Positions 1-64,000 of a DNA stretch of 64,000 nt are shown in pieces. Every line of letters begins with the position of its first letter. The stretch's first letter is position 1. A program made the position numbers and the translations under genes. The DNA is taken from NCBI GenBank assembly GCA_001898485.1, contig MKTY01000017.1, forward strand, positions 1 to 64,000, given 5' to 3'. The stretch comes from Sphingobacteriales bacterium 46-32 (GTDB lineage Bacteria; Bacteroidota; Bacteroidia; Chitinophagales; Chitinophagaceae). A model generated the notes under the pieces. The model had not been told where the DNA came from. It was given only the letters and a program-made list of their open reading frames with translations, and ran no database searches.

Positions 1-42
1 GTACTTCTCCTCAGGAGTAAAGTGTCGTCTTTGTTTTGCCAT
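1..42 (-). CDS. IS transposase N-terminus (partial, runs off window start)
   Basis: The first 14 codons of a protein starting at the ATG at 42 read MAKQRRHFTPEEKY. This is the typical opening of the small helix-turn-helix OrfA of IS3-type and related insertion sequences (basic start, then an F-T-P-E-E-K helix). The rest lies before the window. The family is an inference from 14 residues only. Confidence 0.55.
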   Translation of the reverse strand, partial: MAKQRRHFTPEEKY

Positions 43-108
43 GATTCCTAAATTTACTGTGACTAAATTGATTAACAATTTTTGTCCAGTCTTCTAGGGG
101 GCTAAGAC
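1..108 (-). mobile_element. End of an insertion sequence
   Basis: The transposase start at 42 is followed outward by about 65 bp of non-coding DNA, and then the sequence switches abruptly at about 109 into the interior of the 450-bp repeat seen complete at 1845 and 3460. This fits an IS inserted into, or deleted against, a copy of that repeat. The exact IS terminus (about 95-108) and its target duplication cannot be fixed because the other end is outside the window. Confidence 0.5.
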
Positions 109-178
109 AGTTATGCTTAGCTACAAGCTAATCATAATAATTAAAAAAGGAAATTTTTCCAAACTACGAAGAACAGGG
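109..178. repeat. 450-bp repeat, copy 1 (truncated; right 70 bp only)
   Basis: Nearly identical to the right ends of the copies at 1845-2295 and 3460-3911. It keeps the right-hand imperfect hairpin (111-137, arms built on TTAGCT/AGCTAA) and the terminal inverted repeat ending in CTACGAAGAACAGGG at 178. The left part is missing where the IS end begins. Confidence 0.85.
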
Positions 179-292
179 CTATTTCTTACCCAGGTCTATA
201 TCTGTATTTCGGACAGAATAACACAAAGAACCAACCAATATTATTAAGCCGAAAACAAGTATCGATACTTTTTGATTAATTCTATTTCTCAT
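179..292 (-). CDS. 37-aa single-pass membrane peptide
   Basis: Small ORF starting at the ATG at 290-292, inside the 3' end of the upstream lipoprotein gene (11-nt overlap), and stopping with TAG at 179-181, directly beside the repeat end at 178. It encodes a basic N-terminus (MRNRINQK), one hydrophobic segment (SILVFGLIILVGSLCYSV) and an acidic tail. The overlap suggests translational coupling to the lipoprotein. It could be a real small membrane protein or the surviving N-terminus of a longer gene cut off when the repeat arrived. No family is recognised. Confidence 0.4.
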   Translation of the reverse strand: MRNRINQKVSILVFGLIILVGSLCYSVRNTDIDLGKK

Positions 293-731
293 TCAATGGT
301 TTCATGAAAATACTATCAATGTAATTAATTGTCGACTTAAATCCATCATAATACCGCCTCTGGGTTAAATAAGGAATTAGCCGATTTATTGCTATTTGAC
401 TTAAACTATCAGTAAGTTTTTCTCTAGCCTTATTCCCAGTATGTATTTTTATTTTTTTATCGTCATAAGAAAGATACAACAAGACATTTAAATTGCTCGT
501 ACTATCTCCTTTACTCACAGTATAAAAAACATACTCATCATAATTTGGGTGTTTGTAATATTTTTCAGCTATCACTGTATACAAAAACAGACGGTAACGC
601 TCTTGTTTATCGATGACTTTAAGCTTCTCTTCGATTTCTTTACTTTGCTTATCATCCAAAAAGGAGCCGGCATCTACTACCAATTTTTCACTGACCTTCT
701 TCGTTCCACACCCCAATAGCAATAAGGTCAA
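282..731 (-). CDS. TPM-domain (Psb32/YgcG-like) lipoprotein, apparent frameshift in signal peptide
   Basis: The body matches the TPM domain (TLP18.3/Psb32/MOLO-1 fold): VVDAGSFLDDKQSKEIEEKL near the start, a central beta-strand block, and the K-I-H-T-G-N-K-A-R-E-K-L-T-D stretch that aligns with the usual R-I-x-x-G-Y-G-L-E-G-x-L-T-D. Such proteins are exported, and their biochemical role is mostly unknown. The open frame starts only at a TTG (729-731), just before the lipobox LLLLGC. An ATG at 755-757 opens a lipoprotein signal peptide in another frame and would join this frame if the T run at 730-734 had one more T. The full gene was therefore probably 282-757. Either the gene is broken or the sequence has an indel. 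Confidence 0.65.
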   Translation of the reverse strand: MTLLLLGCGTKKVSEKLVVDAGSFLDDKQSKEIEEKLKVIDKQERYRLFLYTVIAEKYYKHPNYDEYVFYTVSKGDSTSNLNVLLYLSYDDKKIKIHTGNKAREKLTDSLSQIAINRLIPYLTQRRYYDGFKSTINYIDSIFMKPLNEK

Positions 732-778
732 AAATATGCAATAAAAAAATTAATCATATCTATGGCACATTGTTAGTG

Positions 779-1102
779 TTAATTGTTTTTTTTGAGAGAT
801 CTTTTATTCTTTTCTTTTGTTTCACTTTTTGTCAGCTTATCCAACAACCTATCTTTCACATACAGCGTTGCCTTATCTTTCAAATATTCTTTTATATTCT
901 CTGGCGTTGGATCTTTTACCACTTTTAAAATACCCATAACTTCATCCGGCATCAACATACCGCCAGCATAGTAATCCTGTTGTGAAAGAACTTCTGCAAT
1001 ATAATGATCTAAGCCGCCATTTCCATCATGGCGTCCCTCTGCCCTGTTGAAAAAGGTAACCACTGCATTGTACAGGTGGCTGGATAGTTCATGTCATCGA
1101 AA
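779..1102 (-). pseudogene. Degraded Rhs-repeat core remnant
   Basis: Reading through one in-frame TGA (1094-1096), the minus strand gives HELSSHLYNAVV... followed by DHYIAEVLSQQDYYAGGMLMP. These match the hallmark end of Bacteroidota Rhs cores (YELSNHLGNVL..., then DYYTAEVLSxxDYYPFGMLMPGR). After MLMP the sequence diverges into a lysine-rich tail ending at 779. In intact Rhs proteins this segment is the last conserved part before the variable toxin. The internal stop, the missing core upstream and the unrelated tail indicate a pseudogene. The open stretch 779-1063 alone could encode 94 aa, but I see no reason to believe that it is expressed. Confidence 0.6.
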
Positions 1103-1410
1103 AGAATTAAACCGAGCCATCAATAAAGCCACATAGTAACCCAGTGCCTTATCAGGCATATAAAGTATCACTCTCATACAGGCCAGGCTGCCATAATCAG
1201 GCCGGTCAATCATATACCCCAACCAGTTAAAAAAATATAACTTATAATACATAGTAACGCTTACTATTTTTTTGGAAGTTCGGGAAAGAAGGACTTTCCA
1301 AAAAAAATATTTGATCCACCAACAGCAGTTGTTCAGTTTTAAGACCATTTATAAAATCAAGTATCGGTTATTTCACATTATATATACACGCACTACTGAA
1401 AGTCTGAATT
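1103..1410. other. Stretch without a supported gene
   Basis: A minus-strand reading frame (1094-1348) is open here in the same frame as the Rhs remnant, but its product (rich in W, F, Y and C) matches nothing I recognise. It probably continues the decayed Rhs gene. No repeat, RNA or promoter was seen. Confidence 0.4.
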
Positions 1411-1725
1411 TCAGATTTGTTTAAAAAAATTTTGTTCAGCAACTATTCTTACTATCCTCGAGTAATTATCTGCCAACCTTTCCCACTTGCCGTCTAAATT
1501 ATAGTGAATATAGAAGCCCCCCTCAAACCAATACTTTTCACAATCTTCTATAGTCCGATTATTAAAAAAACCCAGTTGAAATAGCGATAACGTAATTTCT
1601 ATTACTAATATATTATGAGTTAGCACACGATCGCTATATTTTGAAAATTCAATATCAATTTTAATTTTCTTCAATTCTTCATAGGTATCGTTTATTAACT
1701 CTATGATATTTTCATTTTTCATCAT
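1411..1725 (-). CDS. Putative immunity protein of an orphan toxin cassette
   Basis: A 104-aa, acidic, soluble protein (starts MMKNENIIELINDTYEELKK) with no signal peptide, helix-rich in the first half and with an aromatic C-terminal half (YWFEGGFYIHYNL). I do not recognise a named family. The immunity call rests on position: its ATG (1723-1725) overlaps, as ATGA, the stop of a toxin-like C-terminal stub (1722-1847), which is the usual arrangement of toxin and immunity genes. It lies between that stub and an Rhs remnant. AT-rich compared with the rest of the window. Confidence 0.5.
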   Translation of the reverse strand: MMKNENIIELINDTYEELKKIKIDIEFSKYSDRVLTHNILVIEITLSLFQLGFFNNRTIEDCEKYWFEGGFYIHYNLDGKWERLADNYSRIVRIVAEQNFFKQI

Positions 1726-1847
1726 GATCGTTTAGAGGGAGTTATTTCTGTTATTATCGCTGTATTTTTAATTTCCGTAGAGAATAGCTGCTCACCACCT
1801 CCTTTCGTTATTGTTTTCCCATCTTGCCAATACTCCAAACCTTTCCC
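1722..1847 (-). pseudogene. Truncated toxin C-terminal stub (cassette B)
   Basis: 41 codons in an open frame (GKGLEYWQDGKTITKGGGEQ at its start, ending SKRS), closed by a TGA that overlaps the start of the immunity-like gene. Upstream it runs straight into the left terminus of repeat copy 2, so the coding sequence is cut by the repeat. It resembles the last part of a polymorphic-toxin domain but is too short to assign. Remnant status is an inference from the abrupt junction. Confidence 0.45.
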
Positions 1848-2295
1848 CGTTCTTCGTAGTATACATATTCTAAAAAAAATCCTGTTACGCTTCGTTTGCA
1901 ACGAAGCATCTGTTTAAACTACCAGACACATCATCAGCTAAAAATCAAATTCAATAAAGCACATTTTTTTGCAAAAATAGTAATCTTTGGCACTGCTATA
2001 CATATCATACATCTTTCGGGTAACTATATCTACCCATTCGACCACAGAAAAGGTCACAAAATGAATAGCTGCCTGGGTTTGAATCTGACACCCACCTTTA
2101 CCCATGCTTTTAACACAAAGAACCAGCATTACTCTGGCAAATAGCTCGTTTATCCATACCGGAAAAACACTTTTTAACGGTAAGATTCTGTAGAACACCT
2201 TTTATACCAACAGACCTTAAACCGAAGTTATGCTTAGCTACAAGCTAATCATAACAATTAAAAACGAAGTTTTTTCCAAACTACGAAGAACAGGG
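1845..2295. repeat. 450-bp repeat, copy 2 (complete)
   Basis: Highly similar along its whole length to 3460-3911. Termini are inverted repeats of about 15 bp (left CCCCGTTCTTCGTAGT; right, read inward, CCCTGTTCTTCGTAGT). A left hairpin lies at 1889-1907 (GCTTCGTT, loop TGC, AACGAAGC) and a right imperfect hairpin at 2228-2254. The minus strand (1938-2198) encodes HFVTFSVVEWVDIVTRKMYD, which matches the N-terminus of Bacteroidota REP-associated Y1 transposases, but the HUH and catalytic Tyr regions are absent. It therefore looks like a non-autonomous derivative that other enzymes would have to mobilise. Confidence 0.85.
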
Positions 2296-2556
2296 TTTAT
2301 TTAGGACTTGAGAAAAAACATACCCATGGCATAAATTATCAGTACAAATTATTTTTATTCACCTCATACTTAAGCTAGACTTTTCCAATCTACGTTACAA
2401 GCAAATCCTAAAGCCAAGTACCAGAACAAATACTTTTTTCACCTGAACACGCTATGAGGCTTAATAAGTTGAGTGCCCTTCTTTTGTAGATCAGATTTAT
2501 CGAAAATTAGTTTAAGATAAATTGAAAATTTACTATTTAGCATCAAAAATGCATTC

Positions 2557-3324
2557 TTACCAAACAACCTCATCCAAATAAACTCTATTAAAATTACTGC
2601 CGTTACTTTTAATACTTGCCTTTACGAAATAATGCTCATTTTTTAAAGGTGTGGTAATGACTGTATCTATAAATACACGATCTCTATTAACCTCAAAAAT
2701 TACATTTTCTTTATCATCCTTTCCTCTTAGTCCAAAGCTGTAATCGATAGTTGCCCCTGGGGGATTAGGTAAATAAAAAAAGATGCCGGTCATATGCGTA
2801 TCTCCCACCAATAATTTTGTAACTGCCAATTTCGTTTTAAAAAGAAGAATTGAATCGAGTTCTCCTTTTGAATCATACCTTACATCTATTAAATCCTCTT
2901 TATTAAAATCGGTGAAAAAATATTGTTTAACCCTATTGCTACTGTATAAGATATCTGGCCCCACCTTTAACCCATAATAAAAAAAATTACACGCATTTAG
3001 GCTTCCTAAAGTATCAAATCTGTATTGGTATCCATTTCTGAGTCCATTCTGAAAATTCATTGAATCGCTTGTCTGTCCGTTTAAAAAATAATTTAACGAC
3101 ACCCCATCTTCGACACCATTTTTATAGTTTGCTCTATTAATAATATTTCCCATCGAGTCAAAGAAAGTGGCCATGCCTGTAATTGAGCCATCCCTTAAAA
3201 AAACAGCTTCTACCTCTTTCCCATTTATCATCCTTTTTTCTTTCTCCTTATGCTCATCGCAAGAATAAAAAAAGACAAACAAAAAAAACGTCAAAGCTAA
3301 TTTTCGTATTACATTATTATTCAT
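2557..3324 (-). CDS. MORN-repeat lipoprotein, YwqK-type antitoxin/immunity protein
   Basis: 255 aa with a lipoprotein signal (LTFFLFVFFYSC; Cys about residue 22) and several MORN_2-type repeats in residues 40-150, visible as repeating G-x-x-x-x-Y/F-x-x-x-G patterns (NYKNGVEDGVSLNYFLNGQ, FQNGLRNGYQYRFD). The YwqK family of MORN proteins is annotated as the antitoxin partner of secreted toxins. The gene follows a toxin-like stub (3332-3463) by 7 nt, which supports an immunity role. The C-terminal 100 residues have no repeat and no family I recognise. Lipid anchoring suggests that it acts in the periplasm or at the envelope. Confidence 0.6.
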   Translation of the reverse strand: MNNNVIRKLALTFFLFVFFYSCDEHKEKEKRMINGKEVEAVFLRDGSITGMATFFDSMGNIINRANYKNGVEDGVSLNYFLNGQTSDSMNFQNGLRNGYQYRFDTLGSLNACNFFYYGLKVGPDILYSSNRVKQYFFTDFNKEDLIDVRYDSKGELDSILLFKTKLAVTKLLVGDTHMTGIFFYLPNPPGATIDYSFGLRGKDDKENVIFEVNRDRVFIDTVITTPLKNEHYFVKASIKSNGSNFNRVYLDEVVW

Positions 3325-3331
3325 AATTGCA

Positions 3332-3463
3332 TCAATTTGCCGGTCGTTTATATTTTATTGTTCGTATAGTATCCGCCTCCAAAGGATTTGAAGATGGAAT
3401 GTATTTGGTTTCCTCAGTCGTATACTGAGTCACCACACCTGTATTAGGATCGCGCGCGACCCC
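3332..3463 (-). pseudogene. Truncated toxin C-terminal stub (cassette A)
   Basis: 43 open codons beginning GVARDPNTGVVTQYTTEETK and ending in KRPAN, closed by TGA at 3332-3334, 7 nt before the antitoxin-like gene. The DPNTG stretch resembles linkers in the last part of Bacteroidota Rhs toxins. The upstream end runs into the left terminus of repeat copy 3. It is too short to assign an activity. The organisation (stub then immunity gene) repeats that of cassette B. Confidence 0.45.
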
Positions 3464-3911
3464 GTTCTTCGTAGTATACATATTCTAAAAAAAATCCTGT
3501 TATGCTTCGTTTGCAACGAAGCATCTGTTTAAACTACCAGACACATCATCAGCTAAAAATCAAATCCAATAAACCACATTTTTTTGCAAAATAGTAATCT
3601 TTGGCACTACTATACATATCATACATCTTTCGGGTAACTATATCTACCCATTCGACCACAGAAAAGGTCACAAAATGAATAGCTGCCTGGGTTTGAATCT
3701 GACACCCACCTTTACCCAGGCTTTTAACACAAAAGGACCAGCATTCCTCCGGCAAATAACTCGTTTACCATACCGAAAAAATGCTTTTTTAACGGTAAGA
3801 TTCTTGTAGAACACCTTTTATACCAACAGACCTTAAACCGAAGTTATACTTAGCTACAAGCTAATCATAATAATTAAAAAAAGAAATTTTTCCAAACTAC
3901 GAAGAACAGGG
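3460..3911. repeat. 450-bp repeat, copy 3 (complete)
   Basis: Same structure as copy 2: terminal inverted repeats around CCCCGTTCTTCGTAGT / ACTACGAAGAACAGGG, a perfect left hairpin at 3502-3524 (10-bp arms ATGCTTCGTT / AACGAAGCAT, loop TGC), a right imperfect hairpin at 3844-3870, and the same transposase N-terminal fossil on the minus strand (3549-3755). Scattered substitutions and 1-nt indels separate it from copy 2, so the copies are not brand new. The left hairpin is perfect here but has one mismatch in the outer arm of copy 2. Confidence 0.85.
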
Positions 3912-3912
3912 C

Positions 3913-4035
3913 ACAGCAATACCAGAGCAGGAACCTCAGCTAACCGAAAATAAATTTTTAGAAAATCTAAAAAAATTATTGCAAAAAAAAATAATTCGTT
4001 TTGATATTTTTATAGCCGCAAAATATCAGGTATAA
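3913..4035 (+). pseudogene. Possible plus-strand C-terminal coding stub next to repeat copy 3
   Basis: A 40-codon open frame starts directly at the right end of the repeat and ends TAA at 4033-4035. It includes PEQEPQLTENKF and IRFDIFIAAKYQV and has a protein-like composition, with no start codon of its own. It may be the tail of a third toxin gene on the other strand, upstream of the immunity-like gene at 4140. Chance is a real alternative at this length. Confidence 0.3.
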
Positions 4036-4139
4036 ATACCAATAAAAAGTACCTTCACAAAGTTTATAGAAACATCACCCTAAAAACGAAAAAGACACAC
4101 GCAAACACTATAATATAGTAAAATAAAATCCAACTCGTT

Positions 4140-4814
4140 ATGCAATTCTTAGTCCTCAAATCAGCTACTGAAAAAAAAATTATCGGCAACCAATATCCCC
4201 AAATTCAAACTATGGGCGGAACTGTTAACAGAGATGCGCAAGATTCAATATACAATGTCTATTCAAATAAGTTTCCAGATTTCACTCCCAATCTAAACCA
4301 TTTCATTCTACATGCCAATGCAAGGCTTACAGACGCATTAAGTGCTGCTATGATTAGCTATGGTTTTATTGTCAATGAAAAGGTAAAAGCGATATTTGAG
4401 CAATATAAATTACCCCAGCATAAGTTTTACCCCGCAACAGTCAAACACAATGAAAAAATTTACAATAACTATTACTGGTTCTTTTTCATAAGTGATGTAC
4501 TTGATTTTATTGACTACGATAAAACCAGTTTCTTTATTACAGATTTGGTGGACAACAAAATTGAAGATTGCAAAAGTATAAAATCTTCAATGGATATAAA
4601 AAAACTCAAAGACTCGCTCATTGGCAAAGGCTATATTAATGCCAAAATAATTCATTTAAAAGAATCTATCTCCTTATCTTATGATTTGTTTAAAATCACG
4701 CTTGGCGATTACCGTACTTACATTTCAGAAAAATTGAACGAAGATCTGATAAAGCAAAAAGTAACAGGATTTGATATTTTCCCGACACAAAAAATATCTA
4801 TAGAATCGAAATAA
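4140..4814 (+). CDS. Putative immunity protein, DUF1629/Imm11-Imm43-like
   Basis: 224 aa, soluble, no signal peptide. The middle part (TDALSAAMISYGFIVNEKVK, then QYKLPQHKFYPATV and NNYYWFFFISDVLDFIDYD) follows the pattern of the DUF1629 (Imm11/Imm43) immunity families: a helix ending in an 'i-s-x-k-v-k-x-i-l-e' element, then F-x-P-V/A, then Y-x-x-x-x-V-x-D-x-x-D. Such proteins neutralise a cognate secreted nuclease or other toxin in the cytoplasm. Here no complete toxin is adjacent, only a possible stub at 3913-4035. It is transcribed opposite to the other cassettes. The assignment rests on pattern likeness, not a search. Confidence 0.5.
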   Translation: MQFLVLKSATEKKIIGNQYPQIQTMGGTVNRDAQDSIYNVYSNKFPDFTPNLNHFILHANARLTDALSAAMISYGFIVNEKVKAIFEQYKLPQHKFYPATVKHNEKIYNNYYWFFFISDVLDFIDYDKTSFFITDLVDNKIEDCKSIKSSMDIKKLKDSLIGKGYINAKIIHLKESISLSYDLFKITLGDYRTYISEKLNEDLIKQKVTGFDIFPTQKISIESK

Positions 4815-4828
4815 ATTTCGGTTCTATA
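4799..4828 (+). terminator. Hairpin at the end of the immunity-like gene
   Basis: 14-bp stem (TATAGAATCGAAAT / ATTTCGGTTCTATA, one G-T pair) with a 2-nt loop, spanning the TAA stop at 4812-4814. There is no T run, so factor-independent termination is uncertain. Confidence 0.4.
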
Positions 4829-4996
4829 GCCTCTGTTTGCTTACTGTTTAACTAGTTGAAATAATCATTTACACTCTTCCTGTACTTCTGTATACTAGTG
4901 ATCTATGCCGCCATTCCCAATCATGCACACAACTAATCAACCCTTTTTAACATAGAAAACTACTATCATCTGCCTGAGATTATGCAGAACAAAAAT

Positions 4997-5389
4997 TTAA
5001 ACTTTTAAGGGAATTGATTTCGATTTACCATTTGCCTCTCCCAGCGTATTATAGTAATACAAAAATCCGTTATCGGAGTAATCCAGAAAAATGACATCCT
5101 CCATCGGGCTTATTAGTTCATAAGATAAACTTTCCAGGTTTATTGCACATACTTTAAATCCCGTAACACAAAACTTTCTTATGAATAAAGGGATATACAC
5201 TCTTTTCTTTTCGATAACGAAAGGTCCTCCAAAAAGAAGATTATTACCGAAAATCTCACCATCAATAAGCAGGCGTCCAACTACAGGACCGCCCTGGGAA
5301 ATTTCCATAAGATTATCATACGAAATAGTTAGCGCACCATTTTTGTATGTGTCCGGGAAATCTGTCGGTGAAACCATGCTTCTTTTCAT
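4997..5389 (-). CDS. Hypothetical protein in the toxin/immunity region
   Basis: 130 aa, soluble, rich in beta-type patterns (GPVVGRLLIDGEIFGNNLLF, FVIEKKRVYIPLFI), no signal peptide. The alternation of short strands resembles small beta-rich immunity proteins, but I do not recognise a family. It lies 27 nt downstream of the 76-aa gene at 5417-5647 on the same strand, so the two are probably co-transcribed. AT-rich like the rest of the first 5.6 kb. Confidence 0.5.
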   Translation of the reverse strand: MKRSMVSPTDFPDTYKNGALTISYDNLMEISQGGPVVGRLLIDGEIFGNNLLFGGPFVIEKKRVYIPLFIRKFCVTGFKVCAINLESLSYELISPMEDVIFLDYSDNGFLYYYNTLGEANGKSKSIPLKV

Positions 5390-5416
5390 CGAAATATAAT
5401 AATAACTAAATGTACT

Positions 5417-5647
5417 TTATTTGATTACAGATAAAAAACGAGCCATGTAGACAGTTACACTATAATAACTAATCCCTTTTTTCAATTCCGATTCAACATA
5501 CCCCTCCTCCACCAGCTTCTCTGGAAAGGCGAAGGAAAACACCCCGAATTTTCTCTCCATGACCCTTGTCAGCTTGTAAGAATCATTAAAGCTCCGCTGT
5601 ATAAGCAGCAGAACAAGCACCAGTTTACTCTTATCCTCAGGTTTCAT
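5417..5647 (-). CDS. Small hypothetical protein
   Basis: 76 aa, helix-rich start (MKPEDKSKLVLVLLLIQRSF), then FPEKLVEEGYVESELKKGIS and a short beta-type end. The middle resembles the recognition half of a winged helix, but this is weak. It precedes the gene at 4997-5389 by 27 nt in the same direction. No partner toxin is visible upstream: the next gene on this strand belongs to the nucleoside operon and is separated from it by a terminator. Confidence 0.45.
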   Translation of the reverse strand: MKPEDKSKLVLVLLLIQRSFNDSYKLTRVMERKFGVFSFAFPEKLVEEGYVESELKKGISYYSVTVYMARFLSVIK

Positions 5648-5707
5648 ATCATTTGCTGATTAAAGCCTACCATGCCGGTGTTTCCGGCAGCCCAGCCCCT
5701 AACCTAC

Positions 5708-5737
5708 AAAAAAAGGAGCAGTTATTATAACTGCTCC
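5708..5737 (-). terminator. Terminator of the ribose/nucleoside operon
   Basis: Perfect 10-bp stem (GGAGCAGTTA / TAACTGCTCC, loop TTA at 5725-5727). On the minus strand it is followed by seven T (5708-5714). It sits 29 bp past the stop of the last operon gene, a classical intrinsic terminator. Confidence 0.85.
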
Positions 5738-5765
5738 CTGCATACATTATCTACGATTCCTCTTT

Positions 5766-6794
5766 TTACCCCTTACCTTTCTCCTTTCGCCCCGTCACCA
5801 ACTCCACCAGCCGATCCAGCACTTGCTGCTGATTATTCTTATAGATAAGATACTGATGCTGGCCCACACCAGCAGTAAATACCGATTTGCCGTCGGCAGC
5901 AATCACAATATGTCCTTTGGGAGAAAGATCGAAATAGGACGAATCAGGCTCTACGGCATACAGCACGGAAGTCAGATCCCAGGTCTGGCGGTCATAGGGC
6001 ATTTTTTCATACACTTTATAGGACATTACCAGCGGATTGGCATCGCCACCTTCAAAATCCTGTTCAATACTCCTGGCGGGATAACGGAATTTGTCGCCAA
6101 TCTCGAAACCACTGGCCACCAGCGGCACGGGACATTGGGCAAACAGTACTTTAGATGCTTCCAGGTCCTGCACAATATTCCATTCGGGAAAATCAAACTC
6201 GTTGGTATATACGCCACCCATGACGGAGACGAGTTTTACTTTTTTCTTTACCAGCTCCACACCACTGAGTGGACTGTATTCGTCGCCGGTTGATTGCAGC
6301 AGGCGGGCTACATTAGTTTCGGGGCCTACTACTACCAGCACTACCGACTGATCGGGTGCCGCTGCCAGCAGACGACGCTGCAGTTTGTATCCCTCGGGAA
6401 GGCTATCGGCTATGCTTCTTTTTGGAAACAACAGCTTCTCGCCATTCACTGTAGTATCCAGTGTGGCCGGCACATACTTGCCTGCTTCCGGGTTCACGCC
6501 ATTATAAGCATAGCCCAGCGGCATGTCATTGTGCCCATTGAGCCGGCAGTAGCCGTCAATATAATCGATCACCCGCGGATTAGACTTGCTGATGGTAATA
6601 CCCAGGAGCTTTACTTTCTGCTGCTTTTCATAATCAAACAGCATCTGAAGCGCGAGTACATCATCGATATCGTTGCCGATATCGGTATCGAAAATAACAG
6701 CCAAAGGTGTTTCTTCTTTTTCCTGCTGTTTTGATGCCGACTGGCAAGCAGCCAGAAACAGCAGCGAAACAGGTATCCAGATCAATGACTTCAT
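5766..6794 (-). CDS. Nucleoside hydrolase (IUNH family), lipoprotein
   Basis: 342 aa. Lipoprotein signal LLFLAACQ (Cys17), then the calcium/ribose-binding signature DTDIGNDIDD at residues 36-45 that defines inosine-uridine nucleoside hydrolases. These cleave nucleosides to base plus ribose. Further family marks are the strand ending in GVYTNEFDFPEWNI and the C-terminal TWDLTSVLYAV. In classical members that last site is H-D, with His as the acid to the leaving base. Here it is W-D, so substrate range may differ. Lipidation places it in the periplasm or at the surface, fitting release of ribose outside the cytoplasm. Last gene of the operon, 11 nt after the preceding gene. Confidence 0.88.
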   Translation of the reverse strand: MKSLIWIPVSLLFLAACQSASKQQEKEETPLAVIFDTDIGNDIDDVLALQMLFDYEKQQKVKLLGITISKSNPRVIDYIDGYCRLNGHNDMPLGYAYNGVNPEAGKYVPATLDTTVNGEKLLFPKRSIADSLPEGYKLQRRLLAAAPDQSVVLVVVGPETNVARLLQSTGDEYSPLSGVELVKKKVKLVSVMGGVYTNEFDFPEWNIVQDLEASKVLFAQCPVPLVASGFEIGDKFRYPARSIEQDFEGGDANPLVMSYKVYEKMPYDRQTWDLTSVLYAVEPDSSYFDLSPKGHIVIAADGKSVFTAGVGQHQYLIYKNNQQQVLDRLVELVTGRKEKGKG

Positions 6795-6805
6795 GTATTA
6801 TTTTT

Positions 6806-8428
6806 TTATTTAGAATAGAATAAGCTTTTGTCTGATTGCAGATCGGTCATTTCATTTCCCTGCAAACCGTACTGATCAAGCGACTGACCAACACCGATAG
6901 CTCCCAGAACCGTATATCCACCTTTTACATAACTGGTATTCGCAAACCGCAAAGACGGTTTATTACCTGCCGGATCGAGTACACTCAATGCCAGCAGATA
7001 CCGGCCCTTGGGTACACCTGAAACTTTCAGCTGTTCATCGATTGTGTAAATAGATGCTTCTTTACTATAAATCTGTTTGCCTTCATCCCAATCATCGCCG
7101 GGCATCCACTGACTGATCTTTACATTTTTCAATATGGTGCTCCAGACCGGTCGCTTCGTTTTGGGATCGAGGAGTGATACCTGCACCGGCCAGTCATAAT
7201 AAAAAGGCGAAGAACCTGTATTGGTCACAGTAAAGCGGATTGACAATTTTTTACCATTATCTATCCGTGCGCTATAGTTCGCCTTGTCAATAACAAACCG
7301 ATACCCCAGTGCCTTTTGCAGATTGGCCGCTGCCTCTTTAAAAGCAGGATCTTCAAAATTGGCCCAGGTAATACCACCCAGGTGATTACAATGCAGATTA
7401 CGAATCTGCTTCATCGTAAGTTTGAAAAACTCCGGATCGGTCACTACCTGCTCGAAGCTTTTGAACCGGGCCAGCGAACCCCAGTTCCAGGTGATCTCTC
7501 CACCTATGGGCTGCGTCTTCCAGCGATCACCCAGTTTCCGCATTTCTTCATACCCCCTCACCTCTTCCTGTGGCTGCGACCAGGAGTCCCAGTAGATGCC
7601 GAATTCGTAATCTTTGAACTCATAGGCATACCGCACCATTATTTTTTTATTCTTAAAGGCTTTGGCAAAAGCATCACCCAGCACTTTTTCCATGCCGGGT
7701 ATCCAGGTGCGGTTAGCAACATGCTCCGGTTCATCATGAGGAGGCCAGTAGGTTGAAAGATCCGGGTCATGATGCTCGCCCCATTCGCCGATAATCCCCA
7801 TCTCTACATAAGCCACCCGCGGATCATTGTCCCAGGCCTTACCCAGCTTTTCGACCAGCTTTGTTACCCGCTCAGGAAAAGCCGGATCGAAATAACCGCC
7901 GGTGATCGGTGTATTTTTATCTGCGGAGTCAACGCGGGCACCCCAGGATCCGGGTATCTGCTTATACGGACTGACTTGCTCCTGAATTCCTTTGGGCCAG
8001 TGTGAACCACTGAGATCATCGGGATTTTTGGGATCCTTGGGGCGACCGCCATGCCAGGGCTCCACCCATACCAGGTATACCCTTGGAATGACTTTCATAT
8101 TCATCTCTTCGACGCCCTGCCAGCGATGATTGCTGTATGCAATGACCTTTCCCACTCCATCTGCTGCATCATCCTCGATCATATTCCACTGCATATACTC
8201 CTTGATCATGCTGCCATAAGGATAGGGATAACCGGCACGTTTTTTATCAACCCCGGGTTGAAAAAACTCCCGTAATCCTTTCATGGGGTTACGAAAAGCC
8301 TGTGGATATTCTGCCAAATCAACACGCACCATACCACGCGGCACCGGGGGTAAATCATCCTGCGCAACGGATGCCTCTGCTATCATTGACAGCATCGCCA
8401 TCAACAGTATTTTCTTTAAAAAATGCAT
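6806..8428 (-). CDS. DUF4832-type glycosidase-like protein, periplasmic paralogue
   Basis: 540 aa with a cleavable signal peptide (cut after about residue 22, ASVA^Q). NPMKGL at 47-52 corresponds to the NPxRGF motif that opens DUF4874/DUF4832 proteins. The centre looks like a TIM barrel: GIIGEWGEHH (Glu215/Glu218) and PIGGEITWNW (Glu311) have the spacing and setting of the acid/base and nucleophile Glu of clan-A glycosidases. Residues about 385-520 form a beta-sandwich (TVTNTGSSPFYYDWPVQVSL). No activity is established for the family as far as I know. The operon context suggests a riboside or nucleoside-derived glycoside substrate. Close paralogue of the preceding gene (12-nt gap). Confidence 0.75.
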   Translation of the reverse strand: MHFLKKILLMAMLSMIAEASVAQDDLPPVPRGMVRVDLAEYPQAFRNPMKGLREFFQPGVDKKRAGYPYPYGSMIKEYMQWNMIEDDAADGVGKVIAYSNHRWQGVEEMNMKVIPRVYLVWVEPWHGGRPKDPKNPDDLSGSHWPKGIQEQVSPYKQIPGSWGARVDSADKNTPITGGYFDPAFPERVTKLVEKLGKAWDNDPRVAYVEMGIIGEWGEHHDPDLSTYWPPHDEPEHVANRTWIPGMEKVLGDAFAKAFKNKKIMVRYAYEFKDYEFGIYWDSWSQPQEEVRGYEEMRKLGDRWKTQPIGGEITWNWGSLARFKSFEQVVTDPEFFKLTMKQIRNLHCNHLGGITWANFEDPAFKEAAANLQKALGYRFVIDKANYSARIDNGKKLSIRFTVTNTGSSPFYYDWPVQVSLLDPKTKRPVWSTILKNVKISQWMPGDDWDEGKQIYSKEASIYTIDEQLKVSGVPKGRYLLALSVLDPAGNKPSLRFANTSYVKGGYTVLGAIGVGQSLDQYGLQGNEMTDLQSDKSLFYSK

Positions 8429-8440
8429 CGTTGATTGATC

Positions 8441-10069
8441 TTATTGTTTTTTATATTTCAGTGTGCGGTCATCCTTCATACTGCGGAATTCAGTAGCAGG
8501 AATTTCATAATTCTCCAGCTCTTTATTGATCCCGATATACCCCATAGGGTGGCGACCACCGATAAAATAATTTTCAATAGCAAAACGCAGGGAAGGCTCC
8601 ATACCCGCCGGATCGAGTACCGAAACAGCAATCACATACTCCTGCTCAGGTAAATCGGTATCGAGTGTTATCTCTTTTTCTATCTGATACACCGGCGGAG
8701 CACTCAGGTATTTGCTGGTAGCTTTATCCCAGTTGTCGCCGGGCATCCACTCGGATATATTCACCCCATCGAGCACCTTACCCCACACTTTTTTCTTTGT
8801 GCGTTTATTGAGCAGTGCAATCTCCACAGGCCAGTTATAGTAAAAAGGAGATGATCCATTATTGACCACCTTAAAAGACACTTTAAAGGGTTTGTTCTTT
8901 TCGATACGGCCGGGATAAGTAAAATCTGACAACACATAGTTATACCCCATTGACTTTTGCAGCAATTCGGCATTTACCTTAAACTCTGTATTATCGAAAT
9001 TGGCCCAGGTAATGCCACCCAGGTGATTGTTGTGCAGGTTGCGGATCTGCTCAATCACTTCTGTGCGCGTAGCAGGATCGGCTACTACCTGTTCAAATGA
9101 ATTGAAGCGTGAAAGGCCTCCCCAGTTCCAGGTAATCTCGCCGCCAATGGGCTGTGTCTTCCAGCGGTCGCCCAGCTTTTTCATTTCTTCATAACCCCGC
9201 ACTTTCTCTTCGGGCTGCGACCAGGAATCCCAATAGATACCGAATTCATAATCTTTGAACTCGTAGGCATAGCGCACCATTACTTTTTTATTCTTAAAGG
9301 CCGACTTGAATGCATCGCCCAGCGTTTTCTCCATACCAGGTATATACGTACGGTTAGCTACGTGAGCAGGTTCATCATGTGGCAGCCAGTAAGTAGAAAT
9401 GTTGGGATCATGCTGCTCACCCCATTCACCGATAATGCCCATTTCCACATAAGCCACACGCGGATCATTATCCCAGGCTTCACCCGCTTTTGCTACCAGC
9501 GCTTTTACCCGGTCCTGGAAAGTGGGATAAAAATAGCCACCGGTAATAGGAGTTACGTCATCATCTACACGTACCTGCCCGGGAATATCTGCAGGCCAGT
9601 GCCAGCCATTGAGATCATCGGGATTGTTGGTATAGGTGTTTTTGGCAACACCACCATGCCAGGGCTCCATCCATACGATATAAATGCGGGGAATCACTTT
9701 CATGTTTATATCCTCCACTCCTGCCCAGCGGTGATTGCTGTAGGCAATGATCTTATCTACGCCATCAGAAGCATAATTCTCGAGCATGTTCCACTGCATG
9801 TATTCCTTAATAAGCGTTCCATAGGGGTAAGGATAATCAGAACGCTTTGGATCAAAACCCGGAGCAAAAAATTCCCGCAGCCCCTTCATGGGGTTACGGA
9901 TAGCTCCGGTAAACTCTGCAGGGTGAACCGTCACGATACCATTAGCTACTTCTACTTTCGGCTCTACTGCCACCTCCGGAAATACTTCCGGCTTTATCTT
10001 TTGACAGGATGCAGCCAGCAGCGCAAGCGACACGGCAGCAAGACCTATTTTTTTATATTGAATTGTCAT
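8441..10069 (-). CDS. DUF4832-type glycosidase-like lipoprotein
   Basis: 542 aa paralogue of the 6806-8428 protein, sharing long identical blocks (GEWGEQHDPNISTYW, IGGEITWNWGGLSRF). It differs at the N-terminus: lipobox LALLAASC (Cys22) instead of a cleaved signal peptide. One paralogue is thus membrane-anchored and the other soluble. The candidate catalytic Glu pair is retained in both. It follows susD by 25 nt in the operon, so it is probably made together with the outer-membrane import complex. Function as a glycoside hydrolase is inferred from fold-like motifs and context. Confidence 0.75.
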   Translation of the reverse strand: MTIQYKKIGLAAVSLALLAASCQKIKPEVFPEVAVEPKVEVANGIVTVHPAEFTGAIRNPMKGLREFFAPGFDPKRSDYPYPYGTLIKEYMQWNMLENYASDGVDKIIAYSNHRWAGVEDINMKVIPRIYIVWMEPWHGGVAKNTYTNNPDDLNGWHWPADIPGQVRVDDDVTPITGGYFYPTFQDRVKALVAKAGEAWDNDPRVAYVEMGIIGEWGEQHDPNISTYWLPHDEPAHVANRTYIPGMEKTLGDAFKSAFKNKKVMVRYAYEFKDYEFGIYWDSWSQPEEKVRGYEEMKKLGDRWKTQPIGGEITWNWGGLSRFNSFEQVVADPATRTEVIEQIRNLHNNHLGGITWANFDNTEFKVNAELLQKSMGYNYVLSDFTYPGRIEKNKPFKVSFKVVNNGSSPFYYNWPVEIALLNKRTKKKVWGKVLDGVNISEWMPGDNWDKATSKYLSAPPVYQIEKEITLDTDLPEQEYVIAVSVLDPAGMEPSLRFAIENYFIGGRHPMGYIGINKELENYEIPATEFRSMKDDRTLKYKKQ

Positions 10070-10094
10070 CTTTAATCAGAATTTGAGTGAAGGA

Positions 10095-11522
10095 TTAGTA
10101 CCCGGGATTGTTTGCGGTAATTGCTTCGTTGGCATCCAGCGCTGCCTGTGGCAGTGGATACAGGTTATGATGATCCTGAATGGCGATACCGGCGCGATCT
10201 GCCAGGTATTGCTTCAGTTTACCAAAACGGATCAGATCAAAACGACGGAGGTGCTCAAAACAAAGCTCATGCAGGCGTTCCTGCAGTACCACGTCGGCAA
10301 ACTGCTGCTGGCTGAGGTTGTCGGCTGCCGTAATATCGGCAATACCTGCGCGGCGACGCACCTGGTTGATTGCATCATATTTGGCTGTAGTGCCGTCGTT
10401 CACCGCATTGAGTGCTTCGGCTTTCATCAGCAACACATCTGCATAACGAATGAGAATAAAATTGAGCTGGTCGTCTTCAATTACATTCCCAAATTCAGGA
10501 TCCCAGAACTTATTGTTACAGGCGGGCGACTGCGTCACCCCATTATAAGAGGTAAGGAAAAAGGCCGTCTTGCGCTTATCGGTATTCTCAAAACTATTGT
10601 ACACGTAATTGGTTGGACCAAAACCACCCCAGCCACCAAAGTTGGTCGGGCCACCTACACCACGCGGACCCCAGTAGCTGTGCTGAATGCTTCCCTCCAG
10701 CCCCCATGAACCGGAGTGGCGGAACTGTACTTCAAAAATGTTCTCATACTCTGCATTCTTGTTTTTGGGATGAAAGATATCTTTCAGGTTAGTGTATAAA
10801 TGAAATTTACCATCGAGTTTGTTGCAATACACCAGCGCATCGCCGGGTTTACCCCATTGCAGGTAAATGCGGGCCAGGAAAGCCTGTGCCGCATAAGAAG
10901 TAGCGCGTCCTTTGTCTGCAGCATTGGGCCAGGTAGTGGGCAATGCTGCTTCCGCATCTTTCATATCCTGTGTGATGAGCTGATATACTTCATCGACAGT
11001 GGCACGGGGTTTCATGATCTCCTCATCAATAGATGATTTAGTCCACAAGGGCACGCCGCCATACATTTTTACGAGGTCGAAATAATAAATGGCCCGCAGA
11101 AATTTGGCCTGCGCCACCATCAGCGTCCTTGTATTGTTATCAACAACACCAGCCGGCATATCTATTACTGCATTGCTGCGTTTCACGCCTTCATAACACA
11201 CCCGATAATGATCCTGGAAAAAAGGGTGACTGGCGCTGAAGGTGTACATCTTCAGCTCCGAATAGGCTGCCCAACCCAGATCATAAGGCTCCACTTCATC
11301 GGTACCAAATTCGGAAAGAGTGATCGTATACTTTCCTACAAATACCCGTTGCATGGCAGCATAAGCCGCATTGAGGGTTTTCTGCCAGTCTTCCGGAGTG
11401 GTATAGGCATTCTCCGGTGTCTGAATACTACGGGGATCTTCGGTCAGGAACTTGCGGCAACTGCTCAGCGCCAGCAAGGCTACAATGATGATGAAATAAT
11501 TCTTTTTCATATTGCAATTCAT
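10095..11522 (-). CDS. SusD/RagB-family outer-membrane nutrient-binding lipoprotein
   Basis: 475 aa. Lipobox LALSSCRKF (Cys22) followed by the usual FLTEDP of SusD proteins, the TPR-like N-terminal half (AYAAMQRVFVGKY, QAKFLRAIYYFDLVKMYGGVPLW) and the conserved C-terminus (ILIRYADVLLMKAEALN, RRRAGI, LQERLHELCFEHLRRFDLIRFGKL). SusD caps the SusC channel and captures ligand at the cell surface. Its ATG overlaps the stop of susC as TAATG, indicating translational coupling. An internal Met (residue 5) is also a reasonable start. In this operon the ligand is likely a nucleoside or riboside. Confidence 0.93.
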   Translation of the reverse strand: MNCNMKKNYFIIIVALLALSSCRKFLTEDPRSIQTPENAYTTPEDWQKTLNAAYAAMQRVFVGKYTITLSEFGTDEVEPYDLGWAAYSELKMYTFSASHPFFQDHYRVCYEGVKRSNAVIDMPAGVVDNNTRTLMVAQAKFLRAIYYFDLVKMYGGVPLWTKSSIDEEIMKPRATVDEVYQLITQDMKDAEAALPTTWPNAADKGRATSYAAQAFLARIYLQWGKPGDALVYCNKLDGKFHLYTNLKDIFHPKNKNAEYENIFEVQFRHSGSWGLEGSIQHSYWGPRGVGGPTNFGGWGGFGPTNYVYNSFENTDKRKTAFFLTSYNGVTQSPACNNKFWDPEFGNVIEDDQLNFILIRYADVLLMKAEALNAVNDGTTAKYDAINQVRRRAGIADITAADNLSQQQFADVVLQERLHELCFEHLRRFDLIRFGKLKQYLADRAGIAIQDHHNLYPLPQAALDANEAITANNPGY

Positions 11523-14467
11523 TAGAAGTTGATTGAAAGGCCAGCCATAAAGGTTCTGGCATTGGGATAGGGGTTTGTATTATCACCCGACTCTACATCA
11601 TACCCGGTAAACTGTGTCCAGGTAAATGCATTCTGCACAGAAGCGTATACGCGCATACCGGTCGATTTGATACGGCGCACGAAACTGCTGGCGGGGAAAC
11701 TGTATCCGAGTTCAATATTGCGCAGGCGCAGATAATCGCCTTTTTGCAGGTTGGCATCGGTACCATCACCATTGGCATAGGGACTGCCTACACGCGGAGC
11801 GGGATAACGCTGGCTGGGGCGCGTAGGCGTCCAGTAGCCATTGTAATAATCCACACCCATATTACCCCATGTATTGAAAGCATTGAGATAACGGTTGAGC
11901 GAATTGTTGATCATATGTCCGCCTGCGTAGGTAAAGAATGTAATCAGGTCAAATCCTTTATACTTGAATGTATTGGTAAAACTTCCGTAGAACTTAGGTA
12001 CTGCCACACCGGCAAACTGCCGGTCATCGCCGTTGATCACACCATCTTTATTAACATCTACCACTTTGCGGTCACCAGGCTGGGCATTATACTGCGCAGC
12101 CTGCGCTGCTTCGCTCGTTTGCCAGATACCATCCGACTTCAGCGTATAGAAAAGATTGATAGGCTGACCTACAAACAACGACTTATTTACATCCAGTTTA
12201 CCACCATACAACTCGGCAATCTTATTCTGGTTATAAGAAATATTACCGGCCGTTGTCCAGCTAAAATCGCGGGTGCTGATGTTTACGGTAGTCAGCGAAA
12301 GCTCAATACCTTTATTATCGATCTGGCCAATATTCGTCAGCGAATTATCAAAGCCTGACTCGATCGGCAATGGCACCAGCCACAGCAGATCAGTTGTTTT
12401 CTTGTAATAGGCATCGAGTGTACCGGCTATCCGGTTTTTGAAGAAGCCGAAGTCGATCCCGATATCAAACTGGTTAGCTTTTTCCCAGGTGAGGTTGGGA
12501 TTGGCAATCGTGTTCTGCACAGAACCGGTAGCCAGGTTACCACCAAAAACATAATCAGCCCACTCACCACCCTGGCCGATTGTAGCGGCGTAGGCATAAT
12601 CACCGATATTCTGATTACCGAGTTTACCTGCACTCAAACGCAGCTTCAGTTCACTTACCGCTCCGGCATTTTCCATAAACTGCTCATTCGATATACGCCA
12701 GGCCAGTGCGGCTGACGGGAAGAAGCCCCAGCGATGTCCCGGTGCAAAGCGTGATGAACCATCCTGACGCATGGTAACGGTAAACAGGTAGCGATCATCA
12801 AAATTGTAATTCACCCGGCCATAATAGGAAGTAAGCGTAGACGCCGATGCATAGGAATAGTTGGGACCATGGTTTTGTGCGCCACCCAGATTATCGTATC
12901 CCAGAATGGGAGAAAGGTTTTTGGAGTCGGCCGTCGTACTTTCATAATCATATTTGGATGCAGAAAAACCACCCATCACCACAAACCTGTGCCGGTCGCT
13001 CAGTTCAAAATTATAGGTAGCCGTATTCTCTGTCTGCATATATCTTTTCTTGCCGTTGAACTTTACGGCATGACCACCATCGGGATAATGTTGTCCCATG
13101 CGGCCATCTTCATAAGAATTCACATTGAAAAATTCGAGCTCGGCTCCGTTATCGGAACGGATCTTCAGGTTTTTGATTGGTTCGATTTCGAAGTATACCG
13201 ATCCTACTGCACGGCTCTTGGCAGTACTCTTATCGAGCAGATCCACGATAGCTACCGGGTTGGCCTTGGTATTAAGGAATCCATCGAAGTAATCGCCATT
13301 GCTGGTAAAGATAGGCGCTGTAGGCTGTGAACTGATGGCGCTAAACATAGTACCATAGCCGGAATCACCTTCTTCGTTGATATTTTTCAATTTTGATTCA
13401 ATGATATTGAAGCGGATGCCGGTCCGGAGCCAATCCATTGTCTGCGCGTCCATATTGTAACGAAGCGTTACTTTCCGGAATGATGAGTTTTTGATTGTAC
13501 CGATCTGGTTGTAATAATCAGCGCCCAGGAAATGGGTTACTTTTTCATTACCACCGGAGATACCGAGGTTATAGTTGCTGAAACTTCCGTTCTGAGTGAT
13601 GGCATCCTGCCAGTCGGTGCTTTCGCCACGGCTCAGCAGGCGCAGCTCTTCCGAGGTCCAGGTATAATCAGGCACCGCTTTAGATGCCAGCTCATAATAC
13701 TGCTGGGCATTCATCATCTTTTGTTTGTTGAGCATCCGCTGGGTGCCGCTATTAACATTCAGTGTCACACGTCCTTTACCTTTTACGCCTTTGCGTGTAG
13801 TAACCAGTATCACACCATTTGAACCGCGCGAGCCATAAATAGCAGCCGAAGACGCGTCCTTTAATACTTCAATCGATTCAATATCGCCCTGTGAAAGATC
13901 CTGCAGACCTCCTTCTACGGGAATACCATCTACCACATACAGTGGAGCATTACCGGCCCGCAGTGAACCTGAACCGCGGATAACCACAGAAGCATCACCG
14001 CCGGGTTTTACGGAGCCGGTAGATACGAATACACCGGCGGCCAGTCCCTGCAGGGCGCTCGTAGCAGTACCCACGCGTGCATTTTTCAATCCATCAGGCT
14101 TAATGGTAGTTACTGATCCGGTCAGGTCACTTTTTTTGGTGGAACCATACCCTATTATCACCACATCGTTGAGGTTAACCGCTGCGCTGATCAGTTGAAT
14201 ATTGATCGTAAAATCGTTGCCCACGACAACAGTTTTGGAGACCATTCCCGTATGAGAGAATTCAATTATTTCCCCTTTATCTGCCTGGAGTGTAAAGCGT
14301 CCGGCAGAGTCAGTAGCAGTGCCGCGTTTTGTATTCTTAACGGATACCGATACACCTGCCAGGGGCATATTGACCTCATCGGTGACCAGTCCGTTGATTT
14401 TAGTCTGTGCATACAGCAGGCTGGTACACAGCAAACCGATGCATGCAAAAAATAGTTTTTTATACAT
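11522..14467 (-). CDS. SusC/RagA-family TonB-linked outer-membrane transporter
   Basis: 981 aa. Signal peptide 1-20, carboxypeptidase-like regulatory domain about 24-100 (INGLVTDEVNMPLAGVSVSV), TonB-box motif NDVVIIGYG, plug domain (NAPLYVVDGIPVEGG, DIESIEVLKDASSAAIYGSR, NGVILVTTRKG), then a beta barrel to the C-terminal FMAGLSINF. It forms the TonB-driven import pore with the SusD protein encoded next. The length is typical. Preceded by the TIG/Lcl lipoprotein gene (51-nt gap). Confidence 0.95.
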   Translation of the reverse strand: MYKKLFFACIGLLCTSLLYAQTKINGLVTDEVNMPLAGVSVSVKNTKRGTATDSAGRFTLQADKGEIIEFSHTGMVSKTVVVGNDFTINIQLISAAVNLNDVVIIGYGSTKKSDLTGSVTTIKPDGLKNARVGTATSALQGLAAGVFVSTGSVKPGGDASVVIRGSGSLRAGNAPLYVVDGIPVEGGLQDLSQGDIESIEVLKDASSAAIYGSRGSNGVILVTTRKGVKGKGRVTLNVNSGTQRMLNKQKMMNAQQYYELASKAVPDYTWTSEELRLLSRGESTDWQDAITQNGSFSNYNLGISGGNEKVTHFLGADYYNQIGTIKNSSFRKVTLRYNMDAQTMDWLRTGIRFNIIESKLKNINEEGDSGYGTMFSAISSQPTAPIFTSNGDYFDGFLNTKANPVAIVDLLDKSTAKSRAVGSVYFEIEPIKNLKIRSDNGAELEFFNVNSYEDGRMGQHYPDGGHAVKFNGKKRYMQTENTATYNFELSDRHRFVVMGGFSASKYDYESTTADSKNLSPILGYDNLGGAQNHGPNYSYASASTLTSYYGRVNYNFDDRYLFTVTMRQDGSSRFAPGHRWGFFPSAALAWRISNEQFMENAGAVSELKLRLSAGKLGNQNIGDYAYAATIGQGGEWADYVFGGNLATGSVQNTIANPNLTWEKANQFDIGIDFGFFKNRIAGTLDAYYKKTTDLLWLVPLPIESGFDNSLTNIGQIDNKGIELSLTTVNISTRDFSWTTAGNISYNQNKIAELYGGKLDVNKSLFVGQPINLFYTLKSDGIWQTSEAAQAAQYNAQPGDRKVVDVNKDGVINGDDRQFAGVAVPKFYGSFTNTFKYKGFDLITFFTYAGGHMINNSLNRYLNAFNTWGNMGVDYYNGYWTPTRPSQRYPAPRVGSPYANGDGTDANLQKGDYLRLRNIELGYSFPASSFVRRIKSTGMRVYASVQNAFTWTQFTGYDVESGDNTNPYPNARTFMAGLSINF

Positions 14468-14517
14468 AGCCGTATGTTGTAATTATTTGAAGACTTGAGT
14501 TAGATAGCCGTAAAGGA

Positions 14518-15678
14518 TCAGAAAGAACGGATGGCGCGCACGCCGATCTTCCATCCTTCCTTATCCGAATTGCCGGATACGATATTGACGGCTTCATAAA
14601 AATTGACATAGAATGCCGACCAGCCAGCGGCATCGCCATCGCCTTCGCTGGAACTCCAGTAGTTGTTGGCAGGCATACCAGCGCCGTGGGCCCAGAGCAT
14701 GTCTTTGGCTTTGAACAATTCTATCAATTCCTGTTGAGAGGGAAGAAACCAGTCGGTATAGGTATCTCCGTTGACGGTCACACTCAGCTCATCGCAGAGC
14801 TCAAATGCGGCTTTTTTATTATTCCAGTTGGAGAAATTCTGACGGAATGTAACCATTTTGGCCTGCAGCTTACTGGTATTACTCTTACCAGCGCCCAGGT
14901 CTTTGCTGGTGCCGGCGGCGCCGGAGAGCGCCACGCCCGGACCAAACTGTTCAACGGCCGTACCGGTATTGGTTTTATTAACAATATAGCCATGAAGTCT
15001 GCTGCTTTCGGTGTAGTAAACGACACCGCCACCTACTTCATCACCCACATTTACCTGGATGCCGATCGTTCCCAGGATGGTTTTGCGTTGTGTACCGCGG
15101 GTCACGATCACATTATTTACCCCATACACATCGGCAGGTAACTGAAAGCTGAGTCCCTGTGCGGTCACCGTAGTGGGAATGGAAATCACTTTATCAGCGG
15201 GGTAGAAGGAAGCCGTGAGCTGTATCATGTCTCCTGACTCAAAACCTTCGCCACCGATATTGACGGTAGCGCCCAGCGCAAACGGAGTCGTTGGCATGAC
15301 CACATTCTCCAGTACAATCACAAAAGGCACACGCAGTTCGCCATCGAGTGTGGTTTGTTTTCCGGCACGTTCAATAGTCACCGTATACGCACCACCGGCT
15401 TCGCGGGGTACCAGAATGCGGATCGACTCATCGGTTACTTCCAGTACTTCTACCTGGGTCATACCATTGTCGTCCTCAATAAATACTTTATCAGATACAT
15501 CAAAGCCTTTGCCGCGGATCGTAGCCGGGCTACCGGGCATCACATCATTTTCATTGGGAAAAACAATGTTTTTAAGGATGGGGGCAATAGGCACCGGAGG
15601 CGGTGCATCGTCTTTTTTGCAGGAGATAATGCCTCCGGCAAAAAAGACAGCGAGCAAGCAAATCGCTACTTTTTTCAT
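14518..15678 (-). CDS. Surface lipoprotein with TIG repeats and an Lcl/DUF1566 C-terminal domain
   Basis: 386 aa. Lipobox followed by CKKDDAPPP, a strong match to the Bacteroidota surface-export signal (acidic pair after Lys next to Cys). Two IPT/TIG immunoglobulin-like domains follow (about 35-115 and 120-205). The last 180 residues match the Lcl C-terminal (DUF1566) domain: WFLPSQQELIELF, NYWSSSE and the closing GVRAIRSF. That domain occurs in adhesins that bind glycosaminoglycans. Placed directly upstream of susC, it is in the slot usually held by SusE/SusF-type surface binding proteins and may be the extra ligand binder of this system. Confidence 0.75.
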   Translation of the reverse strand: MKKVAICLLAVFFAGGIISCKKDDAPPPVPIAPILKNIVFPNENDVMPGSPATIRGKGFDVSDKVFIEDDNGMTQVEVLEVTDESIRILVPREAGGAYTVTIERAGKQTTLDGELRVPFVIVLENVVMPTTPFALGATVNIGGEGFESGDMIQLTASFYPADKVISIPTTVTAQGLSFQLPADVYGVNNVIVTRGTQRKTILGTIGIQVNVGDEVGGGVVYYTESSRLHGYIVNKTNTGTAVEQFGPGVALSGAAGTSKDLGAGKSNTSKLQAKMVTFRQNFSNWNNKKAAFELCDELSVTVNGDTYTDWFLPSQQELIELFKAKDMLWAHGAGMPANNYWSSSEGDGDAAGWSAFYVNFYEAVNIVSGNSDKEGWKIGVRAIRSF

Positions 15679-15729
15679 TTGACAGTCGTTTTTGTTTCAC
15701 GAAAGGGGGTTAATCAACGAAACGGTTAT

Positions 15730-16731
15730 TCAAAGACCTGCTGCAATCACCAGTGCCAGGCCTGCTACAAACAGGATAAACATGGCTGCAATCAGGTTTT
15801 TAACTTGTTTTGAACTGCCGGCAAATTCTTTCCAGATCAGCACGCCCCAGATGGCGGCTACCAGGGTGGCACCCTGGCCAAGACCATAGGAAATGGCCGG
15901 ACCGGCCTTGCCGGCTGCAATGAGATTAAAAAGATTTCCAAGGGCCCAGATAGAGCCACCGAGGATACCGATAAAATGCAGGGGTGTGCGGCCTTTGAAA
16001 TATTCCGCATAGCTGATCGGTGATCCCTGCAGGGGACGCCTCATCATCACCGTATTGAACAGCAGGTTGCTGAGCAGGATACCAGCAGCAAACACTACCG
16101 ATGCCGTATAGGGTGTCATCTTCTCTGCTTCAGGATTCACAAAATTGTCGAGATCCATAGCACCTGCCACAAAGCGATAGAAAAATGACATAAGCAAACC
16201 CGCTACGATGGAAAGAAGGATACCTTTTGCACCGGCTTTGGAAACCGTGGCTGTTTTTTTCTTATACGCTACTGCATTCAGTATTATCGCCAGCGACACC
16301 AGTGCCACACCGGCAAAGAGCAGCAATGGATCACCTTTCTGGTGACTCGCATAGTTGATGATAACACCTACGACCAGCGCCAGGCCGATTCCTACCGGGA
16401 ATGCTACTGACATACCGGCAATAGCAATGGCCGAACTCAGGAGAATATTGGCCAGGTTAAAGATGATGCCGCCAAGCAGGGCACTGCCGATATTAGCATT
16501 GGAAGCCTGCTGCAGATCGGCCATAAAAGGACGTCCCTGATCACCATTGCTGCCCAGTGTAAAAGCAGCCAGCAGTGAAAAAAGGAAAATACCGATCACA
16601 TAGTCCCAGTAAAATAATTCATAGCGCCAGCGGCCTGCCGCCAGCTTTTGCGTATTGGCCCAGGAGCCCCAGCACAACATGGTGATGACGCAAAAGACAA
16701 TAGCCAAAGGATAACTTTCGACGATAAACAT
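15730..16731 (-). CDS. GRP-family sugar (probably ribose) permease
   Basis: 333 aa, about ten hydrophobic segments arranged as two similar halves. The start MFIVESYPLAIVFCVITMLCWGSWANTQKL (given here only as a description of the first helix) carries the C-W-G-S-W-A-N motif typical of the GRP/RbsU-GlcU branch of the drug/metabolite superfamily. These proteins move monosaccharides across the inner membrane. Its place 28 nt after ribokinase makes ribose the likely cargo. Rhamnose or glucose cannot be excluded from sequence alone. Confidence 0.75.
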   Translation of the reverse strand: MFIVESYPLAIVFCVITMLCWGSWANTQKLAAGRWRYELFYWDYVIGIFLFSLLAAFTLGSNGDQGRPFMADLQQASNANIGSALLGGIIFNLANILLSSAIAIAGMSVAFPVGIGLALVVGVIINYASHQKGDPLLLFAGVALVSLAIILNAVAYKKKTATVSKAGAKGILLSIVAGLLMSFFYRFVAGAMDLDNFVNPEAEKMTPYTASVVFAAGILLSNLLFNTVMMRRPLQGSPISYAEYFKGRTPLHFIGILGGSIWALGNLFNLIAAGKAGPAISYGLGQGATLVAAIWGVLIWKEFAGSSKQVKNLIAAMFILFVAGLALVIAAGL

Positions 16732-16758
16732 ATGACAGCAATTAAGGGGTTAGTTTGG

Positions 16759-17703
16759 TTAGTTCGCCGGATTGATGGAAGCCAGGTTGAGCTGTACTGC
16801 CACCAGTTCGTTTCTATGCGGAATGGATGATTGTGCACCGAGCCTTGTTACCGAAATAGCCGCCGCCTCACAGGCAAATCCTACCGCCGCTTCCAGGTCA
16901 CGCCCTTCGGATAGCGCTACAGCCAGCGCTCCATTGAATACATCGCCCGCAGCGGTGGTATCTACTGTTTCTACTTCGCGCGCTCTGACAAGGCTGATCT
17001 TCTTTCCATCACAGATCACCGCACCCAGCGGTCCCATGGTGACCACTACATTTTTTACACCCATCGAGCAGATGGCCAGGGCAGCACGACCGGCCGAATC
17101 AATATCCGTCACGTCCATACCGGCAATCATGGCCGCCTCTGTTTTGTTGGGAGTAAGAATATCGACCTGGCTCAGCATATCGGCAGGTAATGCAGCAGCC
17201 GGTGCAGGGTTAAGGATTACTTTCACTCCTTTGCCAGCTGCATATGCAACCACGTGCTGCACGGTAAGCAGCGGAATTTCGAGTTGCAGCAATACAATAC
17301 CAGCTGTTTCAATTTCTTTCAGGGCTGATGCAATGTCTTCGTCTTTGAGGTGAGCATTGGCGCCGGAAGCAACCACGATGCTGTTTTCGCCGGCTTTGTC
17401 GACAGTAATAAGCGCTACACCGGAGGGGCGCTCATCATCGAAACGCAGATGAGTGATATCGATACCCTCGTTGCTGAACAGTTGAGAAAACTGTTTACCA
17501 AAAAGATCATTACCAAGTTTGGAGATAAAAACCACTTCGCCGCCCAGCCGGGCTACGGCTACTGCCTGGTTGGCACCTTTGCCACCGGCATTCATAAAAA
17601 AGGAACCGGATAAGACAGTTTCACCGGGTACGGGAATATGGTCTGTTTTAACCACCATATCCATATTGGAACTGCCCACAACTACAATTTTGGCTGATTT
17701 CAT
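16759..17703 (-). CDS. rbsK: Ribokinase
   Basis: 314 aa PfkB-family kinase with both signatures: GGKGANQAVAVARLGG near residues 40-55 and DTTAAGDVFNGALAVAL from residue 248, with Asp254 as the catalytic base. The start KIVVVGSSNMDMVVKTDHIPVPGET is typical of ribokinase rather than fructokinase or adenosine kinase. It makes ribose 5-phosphate from ribose in the cytoplasm. First gene of the operon: a -7 box lies about 40 bp upstream of the ATG. The operon also encodes a nucleoside hydrolase, closing the path from nucleoside to ribose 5-phosphate. Confidence 0.9.
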   Translation of the reverse strand: MKSAKIVVVGSSNMDMVVKTDHIPVPGETVLSGSFFMNAGGKGANQAVAVARLGGEVVFISKLGNDLFGKQFSQLFSNEGIDITHLRFDDERPSGVALITVDKAGENSIVVASGANAHLKDEDIASALKEIETAGIVLLQLEIPLLTVQHVVAYAAGKGVKVILNPAPAAALPADMLSQVDILTPNKTEAAMIAGMDVTDIDSAGRAALAICSMGVKNVVVTMGPLGAVICDGKKISLVRAREVETVDTTAAGDVFNGALAVALSEGRDLEAAVGFACEAAAISVTRLGAQSSIPHRNELVAVQLNLASINPAN

Positions 17704-17741
17704 ACAGTAAGCTGTTAATAGATTTTTCGAATCGTTGTAGC

Positions 17742-17749
17742 CAAATGTA
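17742..17749 (-). promoter_or_regulatory. -7 promoter element of the ribose/nucleoside operon
   Basis: Reads TACATTTG on the minus strand, an exact TAnnTTTG match. It lies 38 bp before the rbsK ATG. A TTG lies 16 bp farther upstream, a shorter spacing than the usual 19-20, so only the -7 box is firm. The 157 bp beyond (to 17906) are very AT-rich and shared with the divergent gene. Confidence 0.6.
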
Positions 17750-17906
17750 TTGGTTGTTTATTTGCCAACCGGGGCCAAAAAAATACGATTTTGGAAATCC
17801 TGATTTTATCAAAAATTCATTATTATAGTATAACTATTTGACAAATAATAAATTAATATTACCAATTAATGACGAAATCATTAATTTTAGATAAAATTGC
17901 AAACGT

Positions 17907-19385
17907 ATGTCTCTATTGCCGGCTATCCGCCTGGTGCAATCCTTATCGGGGTCTGAAAAGCGTTTCTTCAAGCTCAATACCCGCCAGCAGAGGGGAGAAA
18001 AAGATTACCAGGAATTGTTTGACATTATCTGTAGCAGTGGTCCGCAGTCAGAAGAAATTGCGATGCGTTTCAAAACAGCCTTTCCCAAAAGCAATGTAGA
18101 TAATACCGCTCGCTACCTGGTACGTGTACTCACCGATTGTCTTATTCAGCAACGCACACAAAAAGACGGTTTCTTTCAGCTGTTTCAGGGCATCATGCGG
18201 GTAAAAGTGTTGCAGGAGCGGGCTCTCCCCGAAGAAGGATACAGGGAACTGAAACGTATACGTGAAAATGCCAACCGTCATCAACAACACTTCATTGAAT
18301 ACCTTACCTACCGATACGAACTGGATCATCTCTCCGGCACCGGCTTTGCAGATGTTAGCGATAGCCAACTGGTGCAAACACAAATGAAAGCACGTGAGGT
18401 ATTAAAAAGTATGAATCATGTGCAGGATCATCACTCCCTGTTTGAAATGATGAAATACCGGCTCCTGCATGCCGGTCAGATCCTGGCAGATGAAGATCGC
18501 AAAAAGCTCAACGACCTTATGCTGAGCGAAATGATCCTGATGACGGGAAAAACGAAAAACATCTTTGCCACGCAAAAACTGCACCTGCTCTTTCAATCGT
18601 ATTTCCTGACCAATATCGGCGATTTCTCTTCTGCACTTAAAACCTATCGCGAGCTCAACAAACTGTTTGAAGACAACCTGCCATTGCTCGATCATCCGCC
18701 ACTCGACTACCTCTCCGCCCTCGATGGCATCATCACCAGCCTGGGTATGCTGAAAAATTTTGAGGAGATCCGGTATTATACTACCCGGCTGCAGCAACTG
18801 GACCAACCGGCATATCCCGAATATTTCCGCTATCAATTGCGCAAAACCATACTGGCTGTACAACTATCTATTCATACCGCTACCGGACAATATGAAAAAG
18901 CCCGGGAAATACTCAACGAAACCGGTAAAGACCTGATTACTGCTTATGGCATGGTGAATGAAGAAAAACAATGGGAACTCTATTTCTATGCAGCGCTTAG
19001 TCATTTCGGTTGTGGCGATCTGAAAAAAGCACATAAATGGCTGGGCGAAGTCATGCAACTTTACAAACCACAGCCCAACCTGCTGATATGTAAAGCAGCG
19101 CGTTTACTCAACATCATCATTTATCATGAAATGGGTGATGCGGATTATATCAGCTACGAAATCCGCGCGTATACCCGTTTTTTTCACCGCCCGCAATCAC
19201 CGCGACTGCAAACAGAAACCGCCTTGCTTAAACTTCTGCAACTCTCCCCTACCCCTGCCCTGAAGCTGCGGCCAACGGCCACCCTTAAAAAATTGCAGGA
19301 AAAGATTGATCAATTGAAAAATGATAAATACGAGCAGCAGTTGCTGCGCTATTTTGATTTTGCGGGGTGGATGAAAAAATATTAA
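17907..19385 (+). CDS. Conserved Bacteroidota protein of unknown function, TPR-like helical
   Basis: 492 aa, no signal peptide or membrane segment, almost entirely helical. It opens LLPAIRLVQSLSGSEKRFFK, an opening I associate with a Bacteroidota family of unnamed helical-repeat proteins. Repeated helix pairs in the middle (QKLHLLFQSYFLTNIGDFSS, YFYAALSHFGCGDLKKAHKW) look TPR-like, suggesting a protein-binding role. Divergent from the ribose operon across a 200-bp AT-rich gap, a common place for a regulator, but no DNA-binding motif is evident. Followed by a GC-rich hairpin. Confidence 0.55.
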   Translation: MSLLPAIRLVQSLSGSEKRFFKLNTRQQRGEKDYQELFDIICSSGPQSEEIAMRFKTAFPKSNVDNTARYLVRVLTDCLIQQRTQKDGFFQLFQGIMRVKVLQERALPEEGYRELKRIRENANRHQQHFIEYLTYRYELDHLSGTGFADVSDSQLVQTQMKAREVLKSMNHVQDHHSLFEMMKYRLLHAGQILADEDRKKLNDLMLSEMILMTGKTKNIFATQKLHLLFQSYFLTNIGDFSSALKTYRELNKLFEDNLPLLDHPPLDYLSALDGIITSLGMLKNFEEIRYYTTRLQQLDQPAYPEYFRYQLRKTILAVQLSIHTATGQYEKAREILNETGKDLITAYGMVNEEKQWELYFYAALSHFGCGDLKKAHKWLGEVMQLYKPQPNLLICKAARLLNIIIYHEMGDADYISYEIRAYTRFFHRPQSPRLQTETALLKLLQLSPTPALKLRPTATLKKLQEKIDQLKNDKYEQQLLRYFDFAGWMKKY

Positions 19386-19397
19386 TCCTCCCTCCCT

Positions 19398-19416
19398 GGC
19401 CTGTGTGACACAGGCC
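19398..19416 (+). terminator. GC-rich hairpin: terminator or REP-like element
   Basis: GGCCTGTG / CACAGGCC with loop TGA, extendable by four more pairs (CCCT...GGGG), 13 bp after the stop at 19385. It could terminate that gene. As it lies 66 bp before a REP-associated transposase gene, it could equally be that enzyme's substrate. Confidence 0.55.
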
Positions 19417-19481
19417 GGGGGAAAAAACATTAAAATTTTGTTTTTTTCACATGGCCAGCGGCAACGCTCCTGCTAATTTTA

Positions 19482-20084
19482 ATGATGCGTGAGCCGGTAC
19501 AAGTGAGCGAAAGAAGAAAGTCGCAGATGGATTTGGGTGAAACTTATTTCTGGACTGCTTCCATTCATAAATGGAACAAACTGCTATGGAATGACGCTTA
19601 CAAAGATATTATCATCAACTCATGGGATTATTTGTCCGGCAAAGGTAAAATTGATGTGTTTGGGTTTGTTATCATGCCCACTCATTTGCATTGTATCTGG
19701 CGGATGAACGAAATGAATGGAAGAGAAAAGCCACATGCTTCCTTCATGAAATTCACTGCGCATGCATTTGAAAGAAAGTTGCTGGCAGAGTCTCCCCGGT
19801 TATTAAAAGGCTATCGCATTAAAGCATGTGACCGGCAATATCATTTCTGGCAACGCGACTCACTCGCCGTACGATTATACAACCACCGGATTGCCAGGCA
19901 GAAACTAAATTATATTCACCAAAATCCCTTGGGCTCCTACTGGCAGCTGGTCAAACATCCCTGCGACTACAAATACTCTTCAGCACCGTTTTATGAATAT
20001 GATCAAAAAAACTTTTCTTTCCTGAAGGACCTTTGGCAGGTATTCCCGACCGATTATGGGATTAATTCTTTCAACAACCGCTGA
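19482..20084 (+). CDS. REP-associated tyrosine transposase (RAYT, Y1 family)
   Basis: 200 aa. HUH motif as THLHCIW, preceded by GFVIMP. The catalytic Tyr is in QKLNYIHQNP. The domain end (HPCDYKYSSAPFY) is also typical of TnpA_REP/IS200-like enzymes. RAYTs nick single-stranded DNA at REP hairpins. This copy is intact, single, without flanking IS ends, as is usual for domesticated RAYTs. Short hairpins lie upstream (19398-19416 and an AGCG/CGCT stem near 19457). Its last 31 bp overlap the 3' end of aat on the other strand. Not the same as the N-terminal fossil in the 450-bp repeats, whose sequence differs. Confidence 0.85.
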   Translation: MMREPVQVSERRKSQMDLGETYFWTASIHKWNKLLWNDAYKDIIINSWDYLSGKGKIDVFGFVIMPTHLHCIWRMNEMNGREKPHASFMKFTAHAFERKLLAESPRLLKGYRIKACDRQYHFWQRDSLAVRLYNHRIARQKLNYIHQNPLGSYWQLVKHPCDYKYSSAPFYEYDQKNFSFLKDLWQVFPTDYGINSFNNR

Positions 20085-20701
20085 AACTCCTTTCCTTCAA
20101 TCATCTCCGCTCCCATGCTTTCGAGATAAGGGGTATGCACCTGGCAATCGATCAGCTCCACTCCTTCCATTTCCAGTACCTGTACATAGCGGGCAAATGC
20201 ATAACGCGAAGCATTCGAGATAAGGCTGAACATACTTTCACCAAAAAACACTTTTCCCATACGGATACCATAAAGTCCGCCGACTAGTTCACCTTCATAC
20301 CACACTTCGGCACTGTGCGCATAACCCAGCGCATGCAGCCTGTTGTAAGCGAGTTGCACTTCATCGGTGATCCAGGTACCATCCTGTCCCGCGCGGGGGA
20401 CGTATTTGCAGGCTGCTATTACCTGAGCAAAAGCTTTGTTGATCGTAAACTCCAATGCATCACGCTTCAGCAAGGGCTTTACAGATTTGCTGATACGCAG
20501 TCTTTCGGGAAAAAGAACAAACCGGGGATCGGGACACCACCAGAGTATGACATCACCATCGTACCAGGGAAAGATGCCGTTGCGATAGGCCAGCAGGAGT
20601 CGCTCTGTGCTGAGGTCGCCACCCATAGCCAGCAGTCCATCGGGTTCAGCAAGGGAAACAGGCGGAAAATAAAGCTCCCTGTCAAGCACAAAAAGCGACA
20701 T
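20054..20701 (-). CDS. aat: Leucyl/phenylalanyl-tRNA--protein transferase
   Basis: 215 aa, usual length. Family marks: GLLAMGGDLS, GIFPWYDGDVILWWCPDPR, TWITDEVQLAYNRLHALGYAHS, GGLYGIRMGKVFFGESMFS and IDCQVHTPYLESMGA. It attaches Leu or Phe to N-terminal Lys/Arg, creating N-degrons. It lies 46 bp downstream of clpS, whose product delivers those substrates to ClpAP, so the two form an N-degron pathway pair on one strand. Its 3' end overlaps the RAYT gene by 31 bp. Confidence 0.95.
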   Translation of the reverse strand: MSLFVLDRELYFPPVSLAEPDGLLAMGGDLSTERLLLAYRNGIFPWYDGDVILWWCPDPRFVLFPERLRISKSVKPLLKRDALEFTINKAFAQVIAACKYVPRAGQDGTWITDEVQLAYNRLHALGYAHSAEVWYEGELVGGLYGIRMGKVFFGESMFSLISNASRYAFARYVQVLEMEGVELIDCQVHTPYLESMGAEMIEGKEFQRLLKELIP

Positions 20702-20747
20702 AAGCCTGAGTATATGCGGTAATAATTACCGGAAAGAAGAAATCAGA

Positions 20748-21050
20748 TTAATTAGCCACTACTTCTACGGTAGCACCAATGCCACGGTCGGTAATTGCAT
20801 CGCACATAGGTTTCAGCTCTTCATAAGAGCCATTTTTGACGGCGCATTTACCTTTATAGTGAATGAGGTAAGAACATTGTTCGGCCTGCTCGGGTGTATG
20901 ACCACACACTTGAACAAGCGTTTCTATCACCCAGTCAAAAGTGTTCACATCATCGTTCCACACAATGAGGCTGCAACCTTCATCTTCGAGGGTCAGTACT
21001 TCTGTTTCCTCCTGTGCATCTGTGAATATCTGGTTCCCAGTCAAAGCCAT
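20748..21050 (-). CDS. clpS: ClpS adaptor of the Clp protease
   Basis: 100 aa from the Met at 21050. The core VWNDDVNTFDWVIETLVQVC contains the N-D-D and hydrophobic pocket of ClpS, followed by the HxxGKC motif (HYKGKCAVKNG) and the closing IGATVEV. The reading frame stays open to 21143, but ClpS proteins are about 90-110 aa and a -7 box at 21067-21074 supports the downstream start. It recognises N-degrons and passes them to ClpA/ClpC. Upstream neighbour of aat. Confidence 0.9.
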   Translation of the reverse strand: MALTGNQIFTDAQEETEVLTLEDEGCSLIVWNDDVNTFDWVIETLVQVCGHTPEQAEQCSYLIHYKGKCAVKNGSYEELKPMCDAITDRGIGATVEVVAN

Positions 21051-21066
21051 TGAAAAAACCTTTTGC

Positions 21067-21074
21067 CAAAAATA
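21067..21074 (-). promoter_or_regulatory. -7 element before clpS
   Basis: TATTTTTG on the minus strand matches TAnnTTTG. It lies 16 bp upstream of the chosen ATG (21050) and inside the longer open frame, so transcription from here would exclude the longer start. No clear -33 partner. Confidence 0.4.
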
Positions 21075-21377
21075 AGCATTCTCCGGTTTTTTTAAAAGTG
21101 TCTCCGCAACCATTACCCGCCCTAAAAAGTTCGGTTTGGGCAAAAGAGAAAGGCGTAAAAAAATAACCCTTACAGATTATTGATTTCTAACCTCCTATGT
21201 ATTTCATTTACCCGCAGCCCCTCTTCACACCTGCAGGGGCCGAAAAGAGAAAAGGAAAATTTAGAGGAAATGTCAAAAAATCGCCGGCGCTCAACGATTA
21301 ATACCCGCAATTGAGCAAATCATTCACTGCAACTGACTGTACAACTGAATTGGCTGCCGGGCCCCGACCCTACCCGG
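21075..21377. other. Gap between clpS and a lipoprotein gene
   Basis: Holds only the non-coding extension of the clpS frame and a hairpin at 21217-21240 (GCCCCT / AGGGGC, loop 12). No gene supported on either strand. Confidence 0.5.
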
Positions 21378-21385
21378 TAGTTTTG
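21378..21385 (+). promoter_or_regulatory. -7 element before the lipoprotein at 21404
   Basis: TAGTTTTG, exact TAnnTTTG, 18 bp before the ATG at 21404. It favours that start over the Met at 21311. Confidence 0.5.
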
Positions 21386-21403
21386 GGAAATAAATCACCA
21401 AGC

Positions 21404-22144
21404 ATGAAACGTTTTTTCTCCCTCCTGCTGCTGCCCATCAGCCTGCTGACTGTTCTGGCATCCTGCAGTAAGGATAAGGAAAACAGCCAGCCCTCTGAGA
21501 CCAACCCTGTCTTGTTGCTGCAATTTCAGGGTGCCTACCTGCAAGCCGGCCAAATCGACTCTGCCCAACTGGTCTGGAAAGAAGGCGCAGAAACGCGCCA
21601 GGTAAAATTTACACAGCGCAACGACAGCCTGTTTATCCCCCTGGGCGACCTGCCGGATGGCCCGCGCAGTTATGAGCTGCTCATTTTTGCCCAAAAGCGC
21701 TATGCCAATCAATACCAGGGCATCTGGAAAAAGCAACAATTGCTCAGCCTGCCAGCCAGCCGGTCAATTACCGTGGCGGCCCCCGCCAGTTTTACCGATA
21801 CCGACTGGAAACCCCGGACAAGGCTCAAAGATGCCATTGGGCATGAAGCCATCATTGCCCTGCGCCCCGATGACCCTTATTTCTTTATCTTTTCTGCCAC
21901 TCATAGCGTTCAGAACTATGTACTGGAACGTACCTACTGGAATACGATCGGTGGCCCGCGAACCGTTGCCAGCAAGACCTGGGAATGCAAAGACGGCTGT
22001 GTGAACCGCCCCAATGAAACCTTCTTCACCGATTTTGTACAACGCATAGGCACCCAGCCCTGGAATCATATTTCGCTGGTAGTAGTCTTTGAAACAGATC
22101 CTGCCGGCGGAGCGTGGATACTGAACCTGGAGTGGGAACCCTGA
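21404..22144 (+). CDS. Lipoprotein of unknown function
   Basis: 246 aa from the Met at 21404. The frame is open from 21311, but the signal peptide begins here (MKRFFSLLLLPISLLTVLASC) and a -7 box lies just upstream. After the Cys comes SKDKE, an acidic/Lys patch compatible with surface export. The mature part is beta-rich (FQGAYLQAGQIDSAQLVWKE, QRNDSLFIPLGDLPDGPRSY), with two cysteines near the C-terminus (WECKDGCVN). I recognise no family. Transcribed alone toward the tRNA gene. Confidence 0.65.
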   Translation: MKRFFSLLLLPISLLTVLASCSKDKENSQPSETNPVLLLQFQGAYLQAGQIDSAQLVWKEGAETRQVKFTQRNDSLFIPLGDLPDGPRSYELLIFAQKRYANQYQGIWKKQQLLSLPASRSITVAAPASFTDTDWKPRTRLKDAIGHEAIIALRPDDPYFFIFSATHSVQNYVLERTYWNTIGGPRTVASKTWECKDGCVNRPNETFFTDFVQRIGTQPWNHISLVVVFETDPAGGAWILNLEWEP

Positions 22145-22202
22145 GGGAGATGACAGTTAACAGATGACAGTTGACAGTAAGCAGAAAAAAGTAGTAAAAA
22201 AA

Positions 22203-22233
22203 TTTGGCCAACAAGTTGGCGTCCTTATCTTTG
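22203..22233 (+). promoter_or_regulatory. Promoter of tRNA-Val
   Basis: TTTG (22203-22206), exactly 19 bp, then TATCTTTG (22226-22233): a full match to the Bacteroidota -33/-7 consensus. The -7 box ends 18 bp before the mature tRNA 5' end. Confidence 0.85.
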
Positions 22234-22251
22234 CACTCCCAAAACGGAAAA

Positions 22252-22326
22252 GGGAGTTTAGCTCAGCTGGTTCAGAGCATCTGCCTTACAAGCAGAGGGT
22301 CGGCGGTTCGATCCCGTCAACTCCCA
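22252..22326 (+). tRNA. tRNA-Val (anticodon TAC)
   Basis: 75 nt. Acceptor arms GGGAGTT / AACTCCC with discriminator A, D arm GCTCAGCTGGTTCAGAGC, anticodon stem TCTGC/GCAGA with loop CTTACAA (anticodon TAC, reading GTA and other Val codons), T arm with loop TTCGATC. The 3' CCA is not encoded (CTCCCACAG follows). Flanked by its own promoter and terminator, so a single-gene unit. Confidence 0.97.
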
Positions 22327-22334
22327 CAGAATAC

Positions 22335-22362
22335 AAAAAACCTGGCTTTCGCCAGGTTTTTT
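22335..22362 (+). terminator. Terminator of tRNA-Val
   Basis: AAAAAACCTGGC, loop TTTC, GCCAGGTTTTTT: 12-bp stem ending in a T run, starting 9 bp after the tRNA. Confidence 0.92.
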
Positions 22363-22464
22363 GCGTTTAAAGGGTTTAAGAAGTTGAAAGGGTATAAAAT
22401 GTTCAAAGAAAATTGGGAATTACTAACGAAATCGAACAAACGAAATATCCGGCTAATCTAATCG

Positions 22465-22878
22465 TTGATGATAAGCATGAGCACCCGCCTTTCATTAACA
22501 TCATTCATTTTTGCTTTTTTCACCGTTGCTTACGGCCAAAATAGCCGCCCCCTCAACGATATACTCAATCAGATTTCGACACAATGGAAACTGGATTCAA
22601 ACTCCTGCAATGGATACCGATGTTCCGTTTGGAAAAAACTTTTACATGTAAAAACCGATTATGTCAGTAAAGATGCGATCCTGCTGAAACTAGGTAACCC
22701 TAATAGGATTCAAAAACTCTACAAGGGGTCTACCAACAAAAATTACGTCAGCTATACTTACTACGTCTATAAAGATGCCTGCCCGAACATTGATGTAGAT
22801 GGCATCGCAATAGAATTCGTTTTTGATGAACTTGAGCAGTTTCTGCTTGAAATAACCGAAGTGTTTTATTGCGGATAG
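22465..22878 (+). CDS. Small secreted protein of unknown function
   Basis: 137 aa with a cleavable signal peptide (hydrophobic SLTSFIFAFFTVAYG, cut before QNSRP). The mature part of about 110 residues has several cysteines (SNSCNGYRCSVW, KDACPN, FYCG) that could form periplasmic disulfides, and a pattern like small outer-membrane-assembly lipoproteins (DAILLKLGNPNRIQKLYKGS; compare the 'V...LGxPxxxxxxG' of SmpA/BamE-like folds). That likeness is weak. It stands alone between tRNA-Val and a barstar-like gene. Confidence 0.5.
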   Translation: MMISMSTRLSLTSFIFAFFTVAYGQNSRPLNDILNQISTQWKLDSNSCNGYRCSVWKKLLHVKTDYVSKDAILLKLGNPNRIQKLYKGSTNKNYVSYTYYVYKDACPNIDVDGIAIEFVFDELEQFLLEITEVFYCG

Positions 22879-22971
22879 ACATCTGTTACTTGCCCGATTT
22901 AAGCAATTCCAAAAGAAAACTAAAACTGCTAGGTATTTCTAATAATCCTACCTCCGGTTTCTTTACATTCG

Positions 22972-23103
22972 CTACATCCACTCCCTGTACTTCTTCAGAT
23001 TTTCATTGACCCCGTCAATATCAAACCGGTTCTTTTCCCAATCAGGATCATGAGCCAGTTCGTCAACATAAGATGATCTTGGTGAAATTTGTTTTTCAGC
23101 ATC
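22972..23103 (-). pseudogene. C-terminal coding fragment without a start
   Basis: A 43-codon minus-strand frame between two stops encodes a protein-like end (PRSSYVDELAHDPDWEKNRF then DIDGVNENLKKYREWM). It has no usable start codon and no continuation in neighbouring frames that I can see. It may be the tail of a decayed gene, possibly a toxin paired with the barstar-like gene at 23189, but chance is possible. Nothing else is evident in 22879-23188. Confidence 0.3.
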
Positions 23104-23188
23104 TCATAGTACCCCGGTACTGAAAACTTAGTTAACTACAACAGTAAAGCCGCTGATTTTCCCATATATTGCCAGACAACCTTATTAC

Positions 23189-23482
23189 ATGAACAGGAAC
23201 ACCATCTACATCAACGGAAGCAATTTCACTGACCTGGAAGGTTTTTATACAGAAGCAGATCGGGTGCTGACCCGGAATCTGGGATGGCAAACCGGTCACA
23301 ACCCTGATGCACTCAACGACCTCCTGAGAGGCGGATTTGGAGTGTATGAATATGAAGAACCTGTAACGATTGTATGGGAAAATTTTGATCAAAGTGTAGC
23401 TGCGCTTGGTCAACCGCTGATCAATACGATTCTTGAAATAATCGCTTCGCACGATCATATCACATTTATAAAAAAAAAATAA
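23189..23482 (+). CDS. Barstar-family ribonuclease inhibitor-like protein
   Basis: 97 aa, the usual barstar length. The pattern INGSNFTDLEGFYTEADRVL, then LGWQTGHNPDALNDLLRGGFG and PVTIVWENFD, matches barstar-like proteins (first strand, helix, the D-A-L-N-D-L-L helix that plugs the nuclease active site, then a strand). Such proteins bind and inhibit barnase-type or other toxins. No intact toxin is adjacent, so it may be an orphan immunity gene. Confidence 0.8.
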   Translation: MNRNTIYINGSNFTDLEGFYTEADRVLTRNLGWQTGHNPDALNDLLRGGFGVYEYEEPVTIVWENFDQSVAALGQPLINTILEIIASHDHITFIKKK

Positions 23483-23645
23483 CCCCAGAGCGCCAGCTGT
23501 TTTAAGTGTTTACCAATATTCCGCAGGTGGTTTTCCCTTTTAAACGAATAAATAAAAAACATTCGTGCGTTTTTTCATTACAAAACGATCGCAGCAGACA
23601 CTTACCAGTTTCCTGTAGTTTCATTACCATTTTTATCAACCAACG

Positions 23646-24098
23646 ATGAAAGCCATACTGTATTTTTTCTCTGCTGCCCTTGTTTTATCATCCTGCAGCA
23701 ATCAAACCAAAGAGCCAGCGCCGTCTCCGCTGGCCGGCACCTGGAAGATGATCTCAGCAACTACTATTAAGGGAAAAGACACGACCGTTGCCGACTATAC
23801 AACCGGAAAGGAGTTTATAAAAATCATAACCCCTTCGCATTTTTCCTTCCTGAGTCATGACCTCAACAGGGGGCAAGATTCAACGGCTTCGTTTGTAGCG
23901 GGTGGTGGCCGGGTAAAATTGGGCGAAGGAAAATATACGGAGTATCTCGACTACTGCAGCTTCCGCGGGTGGGAAGGCGGTGTGTTTGAACTCAACTATA
24001 CGATCAACGGTGATACACTTACCACATCGTCTGTTGAAAAAATAGAAAAACTGGGCATTGATCAGCTGAATATGGAGAAGCTTGTGAAAGTAAGGTAG
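23646..24098 (+). CDS. Lipocalin-like lipoprotein
   Basis: 150 aa. Lipobox LVLSSCSN (Cys about 17), then the lipocalin-like opening PLAGTWKMIS, followed by KEFIKIITPSHFSFLSHD and a GGGRVKLGEGKYTEYLDYC strand pair. This is the pattern of small Bacteroidota lipocalin-like (DUF4488-type) proteins: G-x-W, 'K-I-I-T..HF', 'GG.Y...Y.E'. The ligand is unknown. Probably monocistronic. It ends in a hairpin shared with the convergent esterase gene. Confidence 0.6.
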   Translation: MKAILYFFSAALVLSSCSNQTKEPAPSPLAGTWKMISATTIKGKDTTVADYTTGKEFIKIITPSHFSFLSHDLNRGQDSTASFVAGGGRVKLGEGKYTEYLDYCSFRGWEGGVFELNYTINGDTLTTSSVEKIEKLGIDQLNMEKLVKVR

Positions 24099-24146
24099 AA
24101 GGCATAGGGTAAAAGGAGGAAGGGGTAAAACCTTCTGCCTTCCACC
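24094..24146. terminator. Shared inverted repeat between convergent genes
   Basis: GGTAGAAGGCA (24094-24104) pairs with TGCCTTCCACC (24136-24146, one G-T). The space between is a purine-rich GGGTAAAAGG-type run. It lies between the convergent stops at 24098 and 24173. Probably a bidirectional terminator. Confidence 0.45.
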
Positions 24147-24172
24147 TTTATACCTTTAAACCTTTATACTTT

Positions 24173-24904
24173 CTACCAACGCGTACCAAGATAATGGGGA
24201 AGCATCGCCCGCCAGGTAGGCCAGTCATGTGTCCACTCCTGTCCCCAGATATCGAGTTCGTACCAGATGCCTTTTTCGTATAACTGGCGGGCAAACTGAC
24301 CACTGGCTGCGGGGTCTTCGTAACTGCCGCTGCCGGTAAGAATGTGAATGTGCTGGCTGCGGCGGATCTGCTCCAGGATGTTGTGATCGGTGAGGTTGGG
24401 AATATAGTGAGCCGGACTGTTGAAATAAACGTTGTCGTCGTAATGGCCTTTGGTGTACTCCATCAGATTGTATACACCACTCATGGCCATAACGCCGTTG
24501 ATAAGATCGGGACGTTTAAGAAACAGGTTCATGCTGTGCAGGGCACCGAAACTGGCTCCGCAGGCAATGATGGGGGTATCCCAACTGCTGCTGTTGCGGA
24601 TAAAAGGAACCACCTCGTTGTATACGTAGTCGTTCCATTGCTGATGACGAACACTTTTGTGCCAGGGGTCCATATGGTTGTTCATCCAGCTCTCTTTGTT
24701 AATACTTTCTATAGAATAGACTTTGAGCTTGCCTGAGTCAATAAAATGTGCGATACTGTCAATTAATTGAAACCGCTCATATTCCAGGTAGTCGGCAGCA
24801 GCTGTGGGCACCAGGAGCAGGGCAAATCCGTAACTACCGTAGGTGGCAATGGGCATTTCTTTGTTGAGCGATGGGCTATACCAGGAAGTCAGTTCTCGTT
24901 TCAT
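24173..24904 (-). CDS. Putative esterase (alpha/beta hydrolase, esterase-D type)
   Basis: 243 aa, no signal peptide. Nucleophile elbow GASFGA (Ser) after PIIACGA, acid in GSGSYEDPAA (Asp) and base in WTHDWPTW (His), i.e. a complete catalytic triad in the order of the putative-esterase (PF00756) family. The N-terminal strand pattern and NDYVYNEVVPFIR helix also fit. Natural substrate unknown. Cytoplasmic by lack of signal. Convergent with the lipocalin-like gene. Confidence 0.82.
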   Translation of the reverse strand: MKRELTSWYSPSLNKEMPIATYGSYGFALLLVPTAAADYLEYERFQLIDSIAHFIDSGKLKVYSIESINKESWMNNHMDPWHKSVRHQQWNDYVYNEVVPFIRNSSSWDTPIIACGASFGALHSMNLFLKRPDLINGVMAMSGVYNLMEYTKGHYDDNVYFNSPAHYIPNLTDHNILEQIRRSQHIHILTGSGSYEDPAASGQFARQLYEKGIWYELDIWGQEWTHDWPTWRAMLPHYLGTRW

Positions 24905-25301
24905 GCAGTGATTTGTTTGGCTAAATATATAAAATGATAAAGACTATTGCTTTTCCTGCTCCCCGACCGCCCTGCGTGCGGGGTGAAATAAGTGTAAACG
25001 TAAAATTACGCTGTTAAAAAAGTTGACAAATGTCAAAAAACCGTAATTTCATTTGGTAAATAAACCACGTACTACTACTTTAGTTTTCAGTATTTTTACT
25101 GTTATCAAAATGGGTGATTTACGATCCGGCTTTATTGCATACCTGGCTCTTATAAGTATAATTAGCTATTTATCAAATAAATATATATATTCACTTCGGT
25201 CGTCTCCCCCCATTCCATTGACCAAAATCAAATAAAAGGGTTTGTGACCATTAGTCAATTATTGCGTCAATACCGATTTTTACTATACCAATAAACCGAA
25301 C
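24905..25301. other. 397-bp gap without a supported gene
   Basis: Contains a small GC hairpin at 24961-24983 (CCCCG...CGGGG) in otherwise AT-rich DNA. A 60-codon plus-strand frame at 25053-25235 has a composition unlike the neighbouring proteins and no sign of a start context. Presumably it carries the promoters of the divergent esterase and response regulator genes. Confidence 0.5.
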
Positions 25302-25727
25302 ATGCAGAAACAGATAAGGATCATACTGGTAGATGATCATCAGGTGGTCCGTGATTCGTGGAAATTCCTTTTGGACCGTGACGATCGCTTCACCATCATC
25401 GGCCAGTGCACCAATGGAGCCGAAGCGATAGAGCAGGCAGGCATCTTACGCCCTGACGTAATGCTCATGGATATCAACATGACTCCCATCAATGGATTTG
25501 AAGCGACAAAAGCCATTATCGAACAGTCACCTGAGATAAAAATCATTGGTGTCTCCGCCAACAACCATCCCAGTTACGCCCATAAGATTCTTGAATTGGG
25601 CGCACGTGGCTTTGTAACCAAGAGCTCGCCTTTTGATGAACTGATGAGTGCCATTGTGCAGGTACACAACGGTGAAGAATATGTGTGCCGCGAGATCCGC
25701 AATGAGCCGAGTTTCAGACAGCGCTGA
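25302..25727 (+). CDS. Response-regulator receiver protein without output domain
   Basis: 141 aa. A complete REC domain of the NarL type: acidic pair Asp11/Asp12, phospho-acceptor Asp57 in DVMLMDINM, Ser85 and Lys107 (FVTKSS). After the receiver only about 20 residues remain (EYVCREIRNEPSFRQR), so the LuxR-type helix-turn-helix expected in this subfamily is missing. It may act by protein contact, or be a shortened regulator. No histidine kinase is nearby. The 574-aa open frame on the other strand downstream is only the shadow of valS. Confidence 0.82.
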   Translation: MQKQIRIILVDDHQVVRDSWKFLLDRDDRFTIIGQCTNGAEAIEQAGILRPDVMLMDINMTPINGFEATKAIIEQSPEIKIIGVSANNHPSYAHKILELGARGFVTKSSPFDELMSAIVQVHNGEEYVCREIRNEPSFRQR

Positions 25728-25796
25728 TCCTTTATCGCTTTCTTCCCGGGTATTCACCCGGCTATCTGCCAGTAGTAAGACTTTGGCATACAGCCG

Positions 25797-25828
25797 TTTC
25801 GTGATCTAGCCAAAAGCTGGTAAATTTG
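25797..25828 (+). promoter_or_regulatory. Probable valS promoter
   Basis: TAAATTTG (25821-25828) matches the -7 consensus. A weak -33 (TTTC, 25797-25800) lies 20 bp upstream. This gives a leader of about 45 nt before the valS ATG. Confidence 0.6.
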
Positions 25829-25833
25829 CCGCC

Positions 25834-25858
25834 TTGCCGGGTTAAATAAAGCCGGCAA
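25834..25858 (+). promoter_or_regulatory. Hairpin in the valS leader
   Basis: TTGCCGG / CCGGCAA with an 11-nt AT-rich loop, ending 20 nt before the ATG. It is too small for a T-box, and no T-box sequence motif is present. It could modulate initiation or mRNA stability. Confidence 0.35.
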
Positions 25859-25878
25859 AACAAATCCCGATAAGCAGC

Positions 25879-28500
25879 ATGGAACTGAGCAAAAATTTTG
25901 ACCACAGGCAGGCCGAGTCTCACTGGTACCAGCACTGGCTGGATAAACGTTATTTCAATAGTACGCCCGACAGCCGGGAACCCTATACGGTAGTAATCCC
26001 CCCTCCGAATGTAACAGGGGTGCTGCATATGGGTCATTGCCTTAACAATACCATCCAGGACATACTGGTTCGCCGCGCGCGTATGCAGGGCAAAAATGCC
26101 TGCTGGGTACCGGGAACCGACCACGCTTCGATTGCCACTGAAGCAAAAGTGGTACAGATGCTGCGCGAAAAAGGAATCAGCAAAAGTTCTCTTTCGCGCG
26201 ATGAGTTTCTGCAGTATGCCTGGGAATGGAAAGAGAAATACGGCGGCATCATTCTGCAGCAACTGCGTAAACTGGGCTGCAGCCTCGACTGGGATCGTAC
26301 CACTTTTACCATGGACCCGGATTATTACCGCTCGGTAATCAGCGTATTCTGTGATCTGTATAGCAAAGGCTATATCTACCGCGGCAAACGCATGATCAAC
26401 TGGGATGTAAAAGCGCTTACCGCCCTGAGCGATGAAGAAGTGATCCGCCGCGAAACGGTACAAAAACTGTATCACCTCCGCTACAAAATAGACGGCGAAG
26501 ACCGCTATATCGAAATAGCCACGGTACGCCCCGAAACAATCATGGGTGATACCGCCATCTGTGTACACCCCGATGACGAGCGCTACAAAGACCTGCACGG
26601 CAAATTTGCCCTGGTACCGCTGATCAACCGCCGCATCCCGATCATTACAGACGATTATGTGACCATGGACTTTGGTACCGGCGCCCTCAAGGTGACTCCT
26701 GCCCATGACATGAACGACAACCAACTGGGGCAAAAACATAACCTGGAAGTGGTTGATATCCTCAACGACAACGGCACCCTTAGCGAAACTGCACAGATAC
26801 TGGTGGGCGAAGACCGTTTCGAAGCCCGCAAAAAAATCATTCCCCTGCTGGAAGCTGCCGGTCACCTGGTGAAAATAGTGGACTATACCAGCGAGGTGGG
26901 TTACTCGGAGCGTACCGATGCAGTAGTAGAGCCCCGCCTGAGCCTGCAATGGTGGGTAGACATGAAAAAAATATCCGGCCCGGCCCTGTCTGCCGTAATG
27001 GATGATGAAATAAAATTCTATCCCTCCAAGTTCAAAAACCTGTATCGTCACTGGATGGAAAACATCAAAGACTGGTGCATCAGCCGTCAGCTTTGGTGGG
27101 GACATCGCATTCCGGCCTGGTACGATGCAGAAGGAAATTATATTGTAGCCGCAGATGCGGAAGCTGCTTTGTCGGCCTATCAGCAAAAGTACAACAAGCC
27201 CAACGCCACTGCTGCAGACCTTAACCAGGATGCCGACTGTCTGGATACCTGGTTCAGCTCCTGGCTCTGGCCCTTTGAAGTATTCAAAGGTTACAGCAAT
27301 CCCGGCAATGCGGATGTGAGCTACTACTACCCGACCAACACACTGGTAACAGCCCCCGAGATCATCTTCTTCTGGGTAGCCCGGATGATCATGGCCGGTT
27401 ATGAATACAAACATCAGAAGCCTTTCAGCGAAGTTTACTTCACTGGTATCGTACGCGACAAGGTTGGCCGTAAAATGAGCAAGCAACTGGGCAACTCGCC
27501 CGACCTGCTGGGCCTTATTGATCAGTACGGTGCCGATGCTGTTCGTTTCGGCATTATGATCGCCTCACCGGCCGGCAACGACCTGATGTGGGATGAAGCC
27601 AGCAATGAACAGGGGCTGCATTTCAACAATAAAATCTGGAATGCGCTCAAACTGGTGAAGATGTGGGAAGGGCGTACCCAAAAAGGATTGCAGACCGAAG
27701 AGCATTTTGCGGTGAAATGGTTTGCCAGCCGCCTGGCCGAAGTGCGCGCACAACTGGATGACCAGTTCCGCGACTTCCGTCTCAGCGAAGCACTCAAGAC
27801 ACTGTACTCGCTGATATGGGATGATTTCTGCAGTTGGTACCTGGAATGGGTAAAACCGGGCTTCGAACAACCCATTGATGCTGCTGTATATGAGCAGACC
27901 GTAACCTTCTTCGAAGAACTTATGCAACTGCTGCATCCGTTTATGCCCTTTATTACCGAAGAAATTTATCATCACCTGCGTCAGCAGACAGACGATATCA
28001 CGGTAAAACAATACGCTGCCATAGCCCCGGCCGATACCGTTCTTTTACAAAAAGCGGCACTGCTCAAAGACGTGATCAGCGCCATACGTGATGCCCGTGT
28101 AAAAGCACAATTGAAACCAAAAGATACGATCCGCTTACACATTATGGCTGCGCGCCCCGGCACTTACGATCAGTTAACCGGTATCCTGGCCAAACAGGTG
28201 AATGCAGAACAGATAGAACTGGTAAATGCGGCTGTAGATAATTGTATCAACGTAGTGGTAAACAATGATCAGTTTTTCCTGGAAACCACTACACCGCTTG
28301 ATACTACTGCACAAATAGCCCAGTTGGAGAAAGACCGCGATTATTATCTCGGCTTCCTGCAATCAGTAGATAAAAAACTCAGCAACGAGCGCTTTGTACA
28401 AAACGCCAAACCCGAAGTGGTTGAAGCTGAACGGAAGAAAAAAGCAGATGCGGAAGCGAAGGTTAAAGCGATAGAAGAAAGCTTAAACAGGTTGAAATAA
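25879..28500 (+). CDS. valS: Valyl-tRNA synthetase
   Basis: 873 aa, typical length. Class I signatures: PPPNVTGVLHMGH at 41-53 (HIGH motif) and GRKMSKQLGNSPD around residue 532 (KMSKS). CP1 editing domain in between (TVRPETIMGDTAICVHP, PAHDMNDNQLG). WCISRQLWWGHRIPAWY precedes the catalytic second half. A C-terminal coiled coil (residues about 805-873, LEKDRDYYLGFLQSVDKKLS) is the tRNA-binding arm of ValRS. It charges tRNA-Val in the cytoplasm. Own promoter upstream, and it ends in a long hairpin. Confidence 0.98.
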   Translation: MELSKNFDHRQAESHWYQHWLDKRYFNSTPDSREPYTVVIPPPNVTGVLHMGHCLNNTIQDILVRRARMQGKNACWVPGTDHASIATEAKVVQMLREKGISKSSLSRDEFLQYAWEWKEKYGGIILQQLRKLGCSLDWDRTTFTMDPDYYRSVISVFCDLYSKGYIYRGKRMINWDVKALTALSDEEVIRRETVQKLYHLRYKIDGEDRYIEIATVRPETIMGDTAICVHPDDERYKDLHGKFALVPLINRRIPIITDDYVTMDFGTGALKVTPAHDMNDNQLGQKHNLEVVDILNDNGTLSETAQILVGEDRFEARKKIIPLLEAAGHLVKIVDYTSEVGYSERTDAVVEPRLSLQWWVDMKKISGPALSAVMDDEIKFYPSKFKNLYRHWMENIKDWCISRQLWWGHRIPAWYDAEGNYIVAADAEAALSAYQQKYNKPNATAADLNQDADCLDTWFSSWLWPFEVFKGYSNPGNADVSYYYPTNTLVTAPEIIFFWVARMIMAGYEYKHQKPFSEVYFTGIVRDKVGRKMSKQLGNSPDLLGLIDQYGADAVRFGIMIASPAGNDLMWDEASNEQGLHFNNKIWNALKLVKMWEGRTQKGLQTEEHFAVKWFASRLAEVRAQLDDQFRDFRLSEALKTLYSLIWDDFCSWYLEWVKPGFEQPIDAAVYEQTVTFFEELMQLLHPFMPFITEEIYHHLRQQTDDITVKQYAAIAPADTVLLQKAALLKDVISAIRDARVKAQLKPKDTIRLHIMAARPGTYDQLTGILAKQVNAEQIELVNAAVDNCINVVVNNDQFFLETTTPLDTTAQIAQLEKDRDYYLGFLQSVDKKLSNERFVQNAKPEVVEAERKKKADAEAKVKAIEESLNRLK

Positions 28501-28516
28501 GTTTAAAAGTTTAAAG

Positions 28517-28592
28517 GGTATAAAAAGTATAAAGCGTTTAAAGCGGCGGTTTTACTCTTTATACCCTTTAAACACTTTATACTTTTTATACC
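28517..28592. repeat. Long hairpin made of GTATAAAG/TTTAAAG units
   Basis: An 18-bp perfect outer stem (28517-28534 with 28575-28592) plus an inner 8-bp stem (28536-28543 with 28566-28573), all built from TTTAAAG, GGGTATAAA and related heptamer-like units. It lies between the convergent stops of valS and the metalloprotease-like gene, so probably a bidirectional terminator. The simple-unit make-up is unusual (see findings). Confidence 0.7.
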
Positions 28593-28598
28593 TCGTAT

Positions 28599-31427
28599 TT
28601 ATCTGGGCAGAATACTCACCGGCATAATAAACTCAAACACGGTAGCGCCGCTCTGGCGGGTGAGGAAATCGGTATCGAGCAAATGGCTTACCCTGAATCC
28701 GAAGGTAAGCTCATACTGATTCCACCACTTGGTATCTACAAACAACTCTCCTCCCACACTGCGCTGAAAAGCGAGTGGTCTTTTATTGACATCAAATGCT
28801 TTGGAAAAATCATAAAAAGCATTGAGGCGAAAACGCTGCAGGTAAAGCATATTCCCAAATCCCCAATCGGGATAAAGAAGGGGTAAATGATAATTGCTGC
28901 GAATACCCCAGATGCGGGCAAAATAAGCAGCATTATATCCGCGTGAATAAGGAAAACGATTGGCAAACCGTACATCCCGCACGCCGGTTTCCTGCCAGGC
29001 TCCATTGAAATAAAGATTATGCGTGGGTGCCAGTCCGGGAAAATAAACCGCACCGGTGGCCAGAAACTGGCGGCTATTGTAATTGGTTAATGCATGCCGG
29101 AACTGAAGGGTGAGATTATACGCCAGCCGCGGATAAAAATGCTGCACTGCTGTTTCTACCTGCTCGCCGAAAGTGACATAATGATGCAGATAAGTGAAAC
29201 TGGTGTTGCCGAGTGTATCTTTAAAGAATCCTTTATTGAAATCCTGGCTCACGTAAAAATTACTACCTACAGTAAACTGCCTGCTCGTTTGCTTTTTCAC
29301 CCAGCTCAATGGCACACTCAGTCCGATCCGTGTATCCAGCTGATCCCATGTACGCAGGCGGTTATTCATCACCTCCTGCCGGGCAAAAGTGTATTGCGAT
29401 CCGATATTGAGATAAGGAAACCATTTGCCGTAAACGGCGCTTACCCCGGCTGCATGTGTTTTTTCATTTTCATTGTACAGGTAATATATCTGTGTCTCCA
29501 GTGTATTCAGCACGTTTTGTCCATACAGCGAAAAGGTGAACTCCGGATCTTCATAATAAGGCCGCCAGCTGTGAAAATTGAAAAGGCGTGTGCCGCTACG
29601 GTAGCGGGTAGATCTAAACTGACGGGGCTTCAGATGACCCGGTACAAACTCCTGTATCTCGTTGGCATTTGCCACGGGATAGGTAATGGCTAACCGCTCT
29701 GCCAACAAAGCAGGCAATGGCTCCCATTGCACTGCGGCTGTATCCGTCTGCTGCAGCTGATAACCATCTGCCGTAAAAGCCGACCAGCTGATTTTACCAT
29801 AAGCCACATTTACCCCATAATTTCCCAGCGGCCAGTGTGTATACATCTGGCTGATGACTCCGCCGCTTACCGGTACACGGAAAATATCATCGCGCCCGCC
29901 AAAACTGGCCGTGAAATAAATATATCCATCACTCACACAGGGATATCCCAATACATTAAACGATGAAGGCGTGAGTGGTTGCACCCGGGAGTTTTGCAGG
30001 CTTACCCGGGCCAGCGTCATACGTCCATCCGGCAGGCGCAGGGCACTCACCACACTGGTGTCATCGATAAATTTGGGATCCGTGAAAAGCATCACGGAAG
30101 AGTTGCTGATTCGTTGCAGCACCTCACCATTGTCTGTCGCCAAAACATGCAGTTCACTTTTCCCGTCACGCGCATTCTGCACGGCTACCACGCGCCGGCC
30201 ATCAGCAGATATATCGGGTGAAAAATAACGGCTCTTATGTGTAAGTGTACGCTGCGCATGTGTTTCCACATCCATAACACGTATCACACTATAGTCGCGC
30301 CAGCGCCAGCGTGGATCAGACTCATAGGCCGCATATACCAGCCGGCCGTTGCGGTAAGAATACTGATCACTGATGGCAATATCGCGTACCCGCAACCAGT
30401 CTTCCTTTCCATCTGCATTACGAACTACAAAACCGGGACGGCGATTGTAACTGGTTTTTAAATATAAAGTGGAAGTAGAAGATACTGCATAAGGAAACTG
30501 GTAACTGGTCAGCACTTGTTTGTTGAGGGACGAGACAGGATGAGGGCCCGATTCGCCGGCAGCAGTAGCAGCGGCAATACCCGTAGTGGTATTCTTATAA
30601 TAATCCAGCGCTTCCTCGCGGAAACGTGTATACGGAACGCCTGCATATTTTTCTATGGCTTTCTGAAAAGGATAAAACAATCCCTTAAATGCAGAGGCCT
30701 CTTTTGTGACTTTGGCCCAGAAATCTGCGCCATATTTTTCATACCCGTAATTTACCAGCAGATAGCCGAGGTTGTAATGATCCGGCACATAATCTTTGAA
30801 GGAGCCATTACGCAGTTTCATCCAGGAATACTTTTTCTCTGCCAGCCAGAGCGATGGGTAAGCATTCATGAATTGCGGCAGACGTCCACGCCCCTGGTTG
30901 CTGAGAATGGTTTCTGAATAGACGGCATCGCCTTCATAAAACCAATTGGGAACAGAAGCATTTATGGCCAGTGCATATCCTTCCTCGCCAAACAGTACAC
31001 GCATGACCTGGCTGAGGCCATTATGAAAATTATTGAACTGCTGCACATGCCTGTATTCATGCAATGCCAGCTGATCGGTCCACGGTATACTGCCCTGGTC
31101 AAAGTTGCCGGCAGATGGGGTGAGATAGAACTCGCTGCGGTAAGGTCCGAGCCCTACATACCCATTGGCAATAGTGGTTTGATTTTGAAGTACAATATTG
31201 ATGGTTCGTACCCGGGAGCCTAATGCCACGGGGGTATTTGCCGCCTGGTTATGAACAATCGTAGCCACCCGTTGCGCATCCTTTTCCAAGCCTTCGGGAA
31301 AAATGATGCGGGCAGTATCGGAGCCCAGCTGACGCCACTTTACACCGGGTGGTGTACCCCCAAAACGCTGCGCCTGTACGTGAAGTGCTGCCGTCGTCAG
31401 CAGCAGAAACCCAATTTTTTTATACAT
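28599..31427 (-). CDS. Outer-membrane protein: gluzincin-like protease, beta-propeller, beta-barrel
   Basis: 942 aa from the Met at 31427 (MYKKIGFLLL starts a clean signal peptide, cut after VQA; the open frame begins at 31505). The N-terminal 300 residues hold LALHEYRHVQQF (HExxH) and PNWFYEGDAVYSE, the third ligand of gluzincin-type peptidase-MA-like proteases. Residues about 340-620 look like TolB/PD40 propeller blades (YFSPDISADGRRVVAV). The last 300 residues alternate aromatic strands as an outer-membrane barrel and end in FEFIMPVSILPR. Likely a surface or periplasmic protease anchored by its own barrel. Substrate unknown. Confidence 0.65.
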   Translation of the reverse strand: MYKKIGFLLLTTAALHVQAQRFGGTPPGVKWRQLGSDTARIIFPEGLEKDAQRVATIVHNQAANTPVALGSRVRTINIVLQNQTTIANGYVGLGPYRSEFYLTPSAGNFDQGSIPWTDQLALHEYRHVQQFNNFHNGLSQVMRVLFGEEGYALAINASVPNWFYEGDAVYSETILSNQGRGRLPQFMNAYPSLWLAEKKYSWMKLRNGSFKDYVPDHYNLGYLLVNYGYEKYGADFWAKVTKEASAFKGLFYPFQKAIEKYAGVPYTRFREEALDYYKNTTTGIAAATAAGESGPHPVSSLNKQVLTSYQFPYAVSSTSTLYLKTSYNRRPGFVVRNADGKEDWLRVRDIAISDQYSYRNGRLVYAAYESDPRWRWRDYSVIRVMDVETHAQRTLTHKSRYFSPDISADGRRVVAVQNARDGKSELHVLATDNGEVLQRISNSSVMLFTDPKFIDDTSVVSALRLPDGRMTLARVSLQNSRVQPLTPSSFNVLGYPCVSDGYIYFTASFGGRDDIFRVPVSGGVISQMYTHWPLGNYGVNVAYGKISWSAFTADGYQLQQTDTAAVQWEPLPALLAERLAITYPVANANEIQEFVPGHLKPRQFRSTRYRSGTRLFNFHSWRPYYEDPEFTFSLYGQNVLNTLETQIYYLYNENEKTHAAGVSAVYGKWFPYLNIGSQYTFARQEVMNNRLRTWDQLDTRIGLSVPLSWVKKQTSRQFTVGSNFYVSQDFNKGFFKDTLGNTSFTYLHHYVTFGEQVETAVQHFYPRLAYNLTLQFRHALTNYNSRQFLATGAVYFPGLAPTHNLYFNGAWQETGVRDVRFANRFPYSRGYNAAYFARIWGIRSNYHLPLLYPDWGFGNMLYLQRFRLNAFYDFSKAFDVNKRPLAFQRSVGGELFVDTKWWNQYELTFGFRVSHLLDTDFLTRQSGATVFEFIMPVSILPR

Positions 31428-31470
31428 ATACACTTTTAGGTTGTACGTTAAGTTACGGAAGAGATGATCA

Positions 31471-31528
31471 TCTGCCTCACAATGCATTGTGAGGCTACCA
31501 TGCAATGCATTGTGAGGCTACTGGCAGA
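31471..31528. repeat. Palindrome cluster between two minus-strand genes
   Basis: A perfect 20-bp palindrome CCTCACAATGCATTGTGAGG (31475-31494). The half-unit GCATTGTGAGGCTAC is repeated directly after it (to 31521), and an outer pair TCTGCC / GGCAGA encloses both. It lies in the 112-bp gap between the isoaspartyl peptidase stop and the start of the 28599 gene. It could be a terminator, a cruciform or a regulator-binding site. Confidence 0.6.
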
Positions 31529-31539
31529 TCAGCGTTTCG

Positions 31540-32688
31540 TCAATCCTTATAAATAGCCACTGTACGCTTCTCTCCTTCTTTTACAAAACCACGATACATG
31601 CCCTCTGTGCAAAACGGGAGCGAAATATTTCCATTTTTGTCAACAGCAATCAACCCACCGTCACCTCCCAGGGCTGGCAGGCGATGGTTGATCATTTCGC
31701 CGGCGGCTTTTTGCAGATTCATTTTTCCAAACTCCATCATATCGCTGATTGTTTTGGCCATACCCAGGCGAATGAAGTATTCGCCCCAGCCGGTACAACT
31801 GATGGCTACTGTCTGGTTGTTGGCATAGGTTCCGGCACCGATAATAGGCGCATCACCGATACGACCGTATTTTTTATTGGTCATGCCGCCTGTACTGGTT
31901 GCGGCTGCCAGGTTGCCCTGCCGGTCGAGTGCCACTGCACCCACGGTACCGAATTTTTCATCGTGGAAAGTTGCTTTCAGGATATTTTGTGAAAGCCGGC
32001 GAACCAGCCGTTGCAGGCTATCGGCACGCGAACCGCCGGCCTGAGCCAGGGCTGTACGGGCTTCTTCCAGTTCTTTATGCAACAGGGCCAGACGGGTCTG
32101 TTCAGCTGGTAAAGGATCTGTTGCCCCTTTTAATTGTTTGACCGAATCTTCGGCACGTGCGCGTAGCAGGCCCCGCCAGCGTTCTTCGGTATAGAAATAA
32201 GATGGATCTACTATTTCGAGTCCTTGCTTACGGGCAAATTGCTCAGCCCCCGGCCCGGCCATCATCACGTGTTCACTTTTTTCCATTACAGCTCTTGCGG
32301 CGGTGATCGGATTACGGATGACCGTCACGCCGGCTACGGCACCGGCTCCCAGGGTACGTCCATCCATAATGGCCGCATCCAGTTCATTTCGACCTTCGTT
32401 TGTAAACACTGCCCCGCGGCCTGCATTAAAAAGAGGGCAATCTTCGAGATACCGGACACTGGCCTCCACGGCATCCAGCGCAGTGCCGCCACGAGCCAGG
32501 ATAGCCTCCCCTTTTTGCAATGCGGTATCGAGTGCCGCGTTATAGGCCCGCTCCCGTTCCGGACTCATCTGGTTACGCAAAATGGTGCCCGCCCCACCAT
32601 GAATAACCAGTACATATCGCCCCTGCTGGCTTTGGCCTACTGTCTGTATAAAAAAGAAAAGTGAAAAAAGGATGAGCAGTTTCTTCAT
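31540..32688 (-). CDS. iaaA: Isoaspartyl peptidase / L-asparaginase (plant type, Ntn hydrolase)
   Basis: 382 aa from the Met at 32688 (MKKLLILFSLFFFIQ signal peptide; the frame opens at 32706). LVIHGGAGTI, NAGRGAVFTNEG and ELDAAIMDG are the alpha-chain motifs. Autocleavage is expected before the Thr of FGTVGAVALD, with STGGMTNKKYGRIGD and IGAGTYANN in the beta chain. It cleaves isoaspartyl dipeptides and asparagine. A longer than usual charged, coiled linker (KELEEARTALAQAGGSRADS) precedes the cleavage site. Exported, probably periplasmic. Confidence 0.92.
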   Translation of the reverse strand: MKKLLILFSLFFFIQTVGQSQQGRYVLVIHGGAGTILRNQMSPERERAYNAALDTALQKGEAILARGGTALDAVEASVRYLEDCPLFNAGRGAVFTNEGRNELDAAIMDGRTLGAGAVAGVTVIRNPITAARAVMEKSEHVMMAGPGAEQFARKQGLEIVDPSYFYTEERWRGLLRARAEDSVKQLKGATDPLPAEQTRLALLHKELEEARTALAQAGGSRADSLQRLVRRLSQNILKATFHDEKFGTVGAVALDRQGNLAAATSTGGMTNKKYGRIGDAPIIGAGTYANNQTVAISCTGWGEYFIRLGMAKTISDMMEFGKMNLQKAAGEMINHRLPALGGDGGLIAVDKNGNISLPFCTEGMYRGFVKEGEKRTVAIYKD

Positions 32689-32738
32689 CTTACGAATTTT
32701 GAGCAATTTACCGAAGCATTGTCAAGACTGGTACTTAA

Positions 32739-32769
32739 TTTGCCCTGTGAGCGGGAAGGCTTAATTTTG
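32739..32769 (+). promoter_or_regulatory. Promoter of tamB
   Basis: TTTG (32739-32742), exactly 19 bp, TAATTTTG (32762-32769): full -33/-7 consensus. Transcription would begin near 32776, which limits the possible starts of the tamB frame. Confidence 0.8.
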
Positions 32770-32812
32770 CACCTTTAAATTCCTGAGGCTGAGGAGATTC
32801 AAAAAGATATTA

Positions 32813-35800
32813 TTGTGGACCATTTTATCCCTGCTATTTCTGCTGATAGCTGCCTGGATATTTATTCAATCGTCGGCCGGGCAAAACTGGATCGTACGCA
32901 AGGTAACTGCCCGCCTCTCCAGCGATCTTCATACACGAGTAGAAATCAAAAAAGTTGATGTCGGCCTCTTTAACCGGATGTATCTGCAGGGGGTAATAGT
33001 GGAAGACCGGCAAAAAGATACCCTGCTGTATGCCGGCGCTGTATCGGTACGTATCACCGACTGGTTTTTCCTGAAAGACAAAGTAGAGCTGAAATATATC
33101 GGCCTGCACGATGCCGTGATCAAACTGCAGCGCTCCGACTCAGTATGGCGCCATCAGTTCCTGATCGATTATTTTTCTTCGCCCGCTTCTGCCAACACCC
33201 AAAAAAAAGGCGGCACCCGGTTGAATCTGAAAAAAGTGGAAATGACCAATGTGGTATTTCTGAAAAAAGATGAATGGCTGGGTCAGGACATGCGTATTGC
33301 ACTGGGTTCGCTTAATCTCGATGCCCGGCAGATTGACTTCAGTAGCCGGCAGGTTGATCTGCAATGGCTGCGGATCAATGAACCGGATGTCAGCATTTAT
33401 GAATACACGAAAAAGAAACCGAGCGCGCCGCAAACCACCAACAGCAACGAAGAGCCTGTTGTTGCCGACAGCAGCCTGCAATGGAATGCCGGTGGCTGGA
33501 TGATAAAAACGGATGAGCTGGAACTTCTCAATGCGCGTTTCCGCACCGATCGTGCCGGAACAGGCCCAGCCTATTCGTGGTTTGACGGACGGCATATTGA
33601 CTTCAGCAATATACATACTACACTTCGCCAGGTAAGATGGGAAAAAGACACCATCACCGCTGACCTTTCACTGCAAACACGCGAGCGCAGCGGCTTCGAA
33701 GTCAAAAGTATGAAAGCAAAGGTGAAGGTTACACCACGCGAAATGGCCTTCAACCAGCTTGATATCCGGACCAACAACAGTACCATACGCCACTACTTCC
33801 GGATGAGCTACGATGACTTCAGCAGTATGAATGACTTCATTCATGAAGTGCAGATGCAGGGCAACTTTGCCGATTCGGAAATAGACAGTGATGACATTGC
33901 TTTTTTTGCACCGGCACTCAGCGACTGGAATAAAAAAATTGTGCTGAAGGGGATGGTACGGGGTACCGTTGATGACCTGGTAGGCCGGGGACTGGAAATA
34001 CAGGCTGGCGAAAATACTTTTCTGAACGGAGATATCAGCCTCACCGGCCTTCCCGATATCAACCAGACCTTTATCGACTTTAAGGCAAATGAATTCCGGA
34101 CCACTTTTTCCAGTGCAGCCACTATTATACCCGCTATACGCCGTATTAAGTCGCCCGATCTTTCCCGGTTGCAGTACCTGCGGTTCAACGGCAGCTTTAC
34201 CGGTTTTATCCGCGACTTTGTAACCTATGGCACTATTCAGACCAGCCTGGGTGTGGTAAAGAGTGACCTGAATATGAAATTGCCGGACGGGCAGGACCCC
34301 GTATACAGCGGTACTATTTCTTCCGACTATTTCAGGCTGGGAGATTTTATTGGTGATGACCGCATAGGGGCCGTATCGCTCAATGGCACGGTAAAAGGAA
34401 AAGGGTTCAATGAAAAAAGTCGTAATACCGAAGTAGACGGCACTATCCATTTTGCTGACTATAACGGATACCGGTATCAAAATCTGAAAGTGAACGGACG
34501 CCTGGATAAAAAACGCTTTCAGGGTCTCGCATCGATGAACGATTCCGAAGCCGCATTTACACTCAATGGTATTATTGATTTCAATGACACTATACCTACA
34601 TTCAATTTTGTAGCTGATGTAGCGAAAGCCAATCTGCAAAAACTCAATCTTACCCGCGACGATATTTCTTTTGCCGGCAAATTCAATCTCGACTTTACCG
34701 GCGCCACTATCGATGATTTTCTCGGCACTGCACAGATCAACGATGCCACACTTACCCATAATGGTCATCCACTACCCTTTGACTCGCTGCTGGTATCTGC
34801 GGAATATTCCAATCAGACAAAGACCATCAGAGCCAAAAGCAACGAATTTGATGCACGGGTATCGGGGCAGTTCAATATCCGCGACCTGCCGGATGCCGTC
34901 AAACTTTTCCTGAACCGGTATTATCCGTCCTATATTAAGCCTCCGGTTTCCATGCCGGATAATGAGGCGTTTACCTTTGACATCACCACGCAGTATGTAG
35001 ACGAATACATGCAACTGATCGACAGTAGCCTGAGTGGATTCAACAACAGTCATATTTTTGGCAGCCTCAATACACGTACCAATGCCATGAACCTGGTGGC
35101 AGATGTGCCCCAGTTTGGCTACAAACAATACCGGTTCAATGATGTAAAACTGAATGCCAGAGGCGACCGCGACAGCCTGAGCCTCCTGGGCAGCGCATCG
35201 AATATACTGATCAGCGACAGCCTGAATATGCCCATGGCATTATTCAGTATCAATGCCCGGCATGATACTTCTAAAGTAAAAATATACACTGGCGCCAACC
35301 AGGCCATTAACCAGGCCAACATCAATGCACAGGTGCTGACCTACGACAACGGCGTGCGTATAGAATTTAATCCCAGCAATTTCAGCATTAACGGTAAAGC
35401 CTGGACTATTGAAGAAAATGGCGAGTTGGAATTCAGAAGCAATATGCCCGCCAGCGGAGCACTTGTGCTGAAAGAAAGCAACCAGGAAATACGCATACGT
35501 ACCCGGCCTGCTGAAATCGGTGACTGGAATGACCTGCTGGTAGAACTGAACAAGGTAAACCTGGGAGACTTCAGTCCATTCTTTATGCCCAAAAACAGGC
35601 TGGAAGGCCTGGTGTCGGGTAATGTTCTGATCGAAGACCCTACGAATAATTTGTATGTTACGGCAGACAGTATCAAAGCAGAAGGTTTACGGCTCGACAA
35701 TGACTCCATTGGCAATGCCACCGTGCAGGCTACTTACGATAATAAAAATAAACAACTGAAAGCTACGGGCCGTACACTTGACCCTGACCGCAATCTGGCC

Positions 35801-37591
35801 TTTGATGTCAACATTTATCCCGGCAACCCCGAGCTGTCTAAATCGAATCTGATTCGTCTGACTGCGAAAAGTTATCAGCTCAGTATTCTCGAACGTTTTC
35901 TGGGCAATCTCTTTACCGATATCTCCGGTTATGTAACCGGTAATTTCGAACTGGCCGGGGAACTCGATGAATTACAGATTACGGGCAGGGGCCGCTTACA
36001 GGATGCAGGTCTGAAAGTAATTTTCACACAGTGTTATTATAAAATAAGAGATACAGAACTGGAGCTGAAGCCAACGGAGATCGACCTCAATGGTATAGTG
36101 CTGGAAGACCCTGTAACGCATAACCCCGTTTATCTGTCGGGCAATATCGAACACACCGCTTTCCGCAACATGTTCTTCGATCTTACCGTATCAACACTTC
36201 AGCCAAATACAACGGGGGCTAACAATAACCGGCCTGTGTTGCTGTTAAATACAACCCTGCTCGACAACAAACAATTTTATGGCCGGGTAAAGGGTACTGG
36301 ATCATTTTCGCTGACAGGCCCTCAGTCTGACCTGTATATGAAGATTGATGCGATTGCCTCGACTACAGACAGCAGTTTTGTAACCATCCCCTCTTCGCAA
36401 AGCCGCGAGTCTGGTATTGCCGATTTCCTGGTAGAGCGTACTTACGGACGCGAAATGGTTGACAGCAGTTTTGCCAGCGCCTCTTCCAATGTCATTTATG
36501 ATGTAGACCTTACTGCCAATCCGATGGTAACGGTAAAAGTGGAGCTGGATGAGCTCACTGGCGATAAGATTGAGGGTCGTGGTGCCGGTACATTAAATAT
36601 CCGCTCTGGTACGAATGAAAAAATGAGTATGCGTGGGCGCTTTGATATAGAAGAAGGCAACTACCTGTTTACCTTCCAGTCTTTTTTCAAAAAGCCATTT
36701 GAGATCAGCAAGGGCTCGCAGAACTATATTACCTGGAATGGCGACCCGTATGCAGCCCGTATTCAGTTTGAAGCGAAGTATACGGCAGAGAATGTGAGCT
36801 TTGCTCCGCTTGCCGATATCCTGAGCAGTACCGATGCCTCCTACAGCCGCCTGCGCGAGGATGTATATGTAATGGTAAATCTTTCCGGCGATCTGTTTAA
36901 GCCTGATTTTAAATTCCGGATTGACCTGCCGCCAAACAGTAAGGCCAACAATGATTTCTCTATCGGCTCGGCCCTGCAGCAAATCGAGAAAAACCAGAAT
37001 GAGATAAACCGGCAGGTTACCTACCTGATCGTATTTAACAGTTTTGCCCCTCCTGATTATGCGCCCAATACCGGACTCAATACTGCGCTCAGTGAGTTTA
37101 CCAATAATACCATTTCGAGTATCTCCGGTTTATTTTTTAACGAAATCAACCGTAAACTCAACAGTGAGCTGTCGCGTATCCTGAAAACGGATAATATCAG
37201 CATCAACTTCAGCGGTGCCGTATATAACCGTAACCTCCTGAATGCCGCCAGTACCACAGGCTTTGGCATCAATCAAAGCAACTTCAATGTGAATGTGCCC
37301 ATTTCGATGTTTAAAGACCGCTTTGTGGTTACCCTGGGCAGTACGCTTGATGTACCGTTGCAATCCACCATTCAGCAAAATGTGCAGTTCCTGCCCGATG
37401 TGACGGCGGAATGGCTGATCAACCAGAGCGGTACCATCCGCGCCAGCTTCTTCTACCGGCAGAATCTGGATTATCTCACCAGCAATACGTCAGGTGCAGC
37501 CCGCACCAAACGCTCGGGCGCCAGCATCGCCTATCGTAAAGAGTTTGATACACTGAAGGAGTTTTTCAAAAGCAAGAAGAAGAAGAAATGA
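32813..37591 (+). CDS. tamB: TamB-like translocation/assembly module protein
   Basis: 1592 aa. An N-terminal membrane anchor (TILSLLFLLIAAWIFIQSSA), then a very long beta-strand-rich AsmA/TamB-type body. The last 450 residues are the TamB domain (GRGAGTLNIRSG, GNYLFTFQSFFKKPFEIS, TYLIVFNSFAPPD). These proteins span the periplasm and are thought to move phospholipids or help outer-membrane assembly. Bacteroidota copies are of this length. The start is a TTG at 32813, but the frame is open upstream and reads LRRFKKILLW, a better anchor start with positive charges, from CTG codons at 32783 or 32789. The true start is unsettled. Confidence 0.88.
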   Translation: MWTILSLLFLLIAAWIFIQSSAGQNWIVRKVTARLSSDLHTRVEIKKVDVGLFNRMYLQGVIVEDRQKDTLLYAGAVSVRITDWFFLKDKVELKYIGLHDAVIKLQRSDSVWRHQFLIDYFSSPASANTQKKGGTRLNLKKVEMTNVVFLKKDEWLGQDMRIALGSLNLDARQIDFSSRQVDLQWLRINEPDVSIYEYTKKKPSAPQTTNSNEEPVVADSSLQWNAGGWMIKTDELELLNARFRTDRAGTGPAYSWFDGRHIDFSNIHTTLRQVRWEKDTITADLSLQTRERSGFEVKSMKAKVKVTPREMAFNQLDIRTNNSTIRHYFRMSYDDFSSMNDFIHEVQMQGNFADSEIDSDDIAFFAPALSDWNKKIVLKGMVRGTVDDLVGRGLEIQAGENTFLNGDISLTGLPDINQTFIDFKANEFRTTFSSAATIIPAIRRIKSPDLSRLQYLRFNGSFTGFIRDFVTYGTIQTSLGVVKSDLNMKLPDGQDPVYSGTISSDYFRLGDFIGDDRIGAVSLNGTVKGKGFNEKSRNTEVDGTIHFADYNGYRYQNLKVNGRLDKKRFQGLASMNDSEAAFTLNGIIDFNDTIPTFNFVADVAKANLQKLNLTRDDISFAGKFNLDFTGATIDDFLGTAQINDATLTHNGHPLPFDSLLVSAEYSNQTKTIRAKSNEFDARVSGQFNIRDLPDAVKLFLNRYYPSYIKPPVSMPDNEAFTFDITTQYVDEYMQLIDSSLSGFNNSHIFGSLNTRTNAMNLVADVPQFGYKQYRFNDVKLNARGDRDSLSLLGSASNILISDSLNMPMALFSINARHDTSKVKIYTGANQAINQANINAQVLTYDNGVRIEFNPSNFSINGKAWTIEENGELEFRSNMPASGALVLKESNQEIRIRTRPAEIGDWNDLLVELNKVNLGDFSPFFMPKNRLEGLVSGNVLIEDPTNNLYVTADSIKAEGLRLDNDSIGNATVQATYDNKNKQLKATGRTLDPDRNLAFDVNIYPGNPELSKSNLIRLTAKSYQLSILERFLGNLFTDISGYVTGNFELAGELDELQITGRGRLQDAGLKVIFTQCYYKIRDTELELKPTEIDLNGIVLEDPVTHNPVYLSGNIEHTAFRNMFFDLTVSTLQPNTTGANNNRPVLLLNTTLLDNKQFYGRVKGTGSFSLTGPQSDLYMKIDAIASTTDSSFVTIPSSQSRESGIADFLVERTYGREMVDSSFASASSNVIYDVDLTANPMVTVKVELDELTGDKIEGRGAGTLNIRSGTNEKMSMRGRFDIEEGNYLFTFQSFFKKPFEISKGSQNYITWNGDPYAARIQFEAKYTAENVSFAPLADILSSTDASYSRLREDVYVMVNLSGDLFKPDFKFRIDLPPNSKANNDFSIGSALQQIEKNQNEINRQVTYLIVFNSFAPPDYAPNTGLNTALSEFTNNTISSISGLFFNEINRKLNSELSRILKTDNISINFSGAVYNRNLLNAASTTGFGINQSNFNVNVPISMFKDRFVVTLGSTLDVPLQSTIQQNVQFLPDVTAEWLINQSGTIRASFFYRQNLDYLTSNTSGAARTKRSGASIAYRKEFDTLKEFFKSKKKKK

Positions 37592-37597
37592 CATTTC

Positions 37598-37746
37598 AAT
37601 GTGCTGATGTGCTGATGTGCTAATGTGCTGATGTGCTGATGATTTTTCCGATGCACAATCTTTTTATTACTCATACAATCGGTATAGCCATCATGTTAAG
37701 CATTTCTGTTTACGCACCTCTGCACGCATTAGCACATCAGCACATT
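37598..37746. repeat. GTGCTGAT octamer array with inverted partner
   Basis: Tandem GTGCTGAT/GTGCTAAT units at 37598-37641 and the reverse complement CATTAGCACATCAGCACATT at 37727-37746, enclosing about 85 bp of ordinary sequence. It fills the gap between the convergent stops of tamB and ribBA. The same octamer recurs at 45084 and 61820-61880. Confidence 0.7.
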
Positions 37747-37750
37747 TCTC

Positions 37751-38950
37751 TCAGATTTCGTGTCCCAGTTTGCTGCGCTTGGTTTGCAGGTATTTTTCGT
37801 TGTGGGGGTTAGATGGGCAAATGATCGGAATATTCTCCACTATTTCTAGGCCGTAACCGATGAGTCCAACCCTTTTGCGGGGGTTATTGCTCATAAGCCG
37901 CAGACGGGTAATATCGAGATGGCGGAGTATCTGGGCTCCCACGCCATAGTCGCGCTGATCCATCTGAAAGCCCAGGTGCAGGTTGGCTTCTACGGTATCC
38001 ATTCCTTCCTCCTGCAGGCGGTAGGCTTTTAATTTATTGAGCAGGCCGATTCCTCGTCCTTCCTGGTTCATATAAAGTATAGCGCCTTTGCCTTCTTCCT
38101 GAACCATCTCCATGGCTTTATGCAGCTGGTCGCCACAATCGCAGCGGAGAGATCCGAGTATATCGCCGGTAAAACAGGAAGAGTGCACACGTACCAGAAC
38201 GGGTTCGTCTTTTTCCCATTGGCCTTTGATGAGGGCCAGGTGCTCGTTGGAAGATAGTTTTTCTTTAAAAGCTACCAGGGTAAAATCGCCGAATTTGGTA
38301 GGCATATCGACCCTTACTATTTCTTCGATGAGCGAGTCGCGTTTGATGCGGTATTCGATCAGGTCTTTAATGGAAATGATTTTGAAGTCGAAGTGGCGGG
38401 CTACTTCCATCAATTCGGGCAGGCGGGCCATGGAGCCGTCATCGTTCATAATCTCAACAAGTACCCCTCCATAGGGTGCGGGAAAACCTGCCAGGCGGGC
38501 CAGGTCAACAGCGGCTTCGGTATGACCGGCGCGGCGAAGCACTCCACCTTTTTTGGCGCGCAGCGGGAAGATATGACCGGGCCTGCCGAGGTCGGCCGGG
38601 TTGGTAGCCGGATCGTTCAATGCCTGGATGGTTTTGGAACGATCACTGGCAGAAATGCCGGTAGTGCAGCCATAGCCCAGCAGGTCAACAGAAACGGTAA
38701 AGGCCGTTTCGTGCAGGGCGGTATTATTGCTGACCATCAGTTCGAGTCCGAGCTCATCGCAGCGGTCTTCGGGTAGCGGAACACAAATAAGGCCGCGGCC
38801 ATATTTGGTCATAAAATTCACCACTTCAGGGGTGATATTGGCGGCGGCAGTGATAAAATCCCCCTCATTTTCACGGTCTTCATCGTCTACCACGATTACC
38901 ATTTTGCCATCCCGGATGTCCTGGATGGCCTCCTCTATGCTATGAAACAT
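37751..38950 (-). CDS. ribBA: Bifunctional DHBP synthase / GTP cyclohydrolase II
   Basis: 399 aa from the Met at 38950. N-terminal RibB domain: [51 protein letters not shown]-terminal RibA domain from about residue 205: [20 protein letters not shown] with the three zinc cysteines, [33 protein letters not shown]. It makes the two building blocks of riboflavin. The frame opens at 38980, but the promoter at 38966-38995 would start transcription about 10 nt before 38950, so the shorter start is preferred. Confidence 0.97.
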
Positions 38951-38965
38951 TTTTCCGGTTTTTTG

Positions 38966-38995
38966 CAAAAGTACTAACAATTGGAAGTCCGCAAA
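38966..38995 (-). promoter_or_regulatory. Promoter of ribBA
   Basis: On the minus strand TTTG (38992-38995), 18 bp, TACTTTTG (38966-38973). No FMN riboswitch-like leader fits in the roughly 10-nt leader. Confidence 0.65.
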
Positions 38996-39128
38996 AGTTG
39001 GGTACCGGGCCGGTCTTATTTTCCGGGCTAAAGGCCTCTTTTCCAGTCACAGTTTGTTAATATTTTGGCTATATTTATTTATAGAATATTCCCTTTCTTT
39101 GCAGCACAATCACGTAAACTAAACTAAT

Positions 39129-42100
39129 ATGCTTAAGAGAATTTTATTCCTTATTGCTATTTCATTTTTGGCCGGATCGGTGTTTGCGCAGGTAACCACC
39201 TCTACCATTACCGGTACAGTGAAATCAAGTAAAGGGGAAGGACTGGCTGGTGCTTCTGTGACGGCCACCCACCTGCCCTCAGGTACGAATTATACTACAA
39301 TTGCCACAAAAGATGGGGCATTTACGCTGCCCGGTCTTCGTATTGGCGGACCTTACACTGTGAAGATTGCCTTCACAGGCCTTCAGACTCAATCCTTTGA
39401 CAACATTTTCCTGTTATTGGGTGAAGCCCATAACATCAATGCTATCATGGGAGTTGATGAAAAAGAACTGGCCGGCGTTGTTGTTACCGGAAGAGGGCGC
39501 CGCGCAGCCACGGAGAAAAGAGGCTTAAGTACGGTAGTCAATAACCGTCAGATTACAACCCTGCCTACCATCAGCCGTAGTATCACTGACTTTACCCGTC
39601 TCACACCGCAAGCAAGTGGTAACAGCTTTGCCGGCCGAGATGCCCGCTTCAACAATATTACGCTTGACGGGGCCAATCTGAATAACAACTTCGGTCTCAG
39701 TACCGATCCGCTGCCCGGTGCAGGCAATAACCCTGTATCGCTCGACGCTATCGATGAGGTTTCCGTAAATATTGCTCCTTACGATGTGCGTCAGGGTAAT
39801 TTTACCGGTGGTAATATTGCCGCTACAACTAAAAGTGGTACCAACACATTCCACGGAACAGCTTATCATTACTTCCAGAATGAAGACTTAATGGGTTATA
39901 ACCTGGCAGGTGAAAAAGCACCTAAAACACGCTATCGTTCTAAAATCTTCGGTGGAAGTGTTGGCGGCCCCATTATTAAAAACAAGCTCTTTTTCTTCGT
40001 AAACGCAGAAAAAGAAACTAAACCTCCGGGTGCTGGAATTACCTGGACTCCTACAGGTGGTTCAGGTACTGGTAACGTTTCTTCTGTACTGGCTTCTGAC
40101 CTCCAGAAAGTATCTGATTACGTAAAGACTTTCGGCTATGATCCGGGTGTTTATGATAATTTCGCTGCGTTCTCAAATGAAAACCACAAGATCATTGGCA
40201 AAATTGACTGGAACATCAGCAGTGCACATAAACTAACACTTAAGTATAGCGATTTCAAAGGAACTCAGGACATACTACCCAGCCAAAGTGGTGGTATCAA
40301 TGGCGCTAACAACTCAGGTGTGGTTAACTATGGTACTAAATTCTCTAACCGTGCTATGGGTTTCTCTGGTATTACTTACCAGCAGGAAGATGTTGTTCGC
40401 TCAGGTTCTTTTGAATTGAACAGTAACTTTAAAGGCCGTTTTGCGAACCAGTTTCTGGCTACAGTTACGAAGATCAGCTCTGACAAAACTCACCCCGGCG
40501 GCCAGTTTCCCTTCGTTGATATCCTGGCAGGCGGTGGCGACATCAACAACTACATAAGTGTGGGTAATGAGCCTTTCAATGGTAATAACAACAGTGTTAT
40601 CAATGACGTGTACTCTGTAGTTGACAACTTCACTTATTTTGCCGGCAAACACACCCTTACAGCTGGAGTTAGCTACGAGTATCAAAAAGTAGGTAACATG
40701 TTTATGGCTGGTTCACAGGGTTATTATGTATTCCGCAGCGTAAACGACTTTATCACCAACCAGGCTCCAGCTCTTTTCTCGATAACCTATGCGCTCGACG
40801 GAAGTGATGCAGTTTATTCGGCCAACCTGAAAATCGGACAGCTGGCCGCTTACCTGCAGGATGAGATAATTGTAAACGACCGATTGAAATTAACAGCCGG
40901 CATCCGTTTTGACAAACCTATCTATCCTGAAAAGCCCCTGGAAAATCCATACATCAGCAACCTGAGCACACTGGTTGATATCAATGGTAATCCCACCAGA
41001 TACACAACCGGCGAATGGCCCAAAAGCAGAATGCTCTTCTCTCCCCGCGTAGGCTTCCGCTGGGATATGGAAGGCAACAAGGAGTTTGTACTACGTGGTG
41101 GTACAGGTATCTTTACCGGTCGTATTCCATTTGTATACCTGACCAACATTCCTTCGGGTAGTTCTATGTACCAGTTCGGTACCCTGATCACTCCCACCAC
41201 TCCTGGTGCAAACCTGAACAATTTCCTGTTTAACCCCGATGGTCGTGCATACAATCCTTTCAGCAACAACTCACTGCCTGCTAACCTGTTCCCCACTACT
41301 GCGGGTACATCAGCCCAGTCAGCTTTTGCCGTTGCCAGCAAGGATTTCAAATTCCCCCAGGTATGGAGAACCAATATTGGTTTCGACAAACAACTGGGCA
41401 AAAACTGGACCCTGTCAATTGACGCCATGTATACAAAAGACATCAACGCTGTATACATGTTCAACGCCAACCAAAAGGTTCCCGATGCTACCATCACTAC
41501 AGGTTCTGTAATACGTCCCCGTTTCTCTTCTTCCTCTTCTGCTGTAAGACGAATCAACACGGCAATCAACAATGCCATTGTACTGGACAATACATCAAAA
41601 GGAAGCTCTTTCACACTGACGGCCCAGCTGGCTAAAGCCTTCTCTAAAGGCTGGTACGCCTCACTGGCTTACAACTATACTTATGCTTCTGACGTAACGG
41701 CTAACCCCGGTTCACAAGCTGCATCTGTATGGGGTGCTAACCCAACACTGGGTACACAAAACAGCCTGGAACTGGCTTATTCCAACTTTGCCATCCCCCA
41801 TCGTATAGTAGGTACGGTATCTTACCGCTTCGAATACCTGAAACACCTGGCTACTACCATCTCACTGTTCTATGAAGGCAGACACGGTGGCACTTACACT
41901 TATGTATACAACGGCGACCTGAACAACGACGGAAATACCAGCTCTGATCTGATGTACATCCCCCGCGATGCATCTGAGATCACTTTTGTTAACAGCTTTG
42001 CTTACCCAAATGGTGTTACATATACCAAATCTGAAATGGAGCAAATCTTCATGAACTATGTTAACAACGATCCTTATCTGAGCAAACACAAAGGCCAGGT

Positions 42101-42428
42101 AGCTGAGAGAAATGGCGCCAAACTGCCGTTCTACCATCGTGTAGATGCCAAATTGGTTCAGGATATCTTCACCAACATCGGCAAACAAAAACATACACTG
42201 CAGTTCACTGCTGACGTGTACAACCTGCTGAACCTGCTCAACAACGACTGGGGTGTTCGCAAGATCACTACAGTAAACAACCCGCTGCAGCTGGTATCTG
42301 TAACAGGTGGCGTACCTTCATTCCGTCTGTCTACATTCCAGAATGCACCGGTTACCAAGTCATTTATCAACAACGTATCTACAAGTACTTCCTGGGGTAT
42401 GCAACTTGGTTTCCGCTATATTTTCTAG
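39129..42428 (+). CDS. Oar-type TonB-dependent receptor
   Basis: 1099 aa. Signal peptide (cut after SVFA), carboxypeptidase-like domain about 25-100 (TITGTVKSSKGEGLAGASVT), VVVTGRG TonB-box-like motif, plug with TLPTISRSITDFTRLTPQ and RFNNITLDGANLNNNFGL, then GNFTGGNIAATTKSGTNTFHG and a large barrel ending WGMQLGFRYIF. This is the Oar/OmpA-TonB receptor type, distinct from SusC. No SusD partner follows. Its regular codon use and strong terminator suggest high expression. Ligand unknown; members elsewhere handle proteins or peptides and surface assembly. Confidence 0.9.
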   Translation: MLKRILFLIAISFLAGSVFAQVTTSTITGTVKSSKGEGLAGASVTATHLPSGTNYTTIATKDGAFTLPGLRIGGPYTVKIAFTGLQTQSFDNIFLLLGEAHNINAIMGVDEKELAGVVVTGRGRRAATEKRGLSTVVNNRQITTLPTISRSITDFTRLTPQASGNSFAGRDARFNNITLDGANLNNNFGLSTDPLPGAGNNPVSLDAIDEVSVNIAPYDVRQGNFTGGNIAATTKSGTNTFHGTAYHYFQNEDLMGYNLAGEKAPKTRYRSKIFGGSVGGPIIKNKLFFFVNAEKETKPPGAGITWTPTGGSGTGNVSSVLASDLQKVSDYVKTFGYDPGVYDNFAAFSNENHKIIGKIDWNISSAHKLTLKYSDFKGTQDILPSQSGGINGANNSGVVNYGTKFSNRAMGFSGITYQQEDVVRSGSFELNSNFKGRFANQFLATVTKISSDKTHPGGQFPFVDILAGGGDINNYISVGNEPFNGNNNSVINDVYSVVDNFTYFAGKHTLTAGVSYEYQKVGNMFMAGSQGYYVFRSVNDFITNQAPALFSITYALDGSDAVYSANLKIGQLAAYLQDEIIVNDRLKLTAGIRFDKPIYPEKPLENPYISNLSTLVDINGNPTRYTTGEWPKSRMLFSPRVGFRWDMEGNKEFVLRGGTGIFTGRIPFVYLTNIPSGSSMYQFGTLITPTTPGANLNNFLFNPDGRAYNPFSNNSLPANLFPTTAGTSAQSAFAVASKDFKFPQVWRTNIGFDKQLGKNWTLSIDAMYTKDINAVYMFNANQKVPDATITTGSVIRPRFSSSSSAVRRINTAINNAIVLDNTSKGSSFTLTAQLAKAFSKGWYASLAYNYTYASDVTANPGSQAASVWGANPTLGTQNSLELAYSNFAIPHRIVGTVSYRFEYLKHLATTISLFYEGRHGGTYTYVYNGDLNNDGNTSSDLMYIPRDASEITFVNSFAYPNGVTYTKSEMEQIFMNYVNNDPYLSKHKGQVAERNGAKLPFYHRVDAKLVQDIFTNIGKQKHTLQFTADVYNLLNLLNNDWGVRKITTVNNPLQLVSVTGGVPSFRLSTFQNAPVTKSFINNVSTSTSWGMQLGFRYIF

Positions 42429-42450
42429 TATTTTTAGCTCGTGTTTATAT

Positions 42451-42477
42451 AAAGGTGTGCTCCGGCACACCTTTTTT
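42451..42477 (+). terminator. Terminator of the Oar-type receptor gene
   Basis: AAAGGTGTGC, loop TCCG, GCACACCTTT followed by further T residues, 23 bp after the stop at 42428. It lies before the convergent gene ending at 42490. Confidence 0.9.
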
Positions 42478-42489
42478 TATACCTGTTTT

Positions 42490-43314
42490 TCACCATCTGT
42501 ACAATGGCCAGTCTTCAAAAATCCATTCTGGTGTTATTAACTGCCCTTTGCCTTCCTCCTTATACCATGGAGAAAGATTGGTATCCATTGGATTTTTCAC
42601 CACATGTATATCCTGTGCCGGCATATAACTCTGTGCCAGTAAAAAAATGCGCTCTCCATTTTTCCCGGCTACATCTATTACCAGCATGGCATGGCCCGGA
42701 AACCCTGGTTGCAGAAATACATCTCCTGCCTTTACCGGTTTAGACGCATCTGCCTTACCCAATTGCCGGTGCAATGAGCTCGTGCCGCAATAGGTGAATA
42801 CCAATTGCAGGTATTGTTCAAATTCGTCGCGGGTGTTGCCCTGTGCCGCACTGGTCCTGTATTCTTCCAACCGTTGTCCTTTGAGCCGATACCGGTACCC
42901 TTGCTGCCAGCGTGAAAAAGATAAGGTCTGTCCACTGGTCGCGAGAAAGCTGACCTCATTCCATCTTTTCTGATCATACAGATACTCGGCCCGCAGCCGC
43001 ATAATGGCATCGGCACATTGCTGCAGGTCTTTTTTACCTACCGGTATATCCAGTACGGCAAACTGCGCCTGTTGATTGCCTTTGGGCCGGCCATCGTAGA
43101 GATACACGGTATTATCTTTCTTCAAAGGTCGCTCACGCAGCCAGTGGCTAAAATCAGTGACCGAATCCCTGATACGGGTATACCCTTCCGGCAATGGGAT
43201 CTCAGCAATACTCGTATAAGTACGGGACGCATTTATCCGGGTCAACAGTGCGGGTGATTGTGCATTCTCCTGGCAGGAGACCAGGCAAAATGCTAAAAAG
43301 AAGATACGGTGCAT
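42490..43314 (-). CDS. DUF4846 lipoprotein
   Basis: 274 aa. Short lipoprotein signal (FLAFCLVSC), then the DUF4846 pattern: a start like IPLPEGYTRI, VYLYDGRPKGNQQAQFAVLD, QQCADAIMRLRAEYLYDQKR, YCGTSSL and GDVFLQPGFPGHAMLVIDVA, ending in PWYKEEGKGQLITPEWIFED. The Cys...GHA arrangement is reminiscent of NlpC/P60-type papain folds, but a catalytic role is only a suggestion. Envelope-located. Convergent with the Oar-type gene. Confidence 0.82.
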   Translation of the reverse strand: MHRIFFLAFCLVSCQENAQSPALLTRINASRTYTSIAEIPLPEGYTRIRDSVTDFSHWLRERPLKKDNTVYLYDGRPKGNQQAQFAVLDIPVGKKDLQQCADAIMRLRAEYLYDQKRWNEVSFLATSGQTLSFSRWQQGYRYRLKGQRLEEYRTSAAQGNTRDEFEQYLQLVFTYCGTSSLHRQLGKADASKPVKAGDVFLQPGFPGHAMLVIDVAGKNGERIFLLAQSYMPAQDIHVVKNPMDTNLSPWYKEEGKGQLITPEWIFEDWPLYRW

Positions 43315-43408
43315 GGCGTGGTTTTTTATCCTGATAAATCGGGCCCTTTATTCCATAACAGTCAGCTTATAGAGTTCTGTTAAAACCCCATCTTGCCGCT
43401 TACTCGCC

Positions 43409-43416
43409 TATCTTTG
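43409..43416 (+). promoter_or_regulatory. -7 element before the carboxylase gene
   Basis: TATCTTTG, exact TAnnTTTG, 19 bp before the ATG at 43436. No -33 at the usual spacing. Confidence 0.5.
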
Positions 43417-43435
43417 CCAGACAACGATCTGCACT

Positions 43436-45079
43436 ATGAATATTGAATTCAACCGTAATGAAGATGCCATGAAGCTGGCCATCAGTCATCGCCGGCAACT
43501 GTTCGAAAAAATAGCCGAAGGCGGTGGTAAAAAAGCACTGGCCAGACAGCATGAGCGGCAAAAACTCAGCCCGAGAGAACGTATCGAATACCTCGCAGAC
43601 CGCGATCGGCCCTTCCTGGAGCTGGGTGCCTTTGCCGGTTTTGAGATGTACGAAGAACAGGGCGGATGTCCTGCTGGAGGCACCGTAGCGGGTATTGGTT
43701 ATGTAAGCGGTCGGCAGTGTGTAATCGTTGCCAATGACCAAACGGTAAAGGCCGGCGCCTGGTTTCCGATAACTGGCAAAAAGAATCTTCGATTGCAGGA
43801 AATTGCCATGGATAATCATTTGCCCATTATTTACCTGGTAGACAGTGCCGGTGTATTCCTTCCCCTGCAGGATGATATTTTTCCCGACAAGGAACATTTT
43901 GGCCGTGTTTTCCGCAACAACGCCCGCATGAGCGCCATGGGTATAACCCAGATAGCGGCTGTAATGGGCGCCTGTGTGGCGGGTGGTGCTTATCTGCCTA
44001 TTATGAGTGATGAAACACTGATGGTGGAAAACAATGGTTCCATCTTCCTCGCCGGCCCCTACCTGGTAAAAGCTGCCATAGGTGAAGACACGGATGCTGA
44101 AACGCTGGGCGGCGCCATCACCCACACAGAAATATCCGGTATTGCTGATTATAAATTCAAAACCGAACAGGAATGCCTTGACCATATCAAACGCATGCTG
44201 TCTATGCTGGCTGAACCCAAAAAAGCGGGGTTTGATCGTATAAAAGCTGTCGCTCCCCTCCACAATCCGGAAGAGTTATGCGGCACCTTCCCCATGGATG
44301 GCAAACCATATGATGTGGTAAATATCATCGAACGTATTGTGGATGCCCGAGCCGATGGCAGCGGTAGTTCCTTCGAACAGTTCAAAGAAGATTATGGTAA
44401 AACCATCGTATGCGGATACGCCCGCATTGAAGGCTGGGCTGTTGGCATAGTTGCCAACCAGCGCACCATTGTAAAAAGCAGGAAAGGCGAAATGCAAATG
44501 GGCGGCGTTATCTATAATGACAGCGCCGATAAAGCTGCACGCTTTATTCTCAATTGCAACCAGAAAAAAATACCCCTCGTATTCCTGCAGGATGTGACCG
44601 GTTTTATGGTGGGTAGCCGCAGCGAACATGCCGGCATTATTAAGGATGGCGCCAAACTTGTCAACGCTGTAGCCAATTCAGTCGTACCCAAATTCACTAT
44701 CATCACCGGCAACTCGTATGGTGCGGGCAACTACGCTATGTGTGGTAAAGCCTATGACCCCCGCTTCATTTATGCCTGGCCCACGGCACGTATTGCTGTA
44801 ATGGGAGGCGAGCAGGCCGCTAAAACACTATTGCAGATACAGGTGGCTGCCATGAAAAACCAGGGCCGCGAAGTTTCGGCAGCCGAAGAAGCCGCTTTAT
44901 TGAACGAGATCAAAGGGAAATATGAAAAGCAGACCTCACCCTACTATGCAGCAGCACGCCTCTGGGTCGACGACATTATTGATCCCCGCGAAACCAGACT
45001 GCGTATCGCAGAGGGAATCCATGCCGCCAATCATAACCCACACATAGAAGAGATGAAGCTGGGCGTATTTCAGGTTTAA
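43436..45079 (+). CDS. Acyl-CoA carboxylase beta subunit (methylcrotonyl-CoA type)
   Basis: 547 aa carboxyltransferase. N-terminal half: RQHERQKLSPRERIEYLAD, GTVAGIGYVSGRQCVIVAND, VDSAGVFLPLQDDIFPD, MSAMGITQIAAVMGACVAGG. C-terminal half: VVNIIERIVDARADGSGSSF, LQDVTGFMVGS, GNSYGAGNYAMCGKAYDPRF, WPTARIAVMGGEQAA. Glutamine/aspartate patterns around LPLQDDIFPD and the length match methylcrotonyl-CoA carboxylase beta (leucine breakdown) better than propionyl-CoA carboxylase. The biotin-carrying alpha subunit is not adjacent, so the complex partner must be elsewhere. Substrate is therefore tentative. Confidence 0.88.
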   Translation: MNIEFNRNEDAMKLAISHRRQLFEKIAEGGGKKALARQHERQKLSPRERIEYLADRDRPFLELGAFAGFEMYEEQGGCPAGGTVAGIGYVSGRQCVIVANDQTVKAGAWFPITGKKNLRLQEIAMDNHLPIIYLVDSAGVFLPLQDDIFPDKEHFGRVFRNNARMSAMGITQIAAVMGACVAGGAYLPIMSDETLMVENNGSIFLAGPYLVKAAIGEDTDAETLGGAITHTEISGIADYKFKTEQECLDHIKRMLSMLAEPKKAGFDRIKAVAPLHNPEELCGTFPMDGKPYDVVNIIERIVDARADGSGSSFEQFKEDYGKTIVCGYARIEGWAVGIVANQRTIVKSRKGEMQMGGVIYNDSADKAARFILNCNQKKIPLVFLQDVTGFMVGSRSEHAGIIKDGAKLVNAVANSVVPKFTIITGNSYGAGNYAMCGKAYDPRFIYAWPTARIAVMGGEQAAKTLLQIQVAAMKNQGREVSAAEEAALLNEIKGKYEKQTSPYYAAARLWVDDIIDPRETRLRIAEGIHAANHNPHIEEMKLGVFQV

Positions 45080-45083
45080 GGAC

Positions 45084-45335
45084 AATGTGTTGATGTGCTA
45101 GTGTGCTGATGTGCTAGTGTGCTGATGTGCTGATGTGCTGATGTGTTGATGTGTTGATGGATTTGATGATTTGATAATGAGAGAGCAATGTGCTGATGTG
45201 TTAAAGAACTCTTTGCACGCTTAGTTTGCTTTGCGTTCTTTGCGATTTGACGATCGAGTCGACAGCCTGTTAGTGAGTAGTTTACTGTTCACTGTCAACT
45301 GTTCACTGTCAACTGTTCACTGTTCACTGTCAACT
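45084..45335 (+). repeat. Composite intergenic repeat, copy A
   Basis: Modules in order: GTGCTGAT/GTGCTAGT octamers (45084-45160), GATTTGAT units, GAGAGAGCAATG, a TTAAAGAACTCTTTGC-type block, GTCGACAGCCTGTTAGTG, and CTGTCAACTGTTCA units to 45335. The same modules occur in the same order on the opposite strand at 61639-61880. It lies between the carboxylase gene and rnhA, both plus strand. Confidence 0.8.
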
Positions 45336-45365
45336 CTTTTATACATTTATACTAACAACCAACTT

Positions 45366-45824
45366 TTGCAAATAACAATCTATACAGACGGATCATCGCG
45401 CGGAAATCCCGGACCGGGAGGATATGGTGCCATTCTGATGAGCGGAACACATCGTAAAGAATTATCAAAAGGCTACCGGCTTACTACCAATAACCGCATG
45501 GAATTGATGGCGGTGATTGCAGCGCTGTCAGCACTCAAAAAGCCAGGAATGAATGTGATGATTTATTCCGACAGTCAGTACGTAATCAACTCCGTTGAAA
45601 AAGGATGGCTTAAGACCTGGATAGCTACCAACTTTAAAGGCGGCAAGAAAAACAAAGACCTCTGGCTGAAATATGACAGCCTTGCCCGACAGCATCATAT
45701 CCGTTTCAAATGGGTAAAAGGCCATGCAGATAACCCCTACAACAATCATTGCGATAAACTGGCTACCACAGCTGCCGATGGTAAGAACCTGGATGTGGAT
45801 GTGGGGTATGAAGCAGAATTGTAA
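45366..45824 (+). CDS. rnhA: Ribonuclease HI
   Basis: 152 aa from a TTG at 45366. The frame is open from 45231, but that part only translates the upstream repeat units, so it is rejected. Catalytic acids: Asp in YTDGSSRGNPGPGG, Glu in NNRMELMAVI, Asp in YSDSQYVIN, and the last Asp in HADNPYNNHCD, with GWLKTWI...LW as in classic RNase HI. It degrades RNA in RNA-DNA hybrids. A weak -7-like TACATTTA lies near 45342-45349, consistent with the late start. Confidence 0.95.
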   Translation: MQITIYTDGSSRGNPGPGGYGAILMSGTHRKELSKGYRLTTNNRMELMAVIAALSALKKPGMNVMIYSDSQYVINSVEKGWLKTWIATNFKGGKKNKDLWLKYDSLARQHHIRFKWVKGHADNPYNNHCDKLATTAADGKNLDVDVGYEAEL

Positions 45825-45840
45825 AAATCACATGCTGGTT

Positions 45841-45936
45841 TAAAGAGTTTAAAGGGTATAAAGTGTATAAAGAGTATAAAGTGTCCGAAGACTTCCTTAA
45901 ACCTTTAAACCTTTTAAACCCTTTAAACTCTTTAAA
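45841..45936 (+). repeat. Inverted repeat just before the Dph6-like gene
   Basis: TTTAAAGAGTTTAAAGGG (45841-45858) is perfectly complementary to CCCTTTAAACTCTTTAAA (45919-45936). The 60 bp between consist of GGTATAAAG-type and CCTTTAAA-type units that can pair further. The second arm ends 5 nt before the ATG at 45942, so folding would cover the start region. Confidence 0.7.
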
Positions 45937-45941
45937 CTTTT

Positions 45942-46604
45942 ATGCGATCTCTCACTTCCTGGAGCGGCGGCAAAGACAGTTGTTATGCACTCATGCAGGC
46001 AATAGATGCAGGCATAAAGCCAGCCGTATTGCTCAATGTGATGAATGAAACCGGCCGCCGTTCCCGCTCGCATGGACTGCCAGCCACTATACTGGAAGCA
46101 CAGGCCACTCAGGCAGGTATACCTCTGCGCACTGTATCCAGCTCCTGGAGTGATTATGAAAACAACTTTGTACGATCGCTGCAGGAGTTAAAACAGGAAT
46201 ACCAGTTAACCCACGCTGTCTTTGGCGACATCGACCTGCAGGCTCACCGCGACTGGGAAGAAAAAGTATGTGACCGGGCCGGACTGATACCCGTGCTGCC
46301 TCTTTGGCTTCGTCCACGTAAACAACTGGCGCTTGAAATGCTGCAGGCCGGTATTCAAACGCTTATTGTAAGTTGTAATGAAGTGATGGGCCAGCGGTTT
46401 CTGGGGCGTTATTTAACCAGTGAGCTGCTGGATGAACTGGAATCGCTGGGCGTAGACTCCTGCGGGGAAAATGGTGAATTTCATACACTCGTCACCGATT
46501 GCCCTTTATTCAAAAAATCACTGGAAACAGAAATAACCGATACCGAAACCCACGAGGGATACTGGTTTGCTGCTATAAGATTAAAGGTAAAAGACAAAGG
46601 GTAA
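45942..46604 (+). CDS. Dph6-like PP-loop ATPase (diphthine--ammonia ligase family)
   Basis: 220 aa. PP-loop SWSGGKDSCYAL at the start, then SHGLPATILEAQA, FGDIDLQAHRDWEEKVC, PLWLRPRKQLALEML and the closing GENGEFHTLVTDCPLF, all marks of the Dph6/MJ0570 family. In eukaryotes and archaea this enzyme amidates diphthine on EF2. Bacteria lack diphthamide, so the bacterial substrate is unknown. An adenylating amidotransferase-type reaction is the reasonable guess. Preceded by an inverted repeat close to the ATG and followed by a shared terminator. Confidence 0.85.
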   Translation: MRSLTSWSGGKDSCYALMQAIDAGIKPAVLLNVMNETGRRSRSHGLPATILEAQATQAGIPLRTVSSSWSDYENNFVRSLQELKQEYQLTHAVFGDIDLQAHRDWEEKVCDRAGLIPVLPLWLRPRKQLALEMLQAGIQTLIVSCNEVMGQRFLGRYLTSELLDELESLGVDSCGENGEFHTLVTDCPLFKKSLETEITDTETHEGYWFAAIRLKVKDKG

Positions 46605-46633
46605 AAGGATGATCATAATTCCTTTTACCCTTT
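46596..46633. terminator. Bidirectional terminator
   Basis: A 14-bp perfect stem AAAGGGTAAAAGGA (46596-46609) / TCCTTTTACCCTTT (46620-46633), overlapping the stop of the Dph6-like gene and facing the convergent gene at 46656. Confidence 0.75.
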
Positions 46634-46655
46634 ACCTTATATCTTCTGCCCTTCC

Positions 46656-47228
46656 TCAGCTTAATGTAAGTACTGTTCTGTTTTTCACTACCAGATTATA
46701 GCTAAGCAAAATAACGGGCAGGAAAAATACGGTAGCCAGTAAGGTGTTTTTATAGAAAGGCAACGCCAGAGTATAGGAGGTCATGAGTCCATCAAGGTTC
46801 TGGCTGTAATAGGTGCCGTCTCCACCCATCCAGACTGCAAAGTTGGAAATCAGGAAATAAACAGTGGGAGCAGCCACAGCAGCTACCAACAGGTTTACCA
46901 CGCGGCGACCTTTGAGCCACCAGCCCAGACCGGTTGCCAGCAACAACAACATATAGTTAAACCATTGCCCTTTATAAAATCCGGAATAGGGAAAAGACCC
47001 CTGCAGATACAACAAATGAACGATCACATCGCTAATAAACAAGGCGAGCAAAGGCAACATAAAAGACTGCCGGCGCTCGGGAATGATCATTCCAGCGAAA
47101 AGCGCCACAGCGATTACCGGAGAAAAACCCGACCAGTCGAGGTTGGGTCCGAGATAATATTTAGTGAGCGTGGTGATAGCCACCAGCGCTAAAGAAAACA
47201 GGATAAACTTTGTATTAACTTTTTTCAT
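46656..47228 (-). CDS. DUF6580-type membrane protein, ECF S-component-like
   Basis: 190 aa with five to six hydrophobic segments: a first helix from about residue 8, SPVIAVALFAGMIIPERRQS, LPLLALFISDVIVHLLYL, YMLLLLATGLGWWLKG, APTVYFLISNFAVWMGG and a last helix TLLATVFFLPVILLSYN. This S-P-V-x-A-x-x-L-F-x-G and FISDxxVH pattern belongs to the family annotated as DUF6580 putative transport protein and resembles substrate-binding S components of ECF transporters. No ATPase or T component is adjacent. Substrate unknown. Confidence 0.72.
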   Translation of the reverse strand: MKKVNTKFILFSLALVAITTLTKYYLGPNLDWSGFSPVIAVALFAGMIIPERRQSFMLPLLALFISDVIVHLLYLQGSFPYSGFYKGQWFNYMLLLLATGLGWWLKGRRVVNLLVAAVAAPTVYFLISNFAVWMGGDGTYYSQNLDGLMTSYTLALPFYKNTLLATVFFLPVILLSYNLVVKNRTVLTLS

Positions 47229-47298
47229 AGTGCGTAAACAATGTAAGTGCTAACAAATAATATCGCCTCTCTACTCTTCCTTCCTTTCGGCTACCCAA

Positions 47299-47306
47299 CA
47301 AAAGTA
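47299..47306 (-). promoter_or_regulatory. -7 element before the DUF6580 gene
   Basis: TACTTTTG on the minus strand, 71 bp upstream of the ATG at 47228. No -33 at standard spacing. Confidence 0.35.
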
Positions 47307-47338
47307 ACTCAAATGCAATAAATGGCCTTTCTATTTAT

Positions 47339-48553
47339 TCACTTATCCACAGGCACACTGGCCCTGAAAATGGTGGTATCGGCCGAAGCGCTGAGGGCTG
47401 CCGGCTCGCCCGGCAGCAGCAGTGCAGCCGGCTGACCTTTACGGAGGCTTACGATAGCATCGTTTTGCCCAAGGTTTGCTTCGCCTTCTACCAGCAACAG
47501 GATATCGGCTGTGCTGGCTGTAAGGGATGCCGACCGGCCGGCAGGTATATGCAGCACACTCAATTCAAAATCGGGTGCCGGCGTTTTGTAAACGCGTTCA
47601 AAACCATGTTGCTCGCCTTTCAGGATACGCGGCTCTGTGGCTTCACATTTTACATGCCGCAGCAACTCGGTTACATCAATATGCTTGCTGGTAAGGCCAC
47701 CACGCAGCACATTATCCGAACTGGCCATGATTTCAATATTCTGGCCCTCCAGGTAAGCGTGCGGCACACCGGCATCCTGGAAAACAGCATCCCCTTTTTG
47801 TGTAAATACGAGGTTGAACAGGTAAACAGAAAAAATACCCCGGTCTATAATACCCGGACGACCAAATGTAATAGACGCACGGGCTGCCCAGAAATCGGGA
47901 TGCATTTTGGATAAGCCGCCATTATTATACACTGGGACAATGCGATCCAGAAGCGGCTGCAGGTGGGCATTTACTTCGTTTTGCGGCATTTCCATTACCA
48001 GCTTATACAAGCCAGCATAACCCGCAGACTCAAATACGGGAAGCAGGAAGTTTAGTTCCGGTATATCCTGTAATATCTGCTTCATGGAAGCCTCCGGCCT
48101 GAAGCCATGCAGCAACCAGAAATCGCCCATGGCCACCATCAGTTCCGGCTTATGGTTATTGTCTTTATAATTGCGCGTTGACGCATCCAGCGGTACTCCT
48201 TTACGGTTCTCTGCTTCAAAATCTGCCTCTGCAGCAGCCTTGGCCGGATGAACCTGTATAGACAGCATGTCTTTCACATCAAGTGCCTTAAAGAGGTAAG
48301 GCATATTGCCAAAGCGGGTCTTCACGGCTGAACCCAATGCGGCTTCTGGGTTTTGTTCAATAAACTCGCGCAATCCTGTGACCGTACCATCGGGTAATTG
48401 CAGTTTACAATCTGCCTGCGGGTGTACACCCATCCAAAATTCAGCAAATGGTTTGCTCTGCGGTCCCTGTAAGTTCAGCAGATCTGGAATAAAGCGGGTG
48501 CCTCCCCAATCATAATGTTTGACAGTACCCGTCAGTTGCGCAATTCCGGTCAT
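47339..48553 (-). CDS. manA: Mannose-6-phosphate isomerase, class I
   Basis: 404 aa. Start LTGTVKHYDWGG, FAEFWMGVHPQADC, LDVKDMLSIQVHPAK (zinc-binding Q-x-H), NHKPELMVAM (Glu ligand), and GVPHAYLEGQNIEIMASSDN with VLRGGLTSKHID (His ligand and active-site Arg region). It interconverts fructose 6-phosphate and mannose 6-phosphate, feeding GDP-mannose. C-terminal cupin-like end normal. Divergent from the YraN-type gene with only 38 bp between starts. Confidence 0.96.
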   Translation of the reverse strand: MTGIAQLTGTVKHYDWGGTRFIPDLLNLQGPQSKPFAEFWMGVHPQADCKLQLPDGTVTGLREFIEQNPEAALGSAVKTRFGNMPYLFKALDVKDMLSIQVHPAKAAAEADFEAENRKGVPLDASTRNYKDNNHKPELMVAMGDFWLLHGFRPEASMKQILQDIPELNFLLPVFESAGYAGLYKLVMEMPQNEVNAHLQPLLDRIVPVYNNGGLSKMHPDFWAARASITFGRPGIIDRGIFSVYLFNLVFTQKGDAVFQDAGVPHAYLEGQNIEIMASSDNVLRGGLTSKHIDVTELLRHVKCEATEPRILKGEQHGFERVYKTPAPDFELSVLHIPAGRSASLTASTADILLLVEGEANLGQNDAIVSLRKGQPAALLLPGEPAALSASADTTIFRASVPVDK

Positions 48554-48591
48554 TTTTTTATTGTAAATTTAAATAGTGCTAAAGATACGTG

Positions 48592-48948
48592 ATGGCAGAG
48601 CATAATGATATAGGTATTGCGGGAGAAAATCTGGCTGCAGCCTGGTTACAACAACGGGGCTACGAACTGCTGCATCGCAACTGGCGGGCGGGTCCTTATG
48701 AAATTGATATTATCGCAAAAAAAGGCCGGCAACTGCATTTTATAGAGGTAAAAGCACGCCGGGCATCGCCGGTTGGTTATCCTGAAGATAAAGTCTCCCG
48801 CAAAAAATTCCGTCATCTCAAACGGGCTGCTGATGAATTCCTGTTTCGCAACCCGGGATATCAGTGGATACAATATGACATCGTCTCCATCACTTTTCAC
48901 CGGTACAAAGACCCGGATGTTTTTCTGCTCGAAGATGTTTTCCTGTAA
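48592..48948 (+). CDS. YraN/UPF0102-family nuclease-fold protein
   Basis: 118 aa from the ATG at 48592 (a GTG directly before it is the alternative). GIAGENLAAAWLQQRGYELL, NWRAGPYEIDIIAKKG and LHFIEVKARR contain the G-E-x-x-A, E-I-D and E-V-K residues of the restriction-endonuclease-like YraN fold. KVSRKKFRHLKRAADEFL follows. Role unclear; often linked to DNA processing. Next gene is convergent. Confidence 0.92.
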   Translation: MAEHNDIGIAGENLAAAWLQQRGYELLHRNWRAGPYEIDIIAKKGRQLHFIEVKARRASPVGYPEDKVSRKKFRHLKRAADEFLFRNPGYQWIQYDIVSITFHRYKDPDVFLLEDVFL

Positions 48949-48961
48949 TATGCCTGTCTTA

Positions 48962-49477
48962 CTAGCGGCCTACCGGTATCTGCTCCATCATTTTCTCCAC
49001 GATGCGATACGTAGCCGGGCAATACTCTACGTTTTGCTTATGTACATGTACATAATCCTTCATTTTTTTAGGCAAATGAGGGAACCCGGCACAGTCGGCC
49101 GGACGGATCTCATAGATGCTGCATTTATTATCCTTCAGGTTCAGAAACTGACAGGGCTGGCGGCGGTTCATCCAGTCGCCGGTACCTCTTTCCTTGTATA
49201 ACCATTTTTCTTTAAACTCTTCTACAGTCTGACCAAAATGGCCGGCAATACGGCGCAGATCAGTGGGCGTAAAAGTAGGAGTCATGGTCTTACAGCAATT
49301 GGCGCAGCTGAGGCAGTCTACTTCTTCCCATACCTCTTTTTCGAGCTGGATGGTGATCTTATCCAGGCCGCGGGGAGGATTTTTTTCGAGACGGGTCAGA
49401 AAACGGCGGAAACGGCTTTTATTATGCCGCACTCTTTGTTTGAATGAACGAATATTAATGGGTTTCTTTTCAGTCAT
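48962..49477 (-). CDS. YkgJ-family cysteine cluster protein
   Basis: 171 aa. CLSCANCCKTMTPTFT gives the CxxCxxCC start, continued by QPCQFLNLKDNKCSIYEIRP and DCAGFP, and a late YCPATY: the zinc- or iron-binding cysteine set of the YkgJ (UPF0153) family. N-terminal 45 residues are basic. Molecular role unknown. It ends 14 bp from the convergent YraN-type gene. Confidence 0.9.
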   Translation of the reverse strand: MTEKKPINIRSFKQRVRHNKSRFRRFLTRLEKNPPRGLDKITIQLEKEVWEEVDCLSCANCCKTMTPTFTPTDLRRIAGHFGQTVEEFKEKWLYKERGTGDWMNRRQPCQFLNLKDNKCSIYEIRPADCAGFPHLPKKMKDYVHVHKQNVEYCPATYRIVEKMMEQIPVGR

Positions 49478-49541
49478 CTGCCGAAGGTAAAGGAAAATAT
49501 TTTTTATTACTTACTTTTACCCCCTCACCAAACCCAATAAT

Positions 49542-50198
49542 ATGAGAATACTCTGCCTCCTTTTTGTTGCCACTGCCATGGCATTTCAATTCATATCCTG
49601 TAAATCGGGAGGAGGGCCGGCCACATTCTGCGATACCAGTTGCCTGAAAGACAGCCTGAAATTCGTAAAATCAGAGCACCCCTTAAAGCCCTACGTATTT
49701 ATCAGCGCTTCCAATTGCAATGCGGATAGTGTGGCCTGGAGTTATCAGAATATGGGTACCAACCGTAAACTGGGTATCGAAGATCTGCTGGGAGGCCCCG
49801 TTAAGATCAATAAAGACTATATCAAATGTGTGATCAACGACACCAGCTATGCCTGGGTACTGTTTAATGACTGTGCCAGCAGCCGCGGTTTTGCTGTAAA
49901 ACTTCCTTTCAGCAAAGATCAATCGCTCAAAAAGATCTCCAGTGCGCTCACAGCATTTGACCCCAAATTCTCTATTGCCGACAACCTGCTGGTATATTCA
50001 GACCGCGGCAACATTTTTGCAGAAGATATGCAGACGGGCAAAACGGCCATGATGACCTTTGGCCAGCGTATCGAATTTGATTATGCCAATATTCACGCTT
50101 TGCTCGACTCTGTAAATGTGACACCTGAACGTATCTGGACCCGGGTAAAAGTAGGCGACGAATGGAAAGTTATTGAAAAGAAAATTGAGCTGAAATAA
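49542..50198 (+). CDS. Lipoprotein of unknown function
   Basis: 218 aa. Lipobox MAFQFISCKS (Cys about 20), then FCDTSCLKDSLKF with a possible disulfide. The mature domain is beta-rich (PYVFISASNCNADSVAWSY, YAWVLFNDCASSRGFAVKL, NLLVYSDRGNIFAEDM) and ends WKVIEKKIELK. I know similar Bacteroidota proteins only as uncharacterised. Single gene with a clear terminator at 50215-50266. Confidence 0.65.
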   Translation: MRILCLLFVATAMAFQFISCKSGGGPATFCDTSCLKDSLKFVKSEHPLKPYVFISASNCNADSVAWSYQNMGTNRKLGIEDLLGGPVKINKDYIKCVINDTSYAWVLFNDCASSRGFAVKLPFSKDQSLKKISSALTAFDPKFSIADNLLVYSDRGNIFAEDMQTGKTAMMTFGQRIEFDYANIHALLDSVNVTPERIWTRVKVGDEWKVIEKKIELK

Positions 50199-50214
50199 GG
50201 TTCATACCAATACC

Positions 50215-50266
50215 AAAAGGTCCATTTCAGGGGATTGCGCATCTTTTCCCGGAATGGACCTTTTTT
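50215..50266 (+). terminator. Terminator of the lipoprotein gene
   Basis: AAAAGGTCCATT (50215-50226) pairs with AATGGACCTTTT (50253-50264), with a T run beyond and a 26-nt loop. It ends 11 bp before the xerD ATG, so it argues against the earlier in-frame Met at 50254 as the xerD start. Confidence 0.8.
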
Positions 50267-50277
50267 ATTTAACACAC

Positions 50278-51183
50278 ATGTGGGAAGCATATAAAAAAGG
50301 ATTCAGGTCGTATCTGCAGCTCGAAAAATCGCTGGCTGATCATACGGTAGAAGCCTACCTGCATGACCTGGAAAAGCTGACCCAGTATCTGCAGGAACGG
50401 AATACACTCCTTGCCCCCTCCGCTCTTGTGCTCACCGACCTGCAGGGTTTTGTGCACTGGATTGCTGAATTGGGTATGACTCCTGCATCGCAGGCCCGCA
50501 TCATTTCCGGTATCAAGTCCTTTTACCGCTACTGTCTGCTCGAAAAAATCAGCGATACAGATCCCAGCACCCTGCTGGAAGCACCCAAACTAAAACGCGC
50601 CCTGCCCGATGTACTCAGCTTTGATGAAATAGAGCAAATCATTGCCCAGATTGACCTGAGCAAACCGGAGGGCGGTCGCAATAAAGCCATTCTGGAAACG
50701 CTGTACAGTTGCGGACTCCGCGTAAGCGAACTGGTGAATCTGCGCATTTCACAACTGTATCTGGATGTAGGTTTTATACGGGTAATCGGCAAAGGCGATA
50801 AAGAAAGACTCGTACCCATTGGACAAAGCGCTGCCAAATACATTAACCTGTACCGGCAAACACAACGTCAGCATCTGCAGGTAGCTGCCGGACACGAAGA
50901 CATCCTTTTTCTGAATCGTCATGGCCGCAAGCTTTCGCGGGTTATGATCTTCCTGATCATTCGTGAACTGGTGCAACAGGCAGGCATTAAAAAAAATGTA
51001 TCGCCGCATACTTTCCGGCATTCCTTTGCTACACACCTTGTAGAAGGTGGTGCAGACCTGCGTGCAGTACAGGAGATGCTGGGTCATGAGAGTATTACCA
51101 CTACAGAAATCTATACCCACCTCGACCGCGAATTTCTTCGCAAGACCCTTGAAAATTATCATCCGGCTTTTAAAGGAGATTAA
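50278..51183 (+). CDS. xerD: Tyrosine recombinase XerD
   Basis: 301 aa from the ATG at 50278. N-terminal SAM-like core-binding domain (FRSYLQLEKSLADHTVEAYL), then the catalytic domain: Arg in YSCGLRVSELVNLRIS, Lys in GKGDKERLVPIG, H-x-x-R in PHTFRHSFATHLVEGGADLR, His in LGHESITTTEIYTHL with the nucleophilic Tyr. It resolves chromosome dimers at dif with XerC. Length and the TTTEIYTHLD end are those of chromosomal XerD rather than a phage integrase. Confidence 0.92.
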   Translation: MWEAYKKGFRSYLQLEKSLADHTVEAYLHDLEKLTQYLQERNTLLAPSALVLTDLQGFVHWIAELGMTPASQARIISGIKSFYRYCLLEKISDTDPSTLLEAPKLKRALPDVLSFDEIEQIIAQIDLSKPEGGRNKAILETLYSCGLRVSELVNLRISQLYLDVGFIRVIGKGDKERLVPIGQSAAKYINLYRQTQRQHLQVAAGHEDILFLNRHGRKLSRVMIFLIIRELVQQAGIKKNVSPHTFRHSFATHLVEGGADLRAVQEMLGHESITTTEIYTHLDREFLRKTLENYHPAFKGD

Positions 51184-51330
51184 CTTTTGTACTATCCGTA
51201 AAGCGGTTTGATCATTCGCTATCGCCCGCCAATTGCAGGCCTGCGATGTATCACGGACCCAGACGCATTTCTAAAAAACGGCATAACTCCTCACCGCTTT
51301 TTATCACACTTGCTTCCCCGGCAACCGTGA

Positions 51331-52347
51331 TCACTGAATTACTATTTTCTCAGCTACCCATTCCTTTTTTGTAACACTTCCGATCTGCATCAGGTAAGTA
51401 CCGGGCGTGACCTTTGGAACCGGAAAGCTTAAAACATTCACTCCTTTCGGGACCTGATATTTCTGCGTTTGCAGCACCTGGCCTGATATGGATAGAAGTC
51501 TCAACACCACTTCACCCTCATAGCCTGCTGGTAACTCTATTTTTATCGTAGAAGACGTACGTGCAGGGTTGGGATAAAGCTTGAATTTGCTGATAACCTT
51601 GCCGAACCAGTTTGTTAGAGTATCTGCTTTCGAAACAGAGAAAAAGCTCCATCGCAAACCACCTCGTTTGTATGCACCACTGGAATTTACTATAATTTCC
51701 GGCAATTCCTTTAGCCGCAGGCGAATAATACAGGGTGCTGGCGTCTCCGAACAATCTATTTTCGCAACCTCCTCCCCGAAACTGAGCGCACTACAGCTCA
51801 AGCTAACCTCAGATACTGTGCCGCGGTAATGTATTTGAAAATTCCCGGTACTATCGGTCAGACTGTACTGTTCCGTATCCACTACTTTAATCGAGGCGAA
51901 AGCGACCGGTTTGCCTTCATGATCCACCACTTTTCCCCTGATCACAACCGGGGCACTGTCAGCTGCCAGTAACCGCAGTTGTTTCAGATCAGCAGTTTCG
52001 CCCACACGCCGTACCACACTTGTATCATTCGACAACCGGGACTGTTGCGCTTCTGCACGATTCAGGAACAGTATTGCCGGTAGCGTTGCCTGAAGAAAAT
52101 AAGGGAGCCACCTGCGGCGCGGAGATTCAATGAGCACCCGGTTTAGCTGCCAGTCAGACAACTGTCCGCACATGTCTGTTTTCCTGTTTTGTTTAAAAAA
52201 ACGGATCAGTTCCTGATCGGTCATTTTACTGAAATCAACTACCTGTTTGGTACAGGACAGACAAAAACGCCCCTTCTCATCGGGCATCATGTTGTGCCAG
52301 TTTTCGGTGCAGGGGTTTTCTATTTCCAGTTTTAAACGGAAAGCCAT
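51331..52347 (-). CDS. Membrane protein with Cys motif, carboxypeptidase-like domain and T9SS tail
   Basis: 338 aa, in order: a cytoplasmic-looking N-terminus with Cys motif (NPCTENWHNM, GRFCLSCTKQVVDF, TDMCGQL), one membrane segment near 85-100 (YFLQATLPAILFLNRAEA), a carboxypeptidase-like regulatory domain (VIRGKVVDHEGKPVAFASIK), and a C-terminal type IX sorting domain (KLYPNPARTSSTIKIELPAG ... GTYLMQIGSV). The motif C-x2-C plus outer cysteines could bind Zn or an Fe-S cluster. A T9SS tail behind an internal membrane segment, without a normal signal peptide, is unusual. Paralogue of the next gene (27 nt away). Function unknown. Confidence 0.72.
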   Translation of the reverse strand: MAFRLKLEIENPCTENWHNMMPDEKGRFCLSCTKQVVDFSKMTDQELIRFFKQNRKTDMCGQLSDWQLNRVLIESPRRRWLPYFLQATLPAILFLNRAEAQQSRLSNDTSVVRRVGETADLKQLRLLAADSAPVVIRGKVVDHEGKPVAFASIKVVDTEQYSLTDSTGNFQIHYRGTVSEVSLSCSALSFGEEVAKIDCSETPAPCIIRLRLKELPEIIVNSSGAYKRGGLRWSFFSVSKADTLTNWFGKVISKFKLYPNPARTSSTIKIELPAGYEGEVVLRLLSISGQVLQTQKYQVPKGVNVLSFPVPKVTPGTYLMQIGSVTKKEWVAEKIVIQ

Positions 52348-52374
52348 AGCAGTTAGTTTAATAAGGTGAATGTA

Positions 52375-53352
52375 TCAGTGCAATACGATTTGCCCGCTGC
52401 GGCGCCTGCCGGTAGCAGCGGCTGTGGCCGTAAGCAGATAATTGCCCGCAGTAAGCCGGGGTATATTGATTTCTACGGTTTTATTTTTCCCATCAATCTG
52501 CATAGCCTGCTGCAATTGTACAGTGCCGGCCTGGTCCAGCAATTGCAATGTATAGTTATCCTTTTCAAGGCTATCTGTTTTAAGCCATATTTTTTGTCCG
52601 GCTGCAACGGGATTGGGATACATACGCAAGGGCATGTCGGTTTCACATACTGCTTCTTTCTTCACTTGCTGCTTTGACGGATAAGCGACCATACCCATTA
52701 TGATCTCCTTGTATTCGTCTTTTACGACCAGCGACACACGGGCCTTGCGCTTATGCGACGGAAGTTTTACAGAACGTTCCAGCTTTCCATACCCGACCAC
52801 GTCTACAAAAAAAGTGATATTTCCCACATACCGGGGCACCTTTATTTCCAAGCGCCCATTCTCATCGGTTATTAATTCAGTAAGGTCTGAAGTACTGTGA
52901 ACCCGTGCTCCGGCAATAACCTGCCCTTCTTCGTTACGGACAGTAATTCTCACGGTTCGCATTTCGGGGTTCACGGCAATGCGGCCAATTTTTTCTAAGT
53001 CATAAACCGGCTTTTGTGTAGTATCGGGAACTACTTTCAGTGGCGCCCCCTGCGCCATTGCCCTGTTTCCCAGCAGCAGTGCAGGCAAAACCACTTTAAA
53101 TACAAAAGGCAGCCATGGCGTCCGTTTGCGGGTAGCTTCAATATCACGCTGGAGCTGATTATTCATAAACCGTCCGCATACGGAACCTGCCTGCCGGTCT
53201 TTGAAAAATTCAAACATCGCCGTATCGCTCATGCCTGTAAAATCAACCACTTCTTTCTGGCAGGAAGCACAAAATCGGCCCTGTTGTGTAGTTGTCATGT
53301 TTTTCCATTTTTCATGACAGGGTTCATCGATTGAAAGTCTGATCTTATTCAT
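52375..53352 (-). CDS. Paralogous Cys-motif membrane protein with T9SS tail
   Basis: 325 aa with the same order as its neighbour: EPCHEKWKNM, GRFCASCQKEVVDFTGMSD, GSVCGRF (four aligned cysteines), a membrane segment near 83-98 (FVFKVVLPALLLGNRAMA), a carboxypeptidase-like domain (VRITVRNEEGQVIAGARVH) and a T9SS tail (RMYPNPVAAGQKIWLKTD ... AGNYLLTATA). Clearly a duplicate of the 51331 gene, with the extracytoplasmic part more diverged than the Cys domain. 11 nt downstream of the plug-like gene, so the three are probably one transcript. Confidence 0.72.
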   Translation of the reverse strand: MNKIRLSIDEPCHEKWKNMTTTQQGRFCASCQKEVVDFTGMSDTAMFEFFKDRQAGSVCGRFMNNQLQRDIEATRKRTPWLPFVFKVVLPALLLGNRAMAQGAPLKVVPDTTQKPVYDLEKIGRIAVNPEMRTVRITVRNEEGQVIAGARVHSTSDLTELITDENGRLEIKVPRYVGNITFFVDVVGYGKLERSVKLPSHKRKARVSLVVKDEYKEIIMGMVAYPSKQQVKKEAVCETDMPLRMYPNPVAAGQKIWLKTDSLEKDNYTLQLLDQAGTVQLQQAMQIDGKNKTVEINIPRLTAGNYLLTATAAATGRRRSGQIVLH

Positions 53353-53363
53353 GGCTCCATTTT

Positions 53364-54320
53364 TTATTTCACAAGTACTTTTTCTTTTACTAAAATATGC
53401 TTTGCGTCATCTTGTATCAGCAATACACAGGCACCAGAAAATGCAGACGGCAGCGAAAAACTTACCAGCCCGGTATAGCTTTTATCAACAACCTGTTTTA
53501 CCAACTGCCCATTTAATCCATATAAGCTAAGGGAAACTTTACCGCTGATTGCCGAAGGCAATTGTATTTTCAGCTGACTTGCTGACGCGGCCGGATTGGG
53601 ATATACCCGGGCTGCTGGCATCATAGTTATTCCTCCTGCATCTTTTTTCACTGTATTGTCAGTTACATGCAGGGAACATATTGATACGCCCTTAACACCA
53701 CAACTGATGGTATAGCTGCATCTCCCTGTATCATGTCCCCCTTTTACAAATACTTCGGGTAATAGCTGAGCAACCGGTTCCAGCAGCACCAACAAAGTAT
53801 CAGTTTCGCCCTTATCGACCTGTTGCCTGCTCGTAGTATATCCTGAAGCAGAAATTTCCACCACAGCATTTTTATAATAAGAAGGCAATTCAACAGTTCC
53901 GTTTTCAGTAAGCCGTTTACTGCTTTTATGCCCATCGATTCTTACCTGCAACTGATCCGCAGGAATCAATTCGCCCGTATAACTATTTCTTGCCTGCAGG
54001 CGCAACACTCCTGGTTTGAGTTGTATTATTACAACCCCATTTAAGGCCCGGCAACCATACAGCTTCTGCCCCTGCGCATCCTTTAAAATACTGATAGACT
54101 CTATCTGGTCAGGGTCAATGGCATCCAGCTCTTTCCTGTCTGCCACCTCTCCATTTATTACAAAAAGCGGGTCTTGCGAAGCTGTTGCCACACAACGAAT
54201 ACGAATGGACACATTTCCACCACCACTCGCAACAAGCTGCGCTGCTTTATCTTCTGTGTGCTGTGCAGGCAGCACATGACTTACACTTAACAGGAGAATA
54301 AGTAAAATATTTTTTCTCAT
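53364..54320 (-). CDS. Secreted protein with a TonB-plug-like segment and T9SS tail
   Basis: 318 aa. Signal peptide (LLILLLSVSHVLPAQ). Residues about 40-105 read like the SusC plug: VSIRIRC, DPLFVINGEVADR, DQIESISILKDAQGQKLYG, NGVVIIQLKPG align with VVIRGSG, APLYVVDGIPVEG, DIESIEVLKDASSAAIYG, NGVILVTTRKG of the SusC in this window. A PEGA-like middle follows, then a T9SS sorting domain (VYPNPAASASQLKIQLPSA). There is no barrel, so it cannot be a receptor. It may be a soluble or surface protein that borrows the plug fold. First gene of the three-gene set. Confidence 0.72.
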   Translation of the reverse strand: MRKNILLILLLSVSHVLPAQHTEDKAAQLVASGGGNVSIRIRCVATASQDPLFVINGEVADRKELDAIDPDQIESISILKDAQGQKLYGCRALNGVVIIQLKPGVLRLQARNSYTGELIPADQLQVRIDGHKSSKRLTENGTVELPSYYKNAVVEISASGYTTSRQQVDKGETDTLLVLLEPVAQLLPEVFVKGGHDTGRCSYTISCGVKGVSICSLHVTDNTVKKDAGGITMMPAARVYPNPAASASQLKIQLPSAISGKVSLSLYGLNGQLVKQVVDKSYTGLVSFSLPSAFSGACVLLIQDDAKHILVKEKVLVK

Positions 54321-54336
54321 AAATAATAGCTGTTTT

Positions 54337-54364
54337 AAAAGAGGAGCTGGTAGACACCAGCTCC
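54337..54364 (-). terminator. Terminator after the VWA gene
   Basis: GGAGCTGG / CCAGCTCC (54343-54350 with 54357-54364), 6-nt loop, followed on the minus strand by TCTTTT. It separates the VWA gene from the three T9SS genes, which would need their own promoter or read-through. Confidence 0.65.
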
Positions 54365-54428
54365 GTATCAGTAACCGGCTGTTAGCTGATTATTTATATA
54401 ACGATGGCGAAGAAGAATACGTTACAGG

Positions 54429-56396
54429 TTATTTATTACGACTCAGGTCACTTTGCGTGGTTTTCTTTGTGGCAGCGAGTGCTCCTGCATTCTCTACCAG
54501 GCGGATAAACTCTGCCCGATACCCTTCCTCATCATTGCCACGGGCCTTACGTGCCAGCTCGATTACCTGGTCAAATGAAGCCTCTGAAACAAACGCTGAG
54601 TTGCGCAGCAGCATTCCAAACTCTGCCACAGCTGCTGCAAAGCGGAAGTTGGCAGAAGTAGCATTCAGCTTCAGTTCCTGGTCGCGCAAAGGATGTTCTA
54701 TCAGTTTGCTTACATCTCCATCAGGTGCTTTGTAACGAAACTTAACGGTCATGATCTCATCTGTCTGTGTAGTCCTGCTCAGGCGCTCAGGTTCCTGCTG
54801 ATATTTGAGCTTATCTACGTCGCGCAGGAAGCTGGACTTAACACCTACCGGTATCACTTCATAGAGAGCGGTGACGGTATGACCACTGCCCAGCTCGCCG
54901 GCATCTTTGGTATCATCATTAAAATCTTCTTTGGCCAGCAGTCGGTTTTCGTAGCCAATGAGGCGGTAGGCCTGTACTTTGGCGGGGTTAAATTCTATTT
55001 GCAGTTTCACATCTTTGGCGATGGTAAAGAGGGTGCCTCCAAATTCACTGACCAGTACTTTGCGGGCTTCGCTTATACCGTCGATGTAGGCGTGGTTGCC
55101 ATTGCCTTTGTCGGCCAGTTTTTGCATTTTATTGTCCTTGTAGTTGCCCATACCGTAGCCCAGTACTGTCAGGAATACACCGCTTTTACGCTCTTGTTCT
55201 ATGAGCCGTTCCATGGCGTCATCGCTGCTTTCACCAATGTTAAAGTCTCCATCGGTACAAAGGATAACGCGGTTATTTCCTTCTTTAGCAAAATTTTCAC
55301 GGGCCAGTTTATATGCCAGGCGAATGCCTTCGCCACCAGCGGTACTACCGCCCGACTCGAGTTTATCAATAGCATCTTTAATCTTTATCTTCTCTTCACC
55401 GGATGTGGGTTGCAGTACCACTCCGGCAGCACCTGCATATACCACAATCGATACATGATCATTTTCGCGCAGCTGATCTACCAGCATTTTCAGCGATGCT
55501 TTTACAAGAGGCAGCTTATTAGGAGAACTCATGGAGCCGGATACATCGATCAGGAATACCAGGTTGCTGGCTGGCAAATTCTCTACCGGAATCTTTTTAC
55601 CCTGCATACCAATCATCACCAGTTTGTGTTTACGGTTCCAGGGAGCTTCCGCTATCTCTGTATGGATAGCAAAAGGAGCATCGCCGGTGGGCTGTGCATA
55701 ATCGTAGCTGAAGTAGTTGACCATCTCCTCTATGCGTACGGCACCGGCAGGCGGCAGTTCGCCCTGGTTAAGAAACCGGCGGATATTACTATAGCTCGCT
55801 GCATCTACATCGATCGAAAAAGTGGAAAGCGGATTATCGGTTGCTTTCAGAAATTTATTTTCGGCAATGGCATCATAATCTTCGGTATTACCAACCGGCT
55901 GCGGATATTCTGTTTTATATTTTTTATCAGTACTCATGACATCGGGCCTCGAGCGGACAGCCATTGATGTACTATAGTTATAAGAATTCTGTACCTGCAA
56001 ACCCGCCACCCTGCCTGACAATGCCCTGTTAATGTCAGCGCTGGCAGTATACGGAGATGAATTGCCGTATCCAACAACTACTACTTCTTCCAGGTTTTTT
56101 GTACTGAGTCCCAGTTTGACATCAATAGTAGAGCGGTCGTTTACCTTCACTGTCTGAGGCAGATAACCCAGATACATAAAGGTGAGCCGTGGTTTGGATG
56201 TGGTGAGTTTGATACGGTAAGAGCCATCTTCTTTGGTGGTAGTACCATTTTTAGTTCCCTCTTCAATAACAGAAGCGAAGGGAATGGGTTGTCCCCTCTC
56301 GTCAGAGACGATACCCGATACCCATTTTTCTTCTGCTGTCTGAAAAGCCAGCATAAACGCAATAAAGGGCAATACAAGAAAAAATATTTTTTTCAT
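54429..56396 (-). CDS. YfbK-like VWA-domain protein with carboxypeptidase-like N-terminus
   Basis: 655 aa from the Met at 56396 (MKKIFFLVLPF; the frame opens at 56477). Signal peptide, carboxypeptidase-like domain (VSGIVSDERGQPIPFASVIE), then NLEEVVVVGYGNSS, a motif otherwise typical of SusC TonB boxes. The YfbK region follows: FSIDVDAASYSNIRRFLNQG, the VWA domain with MIDAS DVSGSMSS and later Thr/Asp (ILCTDGDFNIG), and the DUF3520-type end. VWA proteins bind ligands through a metal ion. Divergent from an ECF sigma gene 130 bp away. Confidence 0.88.
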   Translation of the reverse strand: MKKIFFLVLPFIAFMLAFQTAEEKWVSGIVSDERGQPIPFASVIEEGTKNGTTTKEDGSYRIKLTTSKPRLTFMYLGYLPQTVKVNDRSTIDVKLGLSTKNLEEVVVVGYGNSSPYTASADINRALSGRVAGLQVQNSYNYSTSMAVRSRPDVMSTDKKYKTEYPQPVGNTEDYDAIAENKFLKATDNPLSTFSIDVDAASYSNIRRFLNQGELPPAGAVRIEEMVNYFSYDYAQPTGDAPFAIHTEIAEAPWNRKHKLVMIGMQGKKIPVENLPASNLVFLIDVSGSMSSPNKLPLVKASLKMLVDQLRENDHVSIVVYAGAAGVVLQPTSGEEKIKIKDAIDKLESGGSTAGGEGIRLAYKLARENFAKEGNNRVILCTDGDFNIGESSDDAMERLIEQERKSGVFLTVLGYGMGNYKDNKMQKLADKGNGNHAYIDGISEARKVLVSEFGGTLFTIAKDVKLQIEFNPAKVQAYRLIGYENRLLAKEDFNDDTKDAGELGSGHTVTALYEVIPVGVKSSFLRDVDKLKYQQEPERLSRTTQTDEIMTVKFRYKAPDGDVSKLIEHPLRDQELKLNATSANFRFAAAVAEFGMLLRNSAFVSEASFDQVIELARKARGNDEEGYRAEFIRLVENAGALAATKKTTQSDLSRNK

Positions 56397-56526
56397 ACGC
56401 ACTGTGTTTACAGAATGAGATGCCGGTATTTTAGAGAATACACAAGTTTGCCGGAAAAAATCTGCTCCATTTATCATTAGCTGCTTCTAACGTTTCGTTT
56501 TCAGTTAATTCGCTATTTTTAAGGCC

Positions 56527-57147
56527 GTGTCATTTATTCGCTCCATAGGACCTTCAGACCAGTCAGACAATGAACTGGTAGCCGGTTATCAACGATCGGG
56601 TGACCTGTCTGTGCTGGGCGAGCTGTACAGCCGCTATATGGATCTTGTATATGGGGTATGTCTTAAATACCTCAAAGACCCGGAACTGGCCAAAGATGCT
56701 GTGATGCAGGTATTTGAGGAGCTGGTGGTAAAAGTGAAGAAACATGAGATAGGCAATTTTCGCGGATGGCTGCACCAGGTAGCTAAGAATCATTGTCTCA
56801 TGTATTTACGTACACCCCGTAATTTAAAAACGGTGGAATTCAGCACGGAACTTGTGCAAAATGAAGAAACAGTGCATCTGAATGGCGTACTGGAACGGGA
56901 AGAGAACCTTGACCGGCTGGCTTACTGCCTGGAAACGCTGGCAGCCGAGCAGCAAACAACCATCCGGCTTTTTTACCTGGATGGCCGGTCTTATAATGAG
57001 ATAGCAGAAGCTACCGGGCTGGAGTGGAATAAGGTGCGGAGTTATATACAGAACGGGCGTCGTAACCTGAAGACCTGTATGGAAAGCCGGGAAGCGATGG
57101 AAAGAAGTAACACAGCTGCCGGTGAAACGGGTTTGCGGGGAGAATAA
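56527..57147 (+). CDS. ECF-type RNA polymerase sigma factor
   Basis: 206 aa from a GTG. Region 2: LGELYSRYMDLVYGVCLKYL, DPELAKDAVMQVFEELVVKV, FRGWLHQVAKNHCLMYLR. Region 4: ETLAAEQQTTIRLFYLDGRS, YNEIAEATGLEWNKVRSYIQ, NGRRNLK. A TATTTTTA box lies only 8 bp before the GTG, so a later start or a very short leader is possible. The next gene (24 nt on) encodes a membrane protein with an anti-sigma-like layout. Targets unknown; the divergent VWA/T9SS genes are candidates. Confidence 0.9.
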   Translation: MSFIRSIGPSDQSDNELVAGYQRSGDLSVLGELYSRYMDLVYGVCLKYLKDPELAKDAVMQVFEELVVKVKKHEIGNFRGWLHQVAKNHCLMYLRTPRNLKTVEFSTELVQNEETVHLNGVLEREENLDRLAYCLETLAAEQQTTIRLFYLDGRSYNEIAEATGLEWNKVRSYIQNGRRNLKTCMESREAMERSNTAAGETGLRGE

Positions 57148-57170
57148 AAACAGAGAACTTTATACGTGTA

Positions 57171-58658
57171 ATGTCAAACGGATCACACATACCACAGTTT
57201 ACAGCGGCTGATATTGAAAGATATCATCGCGGGCTGCTTTCGGCTGCAGAAATGCATGCGCTGGAAAAAGCGGCACTGGAAGATCCGTTCCTGGCCGATG
57301 CCCTGGATGGTTATGCTGAACCGGCCGTTGAGGTAGAAACCGACCTGGCTGATCTGCAGGCCCGGCTCGCCAAAAGACTCGAAGAAAAGGAAGAAACCAA
57401 AGTTGTTCCGCTCGGCGGAGGCAAAAGGCAACTGGCTCCCTGGTGGAAAGCCGCAGCAGCCGCAGTATTGCTGGTTGGCGGAGCCGCCGTGTACCTACAG
57501 TTGCGCAATACCGGAGATAATACCAGCACTCCCATTGCCCAGGCTTCGGAAAAAGAACAGCCGCATATCGATGCTAAAGACAAAAAAGAAACGCCCGCCA
57601 CCACCGGCAATGTCCTCTTCAATCCTGATTCACTGACCGGTCAGCAATCTGTTGCCAAAACAGGAAATGCGGCTCCTGCCCTTAATAACACAGAAGCTAT
57701 TACCCAGTCGCAATCGCCCGAAACTGCCAAGGAAATCAACACCCCGGCAACGGAGCAGGCTGCGCCTGTAGCAGTACCCGCTACCAGTGAACCGGCAACA
57801 ACTATAACACCTGTACCAGCCGACCAGAATGGATTGATTGCCCGCAATAAAAAAGAGGTTGCCGACAAACAGGCACAGGATGATGCACTGGCCCGTCAAT
57901 CGCAACAACGCGAGGTAGCAAAAACGCGCGAACTGACCGACAACAATCGCGCATTGAGCCAGGAAGCCAGAAGAAAACAGGCATTGCGTGATGTCACTTC
58001 CGGCCAAGAAAACAATTCGGGTTATACAAACAATAACGCGGTTGCCTACAACTACAATCGTCAGTATAATCAACGTGCCAATGTTTTTCGTGGTCGAGTA
58101 ACCGATCCCGACAACAATGCCCTACCCTTTGCCAATATCACCAACCCGGCAGACAATATCGGCACCTATGCCGATGCAAACGGCAACTTTGTTCTTACCT
58201 CACCAGACTCGGTATTGAATGTACAGGTACGCTCCGTTGGTTTCGAAAACAGGCAGTACTTCATGCGTAGTCAGACACCGAGCAACCAGATCACCCTACA
58301 GGAAGACCGGAGCCTGAATGCCCGTGTACTCGACACCATACGCCGTGTGCGCGCAGTAGCCAGCAACACCATGGTTCATGAAGAACCCGAACCGGCAGAT
58401 GGCTGGAATAATTACGATACTTATATCGCCAACAATCTGCAGATACCTGAAACCGTACGCATGATGGATATCGGCAGTTCATCTGCAGAAGTGGAAGTGA
58501 GCTTTGATGTCAATAAATACGGACAACCCGTAAACATTAAAATTGTACGCTCTACCTGTACCAAATGTGAGCAGGAAGCGATCCGGCTGATCAAAGAAGG
58601 CCCCCGCTGGAAAAAGAAAGGACGTAAGAGTAAGACCCGCGTAACATTATCTTTCTAG
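57171..58658 (+). CDS. Putative anti-sigma protein with carboxypeptidase-like and TonB C-terminal domains
   Basis: 495 aa. Cytoplasmic N-terminus with TAADIERYHRGLLSAAEMHA, a short helical domain resembling anti-sigma N-termini, a membrane segment near 88-108 (WWKAAAAAVLLVGGAAVYLQ), a long low-complexity Q/N/A/T-rich periplasmic linker (about 110-300), a carboxypeptidase-like domain (FRGRVTDPDNNALPFANITN) and a TonB-C-like end (NNLQIPETVRMMDIGSSSAE, VEVSFDVNKYGQPVNIKIVR, EAIRLIKEGPRWKK). It is 24 nt behind the sigma gene. A TonB-like tail suggests that it contacts outer-membrane proteins and relays a signal to the sigma factor. Confidence 0.78.
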   Translation: MSNGSHIPQFTAADIERYHRGLLSAAEMHALEKAALEDPFLADALDGYAEPAVEVETDLADLQARLAKRLEEKEETKVVPLGGGKRQLAPWWKAAAAAVLLVGGAAVYLQLRNTGDNTSTPIAQASEKEQPHIDAKDKKETPATTGNVLFNPDSLTGQQSVAKTGNAAPALNNTEAITQSQSPETAKEINTPATEQAAPVAVPATSEPATTITPVPADQNGLIARNKKEVADKQAQDDALARQSQQREVAKTRELTDNNRALSQEARRKQALRDVTSGQENNSGYTNNNAVAYNYNRQYNQRANVFRGRVTDPDNNALPFANITNPADNIGTYADANGNFVLTSPDSVLNVQVRSVGFENRQYFMRSQTPSNQITLQEDRSLNARVLDTIRRVRAVASNTMVHEEPEPADGWNNYDTYIANNLQIPETVRMMDIGSSSAEVEVSFDVNKYGQPVNIKIVRSTCTKCEQEAIRLIKEGPRWKKKGRKSKTRVTLSF

Positions 58659-58699
58659 GTTACCTTTTATTTAATGCCTGCCAGTTGGCCAGACTCCCT

Positions 58700-58707
58700 T
58701 ATTTTTG
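58700..58707 (+). promoter_or_regulatory. -7 element before the DUF2911 gene
   Basis: TATTTTTG, exact TAnnTTTG, 21 bp before the ATG at 58729. It supports that start over the upstream in-frame Met at 58705. Confidence 0.5.
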
Positions 58708-58728
58708 CTGACTCTAAAACACATTGCT

Positions 58729-59562
58729 ATGAAAAGAATTTTTCTGGCGCTTACAGCCACTGCCCTGATGTACACAGCACAGGCACAGTTAAAAACCCCT
58801 GCTCCAAGTCCGGCACAAACCGTCAAGCAGGAATTTGCCTTATCTTCTATTGAATTGTCTTATTCCCGTCCGGGTATCAAAAGCCGTAAACTATATACCG
58901 ATATCGCCCCTGCCGGCAAAGTATGGCGTACAGGTGCCAATGGTGCCACTACCCTCACTTTTGGTGAAGAAGTAACAATTGGCGGTGTTAAGGTTCCTGC
59001 CGGAAAATATGGCCTGCTCAGTATCCCTGATAAAAAGAGCTGGATCCTCATCATCAGCAAACAAACAGATGTAACCAGTCCGGCGGCCTATAAAGCCGAA
59101 ATGGATGTGGTACGTATTCCAGTAGCTGTGACTAAAAGCAAGTCAGCTGTAGAAACATTTACTATACAGTTTGCCAACGTAAAATCCACCAGCCTCGATA
59201 TCCAGTTGCTGTGGGATAAATCAGTCGTATCACTGCCTGTAACGGTTGACATCGACAGCAAAATAATGGCCAGCATCGATGCGGCCATGAAAACAGATAA
59301 ACCGCCTTATTTCCAGGCCGCCATGTATTATATGGATAATGGCAAAGACCTGAATCAGGCATTGACCTGGTTTAATAAAGCAGTAGAACAACAACCGGAT
59401 GCTTTCTGGGTACAGCACCAATGGGCCAACTGCCTGGCCAAACTGGGTAAAAAAACTGAAGCCATTGCTGCCGCCAACCGTTCAAAAGAACTGGCGCAAA
59501 AAGCCAAAAACGACGACTACGTAAAACTGAATGATGACCTGCTGAAAAAGCTGGCCAAATAA
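58729..59562 (+). CDS. DUF2911 protein with C-terminal TPR
   Basis: 277 aa from the Met at 58729. Signal peptide (IFLALTATALMYTAQAQ). DUF2911 domain about 25-170: ELSYSRPGIKSRKLYTDIAP, GKVWRTGANGATTLTFGEEV, VPAGKYGLLSIPDKKSWILI. The last 80 residues form a TPR-like helix pair (LTWFNKAVEQQPDAFWVQHQ, WANCLAKLGKKTEAIAAANR). Secreted. Role unknown, common in Bacteroidota. Ends in a strong terminator. Confidence 0.9.
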   Translation: MKRIFLALTATALMYTAQAQLKTPAPSPAQTVKQEFALSSIELSYSRPGIKSRKLYTDIAPAGKVWRTGANGATTLTFGEEVTIGGVKVPAGKYGLLSIPDKKSWILIISKQTDVTSPAAYKAEMDVVRIPVAVTKSKSAVETFTIQFANVKSTSLDIQLLWDKSVVSLPVTVDIDSKIMASIDAAMKTDKPPYFQAAMYYMDNGKDLNQALTWFNKAVEQQPDAFWVQHQWANCLAKLGKKTEAIAAANRSKELAQKAKNDDYVKLNDDLLKKLAK

Positions 59563-59584
59563 TTCACTCAAATATTATCCCAAT

Positions 59585-59616
59585 AAAAAAGAGTCCCTCA
59601 ACGTGGACTCTTTTTT
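59585..59616. terminator. Terminator between convergent genes
   Basis: AAAAAAGAGTCC / GGACTCTTTTTT (59585-59596 with 59605-59616), loop 8 nt, A and T runs on both sides so it can work in both directions. Confidence 0.9.
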
Positions 59617-59641
59617 ATTTATTACCGCAGACACTTTCCGG

Positions 59642-61333
59642 TTAATTTTTCCAAACCAGTTTTGCCACATAACTAAATCCCACTACTGCCAGGGCGCCAA
59701 TGGCATTGAGCCATAAGAAGCCGAGCCCTATCACACCATATTCGTTGAGCATAAAAAGAAGTACCACCAGTAACTCTGCAACAATTGCACCTGCAAATAC
59801 AGCGGTACCCTTCACGCTTTTGCAGTAGAATGCTACCAGAAACACCCCGAGAATGGTTCCGTAAAATAAAGAGCCCAGCAGGTTTACTGCTTCTATCAGA
59901 CTGTTACCGATATTGGAAGCAAACATGGCCACAGACATACAGAACAAACCCCACGCAAGCGTATACCATTTGGAAATTTTATAATCATACTCCTCAGAAG
60001 CTTCCTTGCGGCTAAACCGTTTATGAAAATCAATGACGGTACTGGATGCAAGCGAATTGAGTGCCGCAGCAATACTACCCCAGGAGGCAAGAAAGATAAT
60101 GGCAATGAGCAGGCCCACCAGACCCACGGGCAGGTAATCGATTACAAAGCGGAGAAAAATATAATTGGTATCGTTATCGTCGCCACCATTTTTTTTAACC
60201 AGCGACTGCACGGCTTTACGCACACTGTCTGAACTGCCTTGTAATACCCGCAGCTGCGCAATCGACGCTTCGGACTGGCTGACGCCATATTCCGTCAGCA
60301 CTGCTTTCTTTTGCTCCTGTATGACCTGTTGCCGTTCCTGCAATAATACCAGCTCCTGCCGGTGGGGCGACTGCTCCAGTCTTGTGAGTTCTTTCTGATT
60401 AAAAAAAGCGGGGGCCTTGTTAAACTGGTAAAAGGTAAATACCAATATCCCTACCAGCAGAATCAGGAATTGCATAGGCACTTTTACAATACCATTCATG
60501 AGCACACCAATGCGGCTTTCGGTCATGGAGCGGGCAGTAAGATAACGGCCTACCTGCGACTGATCGGCCCCGAAATAAGAAAGCAACAGGAAAAAACCAC
60601 CAATCATACCGCTGATGATATTATACCGGTCGCCCCAGTCGAAACCTTTTCCTTCGGTAAAGCCGGTGGTGATCACATTCATCCTGCCCAGTTTACCCCC
60701 TACTTCCAGCGCATCGGTAAAACCAACATTCGCGGGCAAATGTTTTACTACATAATAACCCGCTATGAACATACCTGCAAAAATGATCACCAGTTGCAGT
60801 TGCTGTGTATAAGCCACTGCACGTGCCCCACCCGATACGGTATAAATAATAAGTAACCCGCCCATAAAAAGGTTGGTCCAGTAAATATTCCAGTCAAGCA
60901 GGGTTGATAAAATAATGGACGGGGCAAATATGCTGATACCTGTGGAGAGCCCACGCTGGATCAGGAAAAGCGAAGAGGTAAATGTTCTTGTTTTGGTATC
61001 GAATCTTTTTTCGAGGTATTCGTAAGCAGTGATCAGTTTGAGCCGGGTAAATACCGGAATAAAAGTGACACAAACTACGATGGCTACCAGTGGCAGACCA
61101 AAATAGTACTGCACAAAGCGCATCCCATCTGTATAAGCCTGCCCGGGCGCTGCCAGAAACGTAACCGCACTGGCCTGTGTGCCCATAATGCTCAGCAATA
61201 CAAGCCACCAGGGCATACTGCGGTTTGACAGAAAGTATCCATCTAGGTTGCGTGTGGTACGGCTTTTATAAATACCATACGCCATGATGCCGGCAAGCGT
61301 CGTTATAAGTACAATCCAGTCGAGCTGATTCAT
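59642..61333 (-). CDS. Sodium:solute symporter (SSS family)
   Basis: 563 aa, about 13 membrane segments. Family marks: YFLSNRSMPWWLVLLSIMGT, ITAYEYLEKRFDTKTRTFTS, IYTVSGGARAVAYTQQLQLV and a late LASWGSIAAALNSLASSTVI. A long hydrophilic coiled insertion (about residues 325-385, RQELVLLQERQQVIQEQKKA) sits between membrane segments, as in several Bacteroidota members. Substrate cannot be told from sequence; the neighbouring PIG-L deacetylase hints at amino sugars or sialic-acid-like compounds, but weakly. Its ATG overlaps the stop of the 41-aa gene. Confidence 0.88.
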   Translation of the reverse strand: MNQLDWIVLITTLAGIMAYGIYKSRTTRNLDGYFLSNRSMPWWLVLLSIMGTQASAVTFLAAPGQAYTDGMRFVQYYFGLPLVAIVVCVTFIPVFTRLKLITAYEYLEKRFDTKTRTFTSSLFLIQRGLSTGISIFAPSIILSTLLDWNIYWTNLFMGGLLIIYTVSGGARAVAYTQQLQLVIIFAGMFIAGYYVVKHLPANVGFTDALEVGGKLGRMNVITTGFTEGKGFDWGDRYNIISGMIGGFFLLLSYFGADQSQVGRYLTARSMTESRIGVLMNGIVKVPMQFLILLVGILVFTFYQFNKAPAFFNQKELTRLEQSPHRQELVLLQERQQVIQEQKKAVLTEYGVSQSEASIAQLRVLQGSSDSVRKAVQSLVKKNGGDDNDTNYIFLRFVIDYLPVGLVGLLIAIIFLASWGSIAAALNSLASSTVIDFHKRFSRKEASEEYDYKISKWYTLAWGLFCMSVAMFASNIGNSLIEAVNLLGSLFYGTILGVFLVAFYCKSVKGTAVFAGAIVAELLVVLLFMLNEYGVIGLGFLWLNAIGALAVVGFSYVAKLVWKN

Positions 61334-61455
61334 GCAAAATATTCAGTAATCCAATAAAAGATAATAATCTGCACCAGCAGCACCAGTACTACAAAAATGT
61401 ACCATTGCCGCCAGGTCTTAAATAATGGAATCTTATCTTTTTCGTCTGGTTTCAT
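61330..61455 (-). CDS. 41-aa single-pass membrane protein coupled to the symporter
   Basis: Starts at the ATG at 61453-61455, inside the end of the previous gene (ATGA overlap), and stops with TGA at 61330-61332, which overlaps the symporter ATG. Charged N-terminus (MKPDEKDKIPLFKTWRQWY) and one helix (IFVVLVLLVQIIIFYWI). Size, topology and double coupling suggest a small subunit or chaperone of the symporter, like the small partner proteins of some SSS carriers. Confidence 0.7.
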   Translation of the reverse strand: MKPDEKDKIPLFKTWRQWYIFVVLVLLVQIIIFYWITEYFA

Positions 61456-61634
61456 CGTTTGTTATTATTTGCACGGGTCCATCCCAGAAATACGATAGCC
61501 CCGCCAATGATCAGTCCCAGTAAAATGCCAATCCGCACACGTTTAATAGCCAGCCCCAGCAACAATCCCAGCACGATGGCAAAAAGAAAAGCCATTTCAC
61601 CGCGGCGGATACTTGGTTTATTTTGTTTACTCAT
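61452..61634 (-). CDS. 60-aa membrane protein, first gene of the symporter operon
   Basis: 60 aa with a basic N-terminus (MSKQNKPSIRRGEMAFL) and two hydrophobic stretches (FAIVLGLLLGLAIK, IGILLGLIIGGAIVFLG) separated by a short basic turn (RVR), giving a helical hairpin. The stop overlaps the next start. No family recognised. Coupled translation with the 41-aa gene and the symporter suggests one complex. Its upstream region is composite repeat copy B. Confidence 0.6.
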   Translation of the reverse strand: MSKQNKPSIRRGEMAFLFAIVLGLLLGLAIKRVRIGILLGLIIGGAIVFLGWTRANNNKR

Positions 61635-61638
61635 TTTA

Positions 61639-61880
61639 GTTGACAGTGAACAGTTGACAGTTGACAGTGAACAGTTGACAGTGGATAGTGGACAGTAAAC
61701 TACGCACTAACAGGCTGTCGACTCCATCTTCAAGTCGCAAAGAACGCAAAGCGGATTAAGAGCGCAAAGAGTTCTTTAACACATCAGCGCATTGCTCTCT
61801 CATCTTCAAATTTTCAAATCATCAAATTTTCAAATCCATCAGCACATTAGCACATTAGCACACTAGCACATCAGCACATT
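61639..61880 (-). repeat. Composite intergenic repeat, copy B (inverted relative to copy A)
   Basis: Reverse complement of the module order at 45084-45335: GTGCTGAT-type octamers (61825-61880), ATTTGAAAATTTGATG units, GAGAGAGCAATG, the TTAAAGAACTCTTTGCGCTCTTA block, GAGTCGACAGCCTGTTAGTG and CTGTCAACTGTTCA units (61639-61700). It fills the gap between the PIG-L gene end (61883) and the symporter operon start (61634), both minus strand. Confidence 0.8.
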
Positions 61881-61882
61881 AC

Positions 61883-64000
61883 TCAGAATCCTTTCTTCTT
61901 ATTCAACGCAATCAGGTTGGCCAGCAAGCGATATGCACCGGGTACACCGGCGGGCAGCTCGCGGAAAAAGACAAGGCCTGTGTAAGTGAAAAAGCCTTTG
62001 CCGTATTGCGCTACCAGCAAGCTGCCTTCATCTGCATTTTCGCCAGGGTCGTTCATGCTGATCAATGCCGTCATTTTTGCTTTATCCCAGTTGCTGCCAT
62101 GATAGATACTCCGTTCCTGTATCCATCCCTCAAAATCGGCAGCCGTTATTTTGTTGGGATAATTAAATACCGGATGAGCAGGCTGCAGAAACCGGACCGC
62201 TGCATTTTCGTCTGTAATACGTGTTCTTGATATGTCAAATGCGTATGGACCGATCTTTGCCTTTACGGGACCGATATTGCTGCTGGTGTTATACTGGACG
62301 ATCAGGTTGCCGCCAGCGGCCACATAGCCCATCAGCTGATCGTAATAATTATTCAGCCATTCATTCGTATTGTATGCACGCACACCGGTGATAATGGCAT
62401 CAAACTGATCCAGATGGTTGCGTGAAATATTCTTTTCATCCAGCAGGGTTACTTCATAACCCATCAGCTCAAGCGCCTGGGGTACTTTATCGCCCGCCCC
62501 TGTAATATACCCGATCTTATGCTGTTCGGTTTTGAGGTCAAATGCCACGAGGTTGGTTTCTGCCGGTTTGAAATAGGTGATCGTGGGGATATGATCATAT
62601 GCTATCCGCCGATGGTAGCTGGTATACCGGATACTATCAGGTGAAGTTGCCACCAGTTTCACCTGCTCACGCAATACAGCTGGCTTATTGCCTGCAGGCG
62701 AAAACAGAGCCGATGAATAATTATTACGATTATCGCGGGAGCCATATACAAACCCGCCACCCTTTACTTTCCATTTACTCGAATACTGGTAAGCCATCTG
62801 GTAAGAAACCGAATCGGCCTTATTTGCATAAAACTGAACCTGTACAGATGTTGCCGTATCACCCATTACCAGGTTATTGTCATTTACAAAACGTAATTCT
62901 ACCGGCGGCAATACAACCAGGGGCTGATAAACCTCTCCTTTTACAGGATCGGTATACTTATAACGTACAGGGCGGTCAACAGTAAGTTGTATACCCTGAA
63001 TGGTCAATGAAAAAACGGCTGTGCAGGCGGTATCAACATCCGGCTGACCTATTTTTTGTATATCGCTCACCTGAAAATATCCTTCGGCCATCTTTTCTTT
63101 CAACCAGTATGGCTGGGTGAGCGGATACGTTTTAGGTATGCGGATGGTTGCCGTCTGTTCGAAGTTTACATTGGCGCGCAGGGGCGTTTTGAGGTCAATA
63201 CTGGTTGATTCAAGCATTACTTTATCCAGCCTCACATCTGTACCCAGGCGATTGATGGCAGCCAGTTGTATCTTCAACTCATCGCCCTGTACAGTGGTGG
63301 CAACACGGGTAAATGCTTCGAAAAAGAGGCCGCTGCACTGGATCAGCAATTCCTGCACTTCGCGCAACTTCTGTGCCTTCCACGGTTGATCGGGCAGGGC
63401 GCTGATCAGTTTATACAGATTAGCAAGTGCAGGTACTGATTTATCCGGGTGCAGCAGATCATATTGTTGAATAAGCTGGTTTACCTGTCTGCTTATAGTT
63501 TCACCACCCGGCAGGCGTGTCCAGGATGTATTGACATTATCCAGCAAAGATCCAGTAGGTGCCGTACCTCCGGTTGTTTTAAAACTTTCGAACGCTTCGC
63601 CGCGCGAAGCGGGCACACCGAATCCCTGGCTTTTATGCTGACTGCGGCTGGTCGCCGCTATTTCACCATAACTTTTACCCAGCAGTGCATTGAAACCACC
63701 TACATCAATTTTAAACTGATCGGGCTGAATGGTATTAACCGTTCCAAAGTTGAACGTATTCCATAATATACGTTGTGTCTGCCATGGTTTAACCCAACGA
63801 AGCTGCTCGGGAAAACGTTTAGGGTCGGCGGCGGCAGCGAATGCTTCATTGGCCAGTATTGCAGAAGCGGTATGATGGCCATGCCCTCCCTCGCCGGTAG
63901 TGGGGAAACGGGTAATGATCACATCGGGCTGAAACTTTCTGATCACCCATACCACATCACTTAATATCTTTTCTCTATCCCATTTGGTAAATGTTTCTTC
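61883..64000 (-). CDS. PIG-L family deacetylase, large form (partial, N-terminus beyond window)
   Basis: At least 705 codons. The frame is open to the window edge (EETFTKWDREKILSD precedes the first in-window GTG/ATG candidate), so 63955 is not the true start. The visible part of the LmbE/PIG-L domain is FQPDVIITRFPTTGEGGHGHHTAS, summarised here: the His pair binds zinc. The usual HPDD motif lies outside the window. A long beta-rich middle follows, then a C-terminal part (LVAFDLKTEQHKIGYITGAG, DQFDAIITGVRAYNTNEWLN, YVAAGGNLIVQYNTS) resembling a class I glutamine-amidotransferase-like fold. It probably deacetylates an N-acetyl sugar; extracytoplasmic by analogy. Confidence 0.82.
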   Translation of the reverse strand, partial: EETFTKWDREKILSDVVWVIRKFQPDVIITRFPTTGEGGHGHHTASAILANEAFAAAADPKRFPEQLRWVKPWQTQRILWNTFNFGTVNTIQPDQFKIDVGGFNALLGKSYGEIAATSRSQHKSQGFGVPASRGEAFESFKTTGGTAPTGSLLDNVNTSWTRLPGGETISRQVNQLIQQYDLLHPDKSVPALANLYKLISALPDQPWKAQKLREVQELLIQCSGLFFEAFTRVATTVQGDELKIQLAAINRLGTDVRLDKVMLESTSIDLKTPLRANVNFEQTATIRIPKTYPLTQPYWLKEKMAEGYFQVSDIQKIGQPDVDTACTAVFSLTIQGIQLTVDRPVRYKYTDPVKGEVYQPLVVLPPVELRFVNDNNLVMGDTATSVQVQFYANKADSVSYQMAYQYSSKWKVKGGGFVYGSRDNRNNYSSALFSPAGNKPAVLREQVKLVATSPDSIRYTSYHRRIAYDHIPTITYFKPAETNLVAFDLKTEQHKIGYITGAGDKVPQALELMGYEVTLLDEKNISRNHLDQFDAIITGVRAYNTNEWLNNYYDQLMGYVAAGGNLIVQYNTSSNIGPVKAKIGPYAFDISRTRITDENAAVRFLQPAHPVFNYPNKITAADFEGWIQERSIYHGSNWDKAKMTALISMNDPGENADEGSLLVAQYGKGFFTYTGLVFFRELPAGVPGAYRLLANLIALNKKKGF

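Follow-up and report, generated by a model that had tools for sequence, protein, structure and literature searches.

The operon at positions 5708 to 17749 of the window (the 64,000-nucleotide stretch analyzed here, positions 1 to 64,000 of contig MKTY01000017.1 from Sphingobacteriales bacterium 46-32) combines a ribokinase, a SusC/SusD pair, and a nucleoside hydrolase (NH). It therefore raises the question of how it relates to the rus locus of Bacteroides thetaiotaomicron, which was reportedly described by Glowacki et al. in 2020 together with a survey of rus variants, and of what molecule it would take up.

Gene content and boundaries of the operon

Eight tightly packed genes run along the minus strand from 17703 to 5766, with intergenic gaps of 27, 51, 50, -1, 25, 12, and 11 bp (range, -1 to 51 bp), in the order ribokinase, DMT/GRP permease, TIG/Lcl lipoprotein, SusC, SusD, two DUF4832 genes (D1 and D2), and NH, followed by a terminator. 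Since this order is conserved across orders of the Bacteroidota and the gaps are short, the arrangement lies far beyond chance. All eight genes of the original prediction were confirmed at their place on the minus strand by family matches, which exceeded the cut-offs by wide margins except for Lcl_C.

The first gene, rbsK/rusK (16759..17703, minus strand), scored 358.6 bits against the TIGR02152 ribokinase model (cut-off, 299.65 bits) and also matched PfkB. It is followed by a DMT/GRP-family inner-membrane permease homologous to RusT (15730..16731, minus strand; Ureide_permease, 85.6 bits; Sugar_transport, 38 bits), which is predicted from its sequence to import ribose. The TIG/Lcl-type surface lipoprotein (14518..15678, minus strand; TIG, 36.6 bits; Lcl_C only below its cut-off) is a candidate substrate-binding protein, and most of its relatives have a lipobox with acidic residues after the cysteine. 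Next come a SusC-type TonB-dependent outer-membrane transporter (11522..14467, minus strand; TIGR04056, 863 bits) and the SusD-type lipoprotein that forms its lid (10095..11522, minus strand; SusD_RagB, 127.6 bits). D1 (8441..10069, minus strand; 43.6 bits) is a lipoprotein with a conserved lipobox cysteine, and D2 (6806..8428, minus strand; 60.3 bits) has an ordinary signal peptide here; both exceed the DUF4832 (PF16116) cut-off of 29.2 bits. The last gene encodes a lipoprotein NH homologous to RusNH (5766..6794, minus strand; PF01156 [IU_nuc_hydro], 68 bits; cut-off, 34.2 bits), the sole PF01156 match in the genome. The distinctive gene set originally proposed, namely, one ribokinase, two DUF4832 genes, and a TIG lipoprotein, is thus present by family matches, with Lcl_C falling below its cut-off.

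A TAnnTTTG-type -7 element, TACATTTG (17742..17749, minus strand), precedes rbsK and is retained with the same spacing, 46-48 bp upstream of the rbsK start, in four Chitinophagaceae relatives (L032, L052, L054, and L059); a fifth relative has TAGTTTTG instead. This constancy supports the predicted promoter, which would be of the Bacteroidota type, and no good match to a -33 element was found upstream of rbsK. A scan for sigma-70-type promoters was uninformative, as expected in Bacteroidota. At the other end, the predicted intrinsic terminator (5707..5739, minus strand) was borne out by a 12-pair stem (5739-5713) followed by a T run.

The gene set as first described omitted a likely regulator. 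A divergent gene (17907..19385, plus strand) encodes a TPR-repeat protein (TPR matches only) homologous to RusR. In Chitinophagaceae, Bacteroides, and Dysgonomonas, such a gene lies next to rbsK in the loci that could be assessed; most other loci have a LacI gene instead. On this sequence evidence, the TPR protein likely regulates the operon.

Relation to rus and exchange of cassettes

The rus locus of B. thetaiotaomicron comprises BT2802-BT2809 (PMC12596196, PMC10434189), with BT2804-2809 ordered as ribokinase, TonB receptor, SusD, DUF4969 protein, NH, and DMT permease (PMC10434189); ribose activates the BT2803-2809 polysaccharide utilization locus (PUL) under the control of RusR (PMC12596196; PMC12548429). 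We made the comparison through L133, a Bacteroides locus of the same gene order. Four window components have homologues in L133: the ribokinase is 54% identical to its first ribokinase, the permease 61% identical to its last-gene permease, the NH 54% identical to its NH, and the TPR protein shares 30% identity across 487 residues with the product of the TPR gene that adjoins rus at the same place. The window and B. thetaiotaomicron rus therefore have in common an adjoining RusR-like TPR gene, a ribokinase, a SusC/SusD pair, a glycosidase-like gene, a lipoprotein NH, and a RusT-type DMT permease, and the NHs of the window and L133 share a supported clade in the NH tree.

In contrast to B. thetaiotaomicron rus, the window operon has one ribokinase rather than two, two DUF4832 proteins rather than one DUF4969/4978 protein, and an additional TIG/Lcl lipoprotein; its permease gene is second rather than last, and its regulator is divergent. 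Its SusC and SusD also belong to a different clade, being only 28% and 27% identical, respectively, to RusC and its B. theta-type partner, whereas they are 69% and 71% identical to those of the Bacteroides DUF4832 variant. Since the window operon carries neither a second ribokinase nor a DUF4969/DUF4978 gene, it is not of the B. theta rus subtype.

The link between the two arrangements comes from within Bacteroides. In L135, a DUF4832 cassette (2667-11521) stands in place of the SusCD-DUF4978 cassette of L133 (reverse-complement 4519-11521), and the flanks on both sides, which cover the regulator, ribokinases, NH, and permease, are 75-91% identical at the DNA level. The window's whole SusCD-DUF4832 cassette thus has a match in Bacteroides that is swapped for its B. 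theta-type counterpart between common rus flanks. Given this swap, the window operon is a rus variant rather than a non-gut speciality; indeed, the same variant is found in gut Bacteroides, Alistipes, and Dysgonomonas as well as in free-living relatives, so the original emphasis on a non-gut lineage was wrong. The assignment to the rus type itself is supported by the Bacteroides cassette between shared flanks and by homology to a locus whose gene order is the one published for B. theta, and the gene-neighborhood comparison that had been suggested located the window's cassette inside a Bacteroides rus locus. We consider it highly probable that the window operon is a rus-type ribose-scavenging operon representing a distinct, phylum-wide variant.

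The DUF4832 rus loci L055, L057, and L072, which belong to Bacteroides congonensis, Bacteroides sp. GM023, and Dysgonomonas sp. BGC7, have a TIG-SusC-SusD-D1-D2-NH cassette order identical to that of the window, although they carry two ribokinases, a permease gene after NH, and a GH97 gene downstream. The NH tree joins the B. theta-type NHs and the DUF4832-linked NHs of Bacteroides as sister groups (98/96) and nests the former in the DUF4832-linked clade; this nested placement has moderate support (AU test, P = 0.03, for a group named after the tree was seen). An earlier AU test (P = 8.9e-5) was discarded because a further nested row, L034, confounded it.

The nucleoside hydrolase and the DUF4832 pair

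The predicted structure of NH (pLDDT, 91.3) has a nucleoside hydrolase fold that matches the plant nucleoside hydrolase 4kpo (Z, 29.5; 2.7 Å over 276 residues), and the metal- and ribose-binding residues D38, D44, D45, E204, N206, and D273, which include the E-x-N motif and the conserved aspartate, are invariant or nearly so. All Bacteroidota DUF4832 loci with sufficient downstream sequence carry an NH. D2 and NH are separate genes in the window, unlike in L055, L062, L068, and L135 (Bacteroides among them), where they are fused as a single open frame; NH is likewise fused to GH97 in L067.

The two "glycosidase-like proteins" of the original prediction are both present, but they are paralogues of each other (~62% identical). 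Glutamate-containing GExGE and GGEITW motifs are retained in both across the aligned set. The D2 model (pLDDT, 89.7) is a TIM barrel with glycosidases as its nearest structures, including a GH14 beta-amylase (Z, 17.6; 3.9 Å over 281 residues) and a GH5-type endoglycoceramidase (Z, 14.6; 4.1 Å over 287 residues). Although the predicted fold is alike, these top matches (Z, about 14-18) are only 8-13% identical to D2 and show fold, not activity, and single-sequence and profile searches of DUF4832 against solved structures gave no meaningful match and no solved glycosidase. D1 and D2 are predicted to be glycosidase-like TIM barrels, and they may have glycosidase activity. DUF4832 receives only passing mentions in the literature searched: such proteins occur in the vicinity of Gram-positive pel clusters or together with dockerins, where they share the Pfam domain with D1 and D2 but have an exopolysaccharide or cellulosome context, with no NH or ribokinase reported (PMC7112168, PMC7480376). 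What is new here is a pair of DUF4832 proteins, putative sugar-cutting enzymes, that is tightly linked to a ribose-releasing NH.

Candidate substrates

In the working that we infer, a ribose-containing molecule would be captured at the cell surface by three lipoproteins (the TIG/Lcl protein, SusD, and D1) and be transferred by SusC into the periplasm, assuming that the operon proteins occupy these compartments. The DUF4832 proteins would take off a sugar or other glycosidic decoration, NH would cut the riboside bond, and the RusT-like permease would take up the free ribose for conversion to ribose 5-phosphate by the ribokinase. The divergent TPR protein would turn the operon on, presumably in response to ribose.

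A path from a nucleoside or riboside to ribose 5-phosphate had been proposed originally, and a plain nucleoside is one option for its start. However, the DUF4832 pair, together with its GH97, GH127, and CE2 partners, points to a decorated riboside, a reading that we hold tentatively, at slightly less than an even chance. The low identity of SusC and SusD to the B. theta-type pair implies that the imported molecule may differ from that of B. theta-type rus. GH97, GH127, CE2, and SASA partners recur among DUF4832 loci. The target would be a glycosylated riboside that is trimmed before NH frees its ribose. The fuller proposal, that DUF4832 is an undescribed glycosidase family stripping sugars from ribosides and that this rus variant lives on glycosylated ribosides, be they glycosylated nucleosides or glycans that contain ribofuranose, is doubtful. 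The literature searched described no dedicated pathway for glycosylated ribosides and had nothing on "ribofuranosidase" with polysaccharide utilization.

It is also possible, if somewhat short of probable, that the operon scavenges plain nucleosides, with D1 and D2 being noncatalytic binders or acting on nucleotide or RNA fragments. NH retains the residues expected of an N-ribohydrolase, and its invariant W272-D273 pair resembles the purine-stacking Trp of trypanosome IAG-NH (Trp260, per the PDB title), which has a neighboring Asp; a profile alignment of the C-terminal NH motif to IAG-NH did not reach that region. The unusual conservation of SusCD between gut and free-living species (69-71%) would also suit a ubiquitous molecule. 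However, the glutamate motifs kept in both paralogues would be needless for pure binding, and the recurring partners (GH97, GH127, CE2, and SASA) also speak against an ordinary nucleoside.

Alpha-galactosyl-beta-ribofuranose repeats occur in bacterial O-antigens or capsules, and the operon might instead be a PUL for such a ribofuranose-containing polysaccharide, with NH acting as an O-ribofuranosidase. The GH97 that is fused to or adjoins NH is of the retaining alpha-galactosidase type (474 bits to 3a24 versus 164 to SusB), carbohydrate-type esterases adjoin NH in Pseudoflavitalea-type loci, and the closest solved relative of SusC is a dextran SusC (8aa4), all of which would fit. This last similarity is too distant to carry weight, however, and dextran as the substrate was rejected on the same ground. 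Moreover, neither an endo-acting polysaccharide lyase nor a large surface depolymerase was seen, the invariant Trp of NH suggests an aromatic leaving group, and GH97 is absent from the operons of the window and its Chitinophagaceae kin, making this explanation unlikely. That the kinase- and NH-like genes serve another pentofuranoside, such as an arabinofuranoside, is very improbable: the permease family is broad and, in two rumen loci, a GH127 gene (beta-L-arabinofuranosidase family) comes after the operon, but the kinase exceeds a curated ribokinase cut-off, and NH and the permease share 54-61% identity with their counterparts in a rus-type locus, rus being reported as ribose responsive (PMC12596196).

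For DUF4832, a family of no known function, the fusion to a nucleoside hydrolase provides a concrete hypothesis, along with a testable candidate substrate class. More broadly, rus emerges as a modular locus in which the regulator, ribokinases, and RusT are constant and SusCD-enzyme cassettes are exchanged, one of these cassettes being little changed from environmental Chitinophagaceae to gut Bacteroides.

The operon and its kinship with rus

Eight minus-strand genes, running from 17703 to 5766, encode a ribokinase, a DMT/GRP permease, a TIG/Lcl lipoprotein, SusC, SusD, two DUF4832 paralogues (D1, 8441-10069; D2, 6806-8428), and a nucleoside hydrolase (NH, 5766-6794), in that order. Intergenic spacing ranges from -1 to 51 bp, a TACATTTG element conserved among Chitinophagaceae relatives lies 46 bp upstream of the ribokinase start, and a 12-pair hairpin followed by a T run closes the operon. 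The original prediction had described these features correctly but had left out the divergent TPR protein gene (17907-19385, +). The operon NH is the sole PF01156 protein of the host genome (5.5 Mb, 27 contigs), and the closest operon-bearing relative is a metagenome-derived Chitinophagaceae bacterium. Two other products in the window lack a Pfam match: a 200-residue protein (19482-20084, +) whose HLHCIW motif resembles by eye a REP-associated or IS200-like transposase, and a 968-residue open frame (28599-31505, -) between genes for valyl-tRNA synthetase (25879-28500) and an asparaginase-type protein (31540-32706).

The BT2803-2809 locus is a ribose PUL controlled by RusR, with RusT as the putative ribose transporter (PMC12596196), and is activated by ribose (PMC12548429). 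Its BT2804-2809 genes encode a ribokinase, TonB-dependent receptor, SusD, DUF4969 protein, nucleoside hydrolase, and DMT permease (PMC10434189). The Bacteroides locus L133, called B. theta-type on its layout, has the identical order, preceded by a TPR gene and a second ribokinase. The window ribokinase, permease, and NH are 54%, 61%, and 54% identical to their L133 counterparts, and the TPR proteins are 30% identical over 487 residues; SusC and SusD reach 28% and 27%. This homology, together with the presence of the same cassette at the Bacteroides rus locus, supports the predicted assignment to rus.

Cassette exchange at the rus locus

The TIG-SusC-SusD-D1-D2-NH cassette was found in ~25 additional Bacteroidota genomes, including Pseudoflavitalea, Flavihumibacter, other Chitinophagaceae, Sphingobacterium, Mariniphaga, Dysgonomonas, Alistipes, Bacteroides, and rumen Bacteroidales. 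The variant is nonetheless thinly spread, occurring in 4 of 294 Chitinophagaceae (a fifth genome had only a 28% match), 5 of 120 Bacteroides, and none of 394 other genomes sampled from the class; the permease occurs in 38 of the 120 Bacteroides. In one Pseudoflavitalea-like complete genome (L032), SusD spans two overlapping frames (9966-11380), reflecting either a frameshift or an assembly error.

In Bacteroides, the cassette occupies the rus locus itself. The DUF4832 locus L135 shares 75 to 91% DNA identity with L133 across the regulator-ribokinase flank, NH and RusT, and the far flank, whereas L135 positions 2667-11521 are replaced in L133 by an unrelated SusCD-DUF4978 segment. In the NH tree, B. 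theta-type NHs are sister to Bacteroides DUF4832-linked NHs (98/96), inside the DUF4832-linked clade (AU P = 0.03, moderate support). Given the shared flanks, the swapped segment, and this tree, rus is, as judged from sequence, modular, and the cassette's location and the NH placement support the window operon as a probable rus variant by descent. Two further Bacteroides loci (L136 and L137) lack the SusCD segment and carry NH and a d0-cluster gene downstream of the permease; in L138, one d0-cluster gene encodes an ADP-ribosylglycohydrolase.

Chitinophagaceae, Bacteroides, and Dysgonomonas loci have the TPR protein as regulator, and most remaining loci have a LacI protein; none of the compared loci had both. 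A TTATATAAA...ATTAATGT stretch lies upstream of both the Bacteroides DUF4832 loci and L133. Separately, L133 and a second Bacteroides locus, L134, share an 11-kb rus operon that is 93.5% identical in DNA, yet their flanks and regulator types (TPR versus LacI) are different, which suggests that this operon moved by horizontal transfer.

The DUF4832 pair

D1 retains a lipobox cysteine in all compared loci; most Bacteroidales encode D2 as a lipoprotein, whereas the window copy and those of several relatives bear an ordinary signal peptide. In the predicted D2 model (pLDDT 89.7), beta domains come after a TIM barrel. Among solved structures, the model aligned best with a GH14 beta-amylase (Z 17.6, 281 residues, 3.9 Å) and an endoglycoceramidase (Z 14.6, 287 residues, 4.1 Å), the latter ranking first in Foldseek; the barrel is common to both at 8 to 13% identity. 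Both paralogues keep GExGE (E215, E218), which follows one strand, and GGEITW (E311), which lies on a later one; these glutamates may form the sort of pair a glycosidase requires.

D2 and NH form a single open frame in L055, L062, L068, and L135, with loss of the NH signal peptide, and L067 encodes an NH-GH97 fusion. In ten loci, a GH97 gene adjoins either NH or the permease; the single GH97 examined matches the retaining alpha-galactosidase type, scoring 474 bits against 3a24 versus 164 against SusB. One Chitinophagaceae group (L032 and L053) has a CE2-type esterase downstream of NH, and GH127 or a SASA esterase occurs in Bacteroidales loci. Because of these fusions and neighbors, we infer that DUF4832 proteins, NH, and sugar-removing enzymes act on one substrate. 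Alpha-galactosidases recur in rus-like loci, and four Bacteroides loci with a ribokinase-permease pair (L146, L147, L148, and L151) carry DUF4434 proteins, CE2 esterase, GH27-type alpha-galactosidase, and ADP-ribosylglycohydrolase-cluster genes.

The D2-NH fusion genes of two ruminant Bacteroidaceae (L062, 9992-12586; L068, 8136-10712) adjoin a nitroreductase, with a TonB-plug protein farther upstream; SusCD, ribokinase, and permease were not found nearby. Distant D2 relatives (35 to 39%) in Verrucomicrobia and Planctomycetes (L077, L078, and L079) neighbor sulfatases, GH31, and esterase-like genes. Since neither NH nor ribokinase was found near these relatives, DUF4832 extends beyond ribose systems.

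Predicted pathway and substrate

The TIG/Lcl protein and SusD would capture the substrate, SusC would import it, the DUF4832 proteins would trim it, and NH would cleave the riboside; the RusT-like permease would import ribose for phosphorylation by the ribokinase. The prediction that NH is an N-ribohydrolase-type enzyme is well supported, since its fold matches plant NH (Z 29.5), its catalytic positions are conserved, and it has an invariant Trp-Asp pair. This pair presumably resembles the base-stacking Trp260 of trypanosome IAG-NH, by which analogy the Trp would favor an aromatic, nucleoside-like leaving group. Glycosylated nucleoside-like ribosides would fit best with both the sugar-removing partners and the NH Trp. 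Plain nucleosides are a possible substrate; the invariant Trp counts against a substrate that is polysaccharide only. The window operon is ordinary in kind, and it is DUF4832 that poses a testable question.
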